A stretch of DNA of 64,000 nt from Arthrobacter sp. H16F315 (GTDB lineage: Bacteria > Actinomycetota > Actinomycetes > Actinomycetales > Micrococcaceae), in the NCBI RefSeq assembly GCF_024124825.1, contig NZ_JAMXSS010000002.1, positions 1,550,001 through 1,614,000 on the forward strand. The letters are read 5' to 3'. A program made the translations under genes and the position numbers. Below, piece after piece: positions 1 to 64,000 of this stretch. The notes below the pieces were generated by a model. The model searched no databases. It worked only from the letters and a program-made list of their open reading frames with translations, and had not been told where the DNA came from. Position 1 is the stretch's first letter. Every line of letters begins with the position of its first letter.

Positions 1-145
1 CGGCGGCTCCGGTGATGCCGGCGCGCAGGTTGAGCCCGATCAGCACAATCGCGATGACTCCGGCGATCGCCACGCCGCGCGGTGAGCGCACGACGGCGGG
101 AGGTGCTGTCTCGGGAAGGGCGGACGACGCCGTGCTGCTAGCCAT
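1..145 (-). CDS. MFS transporter, N-terminal part only (runs off the window)
   Basis: The ATG at 145 opens a frame that runs off the left edge, so only about 48 residues are visible. They are a short Ser/Ala/Pro-rich cytoplasmic leader followed by a hydrophobic helix (VAIAGVIAIVLIGLNLRAG), matching the first transmembrane segment and the conserved NLR motif of CynX/NimT-like major facilitator transporters. The start overlaps the last 8 nt of the upstream PPTase gene, so the gene is co-transcribed with the NRPS cassette. A role as a second exporter for the NRPS product, or as a nutrient permease that merely shares the transcript, is inference. The family call rests on a single helix and motif. 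Confidence 0.65.
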   Translation of the reverse strand, partial: MASSTASSALPETAPPAVVRSPRGVAIAGVIAIVLIGLNLRAGITGAA

Positions 146-947
146 ACCTAAAGGTTAGACGTTTGACGTTTGGACCTTGCTTTTTAGTGGCGAATATCTC
201 GGCAAGCGGCACGGCCCGGACGGGCAGGTCTGCGGCGGACGCAATGGCGGCGGAGTAACCGTCGGGAGCCGGCACCGGCCGGACCAGGAGGCCATCGACC
301 GCTGGATTCGTGGGGCTCTGCGCACTCAGGTGCCCGCGGGGGCCGGCCGGGGCCAGCCGCAGGCTCGCGGGGTCCACGGCCAAGCCAAGTCCCGCCGCTT
401 TCAGCGCGGCTTCCTTCGCCACCCAGAGCCGGATGCGCCCGGCGTCGGTCAGCTCAGGGCCATCCGCACCGGGATGTTCCTCCGGCGCGACGGCGAACTC
501 GTCGAAGCCGGCGAACACGCGGGCGGGCACCCTTTCGAGGTCCGCTCCGAGGCTGGCGCCGGCCGGACCGGCAGCAGCCATCACCGTTCCGTGGCTGCGG
601 GACATGCTCAATTCGACGCCCTCGATCGAGGGTTTGCCGTGGTCGGTGCTGCCGCAGCCGGCGCACGTCCGCCGGACGGTCAGCCCGGCAGCGTCTTCGG
701 GTTTGAGCCCCAGCCGCCACGCTGCGAGCAGCCGGAACATGGCGTGGGACGCCGGGTAGTCCAGCCGGTCCTCGGCGCGGCTGAACCGGAGCGAGGCCTC
801 GCGTTCCGGTGCCGAGAGGAACGCGCCCAGGCCGCCGAACAAGCCCGCGAACAGTCCCTGGCCGGCCTCTACCGCGGCATCCCTGACGGCGGGTGACGGG
901 ACCACGAGGTAGCCGATCTCGGCGGGCCCGCGCCCGGACGCGATCAT
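138..947 (-). CDS. 4'-phosphopantetheinyl transferase, Sfp type
   Basis: Transfers phosphopantetheine from CoA to the carrier-domain serine of NRPS or PKS proteins. The 269-residue product carries both superfamily signatures: GADLE at residues 134-138 (Mg2+-binding acidic residues) and WVAKEAALK at 175-183. I chose the ATG at 947 because it overlaps the permease stop in an ATGA arrangement, giving tight translational coupling; the frame is open further upstream but that part does not look coding. The context (NRPS, MbtH, exporter) points to activation of the three T domains of the NRPS upstream in the same operon. Seen: motifs and overlap. Inferred: dedicated partner. A broader role on other carrier proteins cannot be excluded. 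Confidence 0.93.
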   Translation of the reverse strand: MIASGRGPAEIGYLVVPSPAVRDAAVEAGQGLFAGLFGGLGAFLSAPEREASLRFSRAEDRLDYPASHAMFRLLAAWRLGLKPEDAAGLTVRRTCAGCGSTDHGKPSIEGVELSMSRSHGTVMAAAGPAGASLGADLERVPARVFAGFDEFAVAPEEHPGADGPELTDAGRIRLWVAKEAALKAAGLGLAVDPASLRLAPAGPRGHLSAQSPTNPAVDGLLVRPVPAPDGYSAAIASAADLPVRAVPLAEIFATKKQGPNVKRLTFRYG

Positions 948-1744
948 CGCTTGCTGATCCGGCGGTACTGGGCGATCGCCAGCGGGGCAAAAACGGCGAT
1001 GATCCCGACGCTGCACAGCACGGAATACAGGACCGCGTTCTCCGCTGGCCAGCCGGTCGGCGTAAGGAATCCAGCCGGTGCCGTGTTGCCGAAGAGCTCC
1101 CGGGCCGCGGTGGCGACGGCGGTGACAGGATTCCATTCGGCAATCACCCGCAGCGGGCCCGGAAGGGAGGTCACGGACACAAAGGCGCCGGACACAAAGG
1201 TGACCGGGAACAGCCAGACAAGCCCGAGGCTTTGGGCGACTTCAACGCTGCGGGCGGTCAGGGCAATGACTGCCCCGATCCAGGAGACGGCAAAGGCAAA
1301 CAGCAGCAACAGGGCCAGGGCCGCCAGTGCGGATGCCGGCCCCGTGGAGATCCGCCAGCCGATGGCTAGACCGCACAGCAGGGTGACGGCGACGGACAGT
1401 ACGCTCGTGGACAGATCCGAGGAGGTGCGGCCCAGGATTACGGCCACGCGGGACATCGGCAGGGAGCGGAAGCGGTCGATCAGCCCGAGCTGGAGATCCT
1501 TGGCCAGGTAGACGGCGGTAAAGGAGGCGTTAAACGTCAGGGTCTGCGCCAGGATGCCGCCGATCAGGTAGCTGCGGTATTGGTCCCCGCCGAGGGTGCC
1601 GCCGAAGACGAAGCCCAGCAGCAGGACGAACATCACCGGCTGCACGATTCCGGTGACCAGCGCTCCGGGCGTGCGCACTACGTTGATCAGGTTGCGCCGG
1701 GCAATGACGGAGCTGTCGCGGGCGGCTGCGGCGATGGCGCTCAT
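944..1744 (-). CDS. ABC-2 type transporter permease (DrrB-like)
   Basis: A 266-residue inner-membrane protein with six predicted hydrophobic segments and the ABC-2 fold typical of drug and polyketide/peptide exporters such as DrrB. The N-terminus (SVIARRNLINVVRTPG) and the GQ/PGL-type central region match the family. It overlaps the ATPase gene upstream by 4 nt (ATGA at 1741-1744) and the PPTase downstream by 4 nt, so the half-transporter pair is translated as a unit. It is probably the membrane half of an exporter for the NRPS product, or a self-protection pump. The substrate is inferred only from context. Confidence 0.92.
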   Translation of the reverse strand: MSAIAAAARDSSVIARRNLINVVRTPGALVTGIVQPVMFVLLLGFVFGGTLGGDQYRSYLIGGILAQTLTFNASFTAVYLAKDLQLGLIDRFRSLPMSRVAVILGRTSSDLSTSVLSVAVTLLCGLAIGWRISTGPASALAALALLLLFAFAVSWIGAVIALTARSVEVAQSLGLVWLFPVTFVSGAFVSVTSLPGPLRVIAEWNPVTAVATAARELFGNTAPAGFLTPTGWPAENAVLYSVLCSVGIIAVFAPLAIAQYRRISKR

Positions 1745-2739
1745 GCTGGCACCTCGACTTTCTCCGGAGTCTGCACGTCCGGCGTCCGGTTTTGCGGGGC
1801 CGGCGCCGCGGCGTGGCCGGTGAGCTGCAGGAAGACGTCGTCCAGGGTGGGGCGGCGCAGCGATGCTTCCTCTACTGGCAGGGCGCGGGCATCAAGTTCG
1901 GAAAGCACCCGGACCAGCAACCGGTGGCCTTCGGGAGCGGCGACGGAAATCCGCAGGTTTTGCGGGTCCAGTTCGGGCCGTGAGTCCGGGCCCGCTGCCT
2001 GCTCCAGCACCCCGGCCGCCGCGGCGAGGTCGGCGGCGTTGCGCATCACGACGTCGATTCGTTCGGATCCGGCGCTTTGTTTCAATTCGGTCGCGGTCCC
2101 CTCCGCGATGACGCGGCCGTGGTTGATGACGGCGATGTGGTCTGCGAGCCGATCGGCCTCCTCGAGGTACTGGGTGGTGAGCAGCACGGTGGTGCCGTCC
2201 GCCACAAGACCGGACACAACGTCCCAGGTATCGAGGCGGCCCCGCGGGTCAAGTCCGGTGGTGGGCTCGTCCAGTACAACGACCTTGGGCCGGGCGACTA
2301 TGGCTCCGGCGAGGTCCAGCCGGCGGCGCATGCCGCCGGAAAACGTCCCGGAGCGTTTGCCTGCGACGTCGGTGAGCCGGAAGCTCTCGAGGAGTTCGTG
2401 TGCCCTGGCCGTAGCGGTCCGGCGGTTCATCCCGTAGAGCCGGCCTACCATGTGCAGGTTTTCGAAGGCGGTTAGTTTCTCGTCCACGGCGGCATACTGG
2501 CCGGACAGGCCCAGGTTCCGCCGCACCAGCTCCGGATGGCTGAGCACCGAGTGGCCGGCGACCCGGGCGTCGCCGCTGTCAGGGGACAACAAGGTGGTGA
2601 GCACCTTGACGGTGGTGGTCTTGCCGGAACCGTTTGGTCCCAGCAGTCCCAGCACCGTTCCTTCGCCTGCCCGCAGCGTGAGCCCGTCCAGGGCCTTGAA
2701 GCTGCCGAAACTCTTGCTGACGTTCTCGACCCGGATCAC
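1741..2739 (-). CDS. ABC transporter ATP-binding protein (DrrA-like)
   Basis: The nucleotide-binding subunit (332 residues) of the exporter. Walker A GPNGSGKT is at residues 34-41, the signature SGGMRRRLDLA near 137-147, and Walker B VVVLDEPTTGLDP near 157-169, followed by the H-loop region (LLTTQYLEEAD). The C-terminal extension after about residue 220 is typical of the daunorubicin-resistance (DrrA) subfamily. It starts inside the stop codon region of mbtH (ATGA at 2736-2739) and ends inside the permease start. It should hydrolyse ATP to drive export through the permease encoded next. The family assignment is firm; the cargo is inferred. Confidence 0.95.
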   Translation of the reverse strand: MIRVENVSKSFGSFKALDGLTLRAGEGTVLGLLGPNGSGKTTTVKVLTTLLSPDSGDARVAGHSVLSHPELVRRNLGLSGQYAAVDEKLTAFENLHMVGRLYGMNRRTATARAHELLESFRLTDVAGKRSGTFSGGMRRRLDLAGAIVARPKVVVLDEPTTGLDPRGRLDTWDVVSGLVADGTTVLLTTQYLEEADRLADHIAVINHGRVIAEGTATELKQSAGSERIDVVMRNAADLAAAAGVLEQAAGPDSRPELDPQNLRISVAAPEGHRLLVRVLSELDARALPVEEASLRRPTLDDVFLQLTGHAAAPAPQNRTPDVQTPEKVEVPA

Positions 2740-2948
2740 TGCGCAGTAGCGAGTTCTGCGACCTTGCGCGGCGCCATATCCGTCCAGGTCCGGGACACGT
2801 AGTCGAGGCAGGCCTCCCGGCTGTCCGGGCCAAACATGGTGACCCAGCCCTGCGGCACTGCCGCGAAAGCCGGCCAGAGGGAGTGCTGCTGGTACTCGTT
2901 CACGAGTACGGAGAACGTTGCGGACTTGTCATCGAATGGATTCGTCAC
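2736..2948 (-). CDS. MbtH family protein
   Basis: A 70-residue protein that binds and activates NRPS adenylation domains. It begins NPFDD and carries the family hallmarks: VLVNEYQQHSLWPAF, VPQGW, and CLDYVSRTWTDMAP near the C-terminus, with the conserved Ser, Leu, Trp and Pro contacts to the A domain. It lies 63 nt downstream of the NRPS and is overlapped by the ATPase gene. Its presence implies that one or more of the three A domains need it for solubility or activity. The short gap to the NRPS holds no obvious terminator, consistent with one transcript. Confidence 0.97.
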   Translation of the reverse strand: MTNPFDDKSATFSVLVNEYQQHSLWPAFAAVPQGWVTMFGPDSREACLDYVSRTWTDMAPRKVAELATAQ

Positions 2949-3011
2949 GTTGACCTTTCCTGTCAGTTCTGGCGTTCGGACAGCCCCCTAGTGGAGCTGA
3001 GGCATCACTGG

Positions 3012-6000
3012 TTATTCGGGTCCGCTGCCCAGTTGGATGGCCAGTGCCGGCATAATTGCGCTGAGAGCCCGGTCACTGAGCAGCTGGGAGTGACGCTCGT
3101 CCACGGCGACATCGGTAATGGTCCCGCTGATGAACGGCTGCCAGGCACCGGTGCCGGGGGTGCCTTCAGGCACCTCGCGGGTGGCCCGGAGGAACAGCAG
3201 GTCGCCGTCGAACACCTCCGGCTGCTCCTGGCGGATCAGCCGCGCCAGCGACGGGAAATTGCCCACCATGGCGTTGACGGAGTCCAACGGGACGCTGCCC
3301 AGCGGGTTGTGGTGTTCGCGCAGGATTTCCTGGGCGCGTTGCCCGTCCAGCCCGGCCTTGTCCTGTTCCCCCAGTTCATAGCCCTGCGCTTCGAGGTAGC
3401 TGGCCCAGAGCGCGTGGCCTGTACCCACCTTGGCGTTGTCCTCCTGGTTGCCGGGGAAGGCATCGAGGATGGCCAGGAAAGCCACCTCCTCGCCGAGTTC
3501 CTGCAGCCGGGTGGCCAGCCGGTGGACGAGGTGGCCGCCGAAGGACCACCCCATCAGATGGTAGGGGCCCGCCGGCTGCACGGAGCGGAGCTTGGCGATG
3601 TAGTCATCGGCCAGTTCGGTCAGGTTTGCTGCCTCGATCGGGTGGGTGCGGCCCGGTTCCATGCCGGGCATCTGGAGTCCGAACAACGGCCGCTCCGGAT
3701 CCAGTTTGCCCAGCATGGAGGCATAGCCCCAGCTGATCCCGGAGGCCGGGTGCACAGCAAACAGCGGCAGCTTGGTTCCGGTGGTGCGCAGCGGAAGCAG
3801 TTGGCGCAGGCTGTCCGCGGCGCTCTCCTGCGCACCCTTGGACGCCTCGCGGAGCAGGCCCTCGACGGTAGGCGCCCGGAACAGCGACTGGACCGTCAAC
3901 TCCGTCCCCAGTGCAGCGTTGACCTTGGCGATGAGCGGCCGGGCCAGGAACGAGTGGCCGCCGAGCTCGAAGAACGATTCGTCCACGCCGGCCCGGTCCA
4001 GGGACAGCACGTCGGCGAAGATCGCCGCGACGGTCTTTTCCCGCGGCGTCCGCGGACCCCGCCCGGCAGTGCGGGCCGTGCTGCCGGGATCCGGCAGCAC
4101 GGCTGTGTCCACCTTGCCGTGCGGGGTCAGCGGCACCTCATCGATCACCACGACGGCGGCGGGAACCATGTAGTCCGGCAGCAGGCCCCGTACGTGGTCG
4201 CGGACCTCCCCGGACAGGGTTCCGGCATCGGGGCCGTCGGCGGAGTCCGGCGCGTGGCCGGGCGCCGCCGGAACGACGTACCCGATCAGGCGCGTGCCGC
4301 CGTCGGTGCCGACGGCACGGACGACGGCGGCGCTGACGCCGGCGGCGCTGCGCAGGGCCTGCTCCACTTCGCCGGGTTCGACCCTGAAGCCGCGGATCTT
4401 CAGCTGGTCATCGTTGCGGCCGGCAAATACCAGCCGGCCGTCGGCGTGCCGGAAGACCAGGTCGCCGGTGCGGTACATTCGTTCGCCGCCGCCGGTGAAG
4501 GGATCCGCAATAAAACGCTCGGCCGTCAGCTCCGGACGGCCGCGGTAGCCGCGGGCCAGTTGGCGGCCGGCGATGTAGAGCTCGCCGGCCGCGCCGGGAA
4601 GGGTGTGCTGCAACCGGTCGTCCAGGACGTAAAGCCGGGTGCCCGCGGTGGGGCTGCCCAGCACCGGTTCGCCGGTCCCGCCAACCCGGGCCAGCACGGT
4701 ATCCACGGTGGCTTCGGTAGGTCCGTAGAGGTTCCAGGCTTGGACGCCACGGTGTGCGGCAACGGTGTTCCACAGTCCGGCGTCGAAGGCCTCCCCGCCG
4801 AGGGCCAGGCTGAAACGTTCCGCCTCGCCGCCGCCGGGGGTGTGCGCCTCGAGCAGCCGGGTGAATTCCGGCTCGGCCAGGAGCTGCCGGAGATAGCCGG
4901 GGGTGGTCTCCCACGCGTTGATGCCATGCGCTGCGAAGTAGGCGGCCAGCTGCTGCGCGTCTCGGCGGGTCTCGTCGCCGATCAGGTGCAGCTCGTGGCC
5001 CGCCACCATCCACAGGATCGGGTCCCAGGAGGCGTCGAAGCCAACGCCCGTGGTGTGTGCGGCCCGGCGGTGTCCGAGGCCGGACAGCAGGGTCTCGCGG
5101 TGCGATCCGAGCAGGGCCGCCAGGGCGCCATGGCTGATCTCGACGCCTTTCGGCCGGCCGGTGGAACCGGAGGTGAAGATCACATAGGCCAGCTCGCGCG
5201 GCTCCGGAGCGGCAAACGCTGCCAGCGCGGCGGCGACGGTGTCCCGGCCAGGTTCCTTCTCCGGTTCCGTCCCTGCCGCCAGGTCTTCCAGGACCAGCAC
5301 CCGGGGCCGGACCGTCAGCCCGGCGAGGATTTGCTCCACCCGGGCGGCCACGCTGCGGCTGGTCAGGATGACCGGCGGGGCAGCGTCCGCGATGATTGCC
5401 GAGGCGCGCTCGTCCGGGTATTCGGTGTCGATCGGGTTGTAGACGGCGCCGGCGGCCAGTACACCGAACATGCCCTCAACCGTTGCCCGGGAGCGGGGGA
5501 GCAGCACGGATACAACGTCGCCGCGGCTGACACCTGTCCCGGCGAGTGCGGCCGCGATCCGGGATGCCGAGGCGGCAAGTCCGGCAAAGCTCAGGGTTCC
5601 ATCGGCCGCGACCACCGCGGCGGCGTCCGGCGTCGCCCGGACCGTGGCGGCGAACGCCGCCAGGATTCCGGGTTCGGGGTCTTCCGCAGACTGATCCGAG
5701 CGGGATCCGGCGGTGACCTTCATCAGGGCGCCAGCTTCCGCAGTCCCGATCAGGCCCAGCAGCGAAACCGGGGTGTCCGGGGAAGCTGCGGCGAGCTCCA
5801 GGAACCGGCCGAAACTGGCGGCCAGGCGCCGGGCCGTGGCGTCCTCAAACATCGCAGCGTTGTAGTCCAGCGTGCCGGCCAGTCCGCCGTTTCCGCCGTC
5901 GGGCCGGAACGTAAAGGAGAGGTCGAATTTCGCCTCGCCCGACCCTGTTTCGGGTTCGGCTTCCACCCGGACTCCGGGCAGTTGCGGAACGGCAGGAGCC

Positions 6001-9000
6001 TCGGTGTCCACGGTGAGCATGGTCTGGAACAGCGGGTGGCGTCCCAGTTCACGGTCCGGGTTGACGGCCTCGACGAGCCGTTCGAAGGGTACGTCGTTAT
6101 GGTCGAAGGCATCCAGGATGCCTTCCCGCGAGCGGCCGAGCATGGTCCGCAGGCTGGGGTCTCCGGCGGCGTCCACGCGAAGCGGCAGGGTGTTGACGAA
6201 GAAGCCGACCAGCTCGCGCAGGGCGGGGTCCGTCCGTCCGGCGGTGGGGGAACCGATCACCAGATCCTCGCCGGCGCCGCTGCGGTGCAGGAAGGCGGCC
6301 AGGGCGGCGTGGAGCGCCATAAACAGGCTGGCGTTCGATGCCGAGGCCAGGGCGTTCAGTGCAGTGACGCTGTCCGGACCGAGCAGGAAGCCCAGCTGCC
6401 GGCCGGGCTGGCGTGACTCGCGGGGCCTGCGGTGGTCCGCCGGCAGCATCAGCTCTGCGGGGATCCCGGCCAGGGTGCGGCGCCAGTGGTCCAGTTTGGC
6501 CGTGAGGGCGCTCCCGTCGAGCTGTTGCCGCTGCCAGTGGGCGTAGTCGGCGTACTGCAGGGGCAGGGGTGCCGGAGCGGCGGCCGGGCCCTGGCCGCGG
6601 GCTGCCGTGTAGGCGGCAGAGAGGTCCCGCGCCAGCGGGGCAAGGGACGCCCCGTCGCTTGCGATGTGGTGCATCACAAGGTGCAGGACCCACTCCGGTG
6701 AGCCGGCTGAGCGGACGGGGATCAACCTCGCCCGCAGCGGCAGCTCGGAGCGGACATCAAAGCCGTGCTCGGCGTCGTCCCGCAGCAGGGCCGGGACTGC
6801 GTCGCGCGCCGCGGGCGGGTTGACGGTCAGGTGCATGCCTGCGCCGTGGGTGGCGTCAGAGGGGTCCAGGACAAGCTGCTCCGGAACTCCGCCGGCCTCC
6901 GGGTAGATGGTCCGGAGGACGTCGTGGCGCCGGAACAGCGCGCCGACGGCGGCGGCCAGTGCCTGTTCGTCGAGTTCACCGGTCAGACGCACCGCCAGGG
7001 AGATGTTGTAGTCGGCCGAGCCCGGATCCAGCTGGTTGAGGAACCACATCCGGGACTGGGCGTACGAGAGCTCCGGCCGGGCATTGCGGGCAGAATCGTT
7101 GTTTGCCAGCCATTCCGTGAGGGAGACCGGCTCAGCGACCGGCTCCCGCTGCCCGGAGCCCGGGGCCGTTGCCGGCGCCGCGGAAGCTTCGGTCCCCGGG
7201 GTGCCGGTCTGCCGGTGCACTGCCGAGAGCAGCCCGGCCGGTGTGGGCTCGTTAAAGAGCATACGCAGCGGCAGTTCGGTGCCAAAGGCGTCGTGGATTC
7301 CGCCCATCATCGAGACGGCGAGCAGGGAGTGTCCGCCCAGGACGAAGAAGTCATCACCCATCGAGACCTCAGCAACGCCCAAGACATCGGCGAAGATCCC
7401 GCACATGGTGCGTTCGTCTGCGGTCTCGGGAGCGGCCCCGGAGCCCGCGCCGGTGCCCGCGGAGGGAGCCGGCAGGGCTTTGCGGTCCAGCTTGCCGTGC
7501 GGCGTCAGGGGAATCGCGGGCAACTGCATAAAGACGGACGGCACCATGTAGTCGGGCAGCTTGCCGGCGGCCAGCTCGCGCAGATCCTCGGCTCCGGCGC
7601 TCCCCGTGTAGTAGGCCACCACACGGTGGGCAGGCTCGCCGTCGGCCACGGCTACGGCGCGGTCAAGCTGCGGGTGGGAGGCCAGCGCGGCCTCAATTTC
7701 GCCGAGTTCGATCCGGAAACCGCGGACCTTGACCTGTTCGTCCGTGCGGGAGAGGAACTCCAGGGAGCCATCCGGTGCCCGGCTGACCAGGTCGCCGGTG
7801 CGGTACATCCGGCTGCCGTCGGCGGCGAAGGGGTTGGCCACAAAACGGGAGGCCGTCTCGGCGGGGCGCCGGTCGTAGCCGCGTGCCATGCCGGGACCGG
7901 CAAGGTACAGCTCGCCCGGCACGCCTGCCGGAGCCAGCGCCAGGTACGGGTCCAGGACAAAGGTGTCCGTATTGGCGATGCCACGGCCGATGGACGGTGA
8001 GCCGCCGCTGATCTCAGCGGTCACCGAGTCCACAGTGAACTCAGTGGGACCGTAGAAGTTATGGGCCGCGACCTCAGGAGTCGAGGCCAGCTGCGTCCAC
8101 AGCTCGGCCGTCACCGCCTCGCCGCCAAGGGCGAGGAGCAGCGGCTGGTCCCGGGCCGGGTCGAGCAGGCCGCTGTGCAGAAGCTGGCCGGCGTAGGACG
8201 GCGTCGTTTCCAGCACGTCGATGCCGTGGCTGCGGCAGTAGCCAGCGAGTGATTCGGCGTCGCTGCGGACCTCGTCAGCCACGATGTGGAGCTCCGCGCC
8301 GGCGATCAGCCACAGCATCGGGTCCCAGGCGGCGTCGAAGCCAAGCCCGGCGATGTGGGCCACGGACACCGTACCGTCCGGACCGGCGGCCTGGAAGCGC
8401 GGTGCGTACAGGGTGCGGTGGTGGTGCCGGTACAGGTTGGCCAGTGCGCCGTGCGGCACGGCGACGCCCTTGGGTCGCCCGGTGGAACCGGAGGTGTAGA
8501 GCACGTAGGCGAGGTCGCCGGCGGCCGGGCGGCGCTGTGCCAGGTCCGCGTCGGTGACCTCGGCACCCGCCGCCAGCAGCGTGCCGACGTCGAGGTGCCG
8601 CGGGCCTTCGGTGCCGCGGTCCGCCGACGGTGCGGCGGAGATAACGACGGCGGGAGCGCCGTCTTCAAGGATCACCCGGATCCGCTCCTGCGGGTAGGAA
8701 AGGTCCACGGGAATGTAGACGGCGCCGGCGGCCAGTACCGCGAGGGCCGCAGTCACAACGTCGGCAGTGCGCGGCAGGGCAACGGCGACCCGGTCGCCGG
8801 GGCCCACGCCGGAGGCCATCAGACCGGCGGCGAGTGCCCGGACCCGGGCATCGAGCCGGGCGAAACTCATGGCGCCGGTGGCGTCCACGAGTGCCGGCGC
8901 GTTCGGAGTCCGTGCCATCGTGGCGCGGAGGGCATCCACGACGGTTTCCGGGCCGAAGTCGCCGGACCCGGGTGCCCCTGCACTCAGGCTGTGTGCCAGG

Positions 9001-12000
9001 GCGAGCTGGTGCTGCTCGGGGGACTGGATCCGCAGCCGGTCCAGTGTGATCCCGGGATCGGCGGCGAACTGCTCGATCACTGCTACGTACCCGGCCACGA
9101 GCTGCTCGACGGTGGACCGGGCGAACAACGCGGGGTTGTAGGCGAGTGAGCCGCGGATGGCGGCGGCCGCGGGCCCGGCTGCCCCGTCCTCATCGGTGGT
9201 AGCTTCCACCAGGTCCAGCAGCAGGTCGAATTTGGCCCCGCCCGGTTCCTGGCTCAGGTCCGCGGTGGCATCGAGCCCGTTCATGTTCAGCCCGGCAGCC
9301 GCAGTGTTCTGCAACGTGAGCATCACCTGGAACAGGGGGTGGCGGTGCTGGGACCGGGCCGGGTTGAGCTCCTCGACCACACGCTCAAAGGGCGCGTCCT
9401 GGTTGGCGTAGGCGTGCAGGTTTGTGTACCTGACACTTTCCACGAGCTCCGCCGCGGTGGGATTTCCGGAGGTGTTGGTCCGCAGCACCAGGGTGTTGAC
9501 AAAGAAGCCCACCAGCTCGTTGAGCTGGGTGTCCGTGCGGCCGGCCACGGGGGTGCCGAGCGGGATGTCCTCTCCCGCGCCGGACTTGGTGAGCAGGGCC
9601 GCGAGCGCGGCCTGCAGCACCATAAAGAGGCTGGCGTTGTGTTCGCGGGCCAGCGCGTTTAGCCGGGCGCTGGTTTCCGGACGGATGGTCAGGGGAACTG
9701 ACGACGCCGGTCCGGCGGCGCTTTGCGCGCCCCGGATGAAGTCGAACGGCAGCCGGAGTTCCTCCGGAGCGCCGCGCAGTTCGCGGGTCCAGAACTCCAG
9801 CTGGCGGGAGATGGCACTCGTCGGGTCAGCTTCGCTGCCCAGTTCGCCGCGCTGCCACAGCGTGTAGTCGGCGTATTGCACCGGCAGCGGTGCCAGTGCG
9901 GTGTCCGCGCCCGAGGCGAGGGCGTTGTAGGCGAGCGAGAGATCCTGCGCGAGCGGGGCCAGGGACCAGCCGTCCGCGGCAATGTGATGCAGTGTGATGG
10001 CCAATACGTGGTGCTCCGGCGCCAGCTGGAACAGCACGGCGCGCAGCGGCAGTTCGTGTGTGACGTCGAAGCCGCGGCGGGTTTCCGCTGCGAGGGCGCC
10101 CGGCAGTCCTTCGGCGCTGCACTGGACGGCCAGCAGTTCCACCGGCCGCTCGCCGTCGGCCAGGATCTGCTGGGCGGGTTCACCGTCGATCAGCGGAAAA
10201 ACCGTCCGCAGTGTTTCGTGGCGTCCGGCCAGCCTGTTGATCGCAGCATAAAGCGCCGGGACGTCCAGGGTGCCTTTGAGGTCCAGCACCACAGGGATGT
10301 TGTAGGCGCCGGACTCCGGATCGAAGCGGTTCAGGAACCACAGCCTGCGCTGGGCGAAGGACAGCGGCACAACGGCCGGGCGGTCGGCGGGCTTGAGCGG
10401 GTGGGCGTTGTTGGCTCCCAACTCAAGGGTGCCGGCGAGGGCAGCCACGGTGGCCTGTTCAAAAACCGTGCGCAGCGCCGGTGCGACCCCGGTCCTGTCC
10501 CGCAGCAAGGCCACGAGCCGGGTAGCCAGCAGCGAGTGGCCGCCGAGTTCAAAAAAGTCGTCGTCCACGCCGACGGCGTCGAGGCCCAGGACCTCCTTAA
10601 AGGCATCGGCTACGATCCGTTCCCGCTCATTGCGTGGCGTCGAGACGGCGGTTTCCTGCTGCGGGGCAGGAAGGGCCCGGGAGTCCAGTTTGCCGTTGGC
10701 GGTCAGCGGGATGTCGGGGATCTGCTGCACGGCGGTGGGCACCATATAGTCCGGCAGCTGCCGGCGGACTGCGTGCCGGAGTCCGGCCGTGTCCAGGGTG
10801 GTTCCGTCCGGTCCGGCCGCGGTGACATAGCCGAGCAGCTGGTCGTAGCCGGCGCGGTTCTTCGTGACGGCGACGGCGGCGTGTTCCACCCCGTCGAGGC
10901 CGCGGAGCGCTTCCTCGATTTCGGCGAGCTCGATCCGGAAACCGCGGATCTTGACCTGGGCGTCCATCCGGCCGCGGAATTCCAGGGTGCCGTCCGGCAG
11001 GCGCCGGACGACGTCGCCGGTCCGGTACATCCGGGAGCCGTCCGGAACGAAAGGGTCGGCGACGAAGCGTTCGGCGCTGAGCCCGGGCTGGTCGAGGTAG
11101 CCGCGGGCCAGGTTTATGCCGGCGACGTAGAGCTCACCGATGGCGTTGACGGGAACCGGGTTCAGGCCGGAGTCCAGGATGTAGTGCCGGCTGTTGGCTA
11201 CGGAGTCACCGAGGGTCGGTTCCGTGCCGGGGGACATCACGGCGGTGAGGGAATCGACAGTCGTCTCCGTGGGGCCGTAGAAGTTGTAGGCCACGAGCCC
11301 TTCCTTCTCGGCGAGGGCGCTCCACAGCGGCGGGTCGACGGCTTCGCCGCCCAGGGCCACCACGGATGGGTGGGCGGCCTGGTCGAACAAGCCCCCGGCC
11401 AGCAGCACCTTGGCGAAGGACGGGGTGGTTTCGATCGAGTCGATGCCGGTGCCGGCCAGGTAGCTGCTGAGGGCTTCGGGGTCCCGGCGCGTCTGGTTGT
11501 CCACCAGATGCAGTTCGTGTCCGGCGATGAGCCAGAGGATGGGGTCCCAGGAGGCGTCAAAGGACAACCCTGCGGTGTGCGCGACCCGCAACTTCCGCCC
11601 CAGCCGCTCTTCTGCGGGGGCGAAGATGCTCTCCCGGTGCGAGGTGTAGAGGTTCAGCAGGGCCAGATGCTCGACGCCGACGCCTTTGGGCCGGCCGGTG
11701 GAACCGGAGGTAAAGATGACGTACGCGAGATCCTGCTGGCCGGCCGGGCACGGAAGCGGTGACGCGTCCTTGCCGTCCAGGCAGGACACCATCAGGGCGG
11801 CATCGAGCACAGTGACGGGTACATCCGTGGCGAGGTCGGCATGCTCGGACGCGTCGCCGGTGAAGGCTCCGGACGTCAGCAGCCGGACCGGCGCGGCATC
11901 TTCGAGCATGCCCTCGACCCGGCCCGCCGGGTAATCCGGGTCCAGCGGCAGGTATGCGGCGCCGGATTTCAGGATCGCCAGGATTGCGACGGGCAGCAGG

Positions 12001-13592
12001 ACGCTGCGGCCCAGCCGGACGGCAACGGTCTGCCCGGGGCCCGCCCCGTGGCTGCTGAGGAACCTGGCCAGCTGGTTCGACCGCGATTCGAGCTCGCCGA
12101 AGGTCAGTTCGCCGTCGGGCGCCACGACGGCGGTCCGGGGGCCGGACTCGCGGGCGCTGAGCCGGAACTCCTCCACTATGGTGTGCCCGGGAAGGTCCGC
12201 GTCCCCGGCCTCCCCGGCCGCCAGCAGCGCACGTTCTTCGGCGGCGGTGGTCACCGACAGTGAGGCCAGAAGCGACTCGGGCTCGGTAGCTACGGCGTCG
12301 AGGAGCCGGACGAAGCGCTCCAGATGCTCCTGCAGTTCCGAAGTGCTGTAGAGCGCCGCGTTGGCTTCGAACTGGACGGTGGGCGCCGCTGTGCCGCGGG
12401 AACCGTCGTCGGGCGCCGAACTGCCGGCCAGGCCGTGGATGATGATGGAGAGGTCATCGATGGGGCCGGTGGAGAGGATGTTCATGGTGCCGCGGGACGG
12501 GCCAAAACTGATGTCCTCCAGGACGGGCAGGATATTAACCGAGGGGCCGCGGTAGCCGCTCTGGGCATTCAGGTCCTCGAAGCGTGCGCGCTGGTGGATG
12601 AGGGCGCCGCGCAGGGTGGCGCCCATGGCGCTGACGGTATCCCGCACTGTCGCTCCGGGTTCGACGCCGATCCGGATCGGCAGGATGTTGGAGAGCATGG
12701 ACGGCGTGGATTTCGCCAGTTGGCCGCGGCGGGCGGTCACCGGCAGTGCCACGGAGACCTCGCGTTCGCCGGTGATCCGGTGCAGGTAAAGGGCGGCCGT
12801 GGTGAGGATCTGGGCAGGTGCGGATCCGGTGGCTGAGGCCAGCGTGGCGACGGCCGTGGGCGGCAGCGTCCTGGTGGCGCGGACCAGCGAACTGGCCGTA
12901 CCCGTCGGCCGGCCGGCGAGTCCTGTTGCGGCCGAAGCGTCCTGCAGCTGGTCGTTCCAAAAGCTGCGGTCAGCGTCGGCGGTCGGTGATTCTGCGTAGT
13001 CGCTCTCGGCGGCCAGCAGCTCGGGCAAGGCGCCGAAGGCCCGCGGCCGGTCACGCCCGGTGCCGTTGCCGTCGGAGCCCCCCAGCAGGCCCTGATAAAG
13101 CTCTGCCACGCGCTTGAGCACCAGCACGGCCGAGTAGCCGTCCAGCATCAGGTGGTGTACGCGCTGGTAGAAGAAGTGCCGCTGGTCGGAAATCCTGATC
13201 AGTTCGGTGTGCAGCAGCTCATCGGTGATGACATCGCGGGAGAAGCCCAGGTCCGAGTCCATCAGCATCCGGGCTTGGGCCTCGGGGTCCTTGGCGCCGC
13301 TCAGGTCCGTGACTTCCAGTCCGGCCGGGTTGGACCGCGGCAGCTGGAACGGGCCTGCATGGTCCTCGCCGAAGGCCACATTGAGGGCATCGGTTTCCGC
13401 CACGGCCCGGGCCACGGCCTCGACCAGCACCGGCACCTCAAGCGTTCCCTCAATCTCGACGAACTGCCCGATCTGGTACATCGGATTCTCCGGCGCCAGC
13501 CGCTGCGCGTACCAGATGCCCCGCTGCGCGGGACTCAGATCCAGCCGGCCGCCGGAGGTGTTGGGCTGGGCGTTCAGAGGATTCGGGGACAT
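3012..13592 (-). CDS. three-module nonribosomal peptide synthetase, C-A-T-C-A-T-C-A-T-TE
   Basis: A 3526-residue assembly line. C domains have intact HHxxxDG motifs near residues 148 (HHLMLDG), 1203 (HHIAADG) and 2307 (HHIASDG). A domains lie at about 475-990, 1555-2050 and 2660-3180, each with TSGSTGRPKG, YGPTE, YRTGD and the A10 lysine. T domains (LGGHS) are near 1017, 2087 and 3214. The terminal TE has GWSFGG with its serine near 3350, an LDAFP aspartate and a DERHSQ histidine. No epimerisation or methylation domain is visible. Aligning to GrsA positions gives pocket codes DADEVLFVDK, DADELLFVDK and DADELLLVDK, matching no code I know; Asp at 239 and Glu at 278 hint at basic substrates (inference). 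The first C domain resembles EntF/DhbF-type starters. The start has a GAAGGA ribosome site. The product is unknown; a siderophore is one possibility. Confidence 0.97.
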   Translation of the reverse strand: MSPNPLNAQPNTSGGRLDLSPAQRGIWYAQRLAPENPMYQIGQFVEIEGTLEVPVLVEAVARAVAETDALNVAFGEDHAGPFQLPRSNPAGLEVTDLSGAKDPEAQARMLMDSDLGFSRDVITDELLHTELIRISDQRHFFYQRVHHLMLDGYSAVLVLKRVAELYQGLLGGSDGNGTGRDRPRAFGALPELLAAESDYAESPTADADRSFWNDQLQDASAATGLAGRPTGTASSLVRATRTLPPTAVATLASATGSAPAQILTTAALYLHRITGEREVSVALPVTARRGQLAKSTPSMLSNILPIRIGVEPGATVRDTVSAMGATLRGALIHQRARFEDLNAQSGYRGPSVNILPVLEDISFGPSRGTMNILSTGPIDDLSIIIHGLAGSSAPDDGSRGTAAPTVQFEANAALYSTSELQEHLERFVRLLDAVATEPESLLASLSVTTAAEERALLAAGEAGDADLPGHTIVEEFRLSARESGPRTAVVAPDGELTFGELESRSNQLARFLSSHGAGPGQTVAVRLGRSVLLPVAILAILKSGAAYLPLDPDYPAGRVEGMLEDAAPVRLLTSGAFTGDASEHADLATDVPVTVLDAALMVSCLDGKDASPLPCPAGQQDLAYVIFTSGSTGRPKGVGVEHLALLNLYTSHRESIFAPAEERLGRKLRVAHTAGLSFDASWDPILWLIAGHELHLVDNQTRRDPEALSSYLAGTGIDSIETTPSFAKVLLAGGLFDQAAHPSVVALGGEAVDPPLWSALAEKEGLVAYNFYGPTETTVDSLTAVMSPGTEPTLGDSVANSRHYILDSGLNPVPVNAIGELYVAGINLARGYLDQPGLSAERFVADPFVPDGSRMYRTGDVVRRLPDGTLEFRGRMDAQVKIRGFRIELAEIEEALRGLDGVEHAAVAVTKNRAGYDQLLGYVTAAGPDGTTLDTAGLRHAVRRQLPDYMVPTAVQQIPDIPLTANGKLDSRALPAPQQETAVSTPRNERERIVADAFKEVLGLDAVGVDDDFFELGGHSLLATRLVALLRDRTGVAPALRTVFEQATVAALAGTLELGANNAHPLKPADRPAVVPLSFAQRRLWFLNRFDPESGAYNIPVVLDLKGTLDVPALYAAINRLAGRHETLRTVFPLIDGEPAQQILADGERPVELLAVQCSAEGLPGALAAETRRGFDVTHELPLRAVLFQLAPEHHVLAITLHHIAADGWSLAPLAQDLSLAYNALASGADTALAPLPVQYADYTLWQRGELGSEADPTSAISRQLEFWTRELRGAPEELRLPFDFIRGAQSAAGPASSVPLTIRPETSARLNALAREHNASLFMVLQAALAALLTKSGAGEDIPLGTPVAGRTDTQLNELVGFFVNTLVLRTNTSGNPTAAELVESVRYTNLHAYANQDAPFERVVEELNPARSQHRHPLFQVMLTLQNTAAAGLNMNGLDATADLSQEPGGAKFDLLLDLVEATTDEDGAAGPAAAAIRGSLAYNPALFARSTVEQLVAGYVAVIEQFAADPGITLDRLRIQSPEQHQLALAHSLSAGAPGSGDFGPETVVDALRATMARTPNAPALVDATGAMSFARLDARVRALAAGLMASGVGPGDRVAVALPRTADVVTAALAVLAAGAVYIPVDLSYPQERIRVILEDGAPAVVISAAPSADRGTEGPRHLDVGTLLAAGAEVTDADLAQRRPAAGDLAYVLYTSGSTGRPKGVAVPHGALANLYRHHHRTLYAPRFQAAGPDGTVSVAHIAGLGFDAAWDPMLWLIAGAELHIVADEVRSDAESLAGYCRSHGIDVLETTPSYAGQLLHSGLLDPARDQPLLLALGGEAVTAELWTQLASTPEVAAHNFYGPTEFTVDSVTAEISGGSPSIGRGIANTDTFVLDPYLALAPAGVPGELYLAGPGMARGYDRRPAETASRFVANPFAADGSRMYRTGDLVSRAPDGSLEFLSRTDEQVKVRGFRIELGEIEAALASHPQLDRAVAVADGEPAHRVVAYYTGSAGAEDLRELAAGKLPDYMVPSVFMQLPAIPLTPHGKLDRKALPAPSAGTGAGSGAAPETADERTMCGIFADVLGVAEVSMGDDFFVLGGHSLLAVSMMGGIHDAFGTELPLRMLFNEPTPAGLLSAVHRQTGTPGTEASAAPATAPGSGQREPVAEPVSLTEWLANNDSARNARPELSYAQSRMWFLNQLDPGSADYNISLAVRLTGELDEQALAAAVGALFRRHDVLRTIYPEAGGVPEQLVLDPSDATHGAGMHLTVNPPAARDAVPALLRDDAEHGFDVRSELPLRARLIPVRSAGSPEWVLHLVMHHIASDGASLAPLARDLSAAYTAARGQGPAAAPAPLPLQYADYAHWQRQQLDGSALTAKLDHWRRTLAGIPAELMLPADHRRPRESRQPGRQLGFLLGPDSVTALNALASASNASLFMALHAALAAFLHRSGAGEDLVIGSPTAGRTDPALRELVGFFVNTLPLRVDAAGDPSLRTMLGRSREGILDAFDHNDVPFERLVEAVNPDRELGRHPLFQTMLTVDTEAPAVPQLPGVRVEAEPETGSGEAKFDLSFTFRPDGGNGGLAGTLDYNAAMFEDATARRLAASFGRFLELAAASPDTPVSLLGLIGTAEAGALMKVTAGSRSDQSAEDPEPGILAAFAATVRATPDAAAVVAADGTLSFAGLAASASRIAAALAGTGVSRGDVVSVLLPRSRATVEGMFGVLAAGAVYNPIDTEYPDERASAIIADAAPPVILTSRSVAARVEQILAGLTVRPRVLVLEDLAAGTEPEKEPGRDTVAAALAAFAAPEPRELAYVIFTSGSTGRPKGVEISHGALAALLGSHRETLLSGLGHRRAAHTTGVGFDASWDPILWMVAGHELHLIGDETRRDAQQLAAYFAAHGINAWETTPGYLRQLLAEPEFTRLLEAHTPGGGEAERFSLALGGEAFDAGLWNTVAAHRGVQAWNLYGPTEATVDTVLARVGGTGEPVLGSPTAGTRLYVLDDRLQHTLPGAAGELYIAGRQLARGYRGRPELTAERFIADPFTGGGERMYRTGDLVFRHADGRLVFAGRNDDQLKIRGFRVEPGEVEQALRSAAGVSAAVVRAVGTDGGTRLIGYVVPAAPGHAPDSADGPDAGTLSGEVRDHVRGLLPDYMVPAAVVVIDEVPLTPHGKVDTAVLPDPGSTARTAGRGPRTPREKTVAAIFADVLSLDRAGVDESFFELGGHSFLARPLIAKVNAALGTELTVQSLFRAPTVEGLLREASKGAQESAADSLRQLLPLRTTGTKLPLFAVHPASGISWGYASMLGKLDPERPLFGLQMPGMEPGRTHPIEAANLTELADDYIAKLRSVQPAGPYHLMGWSFGGHLVHRLATRLQELGEEVAFLAILDAFPGNQEDNAKVGTGHALWASYLEAQGYELGEQDKAGLDGQRAQEILREHHNPLGSVPLDSVNAMVGNFPSLARLIRQEQPEVFDGDLLFLRATREVPEGTPGTGAWQPFISGTITDVAVDERHSQLLSDRALSAIMPALAIQLGSGPE

Positions 13593-13668
13593 GTTCCTTC
13601 TCGGTATCTTTCGAGGTGGGCGCGTTCAGGGCACAGCGAAGCGGCCCGCGCCGCGGGCTCAGACGGGA

Positions 13669-13710
13669 TGACCCCGCCAGGGCGGCCGGACGGCCGGACT
13701 AGCGGGGTCA
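13669..13710 (-). terminator. inverted repeat between the small secreted protein gene and the NRPS
   Basis: A perfect 9-bp inverted repeat (TGACCCCGC at 13669-13677, GCGGGGTCA at 13702-13710) with a 24-nt loop lies just after the stop of the small secreted gene and upstream of the NRPS. No U-tract follows on the minus strand. A second GC hairpin (GCCCGC/GCGGGC, 13644-13658) lies between it and the NRPS start. It could be a weak terminator or attenuator that sets the ratio of the small protein to the giant NRPS. This is inference from structure only. Confidence 0.45.
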
Positions 13711-13718
13711 GGGGAGGT

Positions 13719-13976
13719 TTACTGGAACTGGCCGAACTGGAAAGGTCCGATCACGCCGGTGTTCACCAGGGGGCCGTCCACCAGGGGGCCGTTGATAAGC
13801 CCGCCTTCAAACAGCGGACCGAAGGTGAAGTGGTTGTTCGAGGCCGGGCTGCTGCTCACGGCCGTGGTGTCGGGGGCGGTGGCGGCCTGGGCCGGCATTG
13901 ACGTGACGGCGAAGGCAGAGAATGCCAGTGCTGATCCTGCGGCGATCCGGGTAGCGGTCTTGAGGGTCTTATTCAC
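13719..13976 (-). CDS. small secreted Gly/Pro-rich protein of unknown function
   Basis: Not a family I recognise. From the GTG at 13976 the product is 85 residues; an ATG two codons upstream is possible, but the GGAG ribosome site is 6 nt from the GTG and abuts the ATG. It begins with a basic region, a hydrophobic stretch and an AQA-A signal peptidase site (cleavage near residue 31-32), so it is probably exported. The mature part is a Ser/Thr linker followed by quasi-repeats rich in Gly, Pro, Leu and Phe: FGPLFEGGLI, NGPLVDG, PLVNTG, VIGPFQFGQFQ. There is no cysteine. It is the gene immediately upstream of the NRPS on the same strand, 126 nt away. Relation to the NRPS is unproven. Confidence 0.8.
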   Translation of the reverse strand: MNKTLKTATRIAAGSALAFSAFAVTSMPAQAATAPDTTAVSSSPASNNHFTFGPLFEGGLINGPLVDGPLVNTGVIGPFQFGQFQ

Positions 13977-14011
13977 GTTCATCTCCAGTTAGGTAGCCGT
14001 ACGGTTTCAAC

Positions 14012-14026
14012 GCACCAAAAAGGTGC
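14012..14026 (-). promoter_or_regulatory. short inverted repeat in the leader of the small secreted gene
   Basis: GCACC-AAAAA-GGTGC forms a perfect 5-bp arm pair with an A5 (T5 on the transcribed side) loop, 36 nt upstream of the small secreted gene. It sits in the 110-nt space after the PucR stop and could be an operator half-site pair or a small RNA hairpin. Nothing else in the space is diagnostic; I saw no clear -10/-35 pair and no DtxR-type iron box. Confidence 0.25.
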
Positions 14027-14086
14027 CATAGGGCTATTCGGACCCGTAGGGAACGCGGATGGGTCGGCAGCGGCCGTGGGCCGTGC

Positions 14087-15529
14087 TTAGCCCGAGTGGC
14101 GGGCGCCCAGGCGCTGCACGGCCAGCGCAAGCCACAGCTGCACCCGGTCCGAGGTCTGAGCCGGGTCGTAGCCGGTGAGTTCGGTGATCTGGGCAAGCCG
14201 GTAGCGGACCGTGTTCCGGTGCAGCGTGAGCTCCTCGGCCACGGCCGCCACCGAGCCGTTGTTGTTCAGGTAGCTCTCGAGCGTGGGCAACAGCTCGGCG
14301 CCGTGGGCGGCATCAAAGCTCCGGAGCGGGTTGAGGGACTCGTTCGCCATGTCCGCCAGCGGCACATCCTCGCTGGCCAGCAGCAGCGAGGTCAGGCTCA
14401 GCCGCTCAGGTTCGTTCACGGGGAGGCCGTGGCTTGCCGCGTCACGGGCCTCGAAATAGCTCCAGCGCAGCCCGTTGGGTTTTGTGTAGGCTCCGCCGAT
14501 CCCGATCGTCGCGTGGATCCCGGCTTCGGCCAGATGATCGCTGAGGCTGCGGGCCAGGGCCCCGGCGCCGGAACCGTCGTCGGGGACCACCGCCACCAGA
14601 TCCTTGCCGACGACGGCACTGACCGACCCTTCCAGCGGCTGCGGCAGGGAGGAGGTGACCAGCTGTTTGGGGTGGGCGGCCGATTCTGCCAGCAGCACAA
14701 CGTTCCTGCGGGTGCTGTTGACGCCGATTCCGGCCAACCGCCGGGTGGCCTCACTGGCCTCCAGGGTCCCGTGGATTACATCCTCGAGGACCTGGCCCGC
14801 CAGCGCGCGCTGGGACTGCCGCTGTTTGACCATGTTGTTGAGCTCGACGCTGATCAGGTTCTGGGCATAGCCCACAATCCCGGAGTCCTCAAACGGCTGC
14901 CGCACCCACAGGGTGCAAGCGTCGCGGCGGCCGGTGGGAATCGGGAAGGATGCCCAGCCTTCGGCGCTGGGCGCCGCGTGACCGGGCTCGCTGCTGTATA
15001 GCTGCGCGGTGAATTGGGTCAGCACGATCTCTGTCCGCAGCATGGATCCGAGGTGCTTGAGCAGTTCGGCGAGGCCGCCGCCGGTGAGCAGGGCGCGGGC
15101 CAGGATCTGGTGCCCGGCAATGAGCCGTTCCAGCTTGGTGAAATGGTCGGCGGACTGGGCATCGGCGACCAGCTTTCCGATCGCAATAAACGGCGTCTCA
15201 TACGGGACCGCCACCACCGGCAGGCCCCACCGGTTGGCTTCGGCGATCAGGGCCGGCGGCACGGCCTCGTGCGTCAGGCCGATCCCAAAGCCGATGCCTA
15301 CCGCCCCGGCGCGCTGGACCTGACGGACGAAGCGGCGCTGTTCCGGGGCGCTTTTGAGGCGCATGCCGGTGGTGAGGACCAGCTCGCCGCCGTTGAGGAA
15401 CCGCTGCGGATCTTCCTGTTCGGTAACGGCCACCCAGGCAATGTCCTGGTGCCAGGTGGTCTCCGCGAGGCCGGCCTTGGCGAGTTTGAGGGACGGAACC
15501 CCCAACAGTGCAGCGAGTGAAATGGCCAT
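14087..15529 (-). CDS. PucR family transcriptional regulator
   Basis: A 480-residue regulator with the PucR layout: an N-terminal purine-catabolism-like domain (LAALLGVPSLKLA, GGELVLTTGM, residues about 1-130), a central GGDEF-like sensory region, and a C-terminal helix-turn-helix (NNNGSVAAVAEELTLHRNTVRYRLAQI, about 425-452), which is the PucR HTH. It is divergent from patD-gabT with a 143-nt shared intergenic region containing a 9-bp direct repeat. By location it probably controls putrescine/GABA catabolism in response to a pathway metabolite. Its family is certain; its effector is inference. Confidence 0.93.
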   Translation of the reverse strand: MAISLAALLGVPSLKLAKAGLAETTWHQDIAWVAVTEQEDPQRFLNGGELVLTTGMRLKSAPEQRRFVRQVQRAGAVGIGFGIGLTHEAVPPALIAEANRWGLPVVAVPYETPFIAIGKLVADAQSADHFTKLERLIAGHQILARALLTGGGLAELLKHLGSMLRTEIVLTQFTAQLYSSEPGHAAPSAEGWASFPIPTGRRDACTLWVRQPFEDSGIVGYAQNLISVELNNMVKQRQSQRALAGQVLEDVIHGTLEASEATRRLAGIGVNSTRRNVVLLAESAAHPKQLVTSSLPQPLEGSVSAVVGKDLVAVVPDDGSGAGALARSLSDHLAEAGIHATIGIGGAYTKPNGLRWSYFEARDAASHGLPVNEPERLSLTSLLLASEDVPLADMANESLNPLRSFDAAHGAELLPTLESYLNNNGSVAAVAEELTLHRNTVRYRLAQITELTGYDPAQTSDRVQLWLALAVQRLGARHSG

Positions 15530-15579
15530 AACTTCAGGATAACCGGGGGCTGGGCAAGCGCACTAAAATCACGCTGGAA

Positions 15580-15610
15580 TGGTGTGCAGGTGACTATTCC
15601 CTGGTGTGCA
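15580..15610 (+). promoter_or_regulatory. direct repeat, candidate PucR binding site
   Basis: TGGTGTGCA occurs twice, at 15580-15588 and 15602-15610, 22 bp apart (about two helical turns), in the intergenic region between the divergent pucR-type gene and patD. A TAGGCT hexamer at 15620-15625 could be the -10 for patD. Placement suggests an operator. The same-face spacing is what a dimeric regulator would use. Not experimentally supported here. Confidence 0.4.
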
Positions 15611-15672
15611 CCGCTGGCATAGGCTCGGAGCAGTCTCATTGGGTCCTTTCAGCGTGAAAGAGGTTGTACACC

Positions 15673-17103
15673 GTGGTTCAAACCTTGCAGAACTTCATCA
15701 ACGGCGAGTTTGTTACCCCTGCCGGAACCGGGGTGCTGGACATCGTCAACCCCACCAACGGGGACGTCGTTGCCATCTCCCCGATTTCGGTCCAGGCCGA
15801 CGTCGACGCCGCGATGACCGCCGCGAAGGATGCCTTTAGGAGCTGGAAGCATGTGACGCCGGGCCAGCGCCAGCTGATGCTGCTTAAGCTCGCTGATGCC
15901 GTCGAGGCCAACAGCGACGAACTCGTCGAAGCCCAGCACCGGAACACCGGACAGGTCCGGTCCCTGATCGCCGCCGAGGAAGTTGCCGCCGGGGCGGACC
16001 AGCTGCGGTTCTTCGCCGGTGCCGCCCGCATTATGGAGGGCAAGTCCGCCGGAGAATACTTCGAGGGCCACACGTCCTACGTGCGGCGCGAACCTATCGG
16101 CGTCGTCGCGCAGGTTGCACCCTGGAACTACCCGTTCCTGATGGCGATCTGGAAAATCGGGCCGGCCCTGGCCGCGGGCAACACCGTGGTGCTCAAGCCC
16201 TCGGACACCACGCCGGAATCCACCCTCGTGCTGGCCCGCCTCGCCGGCGGCATCTTCCCGGCGGGCGTGCTTAACGTTGTGCTGGGCACCGGCGAGACCG
16301 GCGCCCTGATGGTCGAGCACAAGGTCCCCGGCCTGGTCTCGATCACCGGCTCCGTCCGCGCCGGCATCGCGGTCGCGTCCGGTGCCGCGAAGGGCCTCAA
16401 GCGCGCCCACCTGGAACTTGGCGGCAAGGCCCCGGCCATTGTGTTCAAAGACGCCGACCTGAAGAAGAGCGCCGCGGCCATCGCCGAATTTGCGTTCTTC
16501 AACGCCGGCCAGGACTGCACCGCGATCACCCGCGTCCTGGTCCAGGAAGACGTCCACGACGACGTTGTTGCAGCCATGGTCGAACACACCAAGACCCTGC
16601 GCACCGGTTCGCAGAACGATGAAGAGAACTACTTCGGCCCGCTCAACAACGTCAACCATTTCAACGCCGTCACCGCAGTAGTGGACCACCTGCCGGCGAA
16701 CTGCCGGATCGAGACCGGCGGCCACCGGGCGGGTGAGAAGGGATTCTTCTTCGAGCCCACGATCGTCACGGGCGCCAGGCAGAGCGATGACATTGTGCAG
16801 AAGGAAACGTTCGGCCCGGTCATCACGGTGCAGAAGTTCAGCACCGAGGACGAGGCCGTGGAGCTGGCCAACGACGTCGACTACGCCCTCGCCTCCAGCG
16901 TCTGGACAACCGACCACGGCACGGCCATGCGCGTCAGCCGGGACCTTGATTTCGGCGCCGTCTGGATCAACACGCACATCATGCTCACCGCGGAGATGCC
17001 GCACGGCGGCTTCAAGCACTCCGGCTACGGCAAGGACCTCTCCATGTACGGCGTCGAAGACTACACCCGCATCAAGCACGTGATGAGCGCACTCGACGCC
17101 TAA
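15673..17103 (+). CDS. patD: gamma-aminobutyraldehyde dehydrogenase
   Basis: NAD-dependent oxidation of 4-aminobutanal to 4-aminobutyrate in putrescine breakdown. The 476-residue protein is full length for the aldehyde dehydrogenase superfamily, with the general base Glu in LELGGKAP (residue 248) and the catalytic Cys in NAGQDCTA (residue 282). The sequence context around EGHTS, MPHGG and GYGKDLSMYGVEDYT is closer to the E. coli YdcW/PatD group than to GabD. I prefer the GTG at 15673, which has AAAGAGG 9 nt upstream, over the TTG at 15664, which abuts that site. The gabT gene follows after 53 nt. Expression is probably set by the divergent PucR protein. A related semialdehyde dehydrogenase role is the main alternative. 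Confidence 0.9.
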   Translation: MVQTLQNFINGEFVTPAGTGVLDIVNPTNGDVVAISPISVQADVDAAMTAAKDAFRSWKHVTPGQRQLMLLKLADAVEANSDELVEAQHRNTGQVRSLIAAEEVAAGADQLRFFAGAARIMEGKSAGEYFEGHTSYVRREPIGVVAQVAPWNYPFLMAIWKIGPALAAGNTVVLKPSDTTPESTLVLARLAGGIFPAGVLNVVLGTGETGALMVEHKVPGLVSITGSVRAGIAVASGAAKGLKRAHLELGGKAPAIVFKDADLKKSAAAIAEFAFFNAGQDCTAITRVLVQEDVHDDVVAAMVEHTKTLRTGSQNDEENYFGPLNNVNHFNAVTAVVDHLPANCRIETGGHRAGEKGFFFEPTIVTGARQSDDIVQKETFGPVITVQKFSTEDEAVELANDVDYALASSVWTTDHGTAMRVSRDLDFGAVWINTHIMLTAEMPHGGFKHSGYGKDLSMYGVEDYTRIKHVMSALDA

Positions 17104-17156
17104 CGCACCCGCCCGCCCGGCTTAGCCCCCCACTTCACGCTTAGAAAGGCTTTCCC

Positions 17157-18512
17157 ATGACCATCACCGCACATGACATCACGTACCGTCTGGAGCAAAA
17201 GCGCCGCGTCCAGGCCGACTTTCCGGGACCCAAGTCCCTCGCCCTGACCGAGCGCCGCAAGGCCGTCGTCGCTGCCGGCGTCGCCTCCAGCGTCCCGGTC
17301 TTCGTTGCCGATGCCGACGGCGGCATCATCTACGACGTCGACGGCAACTCCTTCATCGACCTCGGCTCCGGCATCGCCGTGACGAGTGTCGGCGCCTCCG
17401 ACCCGGCCGTCGTCGGCGCGGTCAAGGAAGCCGTGGAGCACTTCACCCACACCTGCTTTATGGTCACGCCCTACGAAGGCTACGTCGCCGTCGCGGAGCA
17501 GCTGAACCGACTCACCCCGGGCGACCACGAGAAGCGCACCGTGCTGTTCAACTCAGGTGCCGAAGCCGTGGAAAACGCCGTCAAGGTGGCACGCCTGGCC
17601 ACCGGCCGTGACGCGGTCGTCGCCTTCGACCACGCCTATCACGGCCGGACCAACCTGACGATGGCACTGACCGCCAAGTCCATGCCGTACAAGACCAACT
17701 TCGGCCCGTTCGCGCCCGAGGTCTACCGGATGCCGATGAGCTACCCCTTCCGCGAGGAAAACCCGGGGATCACCGGTGCCGAGGCCGCCAAGCGCGCCAT
17801 CACGATGATCGAAAAGCAGATCGGCGGGGACCAGGTCGCCGCGATCATCATCGAACCGATCCAGGGCGAGGGCGGCTTTATCGTCCCGGCCGAGGGTTTC
17901 CTGCCGGCTCTTGCCGCCTGGGCCAAGGACAAGGGCATCGTCTTCATCGCCGACGAAGTCCAGTCCGGCTTCTGCCGCACGGGTGAATGGTTTGCCGTCA
18001 ACCACGAAGGCGTTATCCCGGACATCATCACCATGGCCAAGGGCATTGCCGGCGGCATGCCGCTCTCCGCGATCACCGGCCGGGCGGAGCTGCTGGACGC
18101 CGTCCACCCCGGCGGCCTCGGCGGCACCTACGGCGGCAACCCGGTGGCCTGCGCTGCGGCGCTGGCGTCGATCGGCTCGATGGAACAGTACGGCCTGAAC
18201 GCCCGTGCCAAGCACATCGAGGAGATCGCGCTCGGCAAACTGCGCGAACTCGCCGCTGAACAGCCAGTGATCGGTGAGGTCCGCGGACGCGGTGCGATGC
18301 TGGCGATCGAACTGGTCCAGGCCGGCTCCAAGGAGCCGAACCCGGAGCTGACCAAGGCCGTCGCCGCAGCCTGCCTGAAGGAGGGTGTCATCATCCTGAC
18401 CTGTGGCACGTACGGGAACGTTATCCGCCTGCTGCCGCCGCTGGTCATCAGCGACGAGCTGCTGCTGGACGGACTCCAGGTGCTGGCCGCCGCCGTCAAG
18501 GCGAACGCTTAA
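17157..18512 (+). CDS. gabT: 4-aminobutyrate--2-oxoglutarate transaminase
   Basis: A class III PLP-dependent aminotransferase of 451 residues that converts GABA to succinic semialdehyde. Visible signatures are NSGAEAVENAVK (PLP phosphate region), DHAYHGRTN, the IADEVQSGFCRTG motif with the PLP-binding Asp, and the Schiff-base lysine in TMAKGIAGG (Lys295). AAAGG precedes the ATG. It follows patD in an operon-like pair and is closed by a strong hairpin terminator, so the unit carries putrescine-derived aminobutyraldehyde to succinic semialdehyde. No succinic-semialdehyde dehydrogenase is in the window. Confidence 0.95.
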   Translation: MTITAHDITYRLEQKRRVQADFPGPKSLALTERRKAVVAAGVASSVPVFVADADGGIIYDVDGNSFIDLGSGIAVTSVGASDPAVVGAVKEAVEHFTHTCFMVTPYEGYVAVAEQLNRLTPGDHEKRTVLFNSGAEAVENAVKVARLATGRDAVVAFDHAYHGRTNLTMALTAKSMPYKTNFGPFAPEVYRMPMSYPFREENPGITGAEAAKRAITMIEKQIGGDQVAAIIIEPIQGEGGFIVPAEGFLPALAAWAKDKGIVFIADEVQSGFCRTGEWFAVNHEGVIPDIITMAKGIAGGMPLSAITGRAELLDAVHPGGLGGTYGGNPVACAAALASIGSMEQYGLNARAKHIEEIALGKLRELAAEQPVIGEVRGRGAMLAIELVQAGSKEPNPELTKAVAAACLKEGVIILTCGTYGNVIRLLPPLVISDELLLDGLQVLAAAVKANA

Positions 18513-18550
18513 CGGATCCGGCCCGCCGGACCACAACCCCGGCCGGACAA

Positions 18551-18586
18551 CAGCAGGGCCCCGGACCACGGTCCGGGGCCCTGCTG
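18551..18586 (+). terminator. strong hairpin terminator after gabT
   Basis: A perfect 17-bp inverted repeat, CAGCAGGGCCCCGGACC (18551-18567) and its complement (18570-18586), with a 2-nt apex, 39 nt after the gabT stop. Only a weak T-rich tail follows. It closes the patD-gabT unit. Confidence 0.85.
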
Positions 18587-18782
18587 GTTAATCCAGGCCG
18601 CGCCCGGCGTCGGATCGGAGCGTTGCCGGGCGCGGCGCCAAATCCCGCTGACCATCCCGGCCAATTCGGGTCCTGCTGGGCTAGAGTCGTTCCTACCACT
18701 GCAGGAACGCAGACCGGCCGACGTCGCCCGGGACCCCCGGAGCAAGGCTGGCTTCTGCCACAGACCCATAAGGGGTTCATAC

Positions 18783-19655
18783 ATGCGATACGTAGTCGGC
18801 TACACTCCCAGCGAACGCGGCGCTGACGCCGTGGCCCTGGCCTCCGCCATGGCCCGCGCCCAGGGCGCGCACCTTGACCTGGTCTACGTGGTGGACCGGC
18901 GAACGCCCTATGTCGCGATGAACCCTGAGGGCAGCCGTATCAGCGCCGCCGAGCAGGAAGTACTCCGGGCCGAACGGGAGGGTCTGTCCCTTGTGCCCAA
19001 GGACATCGAAGCCCGGTTCCATGTCCGCCAAGCCGATTCGCACGCCGCCGGCCTCATCGACGCGGCCCTGGAATACAGGGCCGGCCTGATCGTTGTTGGT
19101 GCCGCCAGCGCCGGGCTGTTTAGGCGTTACACCATCGGCAGTGCAGCCAATGCCCTGCTCCATGCCTCCCCGGTTCCGGTGGCGCTGGCCCCGCGCGGTT
19201 ACCGCCGGACCGAAGCGATCACGCGGCTGACCCTCGCGGTGGGCCAGCGCAGCGGGGCGGATGCGGCGATCGAGGTGTCGATCGAATCCGCTGAACGCCG
19301 CGGGGTCCCGCTGCGGCTGGTTTCCCTCGTGGAACTCGACGCCGAAGGGATCGGCGGCGAAAACATCAATGCGGCGCACGTGCATGCCAATACCGTTCTC
19401 ACCGCGGCCGCCGGCCGGCTGCCGGCGGGGCACCAGGTCAGCGTTGAAGTTGCCCACGGGCGCTCCATCGAGGAGGCGATCGACGACCTCGAATGGGACG
19501 AGGGCGAGATCCTGATTGTGGGCTCCTCCCGCTTGGCGGAGAAGAACAAACTGTTCATTGGCAGCACGGCACACAAAGTCCTGTTGGCCCTGCCGGTTCC
19601 CATGGTGGTGGTCCCGCGAGACTACGTACGGGTCAACACCAGCCCGGCGGACTAA
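18783..19655 (+). CDS. tandem universal stress protein
   Basis: A 290-residue cytoplasmic protein made of two UspA domains (about 1-140 and 148-282). Each ends with the nucleotide-binding GxxG...GS(A/T) pattern: VGAASAGLFRRYTIGSAAN in the first and VGSSRLAEKNKLFIGSTAH in the second. Tandem Usp proteins are common in actinobacteria and bind ATP, acting in stress survival. An AAGGGG ribosome site precedes the ATG. It stands alone on the plus strand and converges with the methyltransferase gene. Specific role unknown. Confidence 0.93.
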   Translation: MRYVVGYTPSERGADAVALASAMARAQGAHLDLVYVVDRRTPYVAMNPEGSRISAAEQEVLRAEREGLSLVPKDIEARFHVRQADSHAAGLIDAALEYRAGLIVVGAASAGLFRRYTIGSAANALLHASPVPVALAPRGYRRTEAITRLTLAVGQRSGADAAIEVSIESAERRGVPLRLVSLVELDAEGIGGENINAAHVHANTVLTAAAGRLPAGHQVSVEVAHGRSIEEAIDDLEWDEGEILIVGSSRLAEKNKLFIGSTAHKVLLALPVPMVVVPRDYVRVNTSPAD

Positions 19656-19664
19656 CACACCTGG

Positions 19665-19700
19665 CCCGGCCCGCCGCAGCCAGAGTAGTCGCGGGCCGGG
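19665..19700. terminator. bidirectional hairpin between convergent genes
   Basis: CCCGGCCCGC (19665-19674) and GCGGGCCGGG (19691-19700) form a perfect 10-bp stem with a 16-nt loop in the 53-nt gap between the stress protein (plus) and the methyltransferase (minus). Position and symmetry suggest it serves both strands. Confidence 0.6.
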
Positions 19701-19708
19701 ACTGGCCG

Positions 19709-20524
19709 CTAGTTGTGCCGTTTGCCCAGAACCGCCCAGTAGGCCGGGATCGTGACGCCGGAACCGCCGTCCTGCATGGGTGCTGTCTCCAGGGTTGTTG
19801 CGCCGTCGGCAAACACCGTCCAGTGCCCGGCAGGGAATGCCCGGCCCCGTTGCTGTGCACCAAAATGGCCCGGCTTCGGAAGGGTCGCGATCGCCTGCCT
19901 CAGGGGCGCGGGGATGGCACGTCCGGTGGCACCCAGCCCGCGCAGATAGTCGAGGGCCCCGCCGGGGACGTTCGACTCGACCAGGTAGATCCGGCCGTGG
20001 GTTCCCAGCAGCGGGTCGATGGCCCGTGCCAACGCAGCCTGGCGGCGAGGGCTCAGGACATGGAACACACCGCGTATGAAGACGTTTGCTTCGCCCAGAT
20101 CGCCTGCAAGTCCAGCAACGGCTTCCGGGTCCGTAGCGTCCAGGACAACGAATTTGAGGTGCGGCACCCCAGCGCTGGCTGAGGTTGCGGCGGCCACGGC
20201 CCCGGGAGAAACGTCGGCTCCGACGACTGCGGGAAACAGCTCGGCGAGCCGCCGGGAAGGGGCGCCGGTGCCACAGCCCAGGTCGACGATTGGGAGCCCG
20301 GTATCCAGCAGACCGGCCAGGCGAGCAAGGTGCTGGCCCATTTCTCCCCCCGCGTTGGCTTCCCAGATGACGGCCTCACGCAGCGAACCTGCCGCAACAC
20401 CGCGCCAAAATTCGTCCCAGAGGCTATCAGGGTGCCGGGGAAACCTGAGGGACAGGGCGGCCACCCGGACCACGAGCCGAAGGGTGTCGGCGGATTTGGC
20501 CAGTGCATCCGGCAGCCGGACCAT
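19709..20524 (-). CDS. class I SAM-dependent methyltransferase
   Basis: A 271-residue protein with the Rossmann motif I PIVDLGCGTGAPSRRLA (about residues 78-94), an acidic motif II (VVGADVS) and a VLDATD motif III-like segment. The N-terminal 60 residues are helical. It starts in a TAATG overlap with the stop of the GGDEF-EAL gene, so the two are translationally coupled. The substrate is not evident; the domain arrangement resembles generic small-molecule methyltransferases. Coupling to a c-di-GMP enzyme is unusual, but I infer no function from it. Confidence 0.88.
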   Translation of the reverse strand: MVRLPDALAKSADTLRLVVRVAALSLRFPRHPDSLWDEFWRGVAAGSLREAVIWEANAGGEMGQHLARLAGLLDTGLPIVDLGCGTGAPSRRLAELFPAVVGADVSPGAVAAATSASAGVPHLKFVVLDATDPEAVAGLAGDLGEANVFIRGVFHVLSPRRQAALARAIDPLLGTHGRIYLVESNVPGGALDYLRGLGATGRAIPAPLRQAIATLPKPGHFGAQQRGRAFPAGHWTVFADGATTLETAPMQDGGSGVTIPAYWAVLGKRHN

Positions 20525-22116
20525 TACGATGGTGCGTCCGCTCGGCGACGTCCCTGGCCCTCCCGGCTGCCGGCCGGGGACGCGATGCAGCGCAGATCAC
20601 CGGCGGCAAGAAATGCCGTCATATCAGCCACCGCCAGAGGCCGGCTGAAGAAATAGCCTTGCCCGAATTCGCACTTCATTTCCTTGAGCTTCTCTGCCTG
20701 TTCCCGGTGCTCGATTCCCTCGGCTACGGCGCCAAGGCCCGCCGAGTGGATCAACTGCAGGATTGCAGCGACGAATTCTTCCTGTCGGCTGTCCTGCACC
20801 AGGCCATCGATGAGTGACTTGTCGATTTTCGCGTGCAGGGCCGGCAGGGTCCGCAGGTAGCTGATGGACGAATAGCCAGTGCCGAAGTCGTCAATCTCCA
20901 GGGGAATGCCGAGCCCCGTGAGCGCTTCCATGGTTCGGGAAACCTCCGGTCCGCCGCTCATGATCGCCGTTTCGGTTATTTCGATCGCGAGATGTTCCGG
21001 CACCACCCCGTACTTCGCGAGCAAGCCTTGGACGTATCCGGCCAGGTCGCTGTGGTGGAGTTCCACAGCTGACAGGTTGACATGGATGCGGAAGTCTTCG
21101 GGAAGGCCTGGTGCGGTCCGCCAGCGGCCGGCCTGTGCGATGGCCTGGTCCAATACCCAGCGGCCTATTTCCACGGTCAGGCCGCTTTCTTCCGCCGAGG
21201 CGAGGAACGAAGCGGGCGCCAGCAGCCCCCGGCTCGGATGCCGCCAGCGGATCAGGGCCTCGGCTCCGGCGACCCTGCCCGTGCGCAGGTCGACGATTGG
21301 CTGGTAGTGCAGCTCAAACTCGCCGGCGGCGATCGCGGTCCGTACTTCCGTGACAAGATGGACCCGCGCCTTCGCGGTCTCGTGCATGGCCGGGGAAAAA
21401 ACCTGCAACTTGTTGCGGCCCAGTTTTTTCGCCTCGTGCAAGGCAATGTTGGCGTCACGGATGAGTTCGTCAGCTCGGAGCCCGGCCTCGCCGAACCTTA
21501 CGCCTGTTCCTGTCGTGACGTTAACGGTGATTCCGCCCGCCGGTATCGCTGCCTCGGTCGCCGTCACGAGGCGGGCGGCGAGCTGCAGCACGGACTCGGG
21601 GTCGCAGTCCCTGACCAGCACGGCGAATTCGTCTCCGCTGAGCCGGGCCACAAGATGCTGCCCGTCGGCGGCGGACCTCAGGCGCCGGGCGATTTCCACC
21701 AGGACGCTGTCCCCTGCAGCATTTCCCAGGCTGTCGTTGACCAATCTGAAGGCATCCAGGTCCACCAGGATCAGCGCGGGCGGGCGGCAGGATTCCCCGG
21801 CCGCAAGGGCGGAGCGGGAGATTGTCTCCCGCAGCAGCGACCGGCTCGCCAAGCCTGTCAGTTCATCGGTGTTGATGACGCGGCGCAGGTCCGCCTTGGC
21901 GTCTTCCAGCAGCGCCGTGCGTTCGGCGACCCGGACTTCCAGGCTGTCATACATGCTTTGGAGCTCTTCGGCGAGCAAATTGATGCCGGTAGTGACGGCA
22001 TCAATGCCGTCCCGGGCAGGGGAAGTCTCCAGCCGGTTCGACAGATCACCGGAGGAGAGGACGACGATGCCTGCTACCAGTTGTTCGAGCCGCCAGTCGT
22101 CGTTACTCGCGAGCAT
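20524..22116 (-). CDS. GGDEF-EAL cyclic-di-GMP enzyme with an N-terminal HAMP-like segment
   Basis: A 530-residue protein. Residues about 10-55 resemble a HAMP domain, followed by a coiled coil (VRVAERTALLEDAKADLRR), a GGDEF domain with the variant active site SGDEF, and a C-terminal EAL domain retaining the metal and catalytic signatures EALIRW, EITE, DDFGTGYSS, KIDKSLI and AEGIEH. This predicts a competent phosphodiesterase; the Ser-for-Gly change leaves cyclase activity uncertain. No transmembrane helix precedes the HAMP-like part, so the protein appears cytosolic. The start overlaps the small STAS/SEC14-like gene upstream by 14 nt, and the end overlaps the methyltransferase start. Confidence 0.93.
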   Translation of the reverse strand: MLASNDDWRLEQLVAGIVVLSSGDLSNRLETSPARDGIDAVTTGINLLAEELQSMYDSLEVRVAERTALLEDAKADLRRVINTDELTGLASRSLLRETISRSALAAGESCRPPALILVDLDAFRLVNDSLGNAAGDSVLVEIARRLRSAADGQHLVARLSGDEFAVLVRDCDPESVLQLAARLVTATEAAIPAGGITVNVTTGTGVRFGEAGLRADELIRDANIALHEAKKLGRNKLQVFSPAMHETAKARVHLVTEVRTAIAAGEFELHYQPIVDLRTGRVAGAEALIRWRHPSRGLLAPASFLASAEESGLTVEIGRWVLDQAIAQAGRWRTAPGLPEDFRIHVNLSAVELHHSDLAGYVQGLLAKYGVVPEHLAIEITETAIMSGGPEVSRTMEALTGLGIPLEIDDFGTGYSSISYLRTLPALHAKIDKSLIDGLVQDSRQEEFVAAILQLIHSAGLGAVAEGIEHREQAEKLKEMKCEFGQGYFFSRPLAVADMTAFLAAGDLRCIASPAGSREGQGRRRADAPS

Positions 22117-22500
22117 CGGCCCGCGTCATCAACCAGTTGACAGCCTCGTCCTGGCTGGTGAAGAACTTCGTCGGAACCGGTGCCGCGTGGACGCCGAGGA
22201 AAAAATTGGCAAGGACACGGTCAACGGGGGAGGAACCCAGCAGGGCGATGGCCGACGCGTCGCAGCGTTGCGAAAACACGGCCCTCGCCGGCCTGCTCAC
22301 AGAATTTGTGGTGGCCATATCGATCAGAAGCGGACGCGGCACCCCCGGCACAGTTCGTTGACACGGTCCATGGCCAACTGGGCGCCGGCGCCGTCGATGC
22401 TGACCCCCCGCCGCCAGACGAGCCGCAGAATGCCGCCGTGGTCGAACTCAAGGGATTCGATCAACGACCCGCCTGGGGTTTCAAAATCCCGGTCAGGCAC
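22103..22500 (-). pseudogene. STAS/SEC14-like small protein, interrupted by a single-base frameshift
   Basis: Two overlapping frames encode halves of one protein. The GTG at 22500 (GAGG 7 nt upstream) opens PDRDFETPGG...SLEFDHGGILRLVWRRG...DRVNELCRG, then runs into a stop. The other frame continues with LLIDMATTNSVSRPARAVF...SPVDRVLANFFLG...VPTKFFTSQDEAVNWL. The break lies at a G5 run (22343-22347 region). Adding one G restores 132 codons, the usual size of small actinobacterial proteins with this pattern, which bear a STAS/SEC14-like fold. It overlaps the GGDEF-EAL start and may act as its partner. More likely a consensus error than true decay. Confidence 0.75.
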
Positions 22501-22619
22501 GGGGATACCTCAGCTTCCAACTTATTGCGTCCAATGCCATGACAGTAGCGCACCGGAACACCCATCGCGAGCATCGGCCCGGCCCCCGCCGGCCCGTGGC
22601 AGGCCCCCAGGTTCCGGGA

Positions 22620-23765
22620 TCAGGCAGCCGCGCGCGCCCGTTTGCGCAGCACGGAGTTCTTCCGTGCGGTCAACAGCATGTCCACCGTGAGTACCAGCAG
22701 CGCCAGCCACACCACGCCGAAACCGATCCAGCGGTCTGTGGTCATGGGTTCGTGGAACACGGCGAGTGCCACGATGAACTGCAGCACGGGGGCGAAGTAC
22801 TGCAGCAGGCCGATGGTCGTCATCGGCAGGCGCCGGGCGGAGGCTCCGAAGAACAGCAACGGCACGGCGGTAATGATGCCCGAGGCGGCGAGGAGCCAGA
22901 AGTGCCCGGAACCGTTGGTTGTCAGCGTCGCAGCGCCGGTCAGCGCCAGGACGATCAAGGCGGCCGCGGCCACCGGCGCCAGCACGATCGTCTCGATCGA
23001 GAGGCTGGTGATCGCATCAACGCGTGGACCGACGCGCTTTTTGACGAAACCATACAGGCCAAAGCTCAGTGCAAGCGTCAACGCGATCCACGGCAGTTTG
23101 CCGTAGGAGACCGTGAGGACGCCCACGGCGATGAAACCGATTCCGACGGCGGCCCACTGCAGCGGCCGGAGCTTCTCCTTGAGCACCACCACACCCAACA
23201 GCACCGAGACGAGCGGGTTGATGAAGTACCCCAATGAGGCTTCAACGGCCTGTCCGGTGGTTACGCCGTAGACATAGGTCAGCCAATTGACGGCGATCAG
23301 CACAGCGGCGATGACGAGCGGGAAGATGATGGTGCGGTTCCGGAAGGCAGCCGCCAGGACCCGCCAGGAACGGGTGACAGTGATCAGCAGGACGCAGAAA
23401 ATAAGAGACCAGAGCACCCGGTTCGCCACGATCTCCACCGCACCGGCAGGCTGCAGCAGGAAGAAGTAGAGCGGCATCAGCCCCCACAGGCCGTACGCGC
23501 CGATCCCAAAGACAATTCCCGCCGTTGTGTCCGTGTCTACTGCCTTGAGCGCTGCCGGGGCATGCTGCGGGGCACCCCCGCCGGGGGCAGCAGCGCCCTT
23601 GGTCGTCAGAGACGTGGGGGCGGGGGATCCATCGGGGGTAGGCACAAGATCAATAACACCACCTCCAGGGCCGGTATTCCTGCTTTCGGCTCCGATGCCT
23701 GCAGCGCCGGGCCCGGGATTCCTGGGACGTTGGTCACCGGGGCACCCGGAGGCGGCCGAGGACAT
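22620..23765 (-). CDS. rarD: RarD-like EamA family transporter
   Basis: A ten-helix drug/metabolite transporter of the RarD subfamily: GIGAYGLWGLMPLYF in the first helix, ANRVLWSLIF, the NWLTYVYGV motif, EASLGYFINPL, and the second EamA half with LLQYFAPVLQF. From the ATG at 23765 the protein has 381 residues. The first 75 are Pro/Gly/Ala-rich with no family match, so the true start may lie nearer residue 40-75; a GTG at 23645 is possible but its GGAGG is 16 nt away. It is divergent from the ferredoxin reductase gene. The substrate is unknown for most RarD proteins. Confidence 0.88.
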   Translation of the reverse strand: MSSAASGCPGDQRPRNPGPGAAGIGAESRNTGPGGGVIDLVPTPDGSPAPTSLTTKGAAAPGGGAPQHAPAALKAVDTDTTAGIVFGIGAYGLWGLMPLYFFLLQPAGAVEIVANRVLWSLIFCVLLITVTRSWRVLAAAFRNRTIIFPLVIAAVLIAVNWLTYVYGVTTGQAVEASLGYFINPLVSVLLGVVVLKEKLRPLQWAAVGIGFIAVGVLTVSYGKLPWIALTLALSFGLYGFVKKRVGPRVDAITSLSIETIVLAPVAAAALIVLALTGAATLTTNGSGHFWLLAASGIITAVPLLFFGASARRLPMTTIGLLQYFAPVLQFIVALAVFHEPMTTDRWIGFGVVWLALLVLTVDMLLTARKNSVLRKRARAAA

Positions 23766-23828
23766 TTAGAATGGAAGACTGTGCGCTGCATGAGCTGGCG
23801 CCGTCGCTAAGACTCAGAAGGGCTTCCG

Positions 23829-25265
23829 GTGTCCAACTCGGCCGAAACCACGTCCAAACGTCCGCTCCGCGTTGCGATTGTCGGCGCCGGCCCGGCCGGC
23901 GTCTACGCTGCTGACATCCTCACCAAGTCCAACGAGGTCAAGGACGGCGACTTCGAGGTCAGCATCGATCTTTTCGAAGCCTACCCGGCCCCCTATGGCC
24001 TGATCCGCTACGGCGTCGCCCCGGACCATCCCCGGATCAAGGGGATCGTCAACGCCCTGCACAAGGTCCTGGACCGCGGCGACATCCGTTTCCTCGGGAA
24101 CGTCAGCTATGGCCGCGACCTGACCTTGCACGACTTCAGGGCCTTCTACGACGCGGTGATTTTCTCCACCGGAGCCGTCAAGGACGCAGAAATGGATATC
24201 CCCGGTGTGGGCCTTGCGGGATCCTTCGGCGGGGCGGACTTCGTTTCCTGGTACGACGGGCACCCGGATGTACCGCGCGACTGGCCGCTGGAGGCCAAGG
24301 AGATCGCCGTGATCGGCAACGGCAACGTGGCCCTCGACGTCGCCCGGATGCTGGTCAAACACCCCGACGAGCTGCTTGTGACGGAAATCCCGGACAACGT
24401 CTACCAGGCGCTCAAGAACTCCCCGGTCACGGATGTGCACGTCTTTGGCCGCCGCGGACCGGCCCAGGTGAAGTTCACGCCGCTGGAACTGCGCGAGCTC
24501 TCGCACGCCCGGGACGTCGATATTGTCCTGTACCCGGAGGACTTCGAGTTTGACGACGCCTCGGATGAGGCGATCCGCGGCAACAACCAGATCCGCACCA
24601 TGGTGAATACCCTCACGAACTGGCTCGTCGAGGAACACACCGCAGCGCAGGAGCCGTCCTCCCGCCGCCTGCACCTGCATTTCCTGCACAGCCCGGTGGA
24701 AGTCCATGATGACGCAGCACGGCCCGGTGAGGTTACCGGCATCACGTTCGAACGGATGGAGTTGGACGGCACCGGAAACGTCAAGGGCACGGGGGAGTTC
24801 CTGGACTACCCGGTCCAGGCCGTGTACCGCGCGATCGGGTACCACGGCTCGCCGTTGGACGAACTGGAGTTCGACGCCCGCCGCGGCGTCATCCCCAACG
24901 AGGGCGGCCGTGTGCTGGACTCCGACGGCAATCCGGTTCCGGGCATCTACGCGACGGGCTGGATCAAGCGAGGCCCCGTGGGCCTGATCGGCCACACCAA
25001 GGGCGACGCCCTGGAGACCATCGGCTGCCTGCTCGAGGACCGGCTGGGCTTGCCGCCGGCGCAGAACCCGGACCCGCAGGCGATCATCGAGCTCCTTGAA
25101 GCCCGCGGGATCGAATACACCACCTGGGAAGGCTGGAACAAGCTCGACGCCCACGAACTGGCCCTTGGTGCGCAGTGGTCGGCGTCCGGCGAGGCCAACG
25201 GAATCGTCCGGGAGCGCGTTAAGGTGGTTCCGCGCGAGGACATGGTGCAGATCTCCCGCGACTAA
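23829..25265 (+). CDS. fprA: ferredoxin--NADP(+) reductase, adrenodoxin-reductase (FprA) type
   Basis: A 478-residue flavoprotein that passes electrons between NADPH and ferredoxin. The FAD-binding GxGxxG is at the N-terminus (VAIVGAGPAGVYAA, residues 15-28), followed by YPAPYGLIRYGVAPDH, diagnostic for the FprA/adrenodoxin reductase family. The NADP-binding segment VIGNGNVALDVARML lies mid-protein, and the FAD-contacting ATGWIKRGPVGLIG lies near the C-terminus. The GTG start has AGAAGGG 6 nt upstream. It is transcribed divergently from rarD. A physiological partner ferredoxin is not in the window. Confidence 0.95.
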   Translation: MSNSAETTSKRPLRVAIVGAGPAGVYAADILTKSNEVKDGDFEVSIDLFEAYPAPYGLIRYGVAPDHPRIKGIVNALHKVLDRGDIRFLGNVSYGRDLTLHDFRAFYDAVIFSTGAVKDAEMDIPGVGLAGSFGGADFVSWYDGHPDVPRDWPLEAKEIAVIGNGNVALDVARMLVKHPDELLVTEIPDNVYQALKNSPVTDVHVFGRRGPAQVKFTPLELRELSHARDVDIVLYPEDFEFDDASDEAIRGNNQIRTMVNTLTNWLVEEHTAAQEPSSRRLHLHFLHSPVEVHDDAARPGEVTGITFERMELDGTGNVKGTGEFLDYPVQAVYRAIGYHGSPLDELEFDARRGVIPNEGGRVLDSDGNPVPGIYATGWIKRGPVGLIGHTKGDALETIGCLLEDRLGLPPAQNPDPQAIIELLEARGIEYTTWEGWNKLDAHELALGAQWSASGEANGIVRERVKVVPREDMVQISRD

Positions 25266-25521
25266 TCCTGCTCCCGCGGCGCAGCTCACCCCGCGACGCG
25301 CAAGAACGCTGGCGCACCGGGTATTGCGGCGTCGCAGGCGCTTTGGCGCGCCGCGGCAGGTGGCGCGCCGCCGCAGGTGGAGCCTGGTCCACGCGGCGGG
25401 CACCGGCCACGCTCCGACAGTGCCCGGGACCGGCGAGCTATGGCGGGCACCGACCACGCGCACTACACTGAGACGGACGTGGCTGCCTTCGGCATGGTCG
25501 CGCCTCTCCAGTGGGAGTTCA

Positions 25522-26909
25522 ATGACGAAAGTGATCCATCCGGCGGCTCCGTTCCCGCCAGCGGGTAGGTTGCCCGCTGCGTTGCGCCAGCAGTATGCCA
25601 GCGCCGGCCATGAGCAACTGGACTCCCGGGGACGTGTGCTGCCGGCGGACCTGCAGCTCCCAGGCCTCAGCAGCCTGATCCAGGAATCTTGGCGCCGCTC
25701 AGCGGAGCTGCAGGCCAACCCGGACAACCCCGAGGCCCCCTTGGCCATGGACCTAGAGGAACTCGAGGAGTACCGCCGCCAGCATCCGCTCGCCGCCATT
25801 ATGCCCGTGATCCACAAACTCCTGGTTCTGCCCAGCCACGAGAGTGGAATGCTTGTCGCCGTGGGGGACGAAGTGGGCCGTCTGCTCTGGGTCGAAGGCG
25901 ATGCCGAGATGCGGCGCCGGGCCGAAGGCATGATGTTCGTACCCGGGGCCGACTGGTCCGAGGCGACGGTGGGAACCAGCGCCCCCGGCACTGCCCTGGC
26001 ACTGGGCCGCGGCATCCAGATCGCGGGCGCCGAACACTACAAACGCTCCGTGCACCCGTGGAGCTGCACGGCAGTTCCCTTCCATGATCCGGATTCCGGG
26101 GCCCTGCTGGGTGTCGTCGACATTACCGGGACGGAATCTGCCGTCGCCCCGCACACACTTTCGCTGGTCGAAGCGACGGTCGCCGCTGCCCAGGCGCACC
26201 TGCGGGTGGAACGGCTGCAGCTGGCCGCTGCGCGCCAGTCCTCGCCGGCACGACGGCGGGGCGCCGCTTCCGCCGCTTCGGGCGGGGGCCGGCCGTGGCC
26301 TCCGGCAGCCTCTACCGCAACAGCCTCCAGCTGCTCGGCAGGGACCAGGCGCTGCTTAGTATCGACGGCCGCACCGTGGCGCTGTCGGCCCGGCATAGTG
26401 AAATCCTGGCGCTGCTCAGCACCCACCCGGACGGTCTGAACGCGGAGGAGCTCTGCGCACTGCTGTACCCCGGAAACGCCTCCACCATGACACTGCGGGC
26501 CGAGATGGTCCGCCTGCGAAAGGTCCTCCAGCAGCTCAATCCGGACGCCGTTCCCGAGTCGCGTCCCTACCGGCTGCGGCTGGATCTTGTGCCGGACTCA
26601 GTCCAGGTCCCTAATTGCCTGCAGCGCGGCGCCCACCGGATCGCCTTGGAGATCTATCGCGGCGCCGTCCTGCCGCGCTCCGAGGCCCCCGGCATTGCCG
26701 AGCTGCGGAACCGGGTCGGTTCACTGCTCCGCGAAGCGGTCCTCACGGATGGCAGTGCCGAGTCGCTGCTGCGCTACGCCGAGCTTCCCGAGGCCAGGGA
26801 CGACGTCGAGGTCCGGATCGCTGCGTTGAAGCTGCTGCCGCCGCGCTCGCCCAAACGGGCCGCGATCGTCGCTGACCTGGAACGGCTCGAGGCGGAACTC
26901 ACCGCCTGA
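25522..26909 (+). pseudogene. GAF-domain transcriptional regulator of the exaC-adh operon, frameshifted in the linker
   Basis: The ATG at 25522 (GGGAG upstream) opens a frame encoding SLIQESWRRS and a GAF domain (GMLVAVGDEVGRLLW, VGTSAPGTALALGRGIQIAGAEHY, STALE-like SGALLGVVDITG). A different frame encodes the C-terminal DNA-binding region (LYRNSLQLLGRDQALLSIDG, LSARHSEILALLSTHPDGL, LRAEMVRLRKVL). The frames meet between about 26200 and 26295; a G5 run at 26284-26288 is a likely lost-base site. One added base gives 462 residues, the expected size of this regulator type found upstream of acetaldehyde dehydrogenase genes in Arthrobacter relatives. The AAA+ domain of true AcoR proteins is absent. 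I infer a functional gene with a sequencing error. Confidence 0.82.
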
Positions 26910-26928
26910 AGCGCGCTTTCGCAGCAGC

Positions 26929-26966
26929 GTGACCCGGGTCACGCTGACTGCAACCTGACTGCAACC
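26929..26966 (+). promoter_or_regulatory. candidate operator region of exaC: 14-bp palindrome and tandem repeat
   Basis: The perfect palindrome GTGACCCGGGTCAC (26929-26942) is followed by two adjacent 11-bp copies of TGACTGCAACC (26945-26955 and 26956-26966) and a partial third copy (TGAGTGCAAC, 26982-26991). A TAGGCT hexamer at 26977-26982 could be the -10. The cluster lies in the 134-nt gap between the GAF regulator and exaC, where an activator or repressor site is expected. Confidence 0.45.
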
Positions 26967-27043
26967 TCCTGGCTCCTAGGCTGAGTGCAACGGTGGCGCC
27001 GGCATCTGGCCGCCATCAATCTTGCACAGCAAAGGAGCTAGCA

Positions 27044-28567
27044 ATGACTGTTTACGCACAGCCCGGTACCGAGGGCTCGAAGGTTACTTTCAAGGACCGC
27101 TACGAGAACTGGATCGGCGGCGAGTGGGTTGCCCCGGTCAAGGGCCAGTACTTCGAGAACATCACCCCCGTCACCGGGAAGGCGTTCTGTGAGGTTGCCC
27201 GCGGCACCGCCGAGGACATCGAGCTCGCCTTGGACGCCGCACACAAGATTGCCCCGTCCTGGGGCAAAACCTCCGTGGCCGAGCGGGCCGCCATCCTGAA
27301 CAAGATCGCCGACCGCATCGACGAGAACCTCGAGATGCTCGCCGTCGCCGAATCCTGGGACAATGGCAAACCGATCCGCGAAACCCTCAACGCGGACATC
27401 CCGCTCGCCGCCGACCACTTCCGCTACTTCGCCTCCGCCGTCCGGGCCCAGGAAGGCCGGCTGTCCCAGCTCGACGAGGACACCACCGCGTACCACTTCC
27501 ACGAGCCCCTCGGCGTCGTCGGCCAGATCATCCCCTGGAACTTCCCGATCCTGATGGCCGTCTGGAAACTCGCCCCGGCCCTCGCCGCAGGCAACGCAGT
27601 GGTCCTGAAGCCGGCCGAGCAGACACCGTCCTCGATCCTGGTCTTGATGGAACTCATCGGCGACCTGCTCCCGGCCGGCGTCCTGAACGTGGTCAACGGT
27701 TTCGGCGTCGAGGCCGGCAAGCCGCTGGCCTCCAGCCCGCGGATTCGCAAGATCGCCTTCACCGGCGAAACCTCCACCGGCCGGCTGATCAGCCAGTACG
27801 CCAGCCAGAACCTCATCCCGGTCACGCTGGAACTGGGCGGCAAGAGCCCCAACATCTTCTTCAACGACGTGGCCGACACCAACGACGCGTTCTACGACAA
27901 GGCCCAGGAAGGCTTTACGCTCTTTGCCTTCAACCAAGGCGAAGTCTGCACCTGCCCCTCCCGCGCCCTGGTCCAGGAGGACATCTACGATTCCTTTATG
28001 GCCGACGCCGTGGCCCGGGTCGAGAAGATCATCCAGGGCAACCCGCTGGACACCGAAACCCAGCTCGGCGCCCAGGCGTCCAACGACCAGCTGGAAAAGA
28101 TCCTCTCCTACATCGACATTGGAAAGCAGGAGGGTGCCAAGATCCTCACCGGCGGTGCCCGGGCCGAAATGCCCGGCGACCTGGCCGGCGGCTACTACGT
28201 CCAGCCGACCATTTTCGAAGGCCACAACAAGATGCGGATCTTCCAGGAGGAAATCTTTGGCCCGGTGGTCTCCGTGACCCGCTTCAGCGACTACAACGAC
28301 GCCATGGGCATCGCCAACGACACCCTCTACGGCCTCGGCGCCGGCGTCTGGTCCCGCAACGGCAACGTCGCCTACCGCGCCGGGCGTGAAATCCAGGCCG
28401 GCCGGGTGTGGGTCAACAACTACCACGCCTACCCGGCGGGTGCTGCGTTCGGCGGCTACAAGTCATCCGGCATCGGCCGCGAAAACCACTCGATGATGCT
28501 GGACCACTACCAGCAGACCAAGAACCTCCTGGTCAGCTACAACGAGAACAAGCTCGGCTTCTTCTAA
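27044..28567 (+). CDS. exaC: acetaldehyde/aldehyde dehydrogenase, ExaC type
   Basis: Oxidises acetaldehyde and similar short aldehydes to the acid with NAD+. It has 507 residues, with the catalytic Cys at residue 302 in the variant motif [12 protein letters not shown], which marks the AldB/ExaC group, and the base Glu in LELGGKSP. The family features PWNFPILM and FAFNQGE are clear. The ATG at 27044 has AAAGGAG at the right distance, so the upstream 17 codons are left out. A zinc alcohol dehydrogenase and a DUF779 gene follow, a common actinobacterial ethanol/aldehyde oxidation set. The preceding GAF regulator probably controls it. Confidence 0.95.
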
Positions 28568-28580
28568 GCCGTACCAAACC

Positions 28581-28616
28581 CGGTCGGGGCGGATCAGGAT
28601 GGATCCGCCCCGACCG
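28581..28616 (+). terminator. hairpin between exaC and adh
   Basis: CGGTCGGGGCGGATC (28581-28595) and its perfect complement (28602-28616) form a 15-bp stem with a 6-nt loop, 14 nt after the exaC stop. No U-tract follows. It may end the exaC transcript or act as an attenuator or processing site that lowers downstream adh expression. Confidence 0.6.
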
Positions 28617-28703
28617 CACCACTTGTGCACCTCAGCGGAAGGATGCCGGCCCACTGCACACGCCTTTGGTTACACCCACGCTTTATGACGCAAGGATTTC
28701 GCT

Positions 28704-29740
28704 ATGACGACGACAACGACGACGACGACAATGCAGGCCGCAGTAGTGACCGAATTCGGCAAGGACCTGCAGATCCAGACCCTCCCCGTCCCGTGCCGGG
28801 CCGGGGTGAAGCGCTGGTAAAGCTCCTGACCACCGGAGTCTGCCACACGGACCTGCACGCCGCGGAAGGCGATTGGCCGGTGAAGCCGAGCCCGCCGTTT
28901 ATCCCCGGACACGAAGGCGTCGGTGAAGTCGTTGCCCTCGGCGCCGGCGTGACGGACCTGGCCGTCGGCGACCTCGTCGGCAATGCCTGGCTCTGGTCCG
29001 CCTGCGGCGACTGCCAGTACTGCCGGACCGGTTGGGAGACCCTGTGTGAAGCGCAGCAGAACGCCGGCTACAGCGTGGATGGTTCATTTGGCGAGTACAT
29101 GCTGGTGGACACACGCTTCGCCGCCAGGATCCCGGCCGGCTCGGACCCCGTGGAAGTGGCTCCCGTGCTGTGCGCCGGCGTGACGGTGTACAAGGGCCTG
29201 AAGATGACCGAGGCCAGGCCGGGCCAGTGGGTCACGATCTCGGGCATCGGCGGTCTCGGCCACATCGCCGTCCAGTACGCGGTGGCGATGGGCCTGCGTG
29301 TTGCCGCGGTGGACATTGCCGACGACAAGCTCGCCCTCGCCAAGAAGCACGGGGCCGAACTGACCGTCAATGCCCTGCACGAGGATCCGGCCGAAGTTAT
29401 CCAGCGCGAAACAGGAGGTTGCCATGGAGTCCTGGTCACAGCGGTGCACCCGTCGGCATTCGGCCAGGCGATCGGAATGGCCCGGCGCGGCGGGACGATT
29501 GTGTTCAACGGCCTGCCGCCGGGAGACTTCCCGGCGCCGATCTTTGAGATTGTGCTCAAGGGCCTGACCGTCCGCGGCTCCATTGTGGGTACCCGGCAGG
29601 ACCTGGAGGAGGCGCTGGACTTCTACGCCCAGGGCAAGATCCGGCCCACGGTCTCCACCCGGGAACTCTCGGAAGTGAATGCCGTCCTCGACGAAATGAA
29701 GCACGCCAAGATCGACGGCCGTGTGGTCATCAAATACTGA
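28704..29740 (+). pseudogene. zinc-dependent alcohol dehydrogenase, frameshifted near codon 29
   Basis: The ATG at 28704 begins with a run of eight threonine codons and then QAAVVTEFGKDLQIQTLPVP, the expected N-terminus. At the C run 28790-28792 the frame shifts; the rest (GRGEALVKLLTTGVCHTDLHAAEGDW onward) lies one frame away. One extra C gives 345 residues, the size of AdhP/AdhT enzymes. Catalytic zinc ligands are seen in GVCHTDLH and GHEGVGE, structural zinc cysteines in CGDCQYCRTGWETLC, and the NAD fold in GIGGLGHIAVQYA. It oxidises primary alcohols to aldehydes, feeding ExaC. The break is probably an error, since everything downstream is conserved. Confidence 0.88.
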
Positions 29741-29756
29741 TGAAGGAAGAATGCTA

Positions 29757-30164
29757 ATGTCCGGGACAAAACTCGACGCCGCAGTGACCCTTCCCGGGGA
29801 GGACTTCTCCCGGGTCGCGCTCACTCCGGCCGCTGTGGAGCTGCTGCGCAAGATGTGGCTCCAACACGGGCCGCTGATGTTCCATCAGTCCGGCGGCTGC
29901 TGTGACGGCTCCTCCCCGATGTGCTATCCCGCAGGGGAATTCATCACCGGTGACTCCGACGTGCAACTTGGCCTGTTCGACATTTCCGCTGGCCTGCAGC
30001 CGCAGCCCATTGAGTTCTGGATGTCGAAGGAACAGTTCAACTACTGGAGCCACACGCACCTGACCGTGGACGTCGTTCCCGGCCGGGGGAGTGGTTTCTC
30101 GGTGGAAGCACCTGAGGGCAAACGGTTCCTGATCCGGTCAAAGCTGATGGACTGGCCGGTCTAG
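29757..30164 (+). CDS. DUF779 family protein
   Basis: A 135-residue protein of the DUF779 family, which is regularly encoded beside acetaldehyde dehydrogenases. Conserved parts are FHQSGGCCDGSSPMC, with a cysteine cluster that could bind metal, GLFDI, and FWMSKEQFNYWSHTHL. The function is not established. I chose the ATG at 29757 (AAGGAAG 7 nt upstream) over the ATG at 29751, which lies too close to that site. It follows adh by 16 nt and is closed by a terminator, so it is the last gene of the exaC-adh unit. Confidence 0.92.
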   Translation: MSGTKLDAAVTLPGEDFSRVALTPAAVELLRKMWLQHGPLMFHQSGGCCDGSSPMCYPAGEFITGDSDVQLGLFDISAGLQPQPIEFWMSKEQFNYWSHTHLTVDVVPGRGSGFSVEAPEGKRFLIRSKLMDWPV

Positions 30165-30194
30165 GCGGGCCACACAAGGGCCTGGCAACGCAGC

Positions 30195-30227
30195 AGCGGG
30201 CCGTGCAGCTACCCTGCACGGCCCGCT
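30195..30227 (+). terminator. hairpin terminator after the DUF779 gene
   Basis: AGCGGGCCGTGCAG (30195-30208) pairs perfectly with 30214-30227 around a 5-nt loop, followed by TTCTGGTCT. A 14-bp GC stem 30 nt after the stop marks the end of the exaC-adh-DUF779 operon. Confidence 0.8.
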
Positions 30228-30326
30228 TTCTGGTCTCACTATGCGGGATGAAAATGGCCGTCCAGTGGATGGACACTACTATGGACAGGTTGTTTCCACC
30301 CAGCTACCAAGAATGTGGACTTTGCC

Positions 30327-31859
30327 ATGAATCTATTCCGGACCAAATCGATTGAGCAGTCCATGTCGGACGCCGAGGAACCCGGACGCAAGTTGAAGCG
30401 CTCGCTCAGCTCCTGGGACCTGATGATTATGGGTGTCGCCGTTGCTGTCGGCGCCGGCATCTTTTCGGTGGGCGCCAAAGCGGCGGCGAACTTCGCCGGC
30501 CCGGCAGTGACCCTTTCCTTCGCTATCGCCGCTGTCACTTGTGCTCTTGCCATCATGTGCTACGCCGAGTTCGCCACTGCCATCCCCGTCGCCGGCTCCG
30601 CGTACGTCTTCACCTACGCCACCATGGGCGAGCTGCTGGCGTGGATCATCGGCTGGAACCTCATCCTCGAACTGTTCACCGCCGGTGCGGTGATCGCCAA
30701 GTACTGGGGCATCTACCTCAGCAAGGTCTTCGCGCTTATGGGCGTGGACGTCCCGCCGTCGATCTCCCTGGCAGGCGTGGACCTGTACTGGGGTGCCTTC
30801 CTGATCGTCGCCGTGTTCACGGTGCTGCTGGTGTTGGGAACGAAGCTGTCCGCCCGCGTCGGCAACGTCTTTACGCTGATCAAGATCGCAGTTGTGCTCT
30901 TTGTCATCGTGGTGGGCTTCAGCTACGTGAAATTCGAGAACTACGCGCCCTTCGTTCCGGCGTCCGAGCCGACCGGGGGCACCGGCGCCGCCGACGTGAT
31001 GAAGCAGTCCTTCTTCGGCTTCCTCACAGGCGCCGCGCCGGCCCAGTACGGCACGCTGGGCATCTTCGCCGGCGCCGCCCTGGTCTTCTTCGCGTTCATC
31101 GGCTTTGACGTTGTTGCCACCTCGGCCGAGGAGGTTAAGAACCCGCAGAAGACCCTGCCCCGCGGCATCTTCGGCGGCCTCGCCGTCGTGACAGTGCTGT
31201 ACATCCTGGTCTCACTGGCGCTGACCGGCATGGTCTCGTACACCGAACTGGCCGAGGCCAAGAACCCGACCCTCACCACTGCGTTCGAGGCTGTTGGCAA
31301 TAACGACGCGGCCAAGGTCATCGCCTTCGGCTCCTTGGTGGGCCTGACAACTGTGATCATGGTGCTGCTGATGGGCCTGTCCCGGGTGGTGCTGGCCATG
31401 AGCCGCGATGGCCTGCTGCCCCGTTCGCTGTCCAAGACCAGCACCATCCGCGCGACGCCGGTCCGGTTGCAGATCATCTGCGGAGCCGCCGTCGCCGTCG
31501 TCGCCGGACTCACCAACGTGGACTTGCTGGAGGAAATGATCAACATCGGCACGCTCTCGGCATTTGTGACGGTGAGCATCGGAGTGCTGGTGCTCCGCAA
31601 GAAGCGGCCGGACCTGAAACCGGCGTTCCGCGTGCCGCTGGGGAAGGTGCTGCCGATTGTCTCTGCAGTGCTGTGCCTGTATCTGATGACCAACCTGGCC
31701 GTGGAGACGTGGATCTTCTTCGCCGGCTGGCTCGTGATCGGTGTGATTATTTACTTCTCCTACGGCCAGCGGCACTCCCGGTTGAACGAGAAATTCGCCG
31801 AGGCCAAGGCTTCGGTTAACGGCCCCGACGACAGGACCGCTGCCCTCACCCGCTCCTGA
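30327..31859 (+). CDS. APC superfamily amino-acid permease, cationic amino-acid transporter type
   Basis: An integral membrane protein of 510 residues with about 12 hydrophobic helices. The first helix carries the APC signature (MIMGVAVAVGAGIFSVGA), and FFAFIGFDVVATSAEEVKNPQKTLPRGI is the conserved segment of the CAT subgroup (TC 2.A.3.3). It should import amino acids by proton or sodium symport in the plasma membrane. The ATG at 30327 is preferred because an amphipathic cytoplasmic leader follows it; the GTG at 30315 also lacks a clear ribosome site. It stands alone and converges on katA. Confidence 0.9.
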   Translation: MNLFRTKSIEQSMSDAEEPGRKLKRSLSSWDLMIMGVAVAVGAGIFSVGAKAAANFAGPAVTLSFAIAAVTCALAIMCYAEFATAIPVAGSAYVFTYATMGELLAWIIGWNLILELFTAGAVIAKYWGIYLSKVFALMGVDVPPSISLAGVDLYWGAFLIVAVFTVLLVLGTKLSARVGNVFTLIKIAVVLFVIVVGFSYVKFENYAPFVPASEPTGGTGAADVMKQSFFGFLTGAAPAQYGTLGIFAGAALVFFAFIGFDVVATSAEEVKNPQKTLPRGIFGGLAVVTVLYILVSLALTGMVSYTELAEAKNPTLTTAFEAVGNNDAAKVIAFGSLVGLTTVIMVLLMGLSRVVLAMSRDGLLPRSLSKTSTIRATPVRLQIICGAAVAVVAGLTNVDLLEEMINIGTLSAFVTVSIGVLVLRKKRPDLKPAFRVPLGKVLPIVSAVLCLYLMTNLAVETWIFFAGWLVIGVIIYFSYGQRHSRLNEKFAEAKASVNGPDDRTAALTRS

Positions 31860-31885
31860 TCAGGGCGTGGCCGGTCCCGACACAG

Positions 31886-31953
31886 CGAAGTCGCCGGAAC
31901 CGTGCGAGTTCGCCGGAAACTTCCGACGAACTGGCACGGCTCCGGCGACTTCG
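31886..31953. terminator. long cruciform between convergent permease and catalase genes
   Basis: Outer arms at 31886-31905 and 31934-31953 are 20 bp with a single mismatch (CGAAGTCGCCGGAACCGTGC and its near-complement). Inside them, AGTTCGcCGGAA and TTCCGaCGAACT form a second stem. The whole 68-nt structure fills the space between the two convergent genes and is symmetric, so it probably terminates both transcripts. Confidence 0.75.
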
Positions 31954-31982
31954 GCGTTACGCGGCAGCCGCCAACAAGAGGA

Positions 31983-33491
31983 TCAGATCTTGTTGGCTGC
32001 CTCAGCCTCGGAGCTGGCAGCGCCGGCACCCAGGTTGGCGCGCAGCTTCGCGCCGAGTTCGGCGTCGACGTTGGTCCAGTACTGGATTGCGCGTTCCTTG
32101 ATCGCAGCGTTCTGCACCCCACCGACGGCACCGGTGATGGTGTCCAGGAAGCGGGCCTTGGCTGCTTCGTCGAAGACGTCGCGGTACAGCGTGCCGGCCT
32201 GGCCGAAGTCGCTGTCCTCGGAGTGCAGGGTCGCTGCGGTGCGGATCAGGGCGCCGTCGAACTCCCAGGAGCCCTCAGCGGCGCGGGCCGGGTCGGCCAC
32301 GGGACCGCCAAAGGAGTTCGGCGCGTAGACGGGGGCCGTTGCCGGCTTGTAGCCGTGGCGCAGCGAACCGTCCTGTGAGTAGTTGTTCACCGGCGACACC
32401 GGGCGGTTGACCGGCAGTTCGTTGAAGTTGGTGCCCACGCGGTACCGGTGCGCATCCGGGTAGGAAAACACACGTGCCGTCAGCATCTTGTCCGGCGAGA
32501 TGTCGTGGCCGGGGACGACGTTCGCCGGAGACAGGGCGATCTGCTCGATCTCGGCGAAGAAGTTCTCCGGGTTGCGGTTCAGCTCGAAACGGCCAACCTC
32601 GACCAGCGGGTAGTCGGCGTGCGGCCAGACCTTGGTCAGGTCGAACGGGTTGAAGCGGTACGTCTTGGCGTCCTCGTAAGGCATGACCTGGACGTGCAGG
32701 TCCCAGCTGGGGAAGTTGCCCTCGGCGATGGCCTCGTACAGGTCGCGGCGGTAGTAGTCGGCGTCGGCGCCGGCAAGCTCTCCGGCCTGTTCGTTGGTGA
32801 TGTTGTGCTCGCCCTGGTTGGAGCGGAAGTGGTATTTGACCCAGAAGCGTTCGCCCGCGGCGTTCGTCCACAGGTAGGTGTGGGAGGAGAAACCGTGCAT
32901 CTCGCGCCAGGAGCGGGGCAGCCCGCGGTCACCCATCAGGTAGGTGACCTGGTGGGCGGACTCGGGGGAGAGCGTCCAGAAGTCCCACTGCATGTCGGCA
33001 TCTCGCAGACCCGAACCCGGCAGGCGCTTCTGCGAGTGAATGAAGTCCGGGAACTTAATGCCGTCCTTGATAAAGAACACCGGGGTGTTGTTGCCCACGA
33101 TGTCCAGGTTGCCCTCGGGGGTGTAGAAGCGGGTCGCGAAACCGCGGACATCGCGCCAGGTGTCGGGGGAGCCCTGCTCGCCGGCGACGGAGGAGAAGCG
33201 GATGGCCGTGCCAACCTGGGCGCCCGGCTGGAACGCAGCCACGCGGGTGTACCGGGAGACGTCGCCGGTCACCGTGAAGGTACCGAAAGCGCCGCCACCC
33301 TTGGCGTGGACGATGCGCTCCGGAATCCGCTCGCGGTTGAACTGTGCGAGCTTCTCGACCAGGTAACGGTCGTGCAGCGCGGTGGCACCGTCGGCACCGG
33401 AGGTCAGCGAGTGCTCGTCGGAGGCGACGGGGGCTCCGGTCTGGGTAGTGGTCGCGGTGTGCGGGATGGGCGCGGAAAGGTTCGCAGTCAT
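31983..33491 (-). CDS. katA: monofunctional haem catalase
   Basis: Dismutates hydrogen peroxide in the cytoplasm. The 502-residue protein is a small-subunit (clade 3) catalase: the active-site segment FNRERIPERIVHAKGGGAFG with the distal His, SSVAGEQGSPDT and NNTPVFFIKDG with the distal Asn, and the proximal haem ligand region RVFSYPDAHRYRVGTNF with its Tyr. Two adjacent ATGs exist (33494, 33491); the second sits better behind AAGGAG. The Fur-like repressor gene lies immediately upstream on the same strand (16-nt gap), so the pair is probably one peroxide-inducible operon. Confidence 0.96.
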   Translation of the reverse strand: MTANLSAPIPHTATTTQTGAPVASDEHSLTSGADGATALHDRYLVEKLAQFNRERIPERIVHAKGGGAFGTFTVTGDVSRYTRVAAFQPGAQVGTAIRFSSVAGEQGSPDTWRDVRGFATRFYTPEGNLDIVGNNTPVFFIKDGIKFPDFIHSQKRLPGSGLRDADMQWDFWTLSPESAHQVTYLMGDRGLPRSWREMHGFSSHTYLWTNAAGERFWVKYHFRSNQGEHNITNEQAGELAGADADYYRRDLYEAIAEGNFPSWDLHVQVMPYEDAKTYRFNPFDLTKVWPHADYPLVEVGRFELNRNPENFFAEIEQIALSPANVVPGHDISPDKMLTARVFSYPDAHRYRVGTNFNELPVNRPVSPVNNYSQDGSLRHGYKPATAPVYAPNSFGGPVADPARAAEGSWEFDGALIRTAATLHSEDSDFGQAGTLYRDVFDEAAKARFLDTITGAVGGVQNAAIKERAIQYWTNVDAELGAKLRANLGAGAASSEAEAANKI

Positions 33492-33507
33492 CATTCTCCT
33501 TGGTGGA

Positions 33508-33981
33508 TTACTTGTTTTCAGAGGTGGCGGGAAGTTGTTGGGTTTGCTGGCAGTCGTGGCAGATGCCCTGGTAGAGCACATCGGCGATTTGGATGCTCAT
33601 CGGCCGGGCGTTGGTATCCCAGTTGGGTGTCAGGCACGGGGCATGGCCGACGGCGCAATCGACGTCCTCCACCCGGCCGCAACCGATGCAGACAGCGTGG
33701 TGGTGGTTATCGCCCACCCTTGTCTCGTATAGGGCGGGAGAGTGCGGCGGCTCGAAGCGGCGCAGCATTTGCAACTCGGTCAGGTCACCCAGGACAACAT
33801 AGACGGACTGTGCGGTCAGCTCGGGAAGTTCCCGGCGTGCGGCGGCCAGGATGTGCTCGGCCGGTGAATGCGGGTGATGCTCGACGGCGGTAAGGACGGC
33901 CAGCCGCTGCTTGGTCACCCGGCGGCCATGGGCGCGCAGGGCAGCAGCCCATGCTGCCTGGCTGCCTGTCGAAACCGTCAT
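33508..33981 (-). CDS. Fur family repressor, PerR/FurA type
   Basis: A 157-residue metal-dependent repressor. The winged-helix part contains RVTKQRLAVLTAVEHHPHSPAEHI, the middle VYVVLGDLTELQMLRRFE, and the regulatory segment DNHHHAVCIGCGRVEDVDC. CIGC plus a C-terminal CHDC form the structural zinc site. The HHH cluster and adjacency to catalase favour a peroxide sensor (PerR or FurA) over an iron regulator. An AT-rich imperfect palindrome 17 nt upstream of the start suggests autoregulation. The ATG at 33981 fits family length; codons further upstream look non-coding. Confidence 0.92.
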   Translation of the reverse strand: MTVSTGSQAAWAAALRAHGRRVTKQRLAVLTAVEHHPHSPAEHILAAARRELPELTAQSVYVVLGDLTELQMLRRFEPPHSPALYETRVGDNHHHAVCIGCGRVEDVDCAVGHAPCLTPNWDTNARPMSIQIADVLYQGICHDCQQTQQLPATSENK

Positions 33982-33997
33982 GGCACCATTCAAGCAC

Positions 33998-34020
33998 TTA
34001 TTATGATTCGATCGCAATAA
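33998..34020 (-). promoter_or_regulatory. AT-rich imperfect palindrome, candidate Fur/PerR operator
   Basis: A 23-bp element flanked by TTATT and AATAA arms with GAT/ATC inside (TTATTATGATTCGATCGCAATAA region) stands out as AT-rich against its GC-rich surroundings. Its two halves match at most positions. It lies just upstream of the fur-katA pair, as the FurA box does in mycobacteria. Confidence 0.6.
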
Positions 34021-34131
34021 GGCTCGGCTTACTACGCACCCCCTTAGCGACCCCGTCCCGGGGCGAACCCCCAGACCGCGCCGGGCGTCCGGATCACCGG
34101 CCGGCCGTTCCGCCGCCGCTAGAGTATCCGG

Positions 34132-35403
34132 GTGGGGAAATATCTGGCGGACATCACGCCCTTGCGCGAGAGTCCGGCGTTCCGCCGCCTGTGGCTCGGG
34201 TCCGCCATCGCCGCGCTGGGCAGCCAACTGACCCTGGTGGCCGTGAGCCTGGAGGTCTACCGGCTCACCCAGGACAGCCTGTACGTTGGACTGCTGAGCA
34301 TCTTCGCCCTGGTCCCGCTGGTGATCGGTGGCCTGCTGGGCGGCTCGATCGCCGACGCCCACGACCGCCGCAGGGTAGCACTGCTGGCTTCGTCTGTGCT
34401 GTGGCTGACCACCGCCTGCCTTGCACTGCAAGCCTGGCTGCAACTGGGAAATATTTGGCTGCTTTACGTTCTGGTCGCGGTGCAGAGCGGAGCCCAGGCC
34501 ATCAACCAGCCGGCTCGCAGCGCCATTATTCCGGTGTTGATCCGCAAGGAGCTCCTGCCGGCGGCGAACGCGCTGAGCATGATCAGTTTCGGCCTCACCC
34601 TAACGGCCGGGCCCCTGCTGGCCGGGCTTCTCGTGGCCTCCGTCGGCTTCGCCTGGACGTATACAGTCGACGTCGCCACCTTCGCCTTCGCCCTGTGGGC
34701 CCTCCTGCGGCTGCCCGCCATGCCGCCGGGTGAGCATGCGCGGCCGGCGGGCCTGCGCTCCGTCGTCGAAGGCTTCCGGTTCCTGGGCACGCGCCCCAAC
34801 TTGCGGATGACCTTTGTGATTGACCTCGTCGCGATGATCTTTGCCCAGCCCCGGGCGCTTCTTCCCGCGATCGGCGCCGTAATGATCGGCGGCGGCGAAA
34901 CCACCGTGGGCATCCTGCTTGCCTCCACCGCGGTTGGGGCGTTCCTGGCCGGCCTCTTCTCCGGGCCGCTGGGGGCGGTGCGTCGGCAGGGAACGGCCGT
35001 CGTCTGGTCCGTGATGGGCTGGGGCGCCTCGATCGCCGGTTTCGGCCTCGTCGTGGTGCTCGCCGGGAACTCCGGCGCCGGCGGCGTAACGTGGTGGCTG
35101 CTTCCGGCGGCCCTGTGCTGCGGGCTGGCCGGCATCGCGGACTCTGTCAGTGCCGTCTTCCGCACCACCATCTTGCAGGCCTCGGCCCCGGACCACCTGC
35201 GCGGCCGCTTGCAGGGAGTGTTCATAGTGGTGGTGGCAGGCGGTCCGAGGGTGGGGGACATGCTGGCGGGCGGTGGGACTAAAATTCTTAGTGAAGGCTG
35301 GGTCCTGCTTCTGGGCGGCTTGTTGTGCATCGCGGTGGCCTGGACCGTGGCGCGCTGGCAGTCGGGCTTCCTGAGGTACGACGCGCGGAACCCGGTGCCG
35401 TAA
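34132..35403 (+). CDS. MFS transporter, EntS-like (MFS_3) group
   Basis: A 423-residue major facilitator protein with about 12 helices. The N-terminus LRESPAFRRLWLGSAIAALGSQLTLVAVSLEVYRLT and the loop GGSIADAHDRRRVALLASS are typical of the EntS-like group, as are QAINQPARSAIIPVL and DHLRGRLQGVF. The group includes enterobactin and macrolide exporters, but many members have unknown cargo. A GTG start is used; the only upstream purine stretch is weak. It is 21 kb from the NRPS, so a link is speculative. htpX follows after 52 nt. Confidence 0.88.
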   Translation: MGKYLADITPLRESPAFRRLWLGSAIAALGSQLTLVAVSLEVYRLTQDSLYVGLLSIFALVPLVIGGLLGGSIADAHDRRRVALLASSVLWLTTACLALQAWLQLGNIWLLYVLVAVQSGAQAINQPARSAIIPVLIRKELLPAANALSMISFGLTLTAGPLLAGLLVASVGFAWTYTVDVATFAFALWALLRLPAMPPGEHARPAGLRSVVEGFRFLGTRPNLRMTFVIDLVAMIFAQPRALLPAIGAVMIGGGETTVGILLASTAVGAFLAGLFSGPLGAVRRQGTAVVWSVMGWGASIAGFGLVVVLAGNSGAGGVTWWLLPAALCCGLAGIADSVSAVFRTTILQASAPDHLRGRLQGVFIVVVAGGPRVGDMLAGGGTKILSEGWVLLLGGLLCIAVAWTVARWQSGFLRYDARNPVP

Positions 35404-35455
35404 CGGAACGTTGTCCGGGTGCGGGGCGAGGGCAGGGCAACTTGCGGGAGGAACA

Positions 35456-36325
35456 TTGCACCAGCATCACAACGGACTGAAGACCGCCGCTCTTTTTGGC
35501 GTGCTGTGGGCGGTATTGCTGGGCATCGGCGCACTGATGGCCGCCAGCCTGCGCAGCGCCGCGCCATTGTGGATCATGGCCCTGATCGGCGTTGGCACCA
35601 CTGCCTACGGATACTGGAACAGTGACAAAATCGCCATCCGGTCCATGCAGGCCTATCCCGTGACGGAGGCCCAGGCGCCGCAACTGCACCGGATTGTCCG
35701 GGAGCTCTCGGCCGCGGTACAGCAGCCCATGCCGCGGATCTACCTCTCGCCGACAATGGCGCCAAATGCCTTCGCTACCGGACGGAACCCGCAGAACGCG
35801 GCGGTGTGCTGCACGGAAGGCATCCTCCGGCTGCTGGACGACCGTGAACTCCGCGGGGTGCTGGGCCACGAGCTGATGCACGTTTATAACCGGGACATCC
35901 TGACCTCGTCCGTGGCTGCCGCCGTCGCCGGGGTTATTACCTCCGTGGCCCAGATGTTCCTGTTGTTCGGCGGCGGGGACCGGCGCAATGCCAACCCCAT
36001 CGCCGCGATCGCGATGGCGCTGCTGGCGCCCTTTGCCGCCTCGCTGATCCAGATGGCCATTTCCCGGACCCGGGAGTTCGACGCCGACGAGGACGGGTCC
36101 AAGCTCACGGGTGATCCGCTGGCGCTCGCCTCCGCCCTGCGCAAGATCGAGCAGGGCGTGCAACTGGCGCCGCTGCCGCAGGACCAGCGGCTGGTCAACG
36201 CCTCGCACCTGATGATCGCGAATCCGTTCCGCGCCGGCGGCGTAGCGAAGATGTTCTCGACGCATCCGCCGATGAGCGAGAGGATCGGCCGGCTCGAACG
36301 GATGGCCGGCCGGCAATCGGGCTAG
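35456..36325 (+). CDS. htpX: M48 family membrane protease HtpX
   Basis: A membrane-bound zinc metalloprotease that degrades misfolded membrane proteins. The HELMH zinc site is at residues 138-142, with the third ligand Glu in SRTREFDADEDG. Hydrophobic segments lie near residues 8-45 and 150-200. The 289-residue product starts at a TTG, chosen because GGGAGGAA lies just upstream and because the N-terminus HQHHNGLKTAALFGVLW matches actinobacterial HtpX. It may share the transcript with the MFS gene upstream and ends at a bidirectional terminator. Confidence 0.94.
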   Translation: MHQHHNGLKTAALFGVLWAVLLGIGALMAASLRSAAPLWIMALIGVGTTAYGYWNSDKIAIRSMQAYPVTEAQAPQLHRIVRELSAAVQQPMPRIYLSPTMAPNAFATGRNPQNAAVCCTEGILRLLDDRELRGVLGHELMHVYNRDILTSSVAAAVAGVITSVAQMFLLFGGGDRRNANPIAAIAMALLAPFAASLIQMAISRTREFDADEDGSKLTGDPLALASALRKIEQGVQLAPLPQDQRLVNASHLMIANPFRAGGVAKMFSTHPPMSERIGRLERMAGRQSG

Positions 36326-36388
36326 GCGCTGGCCCGGCACCGGCGGGCGGTGACCATCCCTGACGCCGAGAAGTGCCCGTGCTGCGCA

Positions 36389-36430
36389 AAAGGGCTGTCG
36401 ATGCCGGTACTACGGCGTCGACAGCCCTTT
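36389..36430. terminator. bidirectional terminator between htpX and yajQ
   Basis: AAAGGGCTGTCGATGCCG (36389-36406) pairs with 36413-36430 over 18 bp with one G-T type mismatch and a 6-nt loop. The A/T ends give a U-tract in both directions, fitting two convergent genes. Confidence 0.8.
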
Positions 36431-36466
36431 CGCGCGTCGTCGGCAACTTTGTGCCGCGGCAGGCTC

Positions 36467-36958
36467 TTAGCTGCGGAAGTTCACAAACTGCAGGTCTGCC
36501 TCGTCGAATCCCTTGAGCAGGTTCATGGTTTCCTGGAGGTCGTCGCGGGACTTGGAAGTCACGCGCAGCTCGTCGCCCTGGATCTGCGACTTGACGGACT
36601 TGGGACCCTCGTCGCGGATCAGCTTGTTGATCTTCTTGGCGAGATCCTGCTCGATGCCTTCCTTGATGGTGGCCTCGAGCCGGAACTCCTTGCCGGAAGG
36701 ATACGGCTCACCCGTGTCCAGGGACTTCAAGGAGATGCCGCGGCGGATCAGTTTGGACTGCAGCACGTCCAGGACGGCCAGTACACGCTCTTCGGAGTTG
36801 GCCTTCATCAGGATCTTCTCGCCGCTGAAATCCACCTCGGCGCCGACTCCCTTGAAGTCGTAGCGCTGGACCAGTTCCTTCTGCGCTTGGTTCATCGCGT
36901 TGGCGACTTCCTGCTTGTCTACCTTGCTGACGACGTCGAATGTGGATTCGCCTGCCAT
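36467..36958 (-). CDS. YajQ family nucleotide/c-di-GMP-binding protein
   Basis: A 163-residue protein with the compact two-RNP-fold layout of YajQ: the N-terminus STFDVVSKVDKQEVANAMNQ, QRYDFKGVGAEVDF, and the C-terminal KSVKSQIQGDELRVTSKSRDDLQ. Family members bind nucleic acid or nucleotides, and a Xanthomonas member has been reported to bind cyclic di-GMP. AGGAGGAC precedes the ATG. It is monocistronic, convergent with htpX. Confidence 0.95.
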   Translation of the reverse strand: MAGESTFDVVSKVDKQEVANAMNQAQKELVQRYDFKGVGAEVDFSGEKILMKANSEERVLAVLDVLQSKLIRRGISLKSLDTGEPYPSGKEFRLEATIKEGIEQDLAKKINKLIRDEGPKSVKSQIQGDELRVTSKSRDDLQETMNLLKGFDEADLQFVNFRS

Positions 36959-37152
36959 GACTGTCCTCCTGATCGTTGGGGTGCCCGTCGAGGGGCTCTG
37001 GGGTCTGTAATCCAGCCTAGTACGGATGCCCCGATCTGAAGGCGCCGCGATCCGCCACTTTCACAGTCCGCTCAAAGCTGAGTCAGGGCGGGAACGAAGT
37101 TTCGGCGCGCAGAGTTGCGGGAGTTGGAAGAGTTCCCCGAAAGGTACACCTT

Positions 37153-37407
37153 ATGCAAAACCAGGCCGTCCGGTACGTCATTAGCTCCACCGCGGCCGCA
37201 GCCGGCGGAATTGCCGCCGCCGCGACGTCGGTGGCGGCCGCAACGCTGGCGGCTTCGATCATCTTCAGCCCCGCCGCCGACTCCTCGGCGAGGCTGGATG
37301 GTGTTCATGCGGACTTGGCGCGGGCCATCCAGCTGAACCAGGTCACCGAGGAGCAGGCCGCACGCTTCGAGGCGAAACTCGCCGGCCGCATCCTCGGCGA
37401 GGCCTGA
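37153..37407 (+). CDS. small Ala-rich membrane or secreted protein, unknown
   Basis: Not recognised. The 84-residue product has a short polar start, one long small-residue hydrophobic segment (about residues 11-43: SSTAAAAGGIAAAATSVAAA and following), and a charged helical tail (LARAIQLNQVTEEQAARFEAKLA). It could be a single-pass membrane protein or a signal-peptide protein. GAAAGG lies 8 nt upstream of the ATG, and codon use is like the neighbours. It lies between yajQ (divergent) and tRNA-Tyr. Confidence 0.65.
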   Translation: MQNQAVRYVISSTAAAAGGIAAAATSVAAATLAASIIFSPAADSSARLDGVHADLARAIQLNQVTEEQAARFEAKLAGRILGEA

Positions 37408-37557
37408 GATTCCGGGCTTTTTGAGGTGGCAGACCGCCGATTCGATTCTTCGGCGGAAGTTCTGTAAAGTTGTCTTGCCCGCGGTTACTGGAAGCGGAAC
37501 GGACTGGAAACAGGCGTTTTGTAGACAGTGGCCGGGAGTGATCTTCTTTTGAAGTTC

Positions 37558-37639
37558 GGCAGATTACCCGAGCGGCCAAAGGGGGCTGACTGTAAATCAG
37601 CTGGCAACGCCTACGGGGGTTCGAATCCCTCATCTGCCA
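37558..37639 (+). tRNA. tRNA-Tyr (anticodon GTA)
   Basis: An 82-nt class II tRNA. The acceptor stem GGCAGAT pairs with ATCTGCC, the anticodon arm CTGACTGTAAATCAG shows GTA, there is a long variable arm, and the T arm GGGGGTTCGAATCCC is canonical. The discriminator is A, and the 3' CCA is not encoded. A terminator follows 8 nt later. Confidence 0.95.
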
Positions 37640-37646
37640 CCCTTGA

Positions 37647-37682
37647 AAAAGTCTCCGGAACCAACAGGTTCCGGAGACTTTT
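37647..37682 (+). terminator. hairpin terminator after tRNA-Tyr
   Basis: AAAAGTCTCCGGAACC (37647-37662) and its perfect complement (37667-37682) form a 16-bp stem with loop AACA, followed by CTTT. Confidence 0.88.
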
Positions 37683-37735
37683 CTTTGCCCGGGGCCCCTC
37701 GTTCCGTTACGGAGCTGCGGGGCGGACGGTGGCGG

Positions 37736-38233
37736 TCAGGCGGGGCCTGAGCCGGCGAGGATGCCGTCGATCTGGCCGAGGGCCTGCTTCATGCCCTCTT
37801 CCATGCCCATGGCGAGGACCTGTTCGAGTGCGGCGGCCGAGTCAAAGGTCGAGACCACTGTCATCCGGGTGCGGGTTTCGACTGCCGCCAGCCTCATTAC
37901 GGCATGGCTCGTGCCCATGTCGGGGTTCGGGTCGCCGTTGTCATCAGCAAAACCGTCGTCGAACTCCAGGCGGTGCGGAGCCTCGATGGCGGTGAACCGC
38001 CACCAACCGCGGGCTTTTTCGCCGTCGGGTCCGGTCATGTAGTAACTGGCCTTCCCGCCGGGCACAAAGTCGTGGCTCTCGAAGGTGGCAGGCCACGTGG
38101 GCGGGCCCCACCAGCGCTCCAGCTGGCGCGGGTCCTCCCAGACCTGCCAGACACGCTCGATGCCGGCGTCGAACTCGGCGACGACGGTGAAACTAAGGTC
38201 TGCGGCATTCTGGTGTGAACTGATAACGGCCAT
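37736..38233 (-). CDS. SRPBCC (AHSA1-like) domain protein
   Basis: A 165-residue member of the START/SRPBCC superfamily, AHSA1 subgroup: VVAEFDAGIERVWQVWEDPRQLERWWGPP at the N-terminus, MTGPDGEKARGWWRFTAI, and a C-terminal helix MGMEEGMKQALGQIDGIL. It forms a hydrophobic ligand pocket; the ligand is unknown. It lies 13 nt downstream of an ArsR-type repressor, an arrangement seen repeatedly in actinobacteria, so the pair is co-regulated. Confidence 0.92.
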   Translation of the reverse strand: MAVISSHQNAADLSFTVVAEFDAGIERVWQVWEDPRQLERWWGPPTWPATFESHDFVPGGKASYYMTGPDGEKARGWWRFTAIEAPHRLEFDDGFADDNGDPNPDMGTSHAVMRLAAVETRTRMTVVSTFDSAAALEQVLAMGMEEGMKQALGQIDGILAGSGPA

Positions 38234-38246
38234 GGCCGAACTCTTC

Positions 38247-38579
38247 CTATCCCTCGGTGAGAATTTCTGCGATCCTGGTGGCCCGGTCCCGCCAGATCAC
38301 CTCGTATTCATCGAGCAGCCGCCGGGCCCTTTGCAGGCCATCGTGGCGTGCGCGCACGATCTGCTCCCGTCCGCGCTTTTCCTTCGTCACCAGGTCAGCG
38401 CGCTCCAGGACCGCCACGTGTTTCTGTACGGCGGCAAAACTCATGGCGTAGTGGTCCGCCAGCCCCGACACGGACGACTCTCCAGCCGTCACCCGAGTGA
38501 CGATATCGCGGCGGGTAGCATCCGCAAACGCCTGAAACAGGCGGTCAAATTCGGTATCCCTCAGCCTATCTACAACCAT
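38247..38579 (-). CDS. ArsR family winged-helix repressor
   Basis: A 110-residue DNA-binding protein with the motif DATRRDIVTRVTAGESSVSGLADHYAMSFAAVQKHVAVLERADLV, the recognition-helix signature of the ArsR subgroup paired with AHSA1/SRPBCC proteins. It lacks the metal-binding CxC of classical ArsR, so it senses something other than metal or oxyanion. A perfect 20-bp palindrome overlaps its start codon, so it very probably represses itself and the SRPBCC gene. Confidence 0.93.
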   Translation of the reverse strand: MVVDRLRDTEFDRLFQAFADATRRDIVTRVTAGESSVSGLADHYAMSFAAVQKHVAVLERADLVTKEKRGREQIVRARHDGLQRARRLLDEYEVIWRDRATRIAEILTEG

Positions 38580-38589
38580 TTGGTTGTAG
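38570..38589 (-). promoter_or_regulatory. 20-bp palindromic operator overlapping the arsR-type start
   Basis: CTACAACCA (38570-38578), a TT centre, then TGGTTGTAG (38581-38589) form a perfect inverted repeat. The ATG of the repressor (38577-38579) lies inside it. Binding would block initiation and transcription start, a typical autoregulatory design. Confidence 0.8.
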
Positions 38590-39126
38590 AATAGTCCGAT
38601 TGGCCGGCGGTGTCAACGGTGCCCGGGCGACTCTTGGGCCATGCCGGGGTGCGCCGCGATGAACTCAATTTGTTCGCGGGCTGGACAGTCCTTTTCGGGG
38701 CCCGGCAGCACCCTGGCGCCCAAATGGTTCTCCATCCGGTAGGCGGCGAGTGCCTCGTCCTAAACGGTGCTGCGCCGCGGCCCGGAAAAATTCCGCCGGG
38801 GAGCCGTTGCTGAAAGTGCTGGAAATGACGGTGCTGAGGCTGTTCCGGGGATGGGACGGGACGCTGGAGCGCAAACGTTAATATTCAGTCCCATCCGTGC
38901 GATGACGGGCCACGAATAGCTCTTCGGAAGGCCAACGCTGTACGCGGTACAGCGCGGCCCGCCGGGAGCCCATTGGGTCCGGGAGATCATCGGCGAGGAT
39001 GACACCGGGGCCAAAAGCTGAACATCAAGCAGGAAGTGCACCGGGGCAGCAGTCAGGACGAAAGGCAGCCGCCAGGCGCATATCACCGTGTATTGCCGCT
39101 CTGGGCAGTATTGTAGTGCCGTTCGC
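38590..39126. other. region without a supportable gene
   Basis: No frame in this 537-nt stretch has family similarity, a ribosome site and neighbour-like codon use. Two short plus-strand segments look faintly protein-like: one ending GWDGTLERKR at about 38880, the other reading LYAVQRGPPGAHWVREIIGEDD before a stop near 39020. They may be remnants of a decayed gene or chance. No tRNA or mobile-element end is seen. Confidence 0.5.
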
Positions 39127-39173
39127 CGTCAAACAGTTTTGACGTCAAATATCCATTATCGCCGTCAAATATC
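39127..39173 (+). repeat. three CGTCAAA direct repeats upstream of the DUF1059 gene
   Basis: CGTCAAA occurs at 39127, 39143 and 39163. The last two share the 11-mer CGTCAAATATC and are 20 bp apart. The middle copy is part of the 12-bp palindrome TTTGACGTCAAA (39138-39149). Situated 12 nt before the start codon, they could be an activator or repressor site. Confidence 0.45.
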
Positions 39174-39184
39174 AAGGAGCCTTC

Positions 39185-39361
39185 GTGAAATCTTTTGCCT
39201 GTGGAGACGTAGTACCTGGTTGCGAAGCCCGATGGGTATGCAGCACGGAAGATGAAATCCTTGTCACCGTCGCCGCGCACGCCGCGGCCGCGCATGGCTT
39301 GGTGGAACTGCCCGACGAAGTCGTCCGGTCGGTCCACCGAGCAATCGTTCCGGTTAGTTGA
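39185..39361 (+). CDS. DUF1059 small protein
   Basis: A 58-residue protein starting at a GTG with CAAGGAG 5 nt upstream. The sequence KSFACGDVVPGCEARWVCST, EDEILVTVAAHAAAAHG, VELPDEVVRSV matches DUF1059, small proteins with two or three conserved cysteines and a His-rich helix that could bind metal. Function unknown. Its stop overlaps the TTG start of the EAL gene, so the two are coupled. Confidence 0.85.
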   Translation: MKSFACGDVVPGCEARWVCSTEDEILVTVAAHAAAAHGLVELPDEVVRSVHRAIVPVS

Positions 39362-40512
39362 GCGCTCCCGCGGCGGGCTGGCCGTCTCCCGCTGCCCGCG
39401 CCCCCGCGGGACCGCACTGGGAGGAGCTCTTGGCGGCCGCCTGCCGTGGAGAAGGCCTCGCAGCGGCTTTCCAGCCGATTGTCGACACAGCCCGCGGTTC
39501 GGTGGTGGGCTATGAAGCGCTCGCCCGGTTTCCCGGCTTTACCGAGAAGAATCCCGAAGTGTGGTTTTCCGCTGCCCGCGACCATGGGAAGTCTGCAGAG
39601 CTCGAATCGGCCGCCCTGCGGACAGCACTCGCGGCCCGTTCCACTCTGCCGACCAACTGCTTCCTGACCCTCAACGTTTCGCCCGAGCTGCTGAGCACCG
39701 AGGAGATCCGGAGCATCTGGCGGGAGGAAGGAAACCTGGGCGGACTCATCGTTGAACTGACCGAACAGACCCCCATCGATTCCTACGTGGGGCTGGAACC
39801 GGACCTGAACCAGCTGCGTGCCGCCGGCGCCCTGATCGCCGTGGACGACGCCGGTGCCGGCTACGCGGGACTGCGGCACCTGTTGTCGCTGCGGCCCTCC
39901 CTGATCAAGATCGACCGTGACCTCATCCAGGACGTCGACCGCGATGAAGCAAAGCGAGCCCTGATCGAGATGCTGGGCACCTTTGCCAGCCGTGTCGACG
40001 CATGGATCCTGGCCGAGGGTGTTGAGCGGGTGGAGGAACTCGACGCTCTGGTCTCTCTTGGTGTGCCCCTGGTTCAGGGCTATTACCTGGCCAGGCCGGC
40101 ACCGGCTTGGGCTGGCATCGATCTGGACCTGGCCCACCGGCTCGCTTCGAAGCCGGCGGCATCCGGCAAGGCAGTCGTTCGCGATGTCCTCGAATCTGCG
40201 ACGACGGCGAGTACTGTCGTGCTCGCCGCGGAGGCCTTCGCCGGAAACCCCGGACTTGAGTCGGTGGTTTTGATCGGTGAGCACCTGCGGCCGGTTTCTG
40301 TGCTGACCCCGGCCGCAGCGGGGCTGGGCGTGGTAAACCCCGGCATGCGCGTGAACCTGGATACCCCGCTGAGCGAGGCCCTGGCCCGGTCCATGACGCG
40401 GTCCGCCTCCAGCCGGTTCGAGCCCCTGTTGGTGACGGACAACGCCGGCCGCTACGCCGGCGTCGCCCGCTTGGAACGGATGATCACGGCGCTGGCAACG
40501 CCGGAAGCCTAA
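39358..40512 (+). CDS. EAL-domain cyclic-di-GMP phosphodiesterase with C-terminal sensory part
   Basis: A 384-residue protein starting at TTG inside the DUF1059 stop; no ribosome site is visible, so translation may depend on coupling. The EAL domain spans about residues 20-245: FQPIVDTARGSVVGYEALARF, LNVSPELL, ELTEQ, VDDAGAGYAGL (variant of DDFGTG), KIDRDLI and AEGVERVEEL, followed by QGYYLARP. Catalytic acidic residues appear kept. The C-terminal 130 residues resemble the CBS-like tail found in some EAL proteins. It lacks a GGDEF domain, so it should only degrade c-di-GMP. Confidence 0.88.
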   Translation: MSAPAAGWPSPAARAPAGPHWEELLAAACRGEGLAAAFQPIVDTARGSVVGYEALARFPGFTEKNPEVWFSAARDHGKSAELESAALRTALAARSTLPTNCFLTLNVSPELLSTEEIRSIWREEGNLGGLIVELTEQTPIDSYVGLEPDLNQLRAAGALIAVDDAGAGYAGLRHLLSLRPSLIKIDRDLIQDVDRDEAKRALIEMLGTFASRVDAWILAEGVERVEELDALVSLGVPLVQGYYLARPAPAWAGIDLDLAHRLASKPAASGKAVVRDVLESATTASTVVLAAEAFAGNPGLESVVLIGEHLRPVSVLTPAAAGLGVVNPGMRVNLDTPLSEALARSMTRSASSRFEPLLVTDNAGRYAGVARLERMITALATPEA

Positions 40513-40967
40513 CCGGGTCCTGCTTCGGGTCGACGGTTGAGGCCGAGGATCTGGTCGGTGGCCGGATCGGGCACCCCGTCGAAGTATGCGGCCAGCACCT
40601 CCCGGAAGATGCCCGCACGGGGGTCCGCCCGCAGGAACAGGGTCATTGAGGAGCGCAGCTTCCGCTCATCGATTCCGCCGAAGATCTGCACGGCGGAGCG
40701 CCCTGCAAGGCCGGCCACCGCCTGTGTGCATTCGACCAGCCGGGGACCCAAGACCGGATGCAGCAGATAGGCCTTCGCTTCATCCAGCGATGTCACCGCG
40801 TACCGCTGCGCAGTCGCGCTCCTCCCGAGTCCGGCGAGCTGCGGGAACACAAACCACATCCAGTGGCTGCGCTTAGATCCCCCGCGAAGCTCATCGAGGG
40901 CACGCCGGTAGCTTTCGCCCGAATCCTGGGCTGTGACGAAACGTACCAGCTGGTAGGGGTCCTCCAC
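40509..40967 (-). CDS. DUF1810 family protein
   Basis: A 152-residue cytoplasmic protein of the DUF1810 family: DPYQLVRFVTAQ, the signature GGSKRSHWMWFVFPQLAGLG, HPVLGPRLVECTQAV and FGGIDERKLRSSMTLF. Function not established. The GTG start at 40967 has GGGAGG 6 nt upstream. Its stop overlaps the stop of the convergent EAL gene (CTAA at 40509-40512), leaving no room for a terminator. Confidence 0.9.
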   Translation of the reverse strand: MEDPYQLVRFVTAQDSGESYRRALDELRGGSKRSHWMWFVFPQLAGLGRSATAQRYAVTSLDEAKAYLLHPVLGPRLVECTQAVAGLAGRSAVQIFGGIDERKLRSSMTLFLRADPRAGIFREVLAAYFDGVPDPATDQILGLNRRPEAGPG

Positions 40968-41180
40968 AGTGTCCTCCCTGGCCCGGCCCGCGTCTGCGCC
41001 CCAACGCGAAGCGGGCCGTGACGTTCGGACAGCCGGCGACCGAGGCCATCCGCACGCTGCCACAGCGGCGCGGTTCTTCGATCCTATGGTGGCGGAAGCG
41101 TCCGAGGACAGAGGGGGTCCGTGCAGCAGTGCTCCCGGCCAGCCCGGCCATTGATTCACGGGCCAAGTAAGGTGGGCCGC

Positions 41181-41900
41181 ATGTTTGCATTCTTCACCGA
41201 AACAAGCCTGGTGGAAGCCGGCCTGCTGCTTGCGACGTTTGTGCTCTGTTCGCTGATCGGCATTGAGCGCCAGGTCCGGCAGAAGAGCGCCGGCTACCGG
41301 ACCCATGTGCTGGTGGGACTCGGCTCCTGCGCGTTCACCCTGGTGTCCGCCTACGGTTTCGCGTTTGTGATGGACCCCGGGGCCGGCCTTGACCCCTCCC
41401 GCATCGCAGCGCAGATTGTGAGTGGCATCGGGTTTTTGGGTGCCGGCGTGATTTTTAAGGGCCGGGACGTGGTCCGGGGACTCACAACCGCGGCCACCAT
41501 CTGGGTGGCCGCCGCCGTGGGCATGGCCTGCGGCGCCGGCATGATCTCCCTGGCTGTGGTTCTGACGGTCTTCCACCTCATTACGCTCGTAGTGATTGCC
41601 CCCGCGGTCCACAGGATCCCTTCCGTGGACAGGAACCGCGTGATGCACATCGACTATGCGGATGGCCAGGGCGTTCTGCGGCAGATCCTCGAGATCGCCA
41701 CCACCTTGGGGTTCAGTTCATCGATCCAGCGCACCCGCCGCAGCGGGGATGAGCAGAAGCCAATGGTCTCCATGGACGTGCGGTTCTTCGGACGCCATCC
41801 GCTGCGCAACCTCGTCCTGCCGCTTATGGACCTGCACGGCGTTGCAAGCGTCAGTGTCCGTGGCGCCGATGCCAGCGAGGACGACGACGATGCGGCCTGA
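41181..41900 (+). CDS. MgtC/SapB family membrane protein
   Basis: A 239-residue protein with four or five N-terminal helices and a soluble C-terminal ACT-like domain. Diagnostic parts are LCSLIGIERQVRQKSAGYRTHVLVGLGSC, QIVSGIGFLGAGVIFKGRDVVRGLTTAATIWVAAAVGMACG. MgtC proteins support growth in low magnesium and inhibit F-ATPase in some pathogens; a generic role is likely here. The ATG at 41181 fits the membrane topology. Its 3' end overlaps the acetyltransferase start by 11 nt. Confidence 0.93.
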   Translation: MFAFFTETSLVEAGLLLATFVLCSLIGIERQVRQKSAGYRTHVLVGLGSCAFTLVSAYGFAFVMDPGAGLDPSRIAAQIVSGIGFLGAGVIFKGRDVVRGLTTAATIWVAAAVGMACGAGMISLAVVLTVFHLITLVVIAPAVHRIPSVDRNRVMHIDYADGQGVLRQILEIATTLGFSSSIQRTRRSGDEQKPMVSMDVRFFGRHPLRNLVLPLMDLHGVASVSVRGADASEDDDDAA

Positions 41901-42447
41901 GCTTTTGCGTGCCAACGATCAGACCCTGGCCGGCAGCGTCCAGCTCCGGGTGTTGCGAGCATCCGACGCGGCGGCCCTGAGCGCTGCATACCGGCGGAAC
42001 CGCGGGCACCTGGCGCCTTGGGAGCCGCTGCGGGCAGAGGAGTTCTTCACCGTCCACGGTCAAAGGGCAAGCATTCAATCCAAGCTGGACCTGTTCGATG
42101 CGGGATCGGCTGTTCCCTGGGTCCTCACCGACGGTGACGTGATTGTGGGGTTGATGACCCTCAGTGGCATCGTCCGGGGCCCGTTTCTCAGCGCCAACCT
42201 CGGGTACTGGGTGGACGAAGGCTACGGCGGGCGCGGGATCGGCTCGGCTGCGGTCGCTTGTGCCGTCGAGTCAGCGCGGGAGGCGCTGGGCCTGCACCGG
42301 CTGCAGGCGGCCACCCTCCGGCACAACGCCGCCTCGCAGAAGGTCCTTAAGCGCTCCGGGTTTATGCAGATCGGCATGGCACCGGACTATCTCAACATTG
42401 CCGGCGCCTGGCAGGACCACCTCCTCTTCCAGCGCATTCTGGCGTAA
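41890..42447 (+). CDS. GNAT acetyltransferase, RimJ/RimL-like
   Basis: A 185-residue N-acetyltransferase. Acetyl-CoA binding motif A is GYWVDEGYGGRGIGSAAVACAVESA, and motif B follows as LHRLQAATLRHNAASQKVLKRSGF, the pattern of RimJ/RimL enzymes acting on ribosomal or other N-termini. The start lies within the last codons of mgtC (11-nt overlap), so the two are coupled. Substrate unknown. Confidence 0.92.
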   Translation: MRPELLRANDQTLAGSVQLRVLRASDAAALSAAYRRNRGHLAPWEPLRAEEFFTVHGQRASIQSKLDLFDAGSAVPWVLTDGDVIVGLMTLSGIVRGPFLSANLGYWVDEGYGGRGIGSAAVACAVESAREALGLHRLQAATLRHNAASQKVLKRSGFMQIGMAPDYLNIAGAWQDHLLFQRILA

Positions 42448-42502
42448 GCCGCGGGAGCACGGCGGCGGCAACTTCTGCCTCAAGCCGTGCGAGACTCTCC
42501 AG

Positions 42503-42907
42503 GTGACTGATGAAACGCCCGGAGCCCTGGACCACGTGGAACTGTGGGTCCCGCACCTTGGCCGTGCGAAGTCCGAATGGGGCTGGCTCCTGACCCGGCT
42601 GGGCTATCGCGACCACCAGGACTGGCCGCACGGGTGCAGTTGGCGGCGGGGTCCGACGTACATCGTCGTCGAGGAGTCTCCGGCGCTGAGCAGCCGCGCC
42701 TACGAGCGCACCGCGCCCGGACTCAACCACCTTGCCTTTCGAGCGGGTACCCGGCGTCAGGTCGATGCCCTGGTGGTGGACGCCGTCGCGCATGGCTGGC
42801 GGGAACTGTTCCCCGAGAAGTACCCGCACGCCGGCGGCCCGGACCACTACGCCGCATATTTGGTGAATTCGGACGGCTTCGAAGCAGAATTGATCGCGAC
42901 CGTCTGA
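42503..42907 (+). CDS. VOC (glyoxalase/bleomycin-resistance) family protein
   Basis: A 134-residue single-module VOC protein: ALDHVELWVPHLGRAKSEWGWLLTRLGY, GLNHLAFRAGTRRQVDAL, and GGPDHYAAYLVNSDGFEAELIA, with metal-ligand-type His and Glu residues. It may be a lyase, dioxygenase or resistance protein; nothing narrows it. The GTG at 42503 is the best in-frame start, although its ribosome site is weak. Confidence 0.85.
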   Translation: MTDETPGALDHVELWVPHLGRAKSEWGWLLTRLGYRDHQDWPHGCSWRRGPTYIVVEESPALSSRAYERTAPGLNHLAFRAGTRRQVDALVVDAVAHGWRELFPEKYPHAGGPDHYAAYLVNSDGFEAELIATV

Positions 42908-42933
42908 AACGTCGCGCGGCCAGGGGCCGGGGA

Positions 42934-43422
42934 TCAGCGGACCATCCGCAGGATCCGGACCGGGGTGCCGAGCAGTTCGTGGTCGGCGGCGGTGCCGTCG
43001 GGGGAGAAGCCGTTGCGGCGGTAAAAGGCGAGCGCCCGGGGATTTTGTTCGGCAACCCAAAGGTAGGCGCCGCCGTCGGCCACGGCCGAATCCAGCAGCA
43101 GTTGGCCCGCCCCCGAGCCATACTGGCTGGCGAGTACGTAGAGTCCCGTCAGCTCCCGGTTTCGGGGTCCGTCCTCATCGCGTCCGGCCCCGGCGCTGGC
43201 CCAGCCGACAATCTCGGCGCCGGCGCAGGCCACCCAGACACTTGAGGTGCCGGCGGCGATGATGGAACGCCAGCTCCTCTCCCGCGGGCCCTGCTGCAGT
43301 CCGGCCAGGGCAGCTGCCGGCAGGAGGTGGGCGTAGCTTTCGCGCCAGGCCTGGAGGTGCACGCGGGCAATACCGCCAGCGTCCGCCGGCGAGGCGGCCC
43401 GTACAGTCAGGTCCCTTGTCAT
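42934..43422 (-). CDS. GNAT family N-acetyltransferase
   Basis: A 162-residue acetyltransferase: TVRAASPADAGGIARVHLQAWRESYAHLLP at the N-terminus, LTGLYVLASQYGSGAGQLLLDSAV (acetyl-CoA site), and WVAEQNPRALAFYRRNGF, as in many small GNAT proteins. I chose the ATG at 43422, which gives the usual compact N-terminus; codons upstream to 43470 have no support. Substrate unknown. Confidence 0.9.
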   Translation of the reverse strand: MTRDLTVRAASPADAGGIARVHLQAWRESYAHLLPAAALAGLQQGPRERSWRSIIAAGTSSVWVACAGAEIVGWASAGAGRDEDGPRNRELTGLYVLASQYGSGAGQLLLDSAVADGGAYLWVAEQNPRALAFYRRNGFSPDGTAADHELLGTPVRILRMVR

Positions 43423-43506
43423 CCGAACAGCGTAATACCCCGGAGAAGCGGCCCGGCCGCCGGCGGACACTCAACTTACCGCCGGACGGGGTGCACGCCG
43501 CGGGTC

Positions 43507-43535
43507 TTGGCAGCTTTGTTACTCGCGGGTAACAT
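43507..43535 (+). promoter_or_regulatory. sigma-70-type promoter of the thioesterase gene, leaderless
   Basis: TTGGCA (43507-43512) and TAACAT (43530-43535) are 17 bp apart and match TTGACA/TATAAT at 5/6 and 4/6 positions. The expected start point falls at or next to the ATG at 43543, so the transcript would have essentially no leader. No Shine-Dalgarno sequence precedes this ATG. Confidence 0.6.
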
Positions 43536-43542
43536 GTTCACC

Positions 43543-44091
43543 ATGCATCTGCTCCTGCGCACGCTCGTCCTGCTTTTTACCTCGTCCCGCCGCTCTCCGT
43601 TAAAAGCATCTGGGACACCGCGTCGCTGCCGTTGAAGGTACTGCCGACCGATATAGATATTGCGATGCATGTCAACAACGGAATGTATTTCTCCCTGATG
43701 GACCTGGGCCGGTTTGACCTGATGGCCCGCAGCGGAACCTGGAAAGCCATGCGCCGCAGGGGGATGGAGCCCCGTGGCGGCGGGGGAGACCATCGCCTTC
43801 CGCCGTTCGCTGCAGTTGTGGCAGCGGTACACCATCGAAACGAGGATCATCGGCTTGGACGAGAAAGCCATCTACTTCGAGCAACGGATGGTAGTGGACG
43901 GGGAAATCTACGCCCGTGCCTTCATCGCAACCCGTCTGGTCAGCAAGGGCAAGCCGGTTAGCCAGGCTGAAATCATCCGTGAGTTTGGGGCGCCGCCGGC
44001 GGATCTGGAACTGCCCGCCTGGATTCACGAGTGGCGCGAAACCAATGCCCTTCCCGGGGCGCGCCGCGCCGCCCCGAACGTCTGGGCCTAA
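43543..44091 (+). pseudogene. acyl-CoA thioesterase (hotdog fold), two compensating frameshifts
   Basis: The protein is spread over two frames. MHLLLRTLVLLFTSSRRSPL starts in one frame; LPTDIDIAMHVNNGMYFSLMDLGRFDLMARSG continues in another after an A4 run (43602-43605, one base short); VAAGETIAFRRSLQLWQRYTIETRI through ALPGARRAAP returns to the first after a C4 run near 43772-43775 (one base extra). Correcting both gives 182 residues, a typical 4-hydroxybenzoyl-CoA-thioesterase-like protein with the D-IDIAMHVNNG catalytic segment. Conservation across both breaks argues for sequence errors. Confidence 0.8.
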
Positions 44092-44364
44092 GTCCCCACA
44101 TCGCGCCGGGCCGGCGCCGCCGCGCCAAGCACCACCAGCGCTGCCGAAACAGCCCGGAGCCAGCCTGCGGCCCACCAGTCCACTGCGTTGGCCACCGGGA
44201 TGGGTCTTCGGACATGGCACCGGCGGCAGGCCCAAGCCACCGGGCCGGCTGGGTACACCTAGGGCCCCGGGGCGGAAATCCGGGCCCGCCTGTGTGTCGT
44301 CACATGGATGTGCCAACAGCGAAATGCGCGGGACAAGGCGGGGCTGCTCGCGTACCGTTGAACC

Positions 44365-44778
44365 ATGGCTACCGTAGACATTACAGGTGAACAGTTCGCA
44401 TCGACCGTCGAGGACAACAACATTGTCCTTGTTGATTTTTGGGCCGAGTGGTGCGGCCCGTGCAAGCAGTTCGGGCCCACCTACGCCGCAGTTTCCGAGA
44501 AGCACCAGGACGTTGTGTTCTCGAAGGTGGACACGGAGGCCGAGCAGCAGCTCGCTGCCGAGGCCGGCATTACCTCCATCCCCACCCTGATGGCGTTCCG
44601 TGAAAAGGTGCTGGTGTTTTCCCAGCCGGGTGCGCTGAACGCCCAGCAGCTGGAGCAGGTCATCGACGCCGTCAAGGCCCTCGATATGGAAGAAGTCCAC
44701 GCGCACGTCGCGCGGTCCCAGGCGGAAGCCGCCACGTCAGCCACCGCCCAGGACGGCAGCCAGATCCCGGAGTCCTAG
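44365..44778 (+). CDS. trxA: thioredoxin with C-terminal extension
   Basis: A 137-residue cytoplasmic dithiol oxidoreductase with the WCGPC active site (Trp29, Cys30, Cys33), DFWAEWCGPCKQF and the cis-proline segment SIPTLMAF. It is about 30 residues longer than E. coli TrxA; the tail (AHVARSQAEAATSATAQ) is Ala/Gln-rich and probably disordered. No ribosome site precedes the ATG; a weak GGGACA-17-TACCGT promoter ends 6 nt before it, so a leaderless start is possible. A hairpin terminator follows. Confidence 0.95.
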   Translation: MATVDITGEQFASTVEDNNIVLVDFWAEWCGPCKQFGPTYAAVSEKHQDVVFSKVDTEAEQQLAAEAGITSIPTLMAFREKVLVFSQPGALNAQQLEQVIDAVKALDMEEVHAHVARSQAEAATSATAQDGSQIPES

Positions 44779-44804
44779 ATACCCCGCACGGACCCACAGA
44801 GAAA

Positions 44805-44865
44805 AACGCGGGGCCGCTGCGCACCCATGGTCGTAAGACCAATGGGCGGGCAGCGGCCCCGCGTT
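44805..44865. terminator. long bidirectional hairpin after trxA
   Basis: AACGCGGGGCCGCTGC (44805-44820) and its perfect complement (44850-44865) enclose an inner stem (CCCATGGTC/GACCAATGGG). TTGTTTT follows on the plus strand and an A-rich run precedes, so it suits both trxA and the convergent monooxygenase gene. Confidence 0.82.
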
Positions 44866-44882
44866 GTTTTGGGACTGGGGGC

Positions 44883-45161
44883 TTAGAGTTTCACGAGCTT
44901 GACCGGCTCCGCCAGCAGTGCGCTGAGGGATTCGTTGAGGTCCTGGACCGCTGTTCCTTTTGAATGCGTGTCCAGGTCTTCCTGCGAGGCCCACTGTTCG
45001 GTCAGCACCAGCTTGGCCTCGGTGGCCTCCGTCAACTCGTAGCGGATGCAGCCGGGTTCTTTGACTACTTGCTCAATCGCAATCTCCAGCGCGAGCTTCA
45101 CACGAAAGAATTCGCCGTCGTTGGGGATGAAGGTGGCCTGAAGGTCTATGGGTTCGCTCAT
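44883..45161 (-). CDS. antibiotic biosynthesis monooxygenase (ABM) domain protein, YgiN-like
   Basis: A 92-residue ferredoxin-like alpha/beta protein: LQATFIPNDGEFFRVKLALEIAIEQVVKEPGCIRYELTEA and LVLTEQWASQEDLDTHSKGT, the signature of ABM/YgiN quinol monooxygenases. It probably acts on quinone-like compounds or is a cofactor-independent oxygenase. The ATG at 45161 has a GGTGA site; the ATG four codons upstream does not. Confidence 0.9.
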   Translation of the reverse strand: MSEPIDLQATFIPNDGEFFRVKLALEIAIEQVVKEPGCIRYELTEATEAKLVLTEQWASQEDLDTHSKGTAVQDLNESLSALLAEPVKLVKL

Positions 45162-45261
45162 GGTTTTCACCATACCGGGTCGTGTCTTTGTGTCCGAAGA
45201 TTTCGTAGGACATCCAAGCTTTGGTCTTCTTTTGCCGGCCGAGTATTGGTAGCGTCACAGC

Positions 45262-46937
45262 ATGCTTGCATACACAGCCGGGGACACTGACGTCCCGCTG
45301 CTTGAGGAAACGATCGGCGATAATTTCGAACGAATCGTGGCCCGGTTCCCTTATCAGGACGCTTTGATCGAGGCTGCGGCGGTTCCGGGGGAGGAAGCGC
45401 GCCGCTGGAGTTATACCAAACTGAACGACGACGTCGACCGGGTCGCCCGCGCGCTGCTGGCCCTGGGCGTGGCAGCAGGCGATCGCATCGGGATCTGGAG
45501 CCCGAACTGCGCCGAATGGACCATCCTGCAGTACGCGACGGCCAAGGCCGGGGCGATCCTGGTCAACGTCAATCCCGCGTACCGCAGCCACGAGCTGGAA
45601 TTTGTGGTGCAACAGAACGGCATGCGGATGCTGGTCGTGGCCCCCTCGGACCGTAACAGCGACTACACCGCCATGGCTCGTCAGGCGCTGGCCGAATGCC
45701 GGGAATTGGTCGAACTTGTTTTCCTTCCCGATTCTGGCCTGCCGGGCCTTACGGCCGGCGTCCCCGAAGCTGGCGGCGAGCGCAGCTACGCGGAACTCCT
45801 GAAACGTGCCGACGACGTCGGGCACGCTGCCCTGAAGGCGCGGATGGCCGAGCTGGACCCCCATGACCCGATCAACCTGCAGTACACCTCGGGCACGACG
45901 GGCTTCCCCAAGGGGGCCACGCTCTCGCACCACAACATCCTGAACAACGGCTACTCGATAGGTGAGTTGCTCGAATACACCGAACGGGACAGGGTGGTGC
46001 TTCCGGTGCCGTTTTACCACTGCTTCGGTATGGTCATTGGAAACCTCGCCGCACTAACCCACGGCTGCGCCACCATCATTCCCGGCCGGGGCTTCGCCCC
46101 GCCGCGGCGCTGGAAGCGGTACAGGACTTTGGCGGCACCTCGTTGTACGGCGTGCCCACGATGTTTATCGCCGAACTGGCCCTGCCCGACTTTGCCTCCT
46201 ATGACCTTTCCACGCTCCGTACCGGGGTGATGGCAGGATCGTTGTGCCCCATCGAGGTGATGAACCGGGTCATAGCGGAGATGAACATGCGCGACGTGGC
46301 TATTTGCTATGGGATGACGGAAACTTCGCCGGTGTCCACCATGACCCGCAGTGTCGACACGATGGCCCAGCGCACCCAAAGCGTGGGCCGGACGATGCCG
46401 CACCTAGAGAGCACTGTTGTGGATCCAATGACCGGCGGGGTGCTGCAGCGCGGGGAGATCGGAGAACTGTGCACCCGCGGATACTCCGTTATGAAGGGGT
46501 ACTGGAACCAGCCGGAAAAGACCACAGAGGCGATCGACGCCGAGGGCTGGATGCACACTGGCGACCTGGCCCGGATGGATGCGGACGGCTACATCGTGAT
46601 CGAGGGACGGATCAAGGACATGGTGATCCGTGGTGGTGAAAACGTCTATCCCCGCGAGATCGAGGAGTTCCTGTACACACACCCGGACATCCAGGACGTC
46701 CAGGTGATCGGGGTGCCGGACGCCCGGTACGGCGAGGAACTGATGGCCTGCGTTATCCTCAGGGCCGGCGCCGCCCGGCTGGACGCCGAGAGCCTGGCCG
46801 AGTACTGCCGCGGGAAGCTGGCGCACTACAAGATCCCGCGCTATGTGGACGTGCGGGATAATTTCCCGATGACGGTCTCCGGCAAGATCCGCAAAATGGA
46901 CATGCGGCAGGAAGCTGTGGCCCGTCTGGGGCTCTGA
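45262..46937 (+). pseudogene. AMP-dependent acyl-CoA synthetase, frameshifted mid-gene
   Basis: Activates a fatty or other carboxylic acid to its CoA thioester. The N-terminal frame has the P-loop LQYTSGTTGFPKGATLSH and PFYHCFGMVIG, up to GCATIIPGRGFAP. At a C4 run (46097-46100) the frame changes, and SLYGVPTMFIAEL, YGMTETSPV, GEIGELCTRGYSVMKGYW, GDLARMDADGYIVIEGRIKD and the catalytic lysine segment SGKIRKMDM follow. One added C gives 558 residues, full length for this FadD-like group. Both halves are conserved, so the break looks like an error. Substrate not predictable. Confidence 0.87.
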
Positions 46938-46961
46938 CCCCCGCCCTGCCGCGGGGGCGGG

Positions 46962-47942
46962 CTAGTGGCCGCGGTGGTCCTGGATGGTCATCCGCGGCCC
47001 GAAGGTGGGTTTGCGGAAGCCGCTGAACCCGATCATCCGGACCACACGCTGCCGCTGCCCGGCCCACGGTGCCAGCAGCCGGAGCATGCCGGCGTCGTCC
47101 GTCCGGCGGCCGGTGAGCGCCGCGCCCACATACGCCGCAAGGTGGTAGTCGCCCACGGCAATGGAGTCCGGACAGCCGTGGGTGCGCTGCACCACCTCCG
47201 CCGCGGTCCACGCCCCGATCCCGGGAAGGGTCTGCAGCTTCGCGGAGGCCACCGATGCCGGAAGCGCGGCGAGCCGCTCCAGCGCGACGGCGGAGCGCAG
47301 CGCGCGCATGACGGTTGCCGATCGTTGCGGCCCCACCCCGGCCTGGTGCCATTCCCAGGACGGGATGCGCAGCCACTGCTCGGCGGTGGGCTGGACCATC
47401 AGGTTGGCGGGAGCGACGGTGCCTGCCCCGGGTGCCGGCGTGCCAAAGCGGTACATCAAATACCGGTAGCCGCGCCTCGCCTCAATGACTGTGACCTTCT
47501 GCTCGAGCACCGTCGGCACGAGGGAATCGATCATCCGGCCGGTGGCGGGCAACCGCACAGCCGGGTTTCGGCGTCGGGCCTCAACCACCATCCGGGGGAG
47601 CGTGGCGTGGAAGCCGGCCTCGTCAAAGCCGGACCAGTCATCATCGCAGCCCAGCATCCGCGGAACGGAGTCGACGGCCGCGGCAGCTCCCGGACCCCAA
47701 GCCTGGACATTGACGGCCGGTTCCGAGCGCGGTCCGGCGGCGGTGAGGCGCAGCGACGCCGGACCCGACGCCGTCGTGAAGCCCAGCCACAGTCCGTCAG
47801 CTGCGGTGCGGATGGACGGATCTCCCTGCCCGCGCCGGAGCGGCCCGAGCGTCTGGGACAGGTCGAAGGGGCCGCCCGGGTGCCAGCGCAGCGAGGCGTC
47901 GGCCGCGGCGGCAACGCTTGCCGGGACGTCTGCAATGGTCAT
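46962..47942 (-). CDS. DNA-3-methyladenine glycosylase 2 family (AlkA-like)
   Basis: A 326-residue base-excision repair enzyme. The HhH-GPD core includes LVPTVLEQKVTVIEARRGYRYLMYRFG, the helix-hairpin-helix LQTLPGIGAWTAAEVVQRTHG and the catalytic aspartate in SIAVGDYHLAAYVG. The long N-terminal part is as in AlkA-type proteins of actinobacteria. It removes alkylated purines. Monocistronic, convergent with the acyl-CoA synthetase. Confidence 0.92.
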   Translation of the reverse strand: MTIADVPASVAAAADASLRWHPGGPFDLSQTLGPLRRGQGDPSIRTAADGLWLGFTTASGPASLRLTAAGPRSEPAVNVQAWGPGAAAAVDSVPRMLGCDDDWSGFDEAGFHATLPRMVVEARRRNPAVRLPATGRMIDSLVPTVLEQKVTVIEARRGYRYLMYRFGTPAPGAGTVAPANLMVQPTAEQWLRIPSWEWHQAGVGPQRSATVMRALRSAVALERLAALPASVASAKLQTLPGIGAWTAAEVVQRTHGCPDSIAVGDYHLAAYVGAALTGRRTDDAGMLRLLAPWAGQRQRVVRMIGFSGFRKPTFGPRMTIQDHRGH

Positions 47943-48105
47943 CCGACCATGATTCCACGCACGGCCAGCAGCGACCGCATCCCGGGCGACGGCGGCCCGG
48001 CCCGCAGGGCCCTTAACCTCCCGGGCCGGCGGGGCTAGACTCCGGCTGTGGGGCTGGCCGCGCCCGCCCGCCCCTAGCCCGAATCCTTGTTCCTAGGAGA
48101 ACGTA

Positions 48106-48534
48106 ATGGCTGGTGGAGTAGTACATTTTGAGATCCCCGCTGACGACGAGCACCGCGCACGGGAGTTCTACAGGTCGATCTTCGGCTGGGAGTTTCAGGT
48201 ACTGCCGGAGATGGAGTACAGCCTCGCGGTGACCACACCGATGGACGAGCATGGCAGGCCCTCGGTGTCCGGTTCCATCAACGGCGGACTCTACCGGCGG
48301 ACAGCTCAGCTCAGCGCTCCGCTGGTGACGGTGGACGTGGCGGACATCGACGCGGCCCTGGCGCAAATCGTCGCCCAGGGCGGTTCCGTTCACCGGGAAA
48401 AGTTGGAGGTGCCGGGGTCCGGATGGAACGCGTACTTCAAGGACTCCGAGGGCAACGTTCTAGGACTGTGGCAGAACGCCCCGGCGCGCGGAAGCGCTGG
48501 CTCCCCGGCCGCGGAAGATGACCTCGGCGCCTGA
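48106..48534 (+). CDS. VOC family protein
   Basis: A 142-residue glyoxalase-fold protein: VVHFEIPADDEHRAREFYRSIFGWEFQVL, the conserved SGSINGGLYRR loop, TVDVADIDAALAQIVAQGGSV, and FKDSEGNVLGLWQNA at the C-terminus. These belong to the widespread PhnB/glyoxalase-like subgroup with unknown substrates. AGGAGAAC precedes the ATG. Confidence 0.92.
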   Translation: MAGGVVHFEIPADDEHRAREFYRSIFGWEFQVLPEMEYSLAVTTPMDEHGRPSVSGSINGGLYRRTAQLSAPLVTVDVADIDAALAQIVAQGGSVHREKLEVPGSGWNAYFKDSEGNVLGLWQNAPARGSAGSPAAEDDLGA

Positions 48535-48557
48535 TGCCTCTGTGCCGGCCGCTGTGC

Positions 48558-49736
48558 TCAGTGCATTCCCGTGATCAGCCAGAGTGCCACAACCGCTAGC
48601 GGCACGGTGAGGACGACGGCGGCGAGGCCTGCGACCGCGAACCCGCCCCAGCGGATCTCGACGTTGAGGGTGCGCAGCCGTTCGTGCCAGAGGAGAGTGG
48701 CCAGGGACGCCCACGGGGTCACCAGCGGGCCGAGGTTCACCCCGAGCAGCAGGGCCGCGAGCCGCACCGGCGAGTTGCCTGCCGGTTCCAGCGCCAGGTA
48801 GGCCGGCAGGTTGTTCGCCGCGTTCGCCAACCCAGCGCCGAGGCCCGCGAGCTGCAGCAGCGCCGGAAGGCCCTCGCCTGACCCGGCGATTCCGGACAGG
48901 AACCGCGTGAGGCCTTGGGCGTGCAGGGCTTCGACCACCATAAACAGCCCGGCGGTGAGGCTAAGCGGCCGCCAGGGGATCATGGTCCAGCGCAGCGCCG
49001 CGCGCCGGCGCCAGAGAAAGAGGCCCAGCAGGACCGCCGCCGCCGTGATCGCCGGGAGCTGCACGGGAACGCCGGACACGAGGGCGGGCAGCAGCAGCAC
49101 CATCACCCCCGACGCCGAGTACAGCAAAAGCCTGTCCCGTGCCTTGCCGGCCGGCTGTGGAATGTAGCGGCCGGCCAGGTCCTTCCGGAACGCCAGCCAC
49201 AGCAACCCGATCGGGACCAGGATCCCCACCAGCGCCGGCGCCCAGACGAGGCCGGCAAAGGCGGCCGGACTCAGCTTCAGCCGGTCCTGGGCCAGCAGAT
49301 TCGTCAGGTTCGACACCGGCAGCAACAGCGATGCGGTGTTGGCGAGCCAGACCGTCGTCAGCGCAAACGGCAGCGGCGGGATCCGGGCGTGGATGGCCAG
49401 CAGCACAACGACCGGGGTCACGAGCACGGCAGTTGTATCCAGGGACAGGAACACTGTGGAGACTGTGGCCAGGCCGATCACCAGCAGCCACAGCAGGAAG
49501 ACCCGCCCCCGTCCCAGCACCGCAAGCCGCTCCGTCACGACCCGGAACAAGCCGGCGTCGTCAACCATTTCGGTCACGAGGGACATGGCTACCACAAAGG
49601 CCAGCACCGGGACGGTGCGGGCGGCCAGGGCCTCGAACGCGGGCCAGGGCAACAAGCCGGTGAGTAGCACGGCGGTGCCCGCGGCCAGCATCCCGGCGGG
49701 GAGCAGATGGTCGTTCAGTTCTCTGGGCCAACGCAT
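48558..49736 (-). CDS. SLC13/ArsB-like ion transporter
   Basis: A 392-residue inner-membrane protein with about ten helices of the IT superfamily. VLAFVVAMSLVTEMVDDAGLFRVVTERLA, the re-entrant FLSLDTTAVLVTPVV, NTASLLLPVSNLTNLL and, in the second half, ANAANNLPAYLAL with GVNLGPLVTPWASLATLLW give the inverted-repeat NxxP pattern of ArsB/NhaD/SLC13 transporters. The substrate could be arsenite, sodium or a dicarboxylate; no ars genes lie nearby. The ATG at 49736 is chosen by membrane topology. Confidence 0.88.
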   Translation of the reverse strand: MRWPRELNDHLLPAGMLAAGTAVLLTGLLPWPAFEALAARTVPVLAFVVAMSLVTEMVDDAGLFRVVTERLAVLGRGRVFLLWLLVIGLATVSTVFLSLDTTAVLVTPVVVLLAIHARIPPLPFALTTVWLANTASLLLPVSNLTNLLAQDRLKLSPAAFAGLVWAPALVGILVPIGLLWLAFRKDLAGRYIPQPAGKARDRLLLYSASGVMVLLLPALVSGVPVQLPAITAAAVLLGLFLWRRRAALRWTMIPWRPLSLTAGLFMVVEALHAQGLTRFLSGIAGSGEGLPALLQLAGLGAGLANAANNLPAYLALEPAGNSPVRLAALLLGVNLGPLVTPWASLATLLWHERLRTLNVEIRWGGFAVAGLAAVVLTVPLAVVALWLITGMH

Positions 49737-49823
49737 GCTCGTCACCGGATAATCTTCGCACCCGGGTGCGCCGGATGACTGCCCCGACGTCCCGCGGTCC
49801 GCAGAGACGGTAACTTTGTATCT

Positions 49824-51209
49824 ATGAAGTACGCCCAGTCCGTTCTGGACCTCATCGGCAATACGCCGCTCGTCAAGCTGCACCACGTTACCGACGGCAT
49901 CGGGGCCACGGTCCTGGTGAAGCTGGAGTACCTGAACCCCGGCGGTTCCATCAAGGACCGCATCGCGGTGAAGATGATCGAGGAGGCCGAACGCACCGGC
50001 AAGCTCCTGCCCGGCGGCACCATCGTGGAACCCACCTCCGGCAACACCGGTGTGGGACTGGCCCTCGTAGCCCAGCAGAAGGGCTACCGGTGCATTTTCG
50101 TCGTGCCGGACAAGGTCGGCGAGGACAAACGCGCCGTCCTCCGGGCCTACGGCGCCGAGGTTGTGGTGACTCCCACCGCCGTCGCCCCTGACAGCCCGCA
50201 CAGCTACTACGGCGTCTCGGACCGGCTGGTGACCGAGATCCCCGGCGCCTATAAGCCCGACCAGTTTTCCAACCCGGCCGCCCCGGCCAGCCACTACGAA
50301 TCGACCGGCCCGGAAATCTGGGCCGACACGGACGGCCGGATCACGCACTGTGTGATTGGTGCCGGCACCGGTGGCACCATCACCGGTACCGGCCGGTACC
50401 TCAAGGACGTCTCGGCCGGCCGGGCGGCGGCCGACGGCGGGGTTGTCAAGATCATCGGCGCTGATCCGGCAGGTTCGGTCTACTCCGGCGGCACCGGACG
50501 GCCGTACTTCGTCGAAGGTGTCGGTGAGGACATGTGGCCCGCCAACTATGACAAAGCCGTCGCCGACGACGTCATCGCCGTGAGCGATGCCGACTCATTT
50601 GAGATGACCCGCCGGCTGGCCCGGGAAGAAGGCCTGCTGGTGGGCGGGTCCTCCGGCATGGCAGTCGTGGCCGCGCTGCAGGTCGCCAGGGACCTTCCCG
50701 ATGACGCCGTCGTTGTGGTGGTCCTGCCGGACTCCGGCCGCGGCTACCTGGCCAAGATCTTCAACGACCAGTGGATGCGCTCGTACGGCTTCCTCGCCGG
50801 CGGGGACGAAGCGTCGGTGGGCGAGGTCCTCAAGTCCAAGACCGGCGAGCTGCCGGACCTTGTGCATATCCACCCCACCGAGAGCGTCCGCGACGTTATC
50901 AACATCATGAATGAGTACGGCGTGTCGCACATCCCGGTGCTCTCCCAGGAGCCGCCGGTGGTGATGGGCGAGGTGCTGGGGGCGGTTGACGAACGCACCT
51001 TGACCGCGAAGCTCTTCCGGGGCGAAGCCAAGCTCTCCGACAAGATTTCCGAACACATGGAGGCCCGGCTGCCGGTCATCGGCTCGCTGGAATCCATCTC
51101 GACGGCCCGCGATCTCCTCTCCGACGCCGACACCCTGATGGTGACGTTCGTCGGCGCTCCGGTGGGGATCCTGACCCGCCACGACCTGCTCGCCTACCTC
51201 AGCAACTGA
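49824..51209 (+). CDS. cbs: cystathionine beta-synthase
   Basis: Condenses homocysteine with serine to cystathionine using PLP. It has 461 residues: a fold-type II catalytic domain with the Schiff-base Lys44 in NPGGSIKDR, SGNTG at the PLP loop and GTGGTITG at the phosphate site, plus two C-terminal CBS domains (about 335-460; VRDVINIMNEYGVSHIPVL, and a second ending FVGAPVGILTRHDLLAYLS). The CBS pair may sense SAM or adenylates. The next gene is cystathionine gamma-synthase/lyase, completing transsulfuration. A TAACTT hexamer ends 7 nt before the ATG, so the transcript may be leaderless. Confidence 0.95.
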   Translation: MKYAQSVLDLIGNTPLVKLHHVTDGIGATVLVKLEYLNPGGSIKDRIAVKMIEEAERTGKLLPGGTIVEPTSGNTGVGLALVAQQKGYRCIFVVPDKVGEDKRAVLRAYGAEVVVTPTAVAPDSPHSYYGVSDRLVTEIPGAYKPDQFSNPAAPASHYESTGPEIWADTDGRITHCVIGAGTGGTITGTGRYLKDVSAGRAAADGGVVKIIGADPAGSVYSGGTGRPYFVEGVGEDMWPANYDKAVADDVIAVSDADSFEMTRRLAREEGLLVGGSSGMAVVAALQVARDLPDDAVVVVVLPDSGRGYLAKIFNDQWMRSYGFLAGGDEASVGEVLKSKTGELPDLVHIHPTESVRDVINIMNEYGVSHIPVLSQEPPVVMGEVLGAVDERTLTAKLFRGEAKLSDKISEHMEARLPVIGSLESISTARDLLSDADTLMVTFVGAPVGILTRHDLLAYLSN

Positions 51210-51215
51210 CCCGGT

Positions 51216-51246
51216 GGCGGGGCATGCCGTTGCGGCATGCCCCGCC
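51216..51246 (+). terminator. hairpin between cbs and metB
   Basis: GGCGGGGCATGCC (51216-51228) pairs perfectly with 51234-51246 around a 5-nt loop, directly after the cbs stop. No U-tract; it may stabilise or partly terminate the cbs transcript before metB, whose ribosome site (GAAAGGAA) follows. Confidence 0.55.
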
Positions 51247-51267
51247 CGCCGGCCGAAAGGAACGCAC

Positions 51268-52471
51268 ATGTCTTTGCCAGCCAACTCCTCCTCAAAGAAC
51301 CCAGGCTTCAACACCCGCGCCGTGCACGCCGGCCAGGCCTTCGAGCCGCGGACCGGCGCCGTTGTGCCGCCCGTGCACTTCTCCTCCACCTACGCCCAGG
51401 ACGGGATCGGCGGTCTACGGTCCGGCTACGAGTACGGGCGCGGAACCAACCCCACCCGGGATTCACTGCAGGAACAGCTCGCCGCGCTGGAAGGCGGCTC
51501 CGCCGCCTTCTCCTTCAGCTCCGGTCTGGCCGCCGAGGACTCCATGATCCGTGCGCTGACCCGCCCCGGCGACCACATTGTGCTGGGCAACGACGCCTAC
51601 GGCGGCACCTACCGGCTGATCAGCCGGGTTCTGGGGGGAGTGGGGCATTGGCAATACTCCGGTGGACATGTCCAGTCTTGACGCCGTGGCGACGGCCGTG
51701 GCGGCCCACAAAACCCGGCTCGTGTGGGTGGAGACGCCGTCGAACCCGATGATGAAGATCACCGACATCGCGGCGCTCGCCAAGGTGGCGCACGACGCCG
51801 GCGCCCTCCTGGTAGTGGACAACACCTTCGCCTCCCCGTACCTGCAGAACCCGCTGGCCCTCGGCGCCGACATCGTGGTGCATTCCACCACCAAGTACAT
51901 CGGCGGGCACTCGGACGTTGTCGGCGGCGCCATCATCGTCAACGACGCGGACCTGGCCGAGAAGATCGGCTTTGTGCAGTTTGCCGTCGGCGCCGTCTCC
52001 GGCCCGATGGATGCCTTCCTCACCACCCGCGGGCTCAAGACCCTCGGCGTCCGGATGGACCGGCACAGCGACAACGCCCAGGCCGTCGCCGAATGGCTGC
52101 TGCAGCGCCCCGAAGTGGAAGCCGTACTCTACCCGGGACTGCCCTCACACCCCGGCCACGAGCTCGCCCGGAGGCAGATGAAGAAGTTCGGCGGCATGAT
52201 CTCCGTGCAGTTCAAGGGCGGCGAGGCCGCGGCACGAAAGGTGGCCGAGTCGACTTCCGTGTTCACCCTCGCGGAGTCCCTCGGCGGCATCGAATCCCTG
52301 GTTAATTACCCGTCGGAAATGACGCATGCCTCGGTCAAGGGCACCGAATTGGCCGTCCCCGTCAACCTGATCCGGCTCTCCTGCGGCATCGAGGATGTCG
52401 AGGACCTGATCGCTGACCTGGAGCAGGCTTTCTCACAGATTGCGTCCCAGACCGGCGGGTCAGGCAGCTAA
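51268..52471 (+). pseudogene. metB: cystathionine gamma-synthase/lyase, frameshifted
   Basis: A Cys/Met-metabolism PLP enzyme. The N-terminal frame carries NTRAVHAGQAFEPRTGAVVPPV, YEYGRGTNPTRDSLQEQLAALEGG and FSSGLAAEDSMI up to YRLISRVLG. A G6 run (51633-51638) holds one base too many, and the rest lies in another frame: VWVETPSNPMMKITDIAAL, VVDNTFASPYLQNPL, the PLP lysine segment VHSTTKYIGGHSDVVGG, and SLGGIESLVNYPSEMTH. Removing one G gives 400 residues. Next to cbs it could act as MetB or as a gamma-lyase; sequence alone does not decide. The break is probably an error. Confidence 0.88.
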
Positions 52472-52477
52472 CCACCC

Positions 52478-53764
52478 GTGACCACCACCACTGCCACGTC
52501 CTCAACCACCCGCGGCTGGCTCGCGACGGCGGCCGGCGCGCTCGCCGTCGTCCTCGCGCTGGTGGTGCTGTATTCGGCGTATATTCCGCTGATGAATGAC
52601 TTTGAGGTTTACTTCTACGGCGGCAGCCGGGTGCTGCAGGACGGGGAAATCGGCGTCAACGAGCTGTACGCGGCGCGGGACGGGCTGCCGTTCACGTACC
52701 CGCCATTCGCCGCGCTGCTGTTCGCGGCCATGGCGACCCTGGGCCAGGGCGGCGGCAGTCTCTTGTTCACCTGCACGGCACTGCTGGGCGCCGCTATCTT
52801 GGCCGCCTGGCTGGCGCGGCACTACTTCCGCCTCGGCAACTGGCGGAACGCATTCGCGGACTGGCGTTTCCGGACAATGGCCCTGGCCGGCACGGCAGCG
52901 ATCCTGCTGTTGGGGCCCTGGCGGGACACTTTCGACTTTGGCCAGATCAACATCATTTTGATGGGTCTGATCCTGGCCGACTTCGCGTTCTACGGCAAAG
53001 CCCGGGCCGGGCATATCCGCTGGCCCGCCGGCTTGCTGATCGGCATCGCTGCGGGCATCAAGCTGACTCCGCTCGCGTTCGGGCTCTACTTCCTGGTCCG
53101 CCGCGACTTCAAAGCCCTCGCCTGGATGGCAGCCGGCTTCTTCGGTTCCATCGGCCTCGCCTGGGCCGTGCTGCCGACGGCCTCGCTCACCTTTTGGACC
53201 AAGATCCTGCCTGACACCGGTCGAATCGGTGGGCCCGCGTACGTGGACAATCTTTCGGTCAAGGGCTTGCTGCTGCACCTGGGGCTGCCGGATTCCGGCG
53301 TGACCAGCGTGTTGTGGCTGGTGCTGGCCCTGGCGCTGGCTGCGATCACAGCACTTGTGATCACGCGGGCCGTGGCCGCGGACGAAAACCTGGTCGCCGT
53401 CTCGGCCACCGCCGTGCTGATGCTCCTGGTCAGCCCGGTTTCCTGGTCCCACCACTGGGTATGGATGGCTGTCGCCCTGCCCGGCATGGGCTTCGCGATC
53501 CGGCGGGTACCGTCCAGGAACGGGCGGATGCGCCGTGCGGGCTGGATCATCGTTGCGTTCTCCGCGCTTTCTTTTTACCTGACGCCCAAGTACCTCTCGG
53601 TCTTGGCGGGCGCAGCGGAGTGGGGGAAGGACCCGCAGACCCAGTGGCAGCTGATCGTGGCCAGCCTCGGGGTGCTCTGCGGCGTCGCCATTCTGATCTA
53701 CTGGGCGCTGGCGTACCGGCCTTCCCGGAAGGTGCTGCACCCGCAGGCTGCCCCGGGGGCGTAG
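52478..53764 (+). CDS. GT87 family (DUF2029) polyprenyl-phosphate-mannose-dependent mannosyltransferase-like protein
   Basis: A 428-residue integral membrane protein with about ten helices, related to PimE-type alpha-1,2-mannosyltransferases. Shared motifs are NDFEVYFYGG (the aspartate of the catalytic DF/DY motif), FTYPPFAALLF, FGQINIILMGLILADF, AAGIKLTPLAFGLYFL, YVDNLSVKGLLLH and SPVSWSHHWVWMAV. It uses a lipid-linked sugar at the outer face of the membrane. The GTG at 52478 begins 6 nt after metB. Its neighbour is a paralogue with the same motif order. Confidence 0.88.
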   Translation: MTTTTATSSTTRGWLATAAGALAVVLALVVLYSAYIPLMNDFEVYFYGGSRVLQDGEIGVNELYAARDGLPFTYPPFAALLFAAMATLGQGGGSLLFTCTALLGAAILAAWLARHYFRLGNWRNAFADWRFRTMALAGTAAILLLGPWRDTFDFGQINIILMGLILADFAFYGKARAGHIRWPAGLLIGIAAGIKLTPLAFGLYFLVRRDFKALAWMAAGFFGSIGLAWAVLPTASLTFWTKILPDTGRIGGPAYVDNLSVKGLLLHLGLPDSGVTSVLWLVLALALAAITALVITRAVAADENLVAVSATAVLMLLVSPVSWSHHWVWMAVALPGMGFAIRRVPSRNGRMRRAGWIIVAFSALSFYLTPKYLSVLAGAAEWGKDPQTQWQLIVASLGVLCGVAILIYWALAYRPSRKVLHPQAAPGA

Positions 53765-53881
53765 CTCGGAGAGTTGCCCACTCATCGGAGCAGCGCCGGT
53801 GTTTCCGGCAAAGCCGCTAGGTAGGATGGCAGCGGGGATTGTGCCTGCGGCCGGCCCCGAAGACACCAACCTGGGGGATAC

Positions 53882-55285
53882 ATGTCACTGCTGGATGCCA
53901 AAAACAGGCCTGTTCGCACGCCGAATCCGATAGAGGAACCGCAGCCAGTGCCGCAAAAAGGTTTCCTGGCAGGGCTTCCCGGGTGGCTGCCTGCCCAGAA
54001 GTTACTCCGGCTCTCCACGTTCCTGGCCCTGGCCGGCGTGGTCTACCTGGTCTGGCATCTGCTTGGGATGTGGGGCACCCAAGGTCTGGACTTCAGCGTC
54101 TACTGGCACGGCGGTCAGATCCTCAACGAGGCGGGCCAGTCGCCGTCGGACCTCTACGGACGTTCCGTCGCGTGGGCCGGCGGGCCAGAACTGCCCTTTA
54201 CCTATCCGCCATTTGCGGCACTGCTCTTCAGCCTGCTGGCCAGGCTGCCCCAGCACTCGTCCCTGATGCTTTTCAACACTGCCGGCGCCATCGTGGCTGT
54301 CGCGGTGGCCCTCCGCAGTGTCCGCTACTGGCGCGCCAAAGCGGACTGGCGCAGCGCCCTCCGCTCGCCGGGCTACGGCTGGGCCGCGGCCATCCTGGTC
54401 CTGGCCGTGCTGAGCCTCGGCCCGTGGCGCGAGACCCTCGCGTTTGGCCAAATCAACATCCTGCTGATGGGTCTGATGCTGGCGGATCTGCTTGCCCGCA
54501 ACCCGCGCTGGACGCGAAAGCTCCCCGGCAGCGGCTTCCTCGTAGGCGTCGCCGCCGGCATCAAGCTGACGCCGTTGGTGTTCGGCCTGTATTTCCTGGT
54601 CCGCAGGGACTGGCGCGGACTGCTGAACATGGGCGCAGGATTCGCCAGTACCGTGCTGATCGGCTGGCTGGTGCGGCCCGCCGAATCCCTGCAGTTCTGG
54701 CTTGAGATTCTGCCGGATACCTCCCGGATCGGCGGTGCCGGCTACGTTGACAATCTCTCGCTCAAGGGAGCGCTGCTGCACTTCGGCGTGCCGGCATCGA
54801 CAGTATCGATACCCTGGCTGACACTAAGTCTGCTCGTTGTGGCCCTGGCCGCCCGAGTCGTCAAAACTGCCAGCGATCAGGGTGCCCGCGTGATTGCGAT
54901 CTCAACGACGGCGCTCACCATGCTGCTGATCAGCCCGGTCTCGTGGTCCCACCACTGGGTCTGGGTCGCCGTCGTCCTGCCGGCCTTCGCCTGGACCCTG
55001 CGGGAGACCCCGGCCCGGTACCGCGGACTGCGGCGGCTTATGGGCGCAGTGCTGGGCCTGTCCGCACTCGTCTTCTTCTGGTCGCCGAAGACCATCGGTG
55101 TGGCCCTCGGCGCCGAAAACCTCAATATCCAGACGCCGGGCCCGTGGATTATGGCCTCCAGTGCCGGCGTGTTCTGTGCCCTGGCCATCATGGTGTGCTG
55201 GCTTCTGGTCCTGCGCCGTGCTTCCCTGACGCCGGCGATCCAGACCCAGGTCGATGAAGCGGAATCCCGCCGAGTCGGCACTTGA
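53882..55285 (+). CDS. GT87 family mannosyltransferase-like protein, paralogue of the upstream gene
   Basis: A 467-residue polytopic protein with a 40-residue Pro-rich cytoplasmic leader, then the GT87 pattern: LDFSVYWHGG (catalytic aspartate), FTYPPFAALLF, FGQINILLMGLMLADL, AAGIKLTPLVFGLYFL, YVDNLSLKGALLHFG and SPVSWSHHWVWVAV. The motif series matches the gene 118 nt upstream, indicating a tandem duplication with divergence. Probably a cell-envelope glycan or glycolipid mannosyltransferase. The acceptor is unknown. Confidence 0.88.
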   Translation: MSLLDAKNRPVRTPNPIEEPQPVPQKGFLAGLPGWLPAQKLLRLSTFLALAGVVYLVWHLLGMWGTQGLDFSVYWHGGQILNEAGQSPSDLYGRSVAWAGGPELPFTYPPFAALLFSLLARLPQHSSLMLFNTAGAIVAVAVALRSVRYWRAKADWRSALRSPGYGWAAAILVLAVLSLGPWRETLAFGQINILLMGLMLADLLARNPRWTRKLPGSGFLVGVAAGIKLTPLVFGLYFLVRRDWRGLLNMGAGFASTVLIGWLVRPAESLQFWLEILPDTSRIGGAGYVDNLSLKGALLHFGVPASTVSIPWLTLSLLVVALAARVVKTASDQGARVIAISTTALTMLLISPVSWSHHWVWVAVVLPAFAWTLRETPARYRGLRRLMGAVLGLSALVFFWSPKTIGVALGAENLNIQTPGPWIMASSAGVFCALAIMVCWLLVLRRASLTPAIQTQVDEAESRRVGT

Positions 55286-55370
55286 TGGCAATGATTGCGC
55301 CAAACGCTGCCGCGAAATGACAACTCGGGCGGTCTCCGCCGCCGGTGCGGCCCGGGCCTACACTGGTGAA

Positions 55371-56024
55371 ATGGACACCGCCTCTGTTTTCGCCGTCTGC
55401 CGCGTGCACCAGTTGCTGAACGACACCGGAAGCGTGGGCGTGACAGCCATCGACAAACGGCCGGTGGCCGGGCCGGTCAAGGTGCACAGGCTTGGACTGC
55501 GCGGTGACATCCAGGCCAGCCGGATCCATCACGGCGGCGAAGACCAGGCGCTCTATGCCTACTCCCAGGACGACGCCGACTACTGGGCAGCGGAGCTCGG
55601 CCGCGAACTGCCGCCCGGGACCTTTGGTGAGAACCTGCGCGTCGCCGGCGTCAGCGCAACCAACGCCGTTATTGGGGAACGCTGGAAGATCGGACTCGAC
55701 GTCGAAGTTGAAGTAACTTCTCCGCGCACTCCCTGCGCCACGTTCCAGCGCCGCATGCAAGAGCCGCACTGGGTCAAGCGATTCGGCGATGCCGGGCGGG
55801 TGGGAACGTACCTGCGGGTAGTGCGCGTCGGCAGCATCCAGGCAGGGGACCACATCCACCGGATCTTCGTTCCCAGCCACGGGGTGACTATCGGTAAATG
55901 GTTCAGCGAGCCGGCACTCGAGGATATGGAGGCCCTGCGTGACGCCGACGCCGACGGTGAGATCCGCCTCCAGCCTGAGTACCACGGGGAATTCGAGAAG
56001 CTGCAGCGCCGTCTCAGGGCGTAG
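55371..56024 (+). CDS. MOSC domain protein, YiiM-like
   Basis: A 217-residue protein with a MOSC (molybdenum cofactor sulfurase C-terminal) domain. The conserved cysteine sits in EVTSPRTPCATFQRR; other hallmarks are HRLGLRGDIQASRIHHGGEDQALYAY and GTFGENLRVAG, as in E. coli YiiM. It probably handles molybdenum-cofactor-linked reduction of N-hydroxylated compounds. The ATG at 55371 has no ribosome site; TACACT ends 6 nt before it, suggesting a leaderless transcript. Confidence 0.92.
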   Translation: MDTASVFAVCRVHQLLNDTGSVGVTAIDKRPVAGPVKVHRLGLRGDIQASRIHHGGEDQALYAYSQDDADYWAAELGRELPPGTFGENLRVAGVSATNAVIGERWKIGLDVEVEVTSPRTPCATFQRRMQEPHWVKRFGDAGRVGTYLRVVRVGSIQAGDHIHRIFVPSHGVTIGKWFSEPALEDMEALRDADADGEIRLQPEYHGEFEKLQRRLRA

Positions 56025-56073
56025 GGCAGCGGGCCCCGTGTGCGCAAGCTCACCGCTGTTGCGGGCCCTCTGG

Positions 56074-56103
56074 TTACCCATGCGAGGATTCATGCTTTAT
56101 GAT
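56074..56103 (+). promoter_or_regulatory. putative promoter of the DEAD-box helicase gene
   Basis: TATGAT (56098-56103) matches the -10 consensus at 5/6 positions, with TTACCC (56074-56079) 18 bp upstream as a weak -35. Initiation near 56110 would give a leader of about 300 nt before the ATG at 56415. Confidence 0.45.
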
Positions 56104-56414
56104 TGAGGTATCCCCCACTCCGGAAATCCCTTATTTCCTGCCCAATTCTTGAGGCAAGACTGGTAAGTGTTGGGGCCCGCGCAATTGAGATGCGGGCATT
56201 TTCATAGGGAGAGCCGGCTAAAGAAAACGCTGTACAGACTGCTGTGATAGCAGCCAAGAGATGCAGCGGGAAGTCCTGCCACGGGATTGCGAAAGCGCCG
56301 GGCTTCTATGTGACCGGCCGGTCAAGTACGTCCGGCGATTCAGGTCACGCGTACTGCGGCTCCGCTCACCTCGGGTTGTGCCGCTTGGCCCCTATGGATG
56401 AGGATATTTCACCT
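56104..56414 (+). promoter_or_regulatory. long 5' leader of the DEAD-box helicase gene
   Basis: About 310 nt without a supported gene separate the candidate promoter from the helicase ATG. The leader holds a 6-bp GC hairpin with an 11-nt loop followed by ATTTTCA (56175-56204), which looks like an attenuator, and further short inverted repeats (e.g. CTGCTGTGATAGCAG, 56237-56251). Long leaders with cold-dependent structure are known for cold-shock helicase mRNAs. A cold-responsive role here is inference. Confidence 0.45.
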
Positions 56415-58553
56415 ATGCCCGAAAATCAGAACAACTCCGTCGACACCGAACTCACCACCGAGAATAGCCAGGTCGACGTCGAGACTTCTGAAACGGCTGC
56501 CCCTGCAGCCGCCTCCGCCCCGGTATTCACCGAGGCCGCTGCGAACGACGCAGCTCCGGCTGCCGCCGAAGCCGCTCCGCAGGCTGACATCAAGACCGAA
56601 GCCGCGGCTGCCCCGGAGAAGGAAGACGACGCTGAAGAAGAAGGCGTCAAGTTCGTCGACCTCGGCATCGACGGCCGTGTCCTGGCTGCCCTGCAGGACG
56701 TCGGCTACGAGAAGCCCTCCCCGATCCAGGCAGCAACCATTCCGCTGCTGCTCGAAGGCCGCGACGTCGTGGGCCTGGCCCAGACCGGCACCGGTAAGAC
56801 TGCAGCATTCGCAGTACCGGCACTGTCCCGCCTGGCCGAGCTCCACGACCTCAACGGCCCGTCCCGCAAGACCCAGGCGCTGGTGCTCGCCCCGACCCGC
56901 GAGCTCGCGCTCCAGGTCGCCGAAGCGTTCACCTCCTACGCCAAGCACATCGACGATTTCACCGTCCTGCCGGTGTACGGCGGCTCAGCCTACGGCCCCC
57001 AGCTCGCGGGCCTGCGCCGCGGCGCCCAGGTTGTTGTCGGTACCCCCGGCCGCGTCATCGACCACATCTCCAAGGGTTCCCTGGACCTGTCAGAACTCCA
57101 GTACCTCGTGTTGGATGAGGCCGACGAGATGCTCCGCATGGGCTTCGCCGAAGACGTGGAGCAGATCTTCCAGCAGACCCCCGCGGGCCGCCAGGTGGCG
57201 CTGTTCTCCGCCACGATGCCGAGCCAGATCCGTCGGCTCTCCAAGCAGTACCTGAACAACCCCGCCGAGGTACAGGTCAAGTCCAAGACCACCACCGGCG
57301 CCAACACCCGCCAGCGTTACCTGCAGGTCATGGGCCCGCACAAGCTCGATGCGCTGACCCGCATTCTCGAGGTCGAAGAGTTCGAGGGCGTCATCGCCTT
57401 CGTCCGGACCAAGATGGCCACCGAGGACCTCGCCGACAAGCTGCGCTCGCGCGGTTTCCAGGCTGCCGCCATCAATGGTGACATCCCGCAGCAGCAGCGT
57501 GAGCGAACTGTCGAGGCCCTGCGTGACGGCAAGATCGACATCCTCGTCGCCACCGACGTCGCGGCCCGCGGCCTTGACGTTGAGCGCGTCAGCCACGTGG
57601 TCAACTACGACATCCCGCACGACACCGAGTCCTATGTGCACCGCATCGGCCGTACCGGCCGTGCAGGCCGTTCCGGCGACGCGATCCTCTTTATGACGCC
57701 GCGGGAGAAGTACTTGCTCCGGTCCATCGAGAAGGCGACCCGCCAGCCGGTGGAGCAGATGCACCTGCCCACCGCCGAATCGGTCAACACCCTGCGCCTT
57801 GGCAAGTTCGCGGAAAAGATCACCGAAACCCTCGCCTCCGAGGATGTTGCGGCGTTCCGCGACCTCATCGCCTCCTACGAGGAAGAGCACAACGTTCCGG
57901 CGTCGGAGATCGCTGCCGCACTGGCCGTGATGGCGCAGGGCGGACAGCCTCTCCTGGTCAAGGAACTGCCGGCAGCCCCGGAATTCCAGAAGCGTGAACG
58001 CGCCAAGGATGGCTTCGGCTCCCGTGGCCCGACCCGCACCTTGACCGAGGGCAACGCCACCTACCGGATCGCCGTCGGACGCCGCCAGCGCGTTATGCCG
58101 GGTTCCATCGTTGGCGCCATTGCCAACGAAGGCGGCATCTCCTCGGCCCAGATCGGCGGCATCGACATCCGTGCGGACCACTCCCTCGTGGAGCTCCCGG
58201 CGGACCTCAGCGCCGACCAGCTCAAGGCGCTGTCCCGCACCCGGATCGGCGGCGAACTGATCCACCTCGAACTGGACAACGGGCGCAAGCCCTCCGGCGA
58301 GCGTGGCGGCTACCAGGGCGGCAGCAGCAGCCGTGGTGGCGACCGCGGCGGCTACTCCGGCGGCGGCGACCGCGGGGGCAACTTCAAGGGTAACGGCGGC
58401 TTCAAGCGCGAATTCCGCAAGACCGATGGCGAGCGGTCCTCCGCGGACCGTGGCGGACGTTCCTTCAGCGACCGCAACGAGCGCGGCGTCGGCACCGACG
58501 CCGCCCGCAAGCCGCGCACCGAGGGCGGCTTCAAGCCCCGCAACAAGTGGTAG
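56415..58553 (+). CDS. deaD: DEAD-box ATP-dependent RNA helicase, CsdA/DeaD type
   Basis: A 712-residue helicase that unwinds RNA in ribosome assembly and mRNA decay. An acidic, Ala-rich disordered N-terminus (about 1-78) precedes the Q motif (VLAALQDVGYEKPSPIQ). Walker A AQTGTGKT is near 122-129, PTRELALQ follows, DEAD begins at 234, SAT and HRIGRTGRAGRSG are present. The C-terminal part has a DbpA-like RNA-binding domain (YRIAVGRRQRVMPGSIVGAIANEGGI) and an RGG-rich tail (GDRGGYSGGGDRGG). The ATG at 56415 has GAGGA 11 nt upstream; an ATG seven codons earlier has no site. A long leader suggests post-transcriptional control. Confidence 0.95.
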   Translation: MPENQNNSVDTELTTENSQVDVETSETAAPAAASAPVFTEAAANDAAPAAAEAAPQADIKTEAAAAPEKEDDAEEEGVKFVDLGIDGRVLAALQDVGYEKPSPIQAATIPLLLEGRDVVGLAQTGTGKTAAFAVPALSRLAELHDLNGPSRKTQALVLAPTRELALQVAEAFTSYAKHIDDFTVLPVYGGSAYGPQLAGLRRGAQVVVGTPGRVIDHISKGSLDLSELQYLVLDEADEMLRMGFAEDVEQIFQQTPAGRQVALFSATMPSQIRRLSKQYLNNPAEVQVKSKTTTGANTRQRYLQVMGPHKLDALTRILEVEEFEGVIAFVRTKMATEDLADKLRSRGFQAAAINGDIPQQQRERTVEALRDGKIDILVATDVAARGLDVERVSHVVNYDIPHDTESYVHRIGRTGRAGRSGDAILFMTPREKYLLRSIEKATRQPVEQMHLPTAESVNTLRLGKFAEKITETLASEDVAAFRDLIASYEEEHNVPASEIAAALAVMAQGGQPLLVKELPAAPEFQKRERAKDGFGSRGPTRTLTEGNATYRIAVGRRQRVMPGSIVGAIANEGGISSAQIGGIDIRADHSLVELPADLSADQLKALSRTRIGGELIHLELDNGRKPSGERGGYQGGSSSRGGDRGGYSGGGDRGGNFKGNGGFKREFRKTDGERSSADRGGRSFSDRNERGVGTDAARKPRTEGGFKPRNKW

Positions 58554-58585
58554 CCACTCGCTGCTGAGCACTGAATTATCCTGAG

Positions 58586-58613
58586 AACGGGCCGGCTCTA
58601 TTGCCGGCCCGTT
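58586..58613 (+). terminator. hairpin terminator after the helicase
   Basis: AACGGGCCGGC (58586-58596) pairs perfectly with 58603-58613 around TCTATT, followed by TTCGGTTT, 32 nt after the stop. Confidence 0.85.
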
Positions 58614-58712
58614 TCGGTTTAAGTTCCTTTGGTCACATACCGGCCGACGAGGCCGCCACGAACCACCCCCGCGCGGCAACCGGGACCCCAAAGCCCCGAA
58701 TTGGCGCTGTTT

Positions 58713-58742
58713 TTGACGCTTTCCGGAGCGCTTTGGTATCGA
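58713..58742 (+). promoter_or_regulatory. putative promoter of the tRNA-Thr/tRNA-Met genes
   Basis: TTGACG (58713-58718) and TATCGA (58737-58742) are 18 bp apart and match the housekeeping consensus at 5/6 and 4/6. The predicted start near 58750 lies about 35 nt before the first tRNA, a normal precursor leader. Confidence 0.55.
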
Positions 58743-58783
58743 TTTGTTGGGAACGGAATCTTCCGGTAGAGTATTTACTCGTT

Positions 58784-58855
58784 GCCCCCCTAGCTCAGTG
58801 GTAGAGCGCGTTCTTGGTAAGAACGAGGTCACCGGATCGATTCCGGTGGGGGGCT
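58784..58855 (+). tRNA. tRNA-Thr (anticodon GGT)
   Basis: The acceptor stem GCCCCCC pairs with GGGGGGC; the D arm AGCTCAGTGGTAGAGC, the anticodon arm CGTTCTTGGTAAGAACG (GGT) and the T arm ACCGGATCGATTCCGGT are all canonical. The discriminator is T. CCA is not encoded. Confidence 0.93.
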
Positions 58856-58917
58856 CTGAATGAGGGCCTGTGTCAAGGCGGTTTTTGGCCGGCTGAGCAC
58901 AGGTTTTCCTCATTTCC

Positions 58918-58991
58918 GGCGGCGTAGCTCAGTTGGTTAGAGCGCACGACTCATAATCGTGAGGTCGGGAGATCGAGCCTCCCCGCCGCTA
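58918..58991 (+). tRNA. tRNA-Met (anticodon CAT)
   Basis: The acceptor stem GGCGGCG pairs with CGCCGCT (G-U at 1-72); the D arm is AGCTCAGTTGGTTAGAGC, the anticodon arm CACGACTCATAATCGTG shows CAT, and the T arm is GGGAGATCGAGCCTCCC. The lack of three G-C pairs in the anticodon stem argues against initiator tRNA; elongator Met is favoured, though a CAT tRNA-Ile2 cannot be excluded by eye. Confidence 0.85.
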
Positions 58992-58997
58992 CAGAAT

Positions 58998-59034
58998 GAC
59001 CCTGCAGGCCAAGGCCGCAGGGTCTTTTTGTTTT
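58998..59034 (+). terminator. strong terminator after tRNA-Met
   Basis: GACCCTGC (58998-59005) pairs with GCAGGGTC (59017-59024); GGCC/GGCC extends the stem past one bulge. TTTTTGTTTT follows directly, a textbook intrinsic terminator. Confidence 0.92.
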
Positions 59035-59140
59035 AACCCCCGGTTGCCCTTGCGCTGCCGGCTCCCATCGTGGGTTCTAGCCCGCCAGAGGTGATGGCAC
59101 AACATGGCCAGGGCCACGGTTTGTGGGACAGAATGGTCTT

Positions 59141-59800
59141 ATGACGCGAATCGTAATCATTGGCGGCCACGGAAAAGTGGCTCTGGAACTGTCCCGCATC
59201 CTGACGGGGCAAGGGCATGAGGTCACTTCTGTGATCCGGAAGGAAGGGCAGAAGGAGGAAGTCGCCGGCACGGGCGCCACACCGGCCGTGCTGGACGTGG
59301 AGAGCGCCCCGACCGATCTGATGGCGGAGGCACTGCGCGGCCATGACGCCGTCGTGTGGTCCGCCGGAGCCGGTGGCGGCGCAGCGGCCCGCACGTACGC
59401 CGTCGACAGGGACGCCGCCATCCGGTCGATGGACGCGGCAGCCCAGGCAGGTGTCAACCGCTACGTTATGGTCTCCTACATGGGGGCGGGTGAAGACCAC
59501 GGCGTCCCCGAAGACAATAGCTTCTACGCCTACGCCGAATCCAAGGCCGCCGCGGATTCGTACCTGCGCGGCACCAGCTTGGACTGGACCATCCTGGGGC
59601 CGGGGTCCCTCACGGACGGCGGGGCCGACGGGAAGATCGAGGTCAACCCGTCCGACACTTCCGACGGCAACTCCACTGCGCGGGACAACGTGGCCCTTGT
59701 TGCTGCCGCGGTGCTGGCTCTGCCGGCGACCATCCACCGCACGATTGAGTTCCGCGACGGGGCCGTGCCGATCGCGTCCGCGCTGGCGACTTTGAGCTGA
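59141..59800 (+). CDS. NAD(P)-binding oxidoreductase, atypical SDR / NmrA-like
   Basis: A 219-residue Rossmann-fold protein: the N-terminal RIVIIGGHGKVALELSRILTGQGHEV carries the glycine motif GGxGxxA, then HDAVVWSAGAGGG, VNRYVMVSYMGAG, and YAESKAAADSYLRGTSLDWTILGPG in place of the YxxxK active site. This is the YwnB/YhfK-like family of NAD(P)H-binding proteins that act as reductases or redox sensors. A substrate cannot be assigned. Confidence 0.9.
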   Translation: MTRIVIIGGHGKVALELSRILTGQGHEVTSVIRKEGQKEEVAGTGATPAVLDVESAPTDLMAEALRGHDAVVWSAGAGGGAAARTYAVDRDAAIRSMDAAAQAGVNRYVMVSYMGAGEDHGVPEDNSFYAYAESKAAADSYLRGTSLDWTILGPGSLTDGGADGKIEVNPSDTSDGNSTARDNVALVAAAVLALPATIHRTIEFRDGAVPIASALATLS

Positions 59801-59968
59801 GCCGGCGGGCGTTAACGCCACGAACGCGCCATCTGTCGTAAGGCCGGAGGACAGCTTTCCTGCCCACTCCAAGCCTGGTCGCTACGGCCCTGGAGCCCCA
59901 GCCGGCCGAAATCAGCGTCCCCGCGGCCCCGCGCTGTCCCTCAGGCAACGAACTGCCCTTGAACATAA

Positions 59969-60023
59969 AACTGCTCCCCGTAAGTCAGAACTGAATTTTC
60001 AGTCCAACTTTCGGGGAGCAGTT
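59969..60023. terminator. long bidirectional hairpin between convergent genes
   Basis: AACTGCTCCCCG (59969-59980) and CGGGGAGCAGTT (60012-60023) enclose an inner AAGT/ACTT and ACTGAA/TTCAGT stem. The nested structure occupies the gap between the NAD-binding protein and the metalloprotease and should stop transcripts from both sides. Confidence 0.75.
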
Positions 60024-60086
60024 CAAAGGGTCCGGCCCTTCTTGAGCTTCTGGCTTTTCACCACCTGCAGCGAATAGCCTGGCCGC

Positions 60087-63000
60087 CTAGAACGCTGCCG
60101 CAAATGCCCGGCCAAGATATCCTTCGTTTGGCTGCATACCCGTTCCGGAGTAGGCCCAGAGCGAACCGTCGGGCGCCGTGCGACGAGGTCAGCGAAATTG
60201 TCCCGGTTCAAGTTACCCGCTCCCAGCACTGTGTCGAAGACATTCCACCCGGTTCCGATCTTCCGGGACGTCGGCAATCTGCCAGTACCGTCCCCGGCGT
60301 AGAGCCACAAGCCTCCGTCGGCAGTCCGGGCAACGATGTCGTTCTTGCCGTCGGCGTTGAAGTCACCGACGCCAAGCAATTGGTCAAATACCTCCCAGCC
60401 GAAGTTGCCGATCTTCCGGCCGCTGAGATAACCGTTGTTGGCGGAATCCACCCTGCCGGAGCCTGCGTAGAGCCACAGTGAGCCGTCGGCTTTGCGGGCC
60501 AGAATGTCGCTTTTCCCGTCGCCGGTGAGGTCGCCGGTGCCGGTCAGTGAGGTAAAGGAATCCCAGCCGAACTCACCAATTTTCTGGACGCCGGAGAACG
60601 CTGAACTTGTGCCGTCTACCCGCCCGGAACCCGCATACAGCCACAGGGTACCGTTCGGCATGCGCGCGACGAGGTCGTTTTTTCCGTCGCCGTTGAAGTC
60701 CCCGACGCTCACGAGTGAATCAAAGACTTCCCAGCCGAACTTGCCGATTTTTGTGGGCGCCCGGTAGTCACCGCTGCCTGACCCCGGATAAAACCAAAGG
60801 CTGCCGTCGGGCATGCGCGCCAGCAGGTCTGCAATGCCATCGCCGTTGAGGTCCTTCGTGGCGGCAAGGTAGTTGAAAGCGTCCCAGCCGAAGTCACCGA
60901 TCCTGCGGGCGCCGGAGTAGCCCTGGTCCCGCCCTGCTGTTCCTGCATAGAAGAAGACGCTGCCGTCTGCCTGGCTTGCCACGATGTCCGCCATGCCGTC
61001 CACGTTTGCATCGCCGGGACCCGCGATGCTGTCATACATGCCCCACCCGGTCCCGATCTTCTTGGCGTTGACGAGCTTTGCCTGCCCCGTATTGGAGTAC
61101 AGCCACAAAGTACCGTCCGGGCGGCGTGCAGCCAGATCGTTCGTTCCGTCGCCGTTGAAATCCTGGATCGCGATGAGCCGGTCAAAGATCTGCCAACCAA
61201 AGTCGATCTCCCGGGCAGCCCCGGGCCGACCGGTGCCAGTGCCTGGATAGAGCACCAGGACTCCGTCGGGCCGGCGTGCCAGAATATCTGCTTTACCGTC
61301 CCCGTCGAAGTCCCGGACGCCCAGTAGCGCGTCAAAGGCATCCCAGCCGAAGTTGCCGATCTTGACGCTGGCTGCATATCCCTCGCTGCCGCCGGAAACT
61401 ACTCCGGTTCCCGGATAGAACCACAGGGATCCGTCGTATTTCCTGGCCACCAGGTCATTCTTGCCGTCCCCGTTGAAGTCTCCGGTGCCAAATACGGTGT
61501 CGTAGATGTCCCAGCCCGTACCGATCCTCCGGCCGGCGGGGAATTTGCCTGTGCCGTCGCCTTGGTAGAACCACAGCTCCCCGTTGGTCTTGCGCTGGAT
61601 GAGGTCCGCCAGCCCGTCGCCGTTGAAATCGCCCGGCGTAACAAGGACAGCCTTTGCCGGCGGGAGCGCATCGATCGTGACGCCGGCGGCGGAATCGGAG
61701 ACCCAGTCGAAAGTTACCTTAGTCCCAGCATGGGTGGTGAAAGTCTGGCCCGCCTGCCAGGCCTGGTTGTAGCTGTAGTAGCCGCTGAATGTCGTGGTAC
61801 TGGGTTGCAGGGCGATGGAGCCTGCACCGTAGGTCTGCACAACCTTGACCCCACGGTTGCCGCTGACTGCAGTTGCCGAGTCGTTGCCAATCGGAAGACG
61901 AAGTTCCAGAAAGTAGGTCTCGCCGCTGACAGGGTCGGTGAACTTGAGGGAGCGCTGGTCGTCCGCACTTCCCCAGGCCCTCAATGTGTAGGAATTTTTG
62001 CCCTCCACCTTCCCGAGGTTTCTGACCTCGTTGCCGGAGCCGAATCCGCCATATTCGTAGATGGGGGAGCTCACCACCGGCTGGCTGGTCTGGGACACAC
62101 CCATCAGGTCAAGGTTGTCCTTGTACTCCTCAATGCTGCATGTGCCGTTGGCGAACGAACCATCGGCGTTGCTGGCAGTGTCCACTGCCCCGTCCGCGCA
62201 CCGAAGCCGGTTGGCATGCATCAGCCCCAGTACGTGGCCGAATTCGTGGGTCAGCACGCTCCTGGTCAGGGCGGCGGGGACCGGCATGATGACGCGTCCG
62301 CTCGTCCCGCTGTAGCTCCAGCCCGCGCCATAGGCTCCGTCGGAGAGGGTGGGGGAGGAACGAAGACGACGAGTGCCGTGTAGTCACTCGGGGCCCACCC
62401 GATTTCACCGACAATCGTGTTCATCATTGATGAATAGCTTTGCGTGGAGGTTGCCCGGCTCGACCTGTTTTCGACCGAGGCGACGCTCATGGACAGCCTG
62501 CCGTTCGACATGGCTTGCCAGTAGGTGCTGCTGGTGCCGATGGCGGCGCGGGCGTCCGCCTCCGGGATCGCCGCTTTCCGGTCCGCGAGCTGGACCATAA
62601 CCAGCCTTACCTTGATGTCCCCGCTCCGGGCGAGGGAATAGGCCTCGGTCGCCGCCTTTGCCGGTGCTGCCCCCTTCAGGCCCGGTGTCGGAGCAACCCC
62701 GACCGGCTCGCTGGATGTGGGGTTGCTGCCGCCGAGTACTTCAGTGAACAACGGTTCCGGAGTTGTCACGGTCTGCGACTCGACCGTCGGAGGGGAAGCC
62801 GTTGTCGCGGCCGGACGGGGCGTCTGGGCCGGCGCGGCAGTCGCCGAGGGGGAGCTGGCAGTCGAGGGCGCGGTGCTGGACGCAGGACTCGGGGCGGCAG
62901 TCGGCTCGGCCGTGGTTGCCGCACCCGGGGAAGCAGCCGCGGTTGGCGTCGCCACGGGAGCGGGATCTGCGAGGGCAGTCGGGAGCGGCACGGCGGTCAG

Positions 63001-63090
63001 CGTGGCAAGGGTAACGAATAGCGCCACCAGCAGCGCCGTCGTCTTCCGTATTAGATTCAATTGGAGACTTTCATGAGACTGCCGCCGCAC
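60087..63090 (-). pseudogene. secreted zinc metalloprotease with ten FG-GAP/VCBS-type repeats, two frameshifts
   Basis: A Sec signal peptide (RKTTALLVALFVTLATLTAVPLPTALA) is followed by a 100-residue Ala/Pro/Thr linker and a metzincin-like catalytic domain with HEFGHVLGLMH near residue 281. Ten repeats of about 49-56 residues follow, each with a calcium-loop GDFNGDGKNDLVAR-type motif and a DGSLWFYPG-type strand, expected to form a beta-propeller. The frame breaks twice: at a G5 run (62351-62355), before the catalytic domain, and at 60171-60173 in the last repeat, after which the true C-terminus reads GYLGRAFAAAF. Restoring a base at each gives 1001 residues. The start may be the GTG at 63090 or a TTG at 63060 with a better ribosome site. 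Confidence 0.85.
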
Positions 63091-63110
63091 TGAACGCTCA
63101 GCGAGACGGC

Positions 63111-63134
63111 CGGGAGACCGGGAGACCGGGAGAC
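63111..63134. repeat. 8-bp tandem repeat, three copies
   Basis: CGGGAGAC is repeated three times head to tail upstream of the metalloprotease gene (63111-63118, 63119-63126, 63127-63134). A short slippage repeat in the promoter region of the gene; copy-number change could alter spacing of promoter elements. Confidence 0.6.
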
Positions 63135-63258
63135 GAGGTCAGTCTACGGACGGCGTGGACCAGGAAACGGCAACTTGCACCAAAATTTCGCCTAAAGTAG
63201 CGAATCGTTGCCTAATCCTGAGCCAGGGCAGGGGAATGCCTTCCTCGGCCCGGGGTCG

Positions 63259-64000
63259 CTATTGCGCTAGTTCAAGCTCCAGGGCGTTCGCCTCGACGTA
63301 GTCCAGGGCGTGCCGGACGGCGCCGACACTAACAATCGAGCCGCCGAGGGGCGAGACGGTAACGCGTGGGGGAGTGGCCGTGAACCGGGGGAGCAGTTCG
63401 GTGATCCGCGGCAGCAGCACCCCGGCGGATTCAGCGACCGCGCCCCCGATCACCACCTGTTCGGGGTTGATAAAGCTCGCCACGGAGGCAATGACCCGGG
63501 CCATCCGGTCACAAATCCGGTCCAGGATGGCCTGCGCCGCAGCATCCCCGGCGGCGGCATCCTGAAAGACACGACGCGCACTCACCGTGACCCCGGACCC
63601 GGACCCGGACCCGGACCCGGACCCGGACCCGGACCCGGACCCGGAGCCGCCCTCGGCGGCGGACCATTGCCGGGCCAGGCTGGCGATGCCGTCGCTGGAG
63701 CCGACGCCCTCCACAAGGTCCAGGTAGCCCATTTCTCCGGCCGCTCCGCTGCGGCCATGGAGCAGCCGCCCGGACTCCAGCACCCCTGCTCCCAACCGTT
63801 CCCCGGCCAGCAGCACCACCAGGTCATCGACGCCGGCGCCTGAACCCCGCCATCGTTCACCGAGCGCGGCAAGGTTCGCGTCGTTCTCCAGCAAAACCGT
63901 CCAGCCGTGCAGCTCGTGCAGCGCGGAACGGAGACCGACGTCGAACAGGCTCCAGAACTGCTGGTTCACCAGCACCCTGCCGTCACGGTCCACCGGTGCG
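63259..64000 (-). CDS. ROK family protein, C-terminal part (runs off the window)
   Basis: The visible 245 residues are the C-terminal two-thirds of a ROK (repressor/sugar-kinase) protein. FSLFDV-type WSLFDVGLRSAL, the ENDANLAALGERW motif, and GRSGAAGEMGYLDL (ROK signature region) are clear, as is the C-terminal FINPEQVVIGGAVAESAGVLLPRI. The N-terminal domain lies beyond the window. The zinc-binding CxCGxxGCxE motif of glucokinases is missing, so it is more likely a transcriptional regulator of the NagC/XylR type or a zinc-free member. A run of Gly-Ser dipeptides, encoded by a microsatellite, interrupts the domain after SAAEG. Confidence 0.85.
   Translation of the reverse strand, partial: APVDRDGRVLVNQQFWSLFDVGLRSALHELHGWTVLLENDANLAALGERWRGSGAGVDDLVVLLAGERLGAGVLESGRLLHGRSGAAGEMGYLDLVEGVGSSDGIASLARQWSAAEGGSGSGSGSGSGSGSGSGSGVTVSARRVFQDAAAGDAAAQAILDRICDRMARVIASVASFINPEQVVIGGAVAESAGVLLPRITELLPRFTATPPRVTVSPLGGSIVSVGAVRHALDYVEANALELELAQ
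63595..63642. repeat. hexanucleotide microsatellite inside the ROK gene
   Basis: Eight perfect GGACCC copies (63595-63642), followed by one imperfect copy, encode alternating Gly and Ser on the minus strand. Copy-number change keeps the reading frame (6-nt unit) but lengthens or shortens a flexible loop. Confidence 0.9.

Follow-up and report, generated by a model that had tools for sequence, protein, structure and literature searches.

Three near-identical adenylation pockets, apparently suited to a basic residue, in a conserved actinobacterial NRPS with an adjoining secreted-peptide gene

Results

Genes and features of the locus

The window, by which we mean the whole 64,000-nucleotide stretch analyzed here (Arthrobacter sp. 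H16F315, a soil bacterium, contig NZ_JAMXSS010000002.1, positions 1,550,001 to 1,614,000), contains a large nonribosomal peptide synthetase (NRPS) gene together with the following features.

138..1136, minus strand: phosphopantetheinyl transferase (PPTase) ORF; ACPS match of 26.5 bits, cut-off 25
944..1744, minus strand: DrrB-type ABC transporter permease; 17/17 loci (in L021 over 64%)
1741..2739, minus strand: DrrA-type ABC transporter ATPase; 17/17 loci (in L021 half length only)
2736..2948, minus strand: MbtH-like protein of 70 aa, no second one being found in the genome; matched in 17/17 loci
3012..13592, minus strand: NRPS, 3526 aa, C-A-T-C-A-T-C-A-T-TE; intact ORF and domain search
3072..3767, minus strand: TE, GWSFGG; nearest solved TEs 7crn and EntF
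3849..4034, minus strand: T3 carrier domain
4083..5672, minus strand: A3, pocket DA(D or W)EAGLVDK; alignment
5724..7070, minus strand: C3 condensation domain
7221..7406, minus strand: T2 carrier domain
7458..8957, minus strand: A2, pocket DA(D or W)EAGFVDK; alignment
9006..10373, minus strand: C2 condensation domain
10428..10613, minus strand: T1 carrier domain
10653..12194, minus strand: A1, pocket DA(D or W)EAGFVDK; alignment and predicted structure
12222..13541, minus strand: C1, starter-type condensation domain (HHLMLDGY); similarity to solved C domains
13669..13710, minus strand: strong stem-loop in the gap that separates the NRPS from the peptide gene, without a T-run; z -2.86 for the 126-nt region
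13719..13982, minus strand: gene for a small secreted peptide of 87 aa, immediately upstream of the NRPS

The original prediction of a three-A-domain NRPS ending in a TE was right about the coordinates, the strand and the modules: the domain search found three Condensation, three AMP-binding and three PP-binding domains and one Thioesterase domain. With these C, A, T and TE domains and with unbroken catalytic motifs (HHxxxDG and LGGHS three times each, GWSFGG once), the protein is a type I modular NRPS. The genome search, in an assembly that is 95.6% complete, found no condensation domains other than those of this NRPS.

The genes for MbtH, DrrA and DrrB and the PPTase ORF run in the same direction as the NRPS. 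The PPTase ORF overlaps DrrB, its proper start codon being probably downstream, and it was matched in 16 of the 17 loci compared (L005-L021), the Leucobacter locus (L020) giving no match. The NRPS frame is broken in L019 and L021, where the longest ORFs measure 2097 and 788 aa. An MFS transporter gene (L004:13781-15145, minus strand), a possible second exporter, extends to about position 145 of the window, overlaps the end of the PPTase ORF on the same strand and was matched in 7 of the 17 orthologue loci. At positions 14087-18512 of the window lie a PucR-type regulator, an aldehyde dehydrogenase and GabT, which form a GABA-use locus that only some of the relatives have next to the NRPS.

An old and patchily distributed family

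The arrangement NRPS-MbtH-DrrA-DrrB recurs in relatives of Arthrobacter, in Leucobacter and in Nocardiopsis, and is an old design. Three A domains in a single ORF (3439 and 3521 aa) were found in two of 100 genomes sampled around that of Actinomadura fibrosa; these are the Nocardiopsis loci (P0136 and P0154), both of which have MbtH, DrrA and DrrB beside the NRPS, with identities of 76/71% for DrrB, 64/63% for DrrA and 62/60% for MbtH. Within the genus of the strain itself, module 1 finds a match at E 1e-100 in 26 of 198 sampled genomes, that of the strain counted, and thus the locus is patchy there.

A quickly built tree of 80 A domains gathers the 36 members of the trimodular family into a single clade (SH-aLRT 96). 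The A1 domains of the Arthrobacter-type, Leucobacter and Nocardiopsis proteins group together (99), and the A2 and A3 domains pair less cleanly: those of Leucobacter fall together, beside Arthrobacter A3, and those of Nocardiopsis are scattered. This grouping suggests that the design is older than the split of the three lineages or, alternatively, that it has moved between them. The locus represents a real and conserved NRPS family of a known kind, present in several genera and apparently undescribed.

Three pockets of one kind

Pocket positions were read from MAFFT alignments against a GrsA sequence that served as a ruler. The resulting codes are DAWEAGFVDK for A1 and A2, which agree at all ten pocket positions, and DAWEAGLVDK for A3, which deviates only at 322 (Leu for Phe). 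Hence, the three pockets are even closer to one another than had originally been claimed. The codes read earlier by eye (DADEVLFVDK, DADELLFVDK and DADELLLVDK) need correction at 299/301, which are Ala/Gly and where the earlier reading was shifted by one residue; their Asp at 239 depends on the alignment, and the remaining positions hold. Similarly, of the two acids proposed to line the pocket, Glu278 stands, and 239 is Asp on a structural reading and Trp by automatic alignment. Glu278 and Asp331 are present under either reading of 239.

This sameness exceeds what chance would provide, since the A domains as wholes are only 44-46% identical and since all codes within a protein are at least 80% alike in 33 of 49 family members, as against none of the 142 fetched non-family NRPSs with at least three readable codes; a family member falls below 80% if two of the nine read positions differ, for example 299 and 322. 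Across the 147 A domains of these 49 proteins (fetched at 3300-3700 aa and aligned with no pattern imposed on the aligned positions), D235, E278, G301, V330, D331 and K517 are invariant. Position 299 is A in 131, V in 7, L in 5 and I in 4 of them, and position 322 is F in 91, L in 55 and M in one. Among the locus sequences there is one clear departure, the A3 domain of Leucobacter tardus (L020), with the pocket DAIELGLVDK and the loop FDAAIDPLL.

The residue at position 239

The A4 loop of this NRPS (FDASWDPILWLIAG) is one residue shorter than that of GrsA (FDASVWEMFMALLTG), and consequently the residue assigned to 239 is ambiguous, the outcome depending on where the gap is placed. Trp is obtained by MAFFT against GrsA, with a larger alignment shifting the gap to 236, and also by phmmer against LgrA. 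It accords with the scabichelin code DAWEGGLVDK as given in an excerpt of PMC7692728. The A domains with a loop of normal length are mostly acidic at 240 (E in 398 and D in 56 of 514), which again favors Trp at 239.

Other observations point to Asp. In an AlphaFold2 model of A1 (mean pLDDT 91.1, 33 sequences), a single unbroken helix covers residues 200-210, D200 being the equivalent of Asp235; the modeled D204 lies at i+4 from D200, as W239 does from D235 in GrsA, which would place Asp at 239. The short-loop A domains also align without a gap to A domains of the VKQ type, whose code DAKDxGVVDK we take to be a glutamate code with Lys at 239, and this alignment likewise puts Asp at 239. In the Leucobacter A3 loop, Ile replaces Trp and the Asp is kept, which favors Asp as well.

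A probable basic substrate, with ornithine as the best candidate

The nearest published code that we found is that for hydroxyornithine of the scabichelin type, DAWEGGLVDK / DAWEVGLVDK (PMC7692728, seen in excerpt), and the codes of A1-A3 sit one to two residues from DAWEGGLVDK. With so close a precedent, the initial statement that no characterized code matches is not supported. Ornithine-activating A domains have an acid at code position 3 or 4: according to the portion of PMC10522769 available to us, the acid lies at position 4 in the ornithine module of bacitracin and at position 3 in module 3 of coelichelin, and in PosA the acid at position 3 binds the side-chain amine of ornithine. E278 supplies such an acid at position 4 in A1-A3 and in all 147 family domains, and on the structural reading A1-A3 have one at position 3 too; the pocket therefore suits a basic substrate whichever reading of 239 is adopted. 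An acid at either position is no proof of a basic substrate. Nonetheless, E278 and D331, together with the nearness to the excerpted hydroxyornithine code, lend support to the basic side chain that had been proposed, and the pocket shared by A1-A3 supports the idea that one substrate class is used three times.

The assignment to the basic class thus appears reasonably supported by the pocket residues, and each A domain would load the same basic amino acid, with ornithine favored and lysine or arginine possible. We consider it rather unlikely that a different basic residue, namely lysine, arginine or diaminobutyrate, takes the place of ornithine. The pocket acids are compatible with any cationic side chain, and in the homopolymer enzymes an Ala at code position 2, such as this pocket has, is associated with lysine and not with ornithine (PMC10522769, same portion); the nearest published code that we found belongs, however, to a C5 ornithine derivative (PMC7692728, in excerpt).

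Could the residue be hydroxylated, or the product a siderophore?

The proximity to the hydroxyornithine code (PMC7692728, in excerpt) also raises the question of whether the A domains load N5-hydroxyornithine and yield a tri-hydroxamate siderophore. The neighbors of the family clade in the quick tree include scabichelin-like DAWEGGLVD domains, so identified from the codes of the proteins and not from their names, and a strong Lys/Orn N-hydroxylase match was obtained in 15 of the 16 orthologue-holding genomes (split in G016). However, no such enzyme was found in the strain's own genome or in that of Leucobacter; the best match in the former reached 41.7 bits over 119/339 positions and falls in a 421-aa flavoprotein-like ORF, and the genome search found no IucA/IucC gene there either. 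Moreover, in all five of the 15 matching genomes that were examined, the N-hydroxylase lies among DesA-, DesB-, DesC- and DesD-like genes, which occur together in each stretch viewed (two of the stretches being short), and because of this clustering it probably serves an NRPS-independent siderophore. There is no siderophore uptake or release gene among those neighbors of the NRPS that were annotated, and no site resembling the iron-box consensus in the window. An N-hydroxylase gene may have been overlooked, the genome being 95.6% complete, but we regard a tri-hydroxamate product as quite improbable. In G016 (L101), both the DesB- and the DesD-like gene are hit as two fragments, and so is the PF13434 match; these split genes and the broken NRPS frame of the same genome (L021) are attributable to frameshifts or sequencing errors.

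A catecholate-type synthetase resembling EntF, DhbF or MxcG, with C1 accepting an aryl acid, is a very improbable alternative. The matches of module 1 to the EntF and MxcG models cover most of each model and the TE resembles that of EntF, but the scores are far below the curated cut-offs (1314.9 of 2400 for EntF, 1306 of 2300 for MxcG). The strain's genome has no DHB-AMP ligase over the cut-off (best 187.7 bits vs 723.55), a match was found in only one of ten orthologue genomes (E 1e-120, 596.3 bits, below the cut-off), and EntF scores lower against C1 than do the starter C domains of CDA and 7c1k. As neither an N-hydroxylase nor a DHB-AMP ligase was found in the strain's genome, a plain basic residue, with ornithine as the best guess, is favored over a siderophore.

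Initiation and release

The nearest solved relatives of C1 are C1 of CDA (206.6 bits) and 7c1k/7c1h/7c1p (180.5-175.5 bits), which we take to be the starter C domain of RzmA, followed by ObiF1 (146.5 bits), EntF (110.3 bits), 1l5a (87.2 bits) and 8xjz (62.0 bits). By sequence similarity, C1 belongs to the N-acylating starter class; hence an acyl cap is likely, which would probably make the product an acylated tripeptide. Among the genes conserved at the locus we saw no acyl ligase, which counts against acylation. For the TE, the nearest solved structures are 7crn (NRPS 4, 147.4 bits) and EntF (99.7 bits). Presumably 7crn is a cyclizing TE, so that the closest relatives of this domain would be cyclizing enzymes, and release by cyclization or oligomerization is accordingly possible.

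A secreted-peptide gene and a stem-loop upstream

The 87-aa peptide has an Ala-rich, signal-like N-terminus ending in AQAA and a conserved C-terminus, GGLINGPLVDGPLVNTGVIGPFQFGQFQ (...GPFQFGQFQ). A homologue stands at the same place in all 16 loci with upstream DNA (the window, L005, L007-L015 and L017-L021; L006 and L016 start at the NRPS and were left out). Between the window and L005, the changes by codon position number 3, 3 and 12 (39 codons), and since the changes between these near relatives fall mostly on third positions, the ORF behaves as a real gene. The two Nocardiopsis loci also have a small signal-like ORF there, ending in IGNYQIN[NH] as judged by eye; a profile search gave these two ORFs no significant score. 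Against Pfam and NCBIfam, the window peptide has no match and its homologues gave only matches far below the cut-off. This gene, upstream of the NRPS, is a new element of the locus.

In the window, the first 75 nt past the peptide's stop codon fold with z -4.24, computed against 200 dinucleotide shuffles. The same region reaches z <= -2 in 14 of 18 loci (the 16 and the two from Nocardiopsis), the loci lacking such a fold being L009 (z +0.37), L012, L014 and L017. Across loci the stem-loop is kept in position and not in sequence, and it may be a means to express the peptide and the NRPS unequally from one transcript.

Discussion

The reading that we prefer, and to which we give about an even chance, is that the locus produces an N-acylated peptide of three basic residues, identical or nearly so, and sends it out of the cell; acyl-Orn-Orn-Orn is the likeliest form. 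In such a pathway, C1 would attach to the first residue an acyl group supplied by acyl-CoA or ACP, A1, A2 and A3 would each load the same basic amino acid, C2 and C3 would extend the chain, the TE would free or cyclize the product, and DrrAB would export it. An undescribed cationic acylated tripeptide is probable because the like basic pockets, the exporter and the secreted peptide recur together across families. The different A3 pocket in Leucobacter is a point against three like residues.

Several known systems resemble this one in part. The hydroxamate NRPSs of the scabichelin/albachelin type have the same short-loop class of A domain and nearly the same pocket code (in the terminal hydroxyornithine module), but they assemble mixed residues; here, in contrast, there are three like pockets, a starter C domain and DrrAB export, and an N-hydroxylase was not found. 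The EntF/DhbF/MxcG type shares the C-A-T...TE layout, the MbtH partner and a related TE, whereas the present genome has no aryl-acid loading enzyme over the cut-off and its C1 is nearer to acylating starters. Four-module NRPSs of Kitasatospora and Streptomyces (P0044, P0046) also have several short-loop A domains, with codes such as DAWELGLVDK; unlike here, the code of module 1 is unrelated and the others are not alike. The Pls/PosA synthetases likewise link repeated units of a single basic residue, but they consist of a single A-T unit with membrane domains and make isopeptide chains (PMC10522769, as excerpted), as opposed to three C/A/T modules and a TE. A homopolymer synthetase of that kind is ruled out for this gene, as C and TE domains are present and the A-T/membrane layout is absent. 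Elsewhere in the genome (L090, on C2 at about 3343694-3346040), an A-T ORF is followed by an overlapping hexapeptide-repeat ORF, and P0305, named a Pls/PosA-family NRPS of Arthrobacter, has the same domains in one 1305-aa protein.

Our guess is that the secreted peptide encoded upstream, possibly made more abundant by means of the stem-loop, acts with the NRPS product at the cell surface. An extension of this idea, which we offer tentatively and think doubtful, is a two-part surface system shared across actinobacterial families, in which a secreted G-[QN]-[FY]-Q peptide and an acyl-(basic)3 compound would be encoded on one transcript, produced in unequal amounts and used jointly outside the cell, whether by co-assembly, carriage or joint signaling. 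We know of no such pairing of a ribosomal peptide with an NRPS product.

If our preferred reading is true, this family of actinobacterial NRPSs would use a uniform code to build short cationic lipopeptides, and it would offer a simple system in which to study how A-domain pockets correspond to basic substrates. The same family could also settle how a pocket loop that is one residue shorter is to be read. Finally, the tight linkage of this NRPS to a secreted peptide without a known family makes the two a directly testable gene pair.
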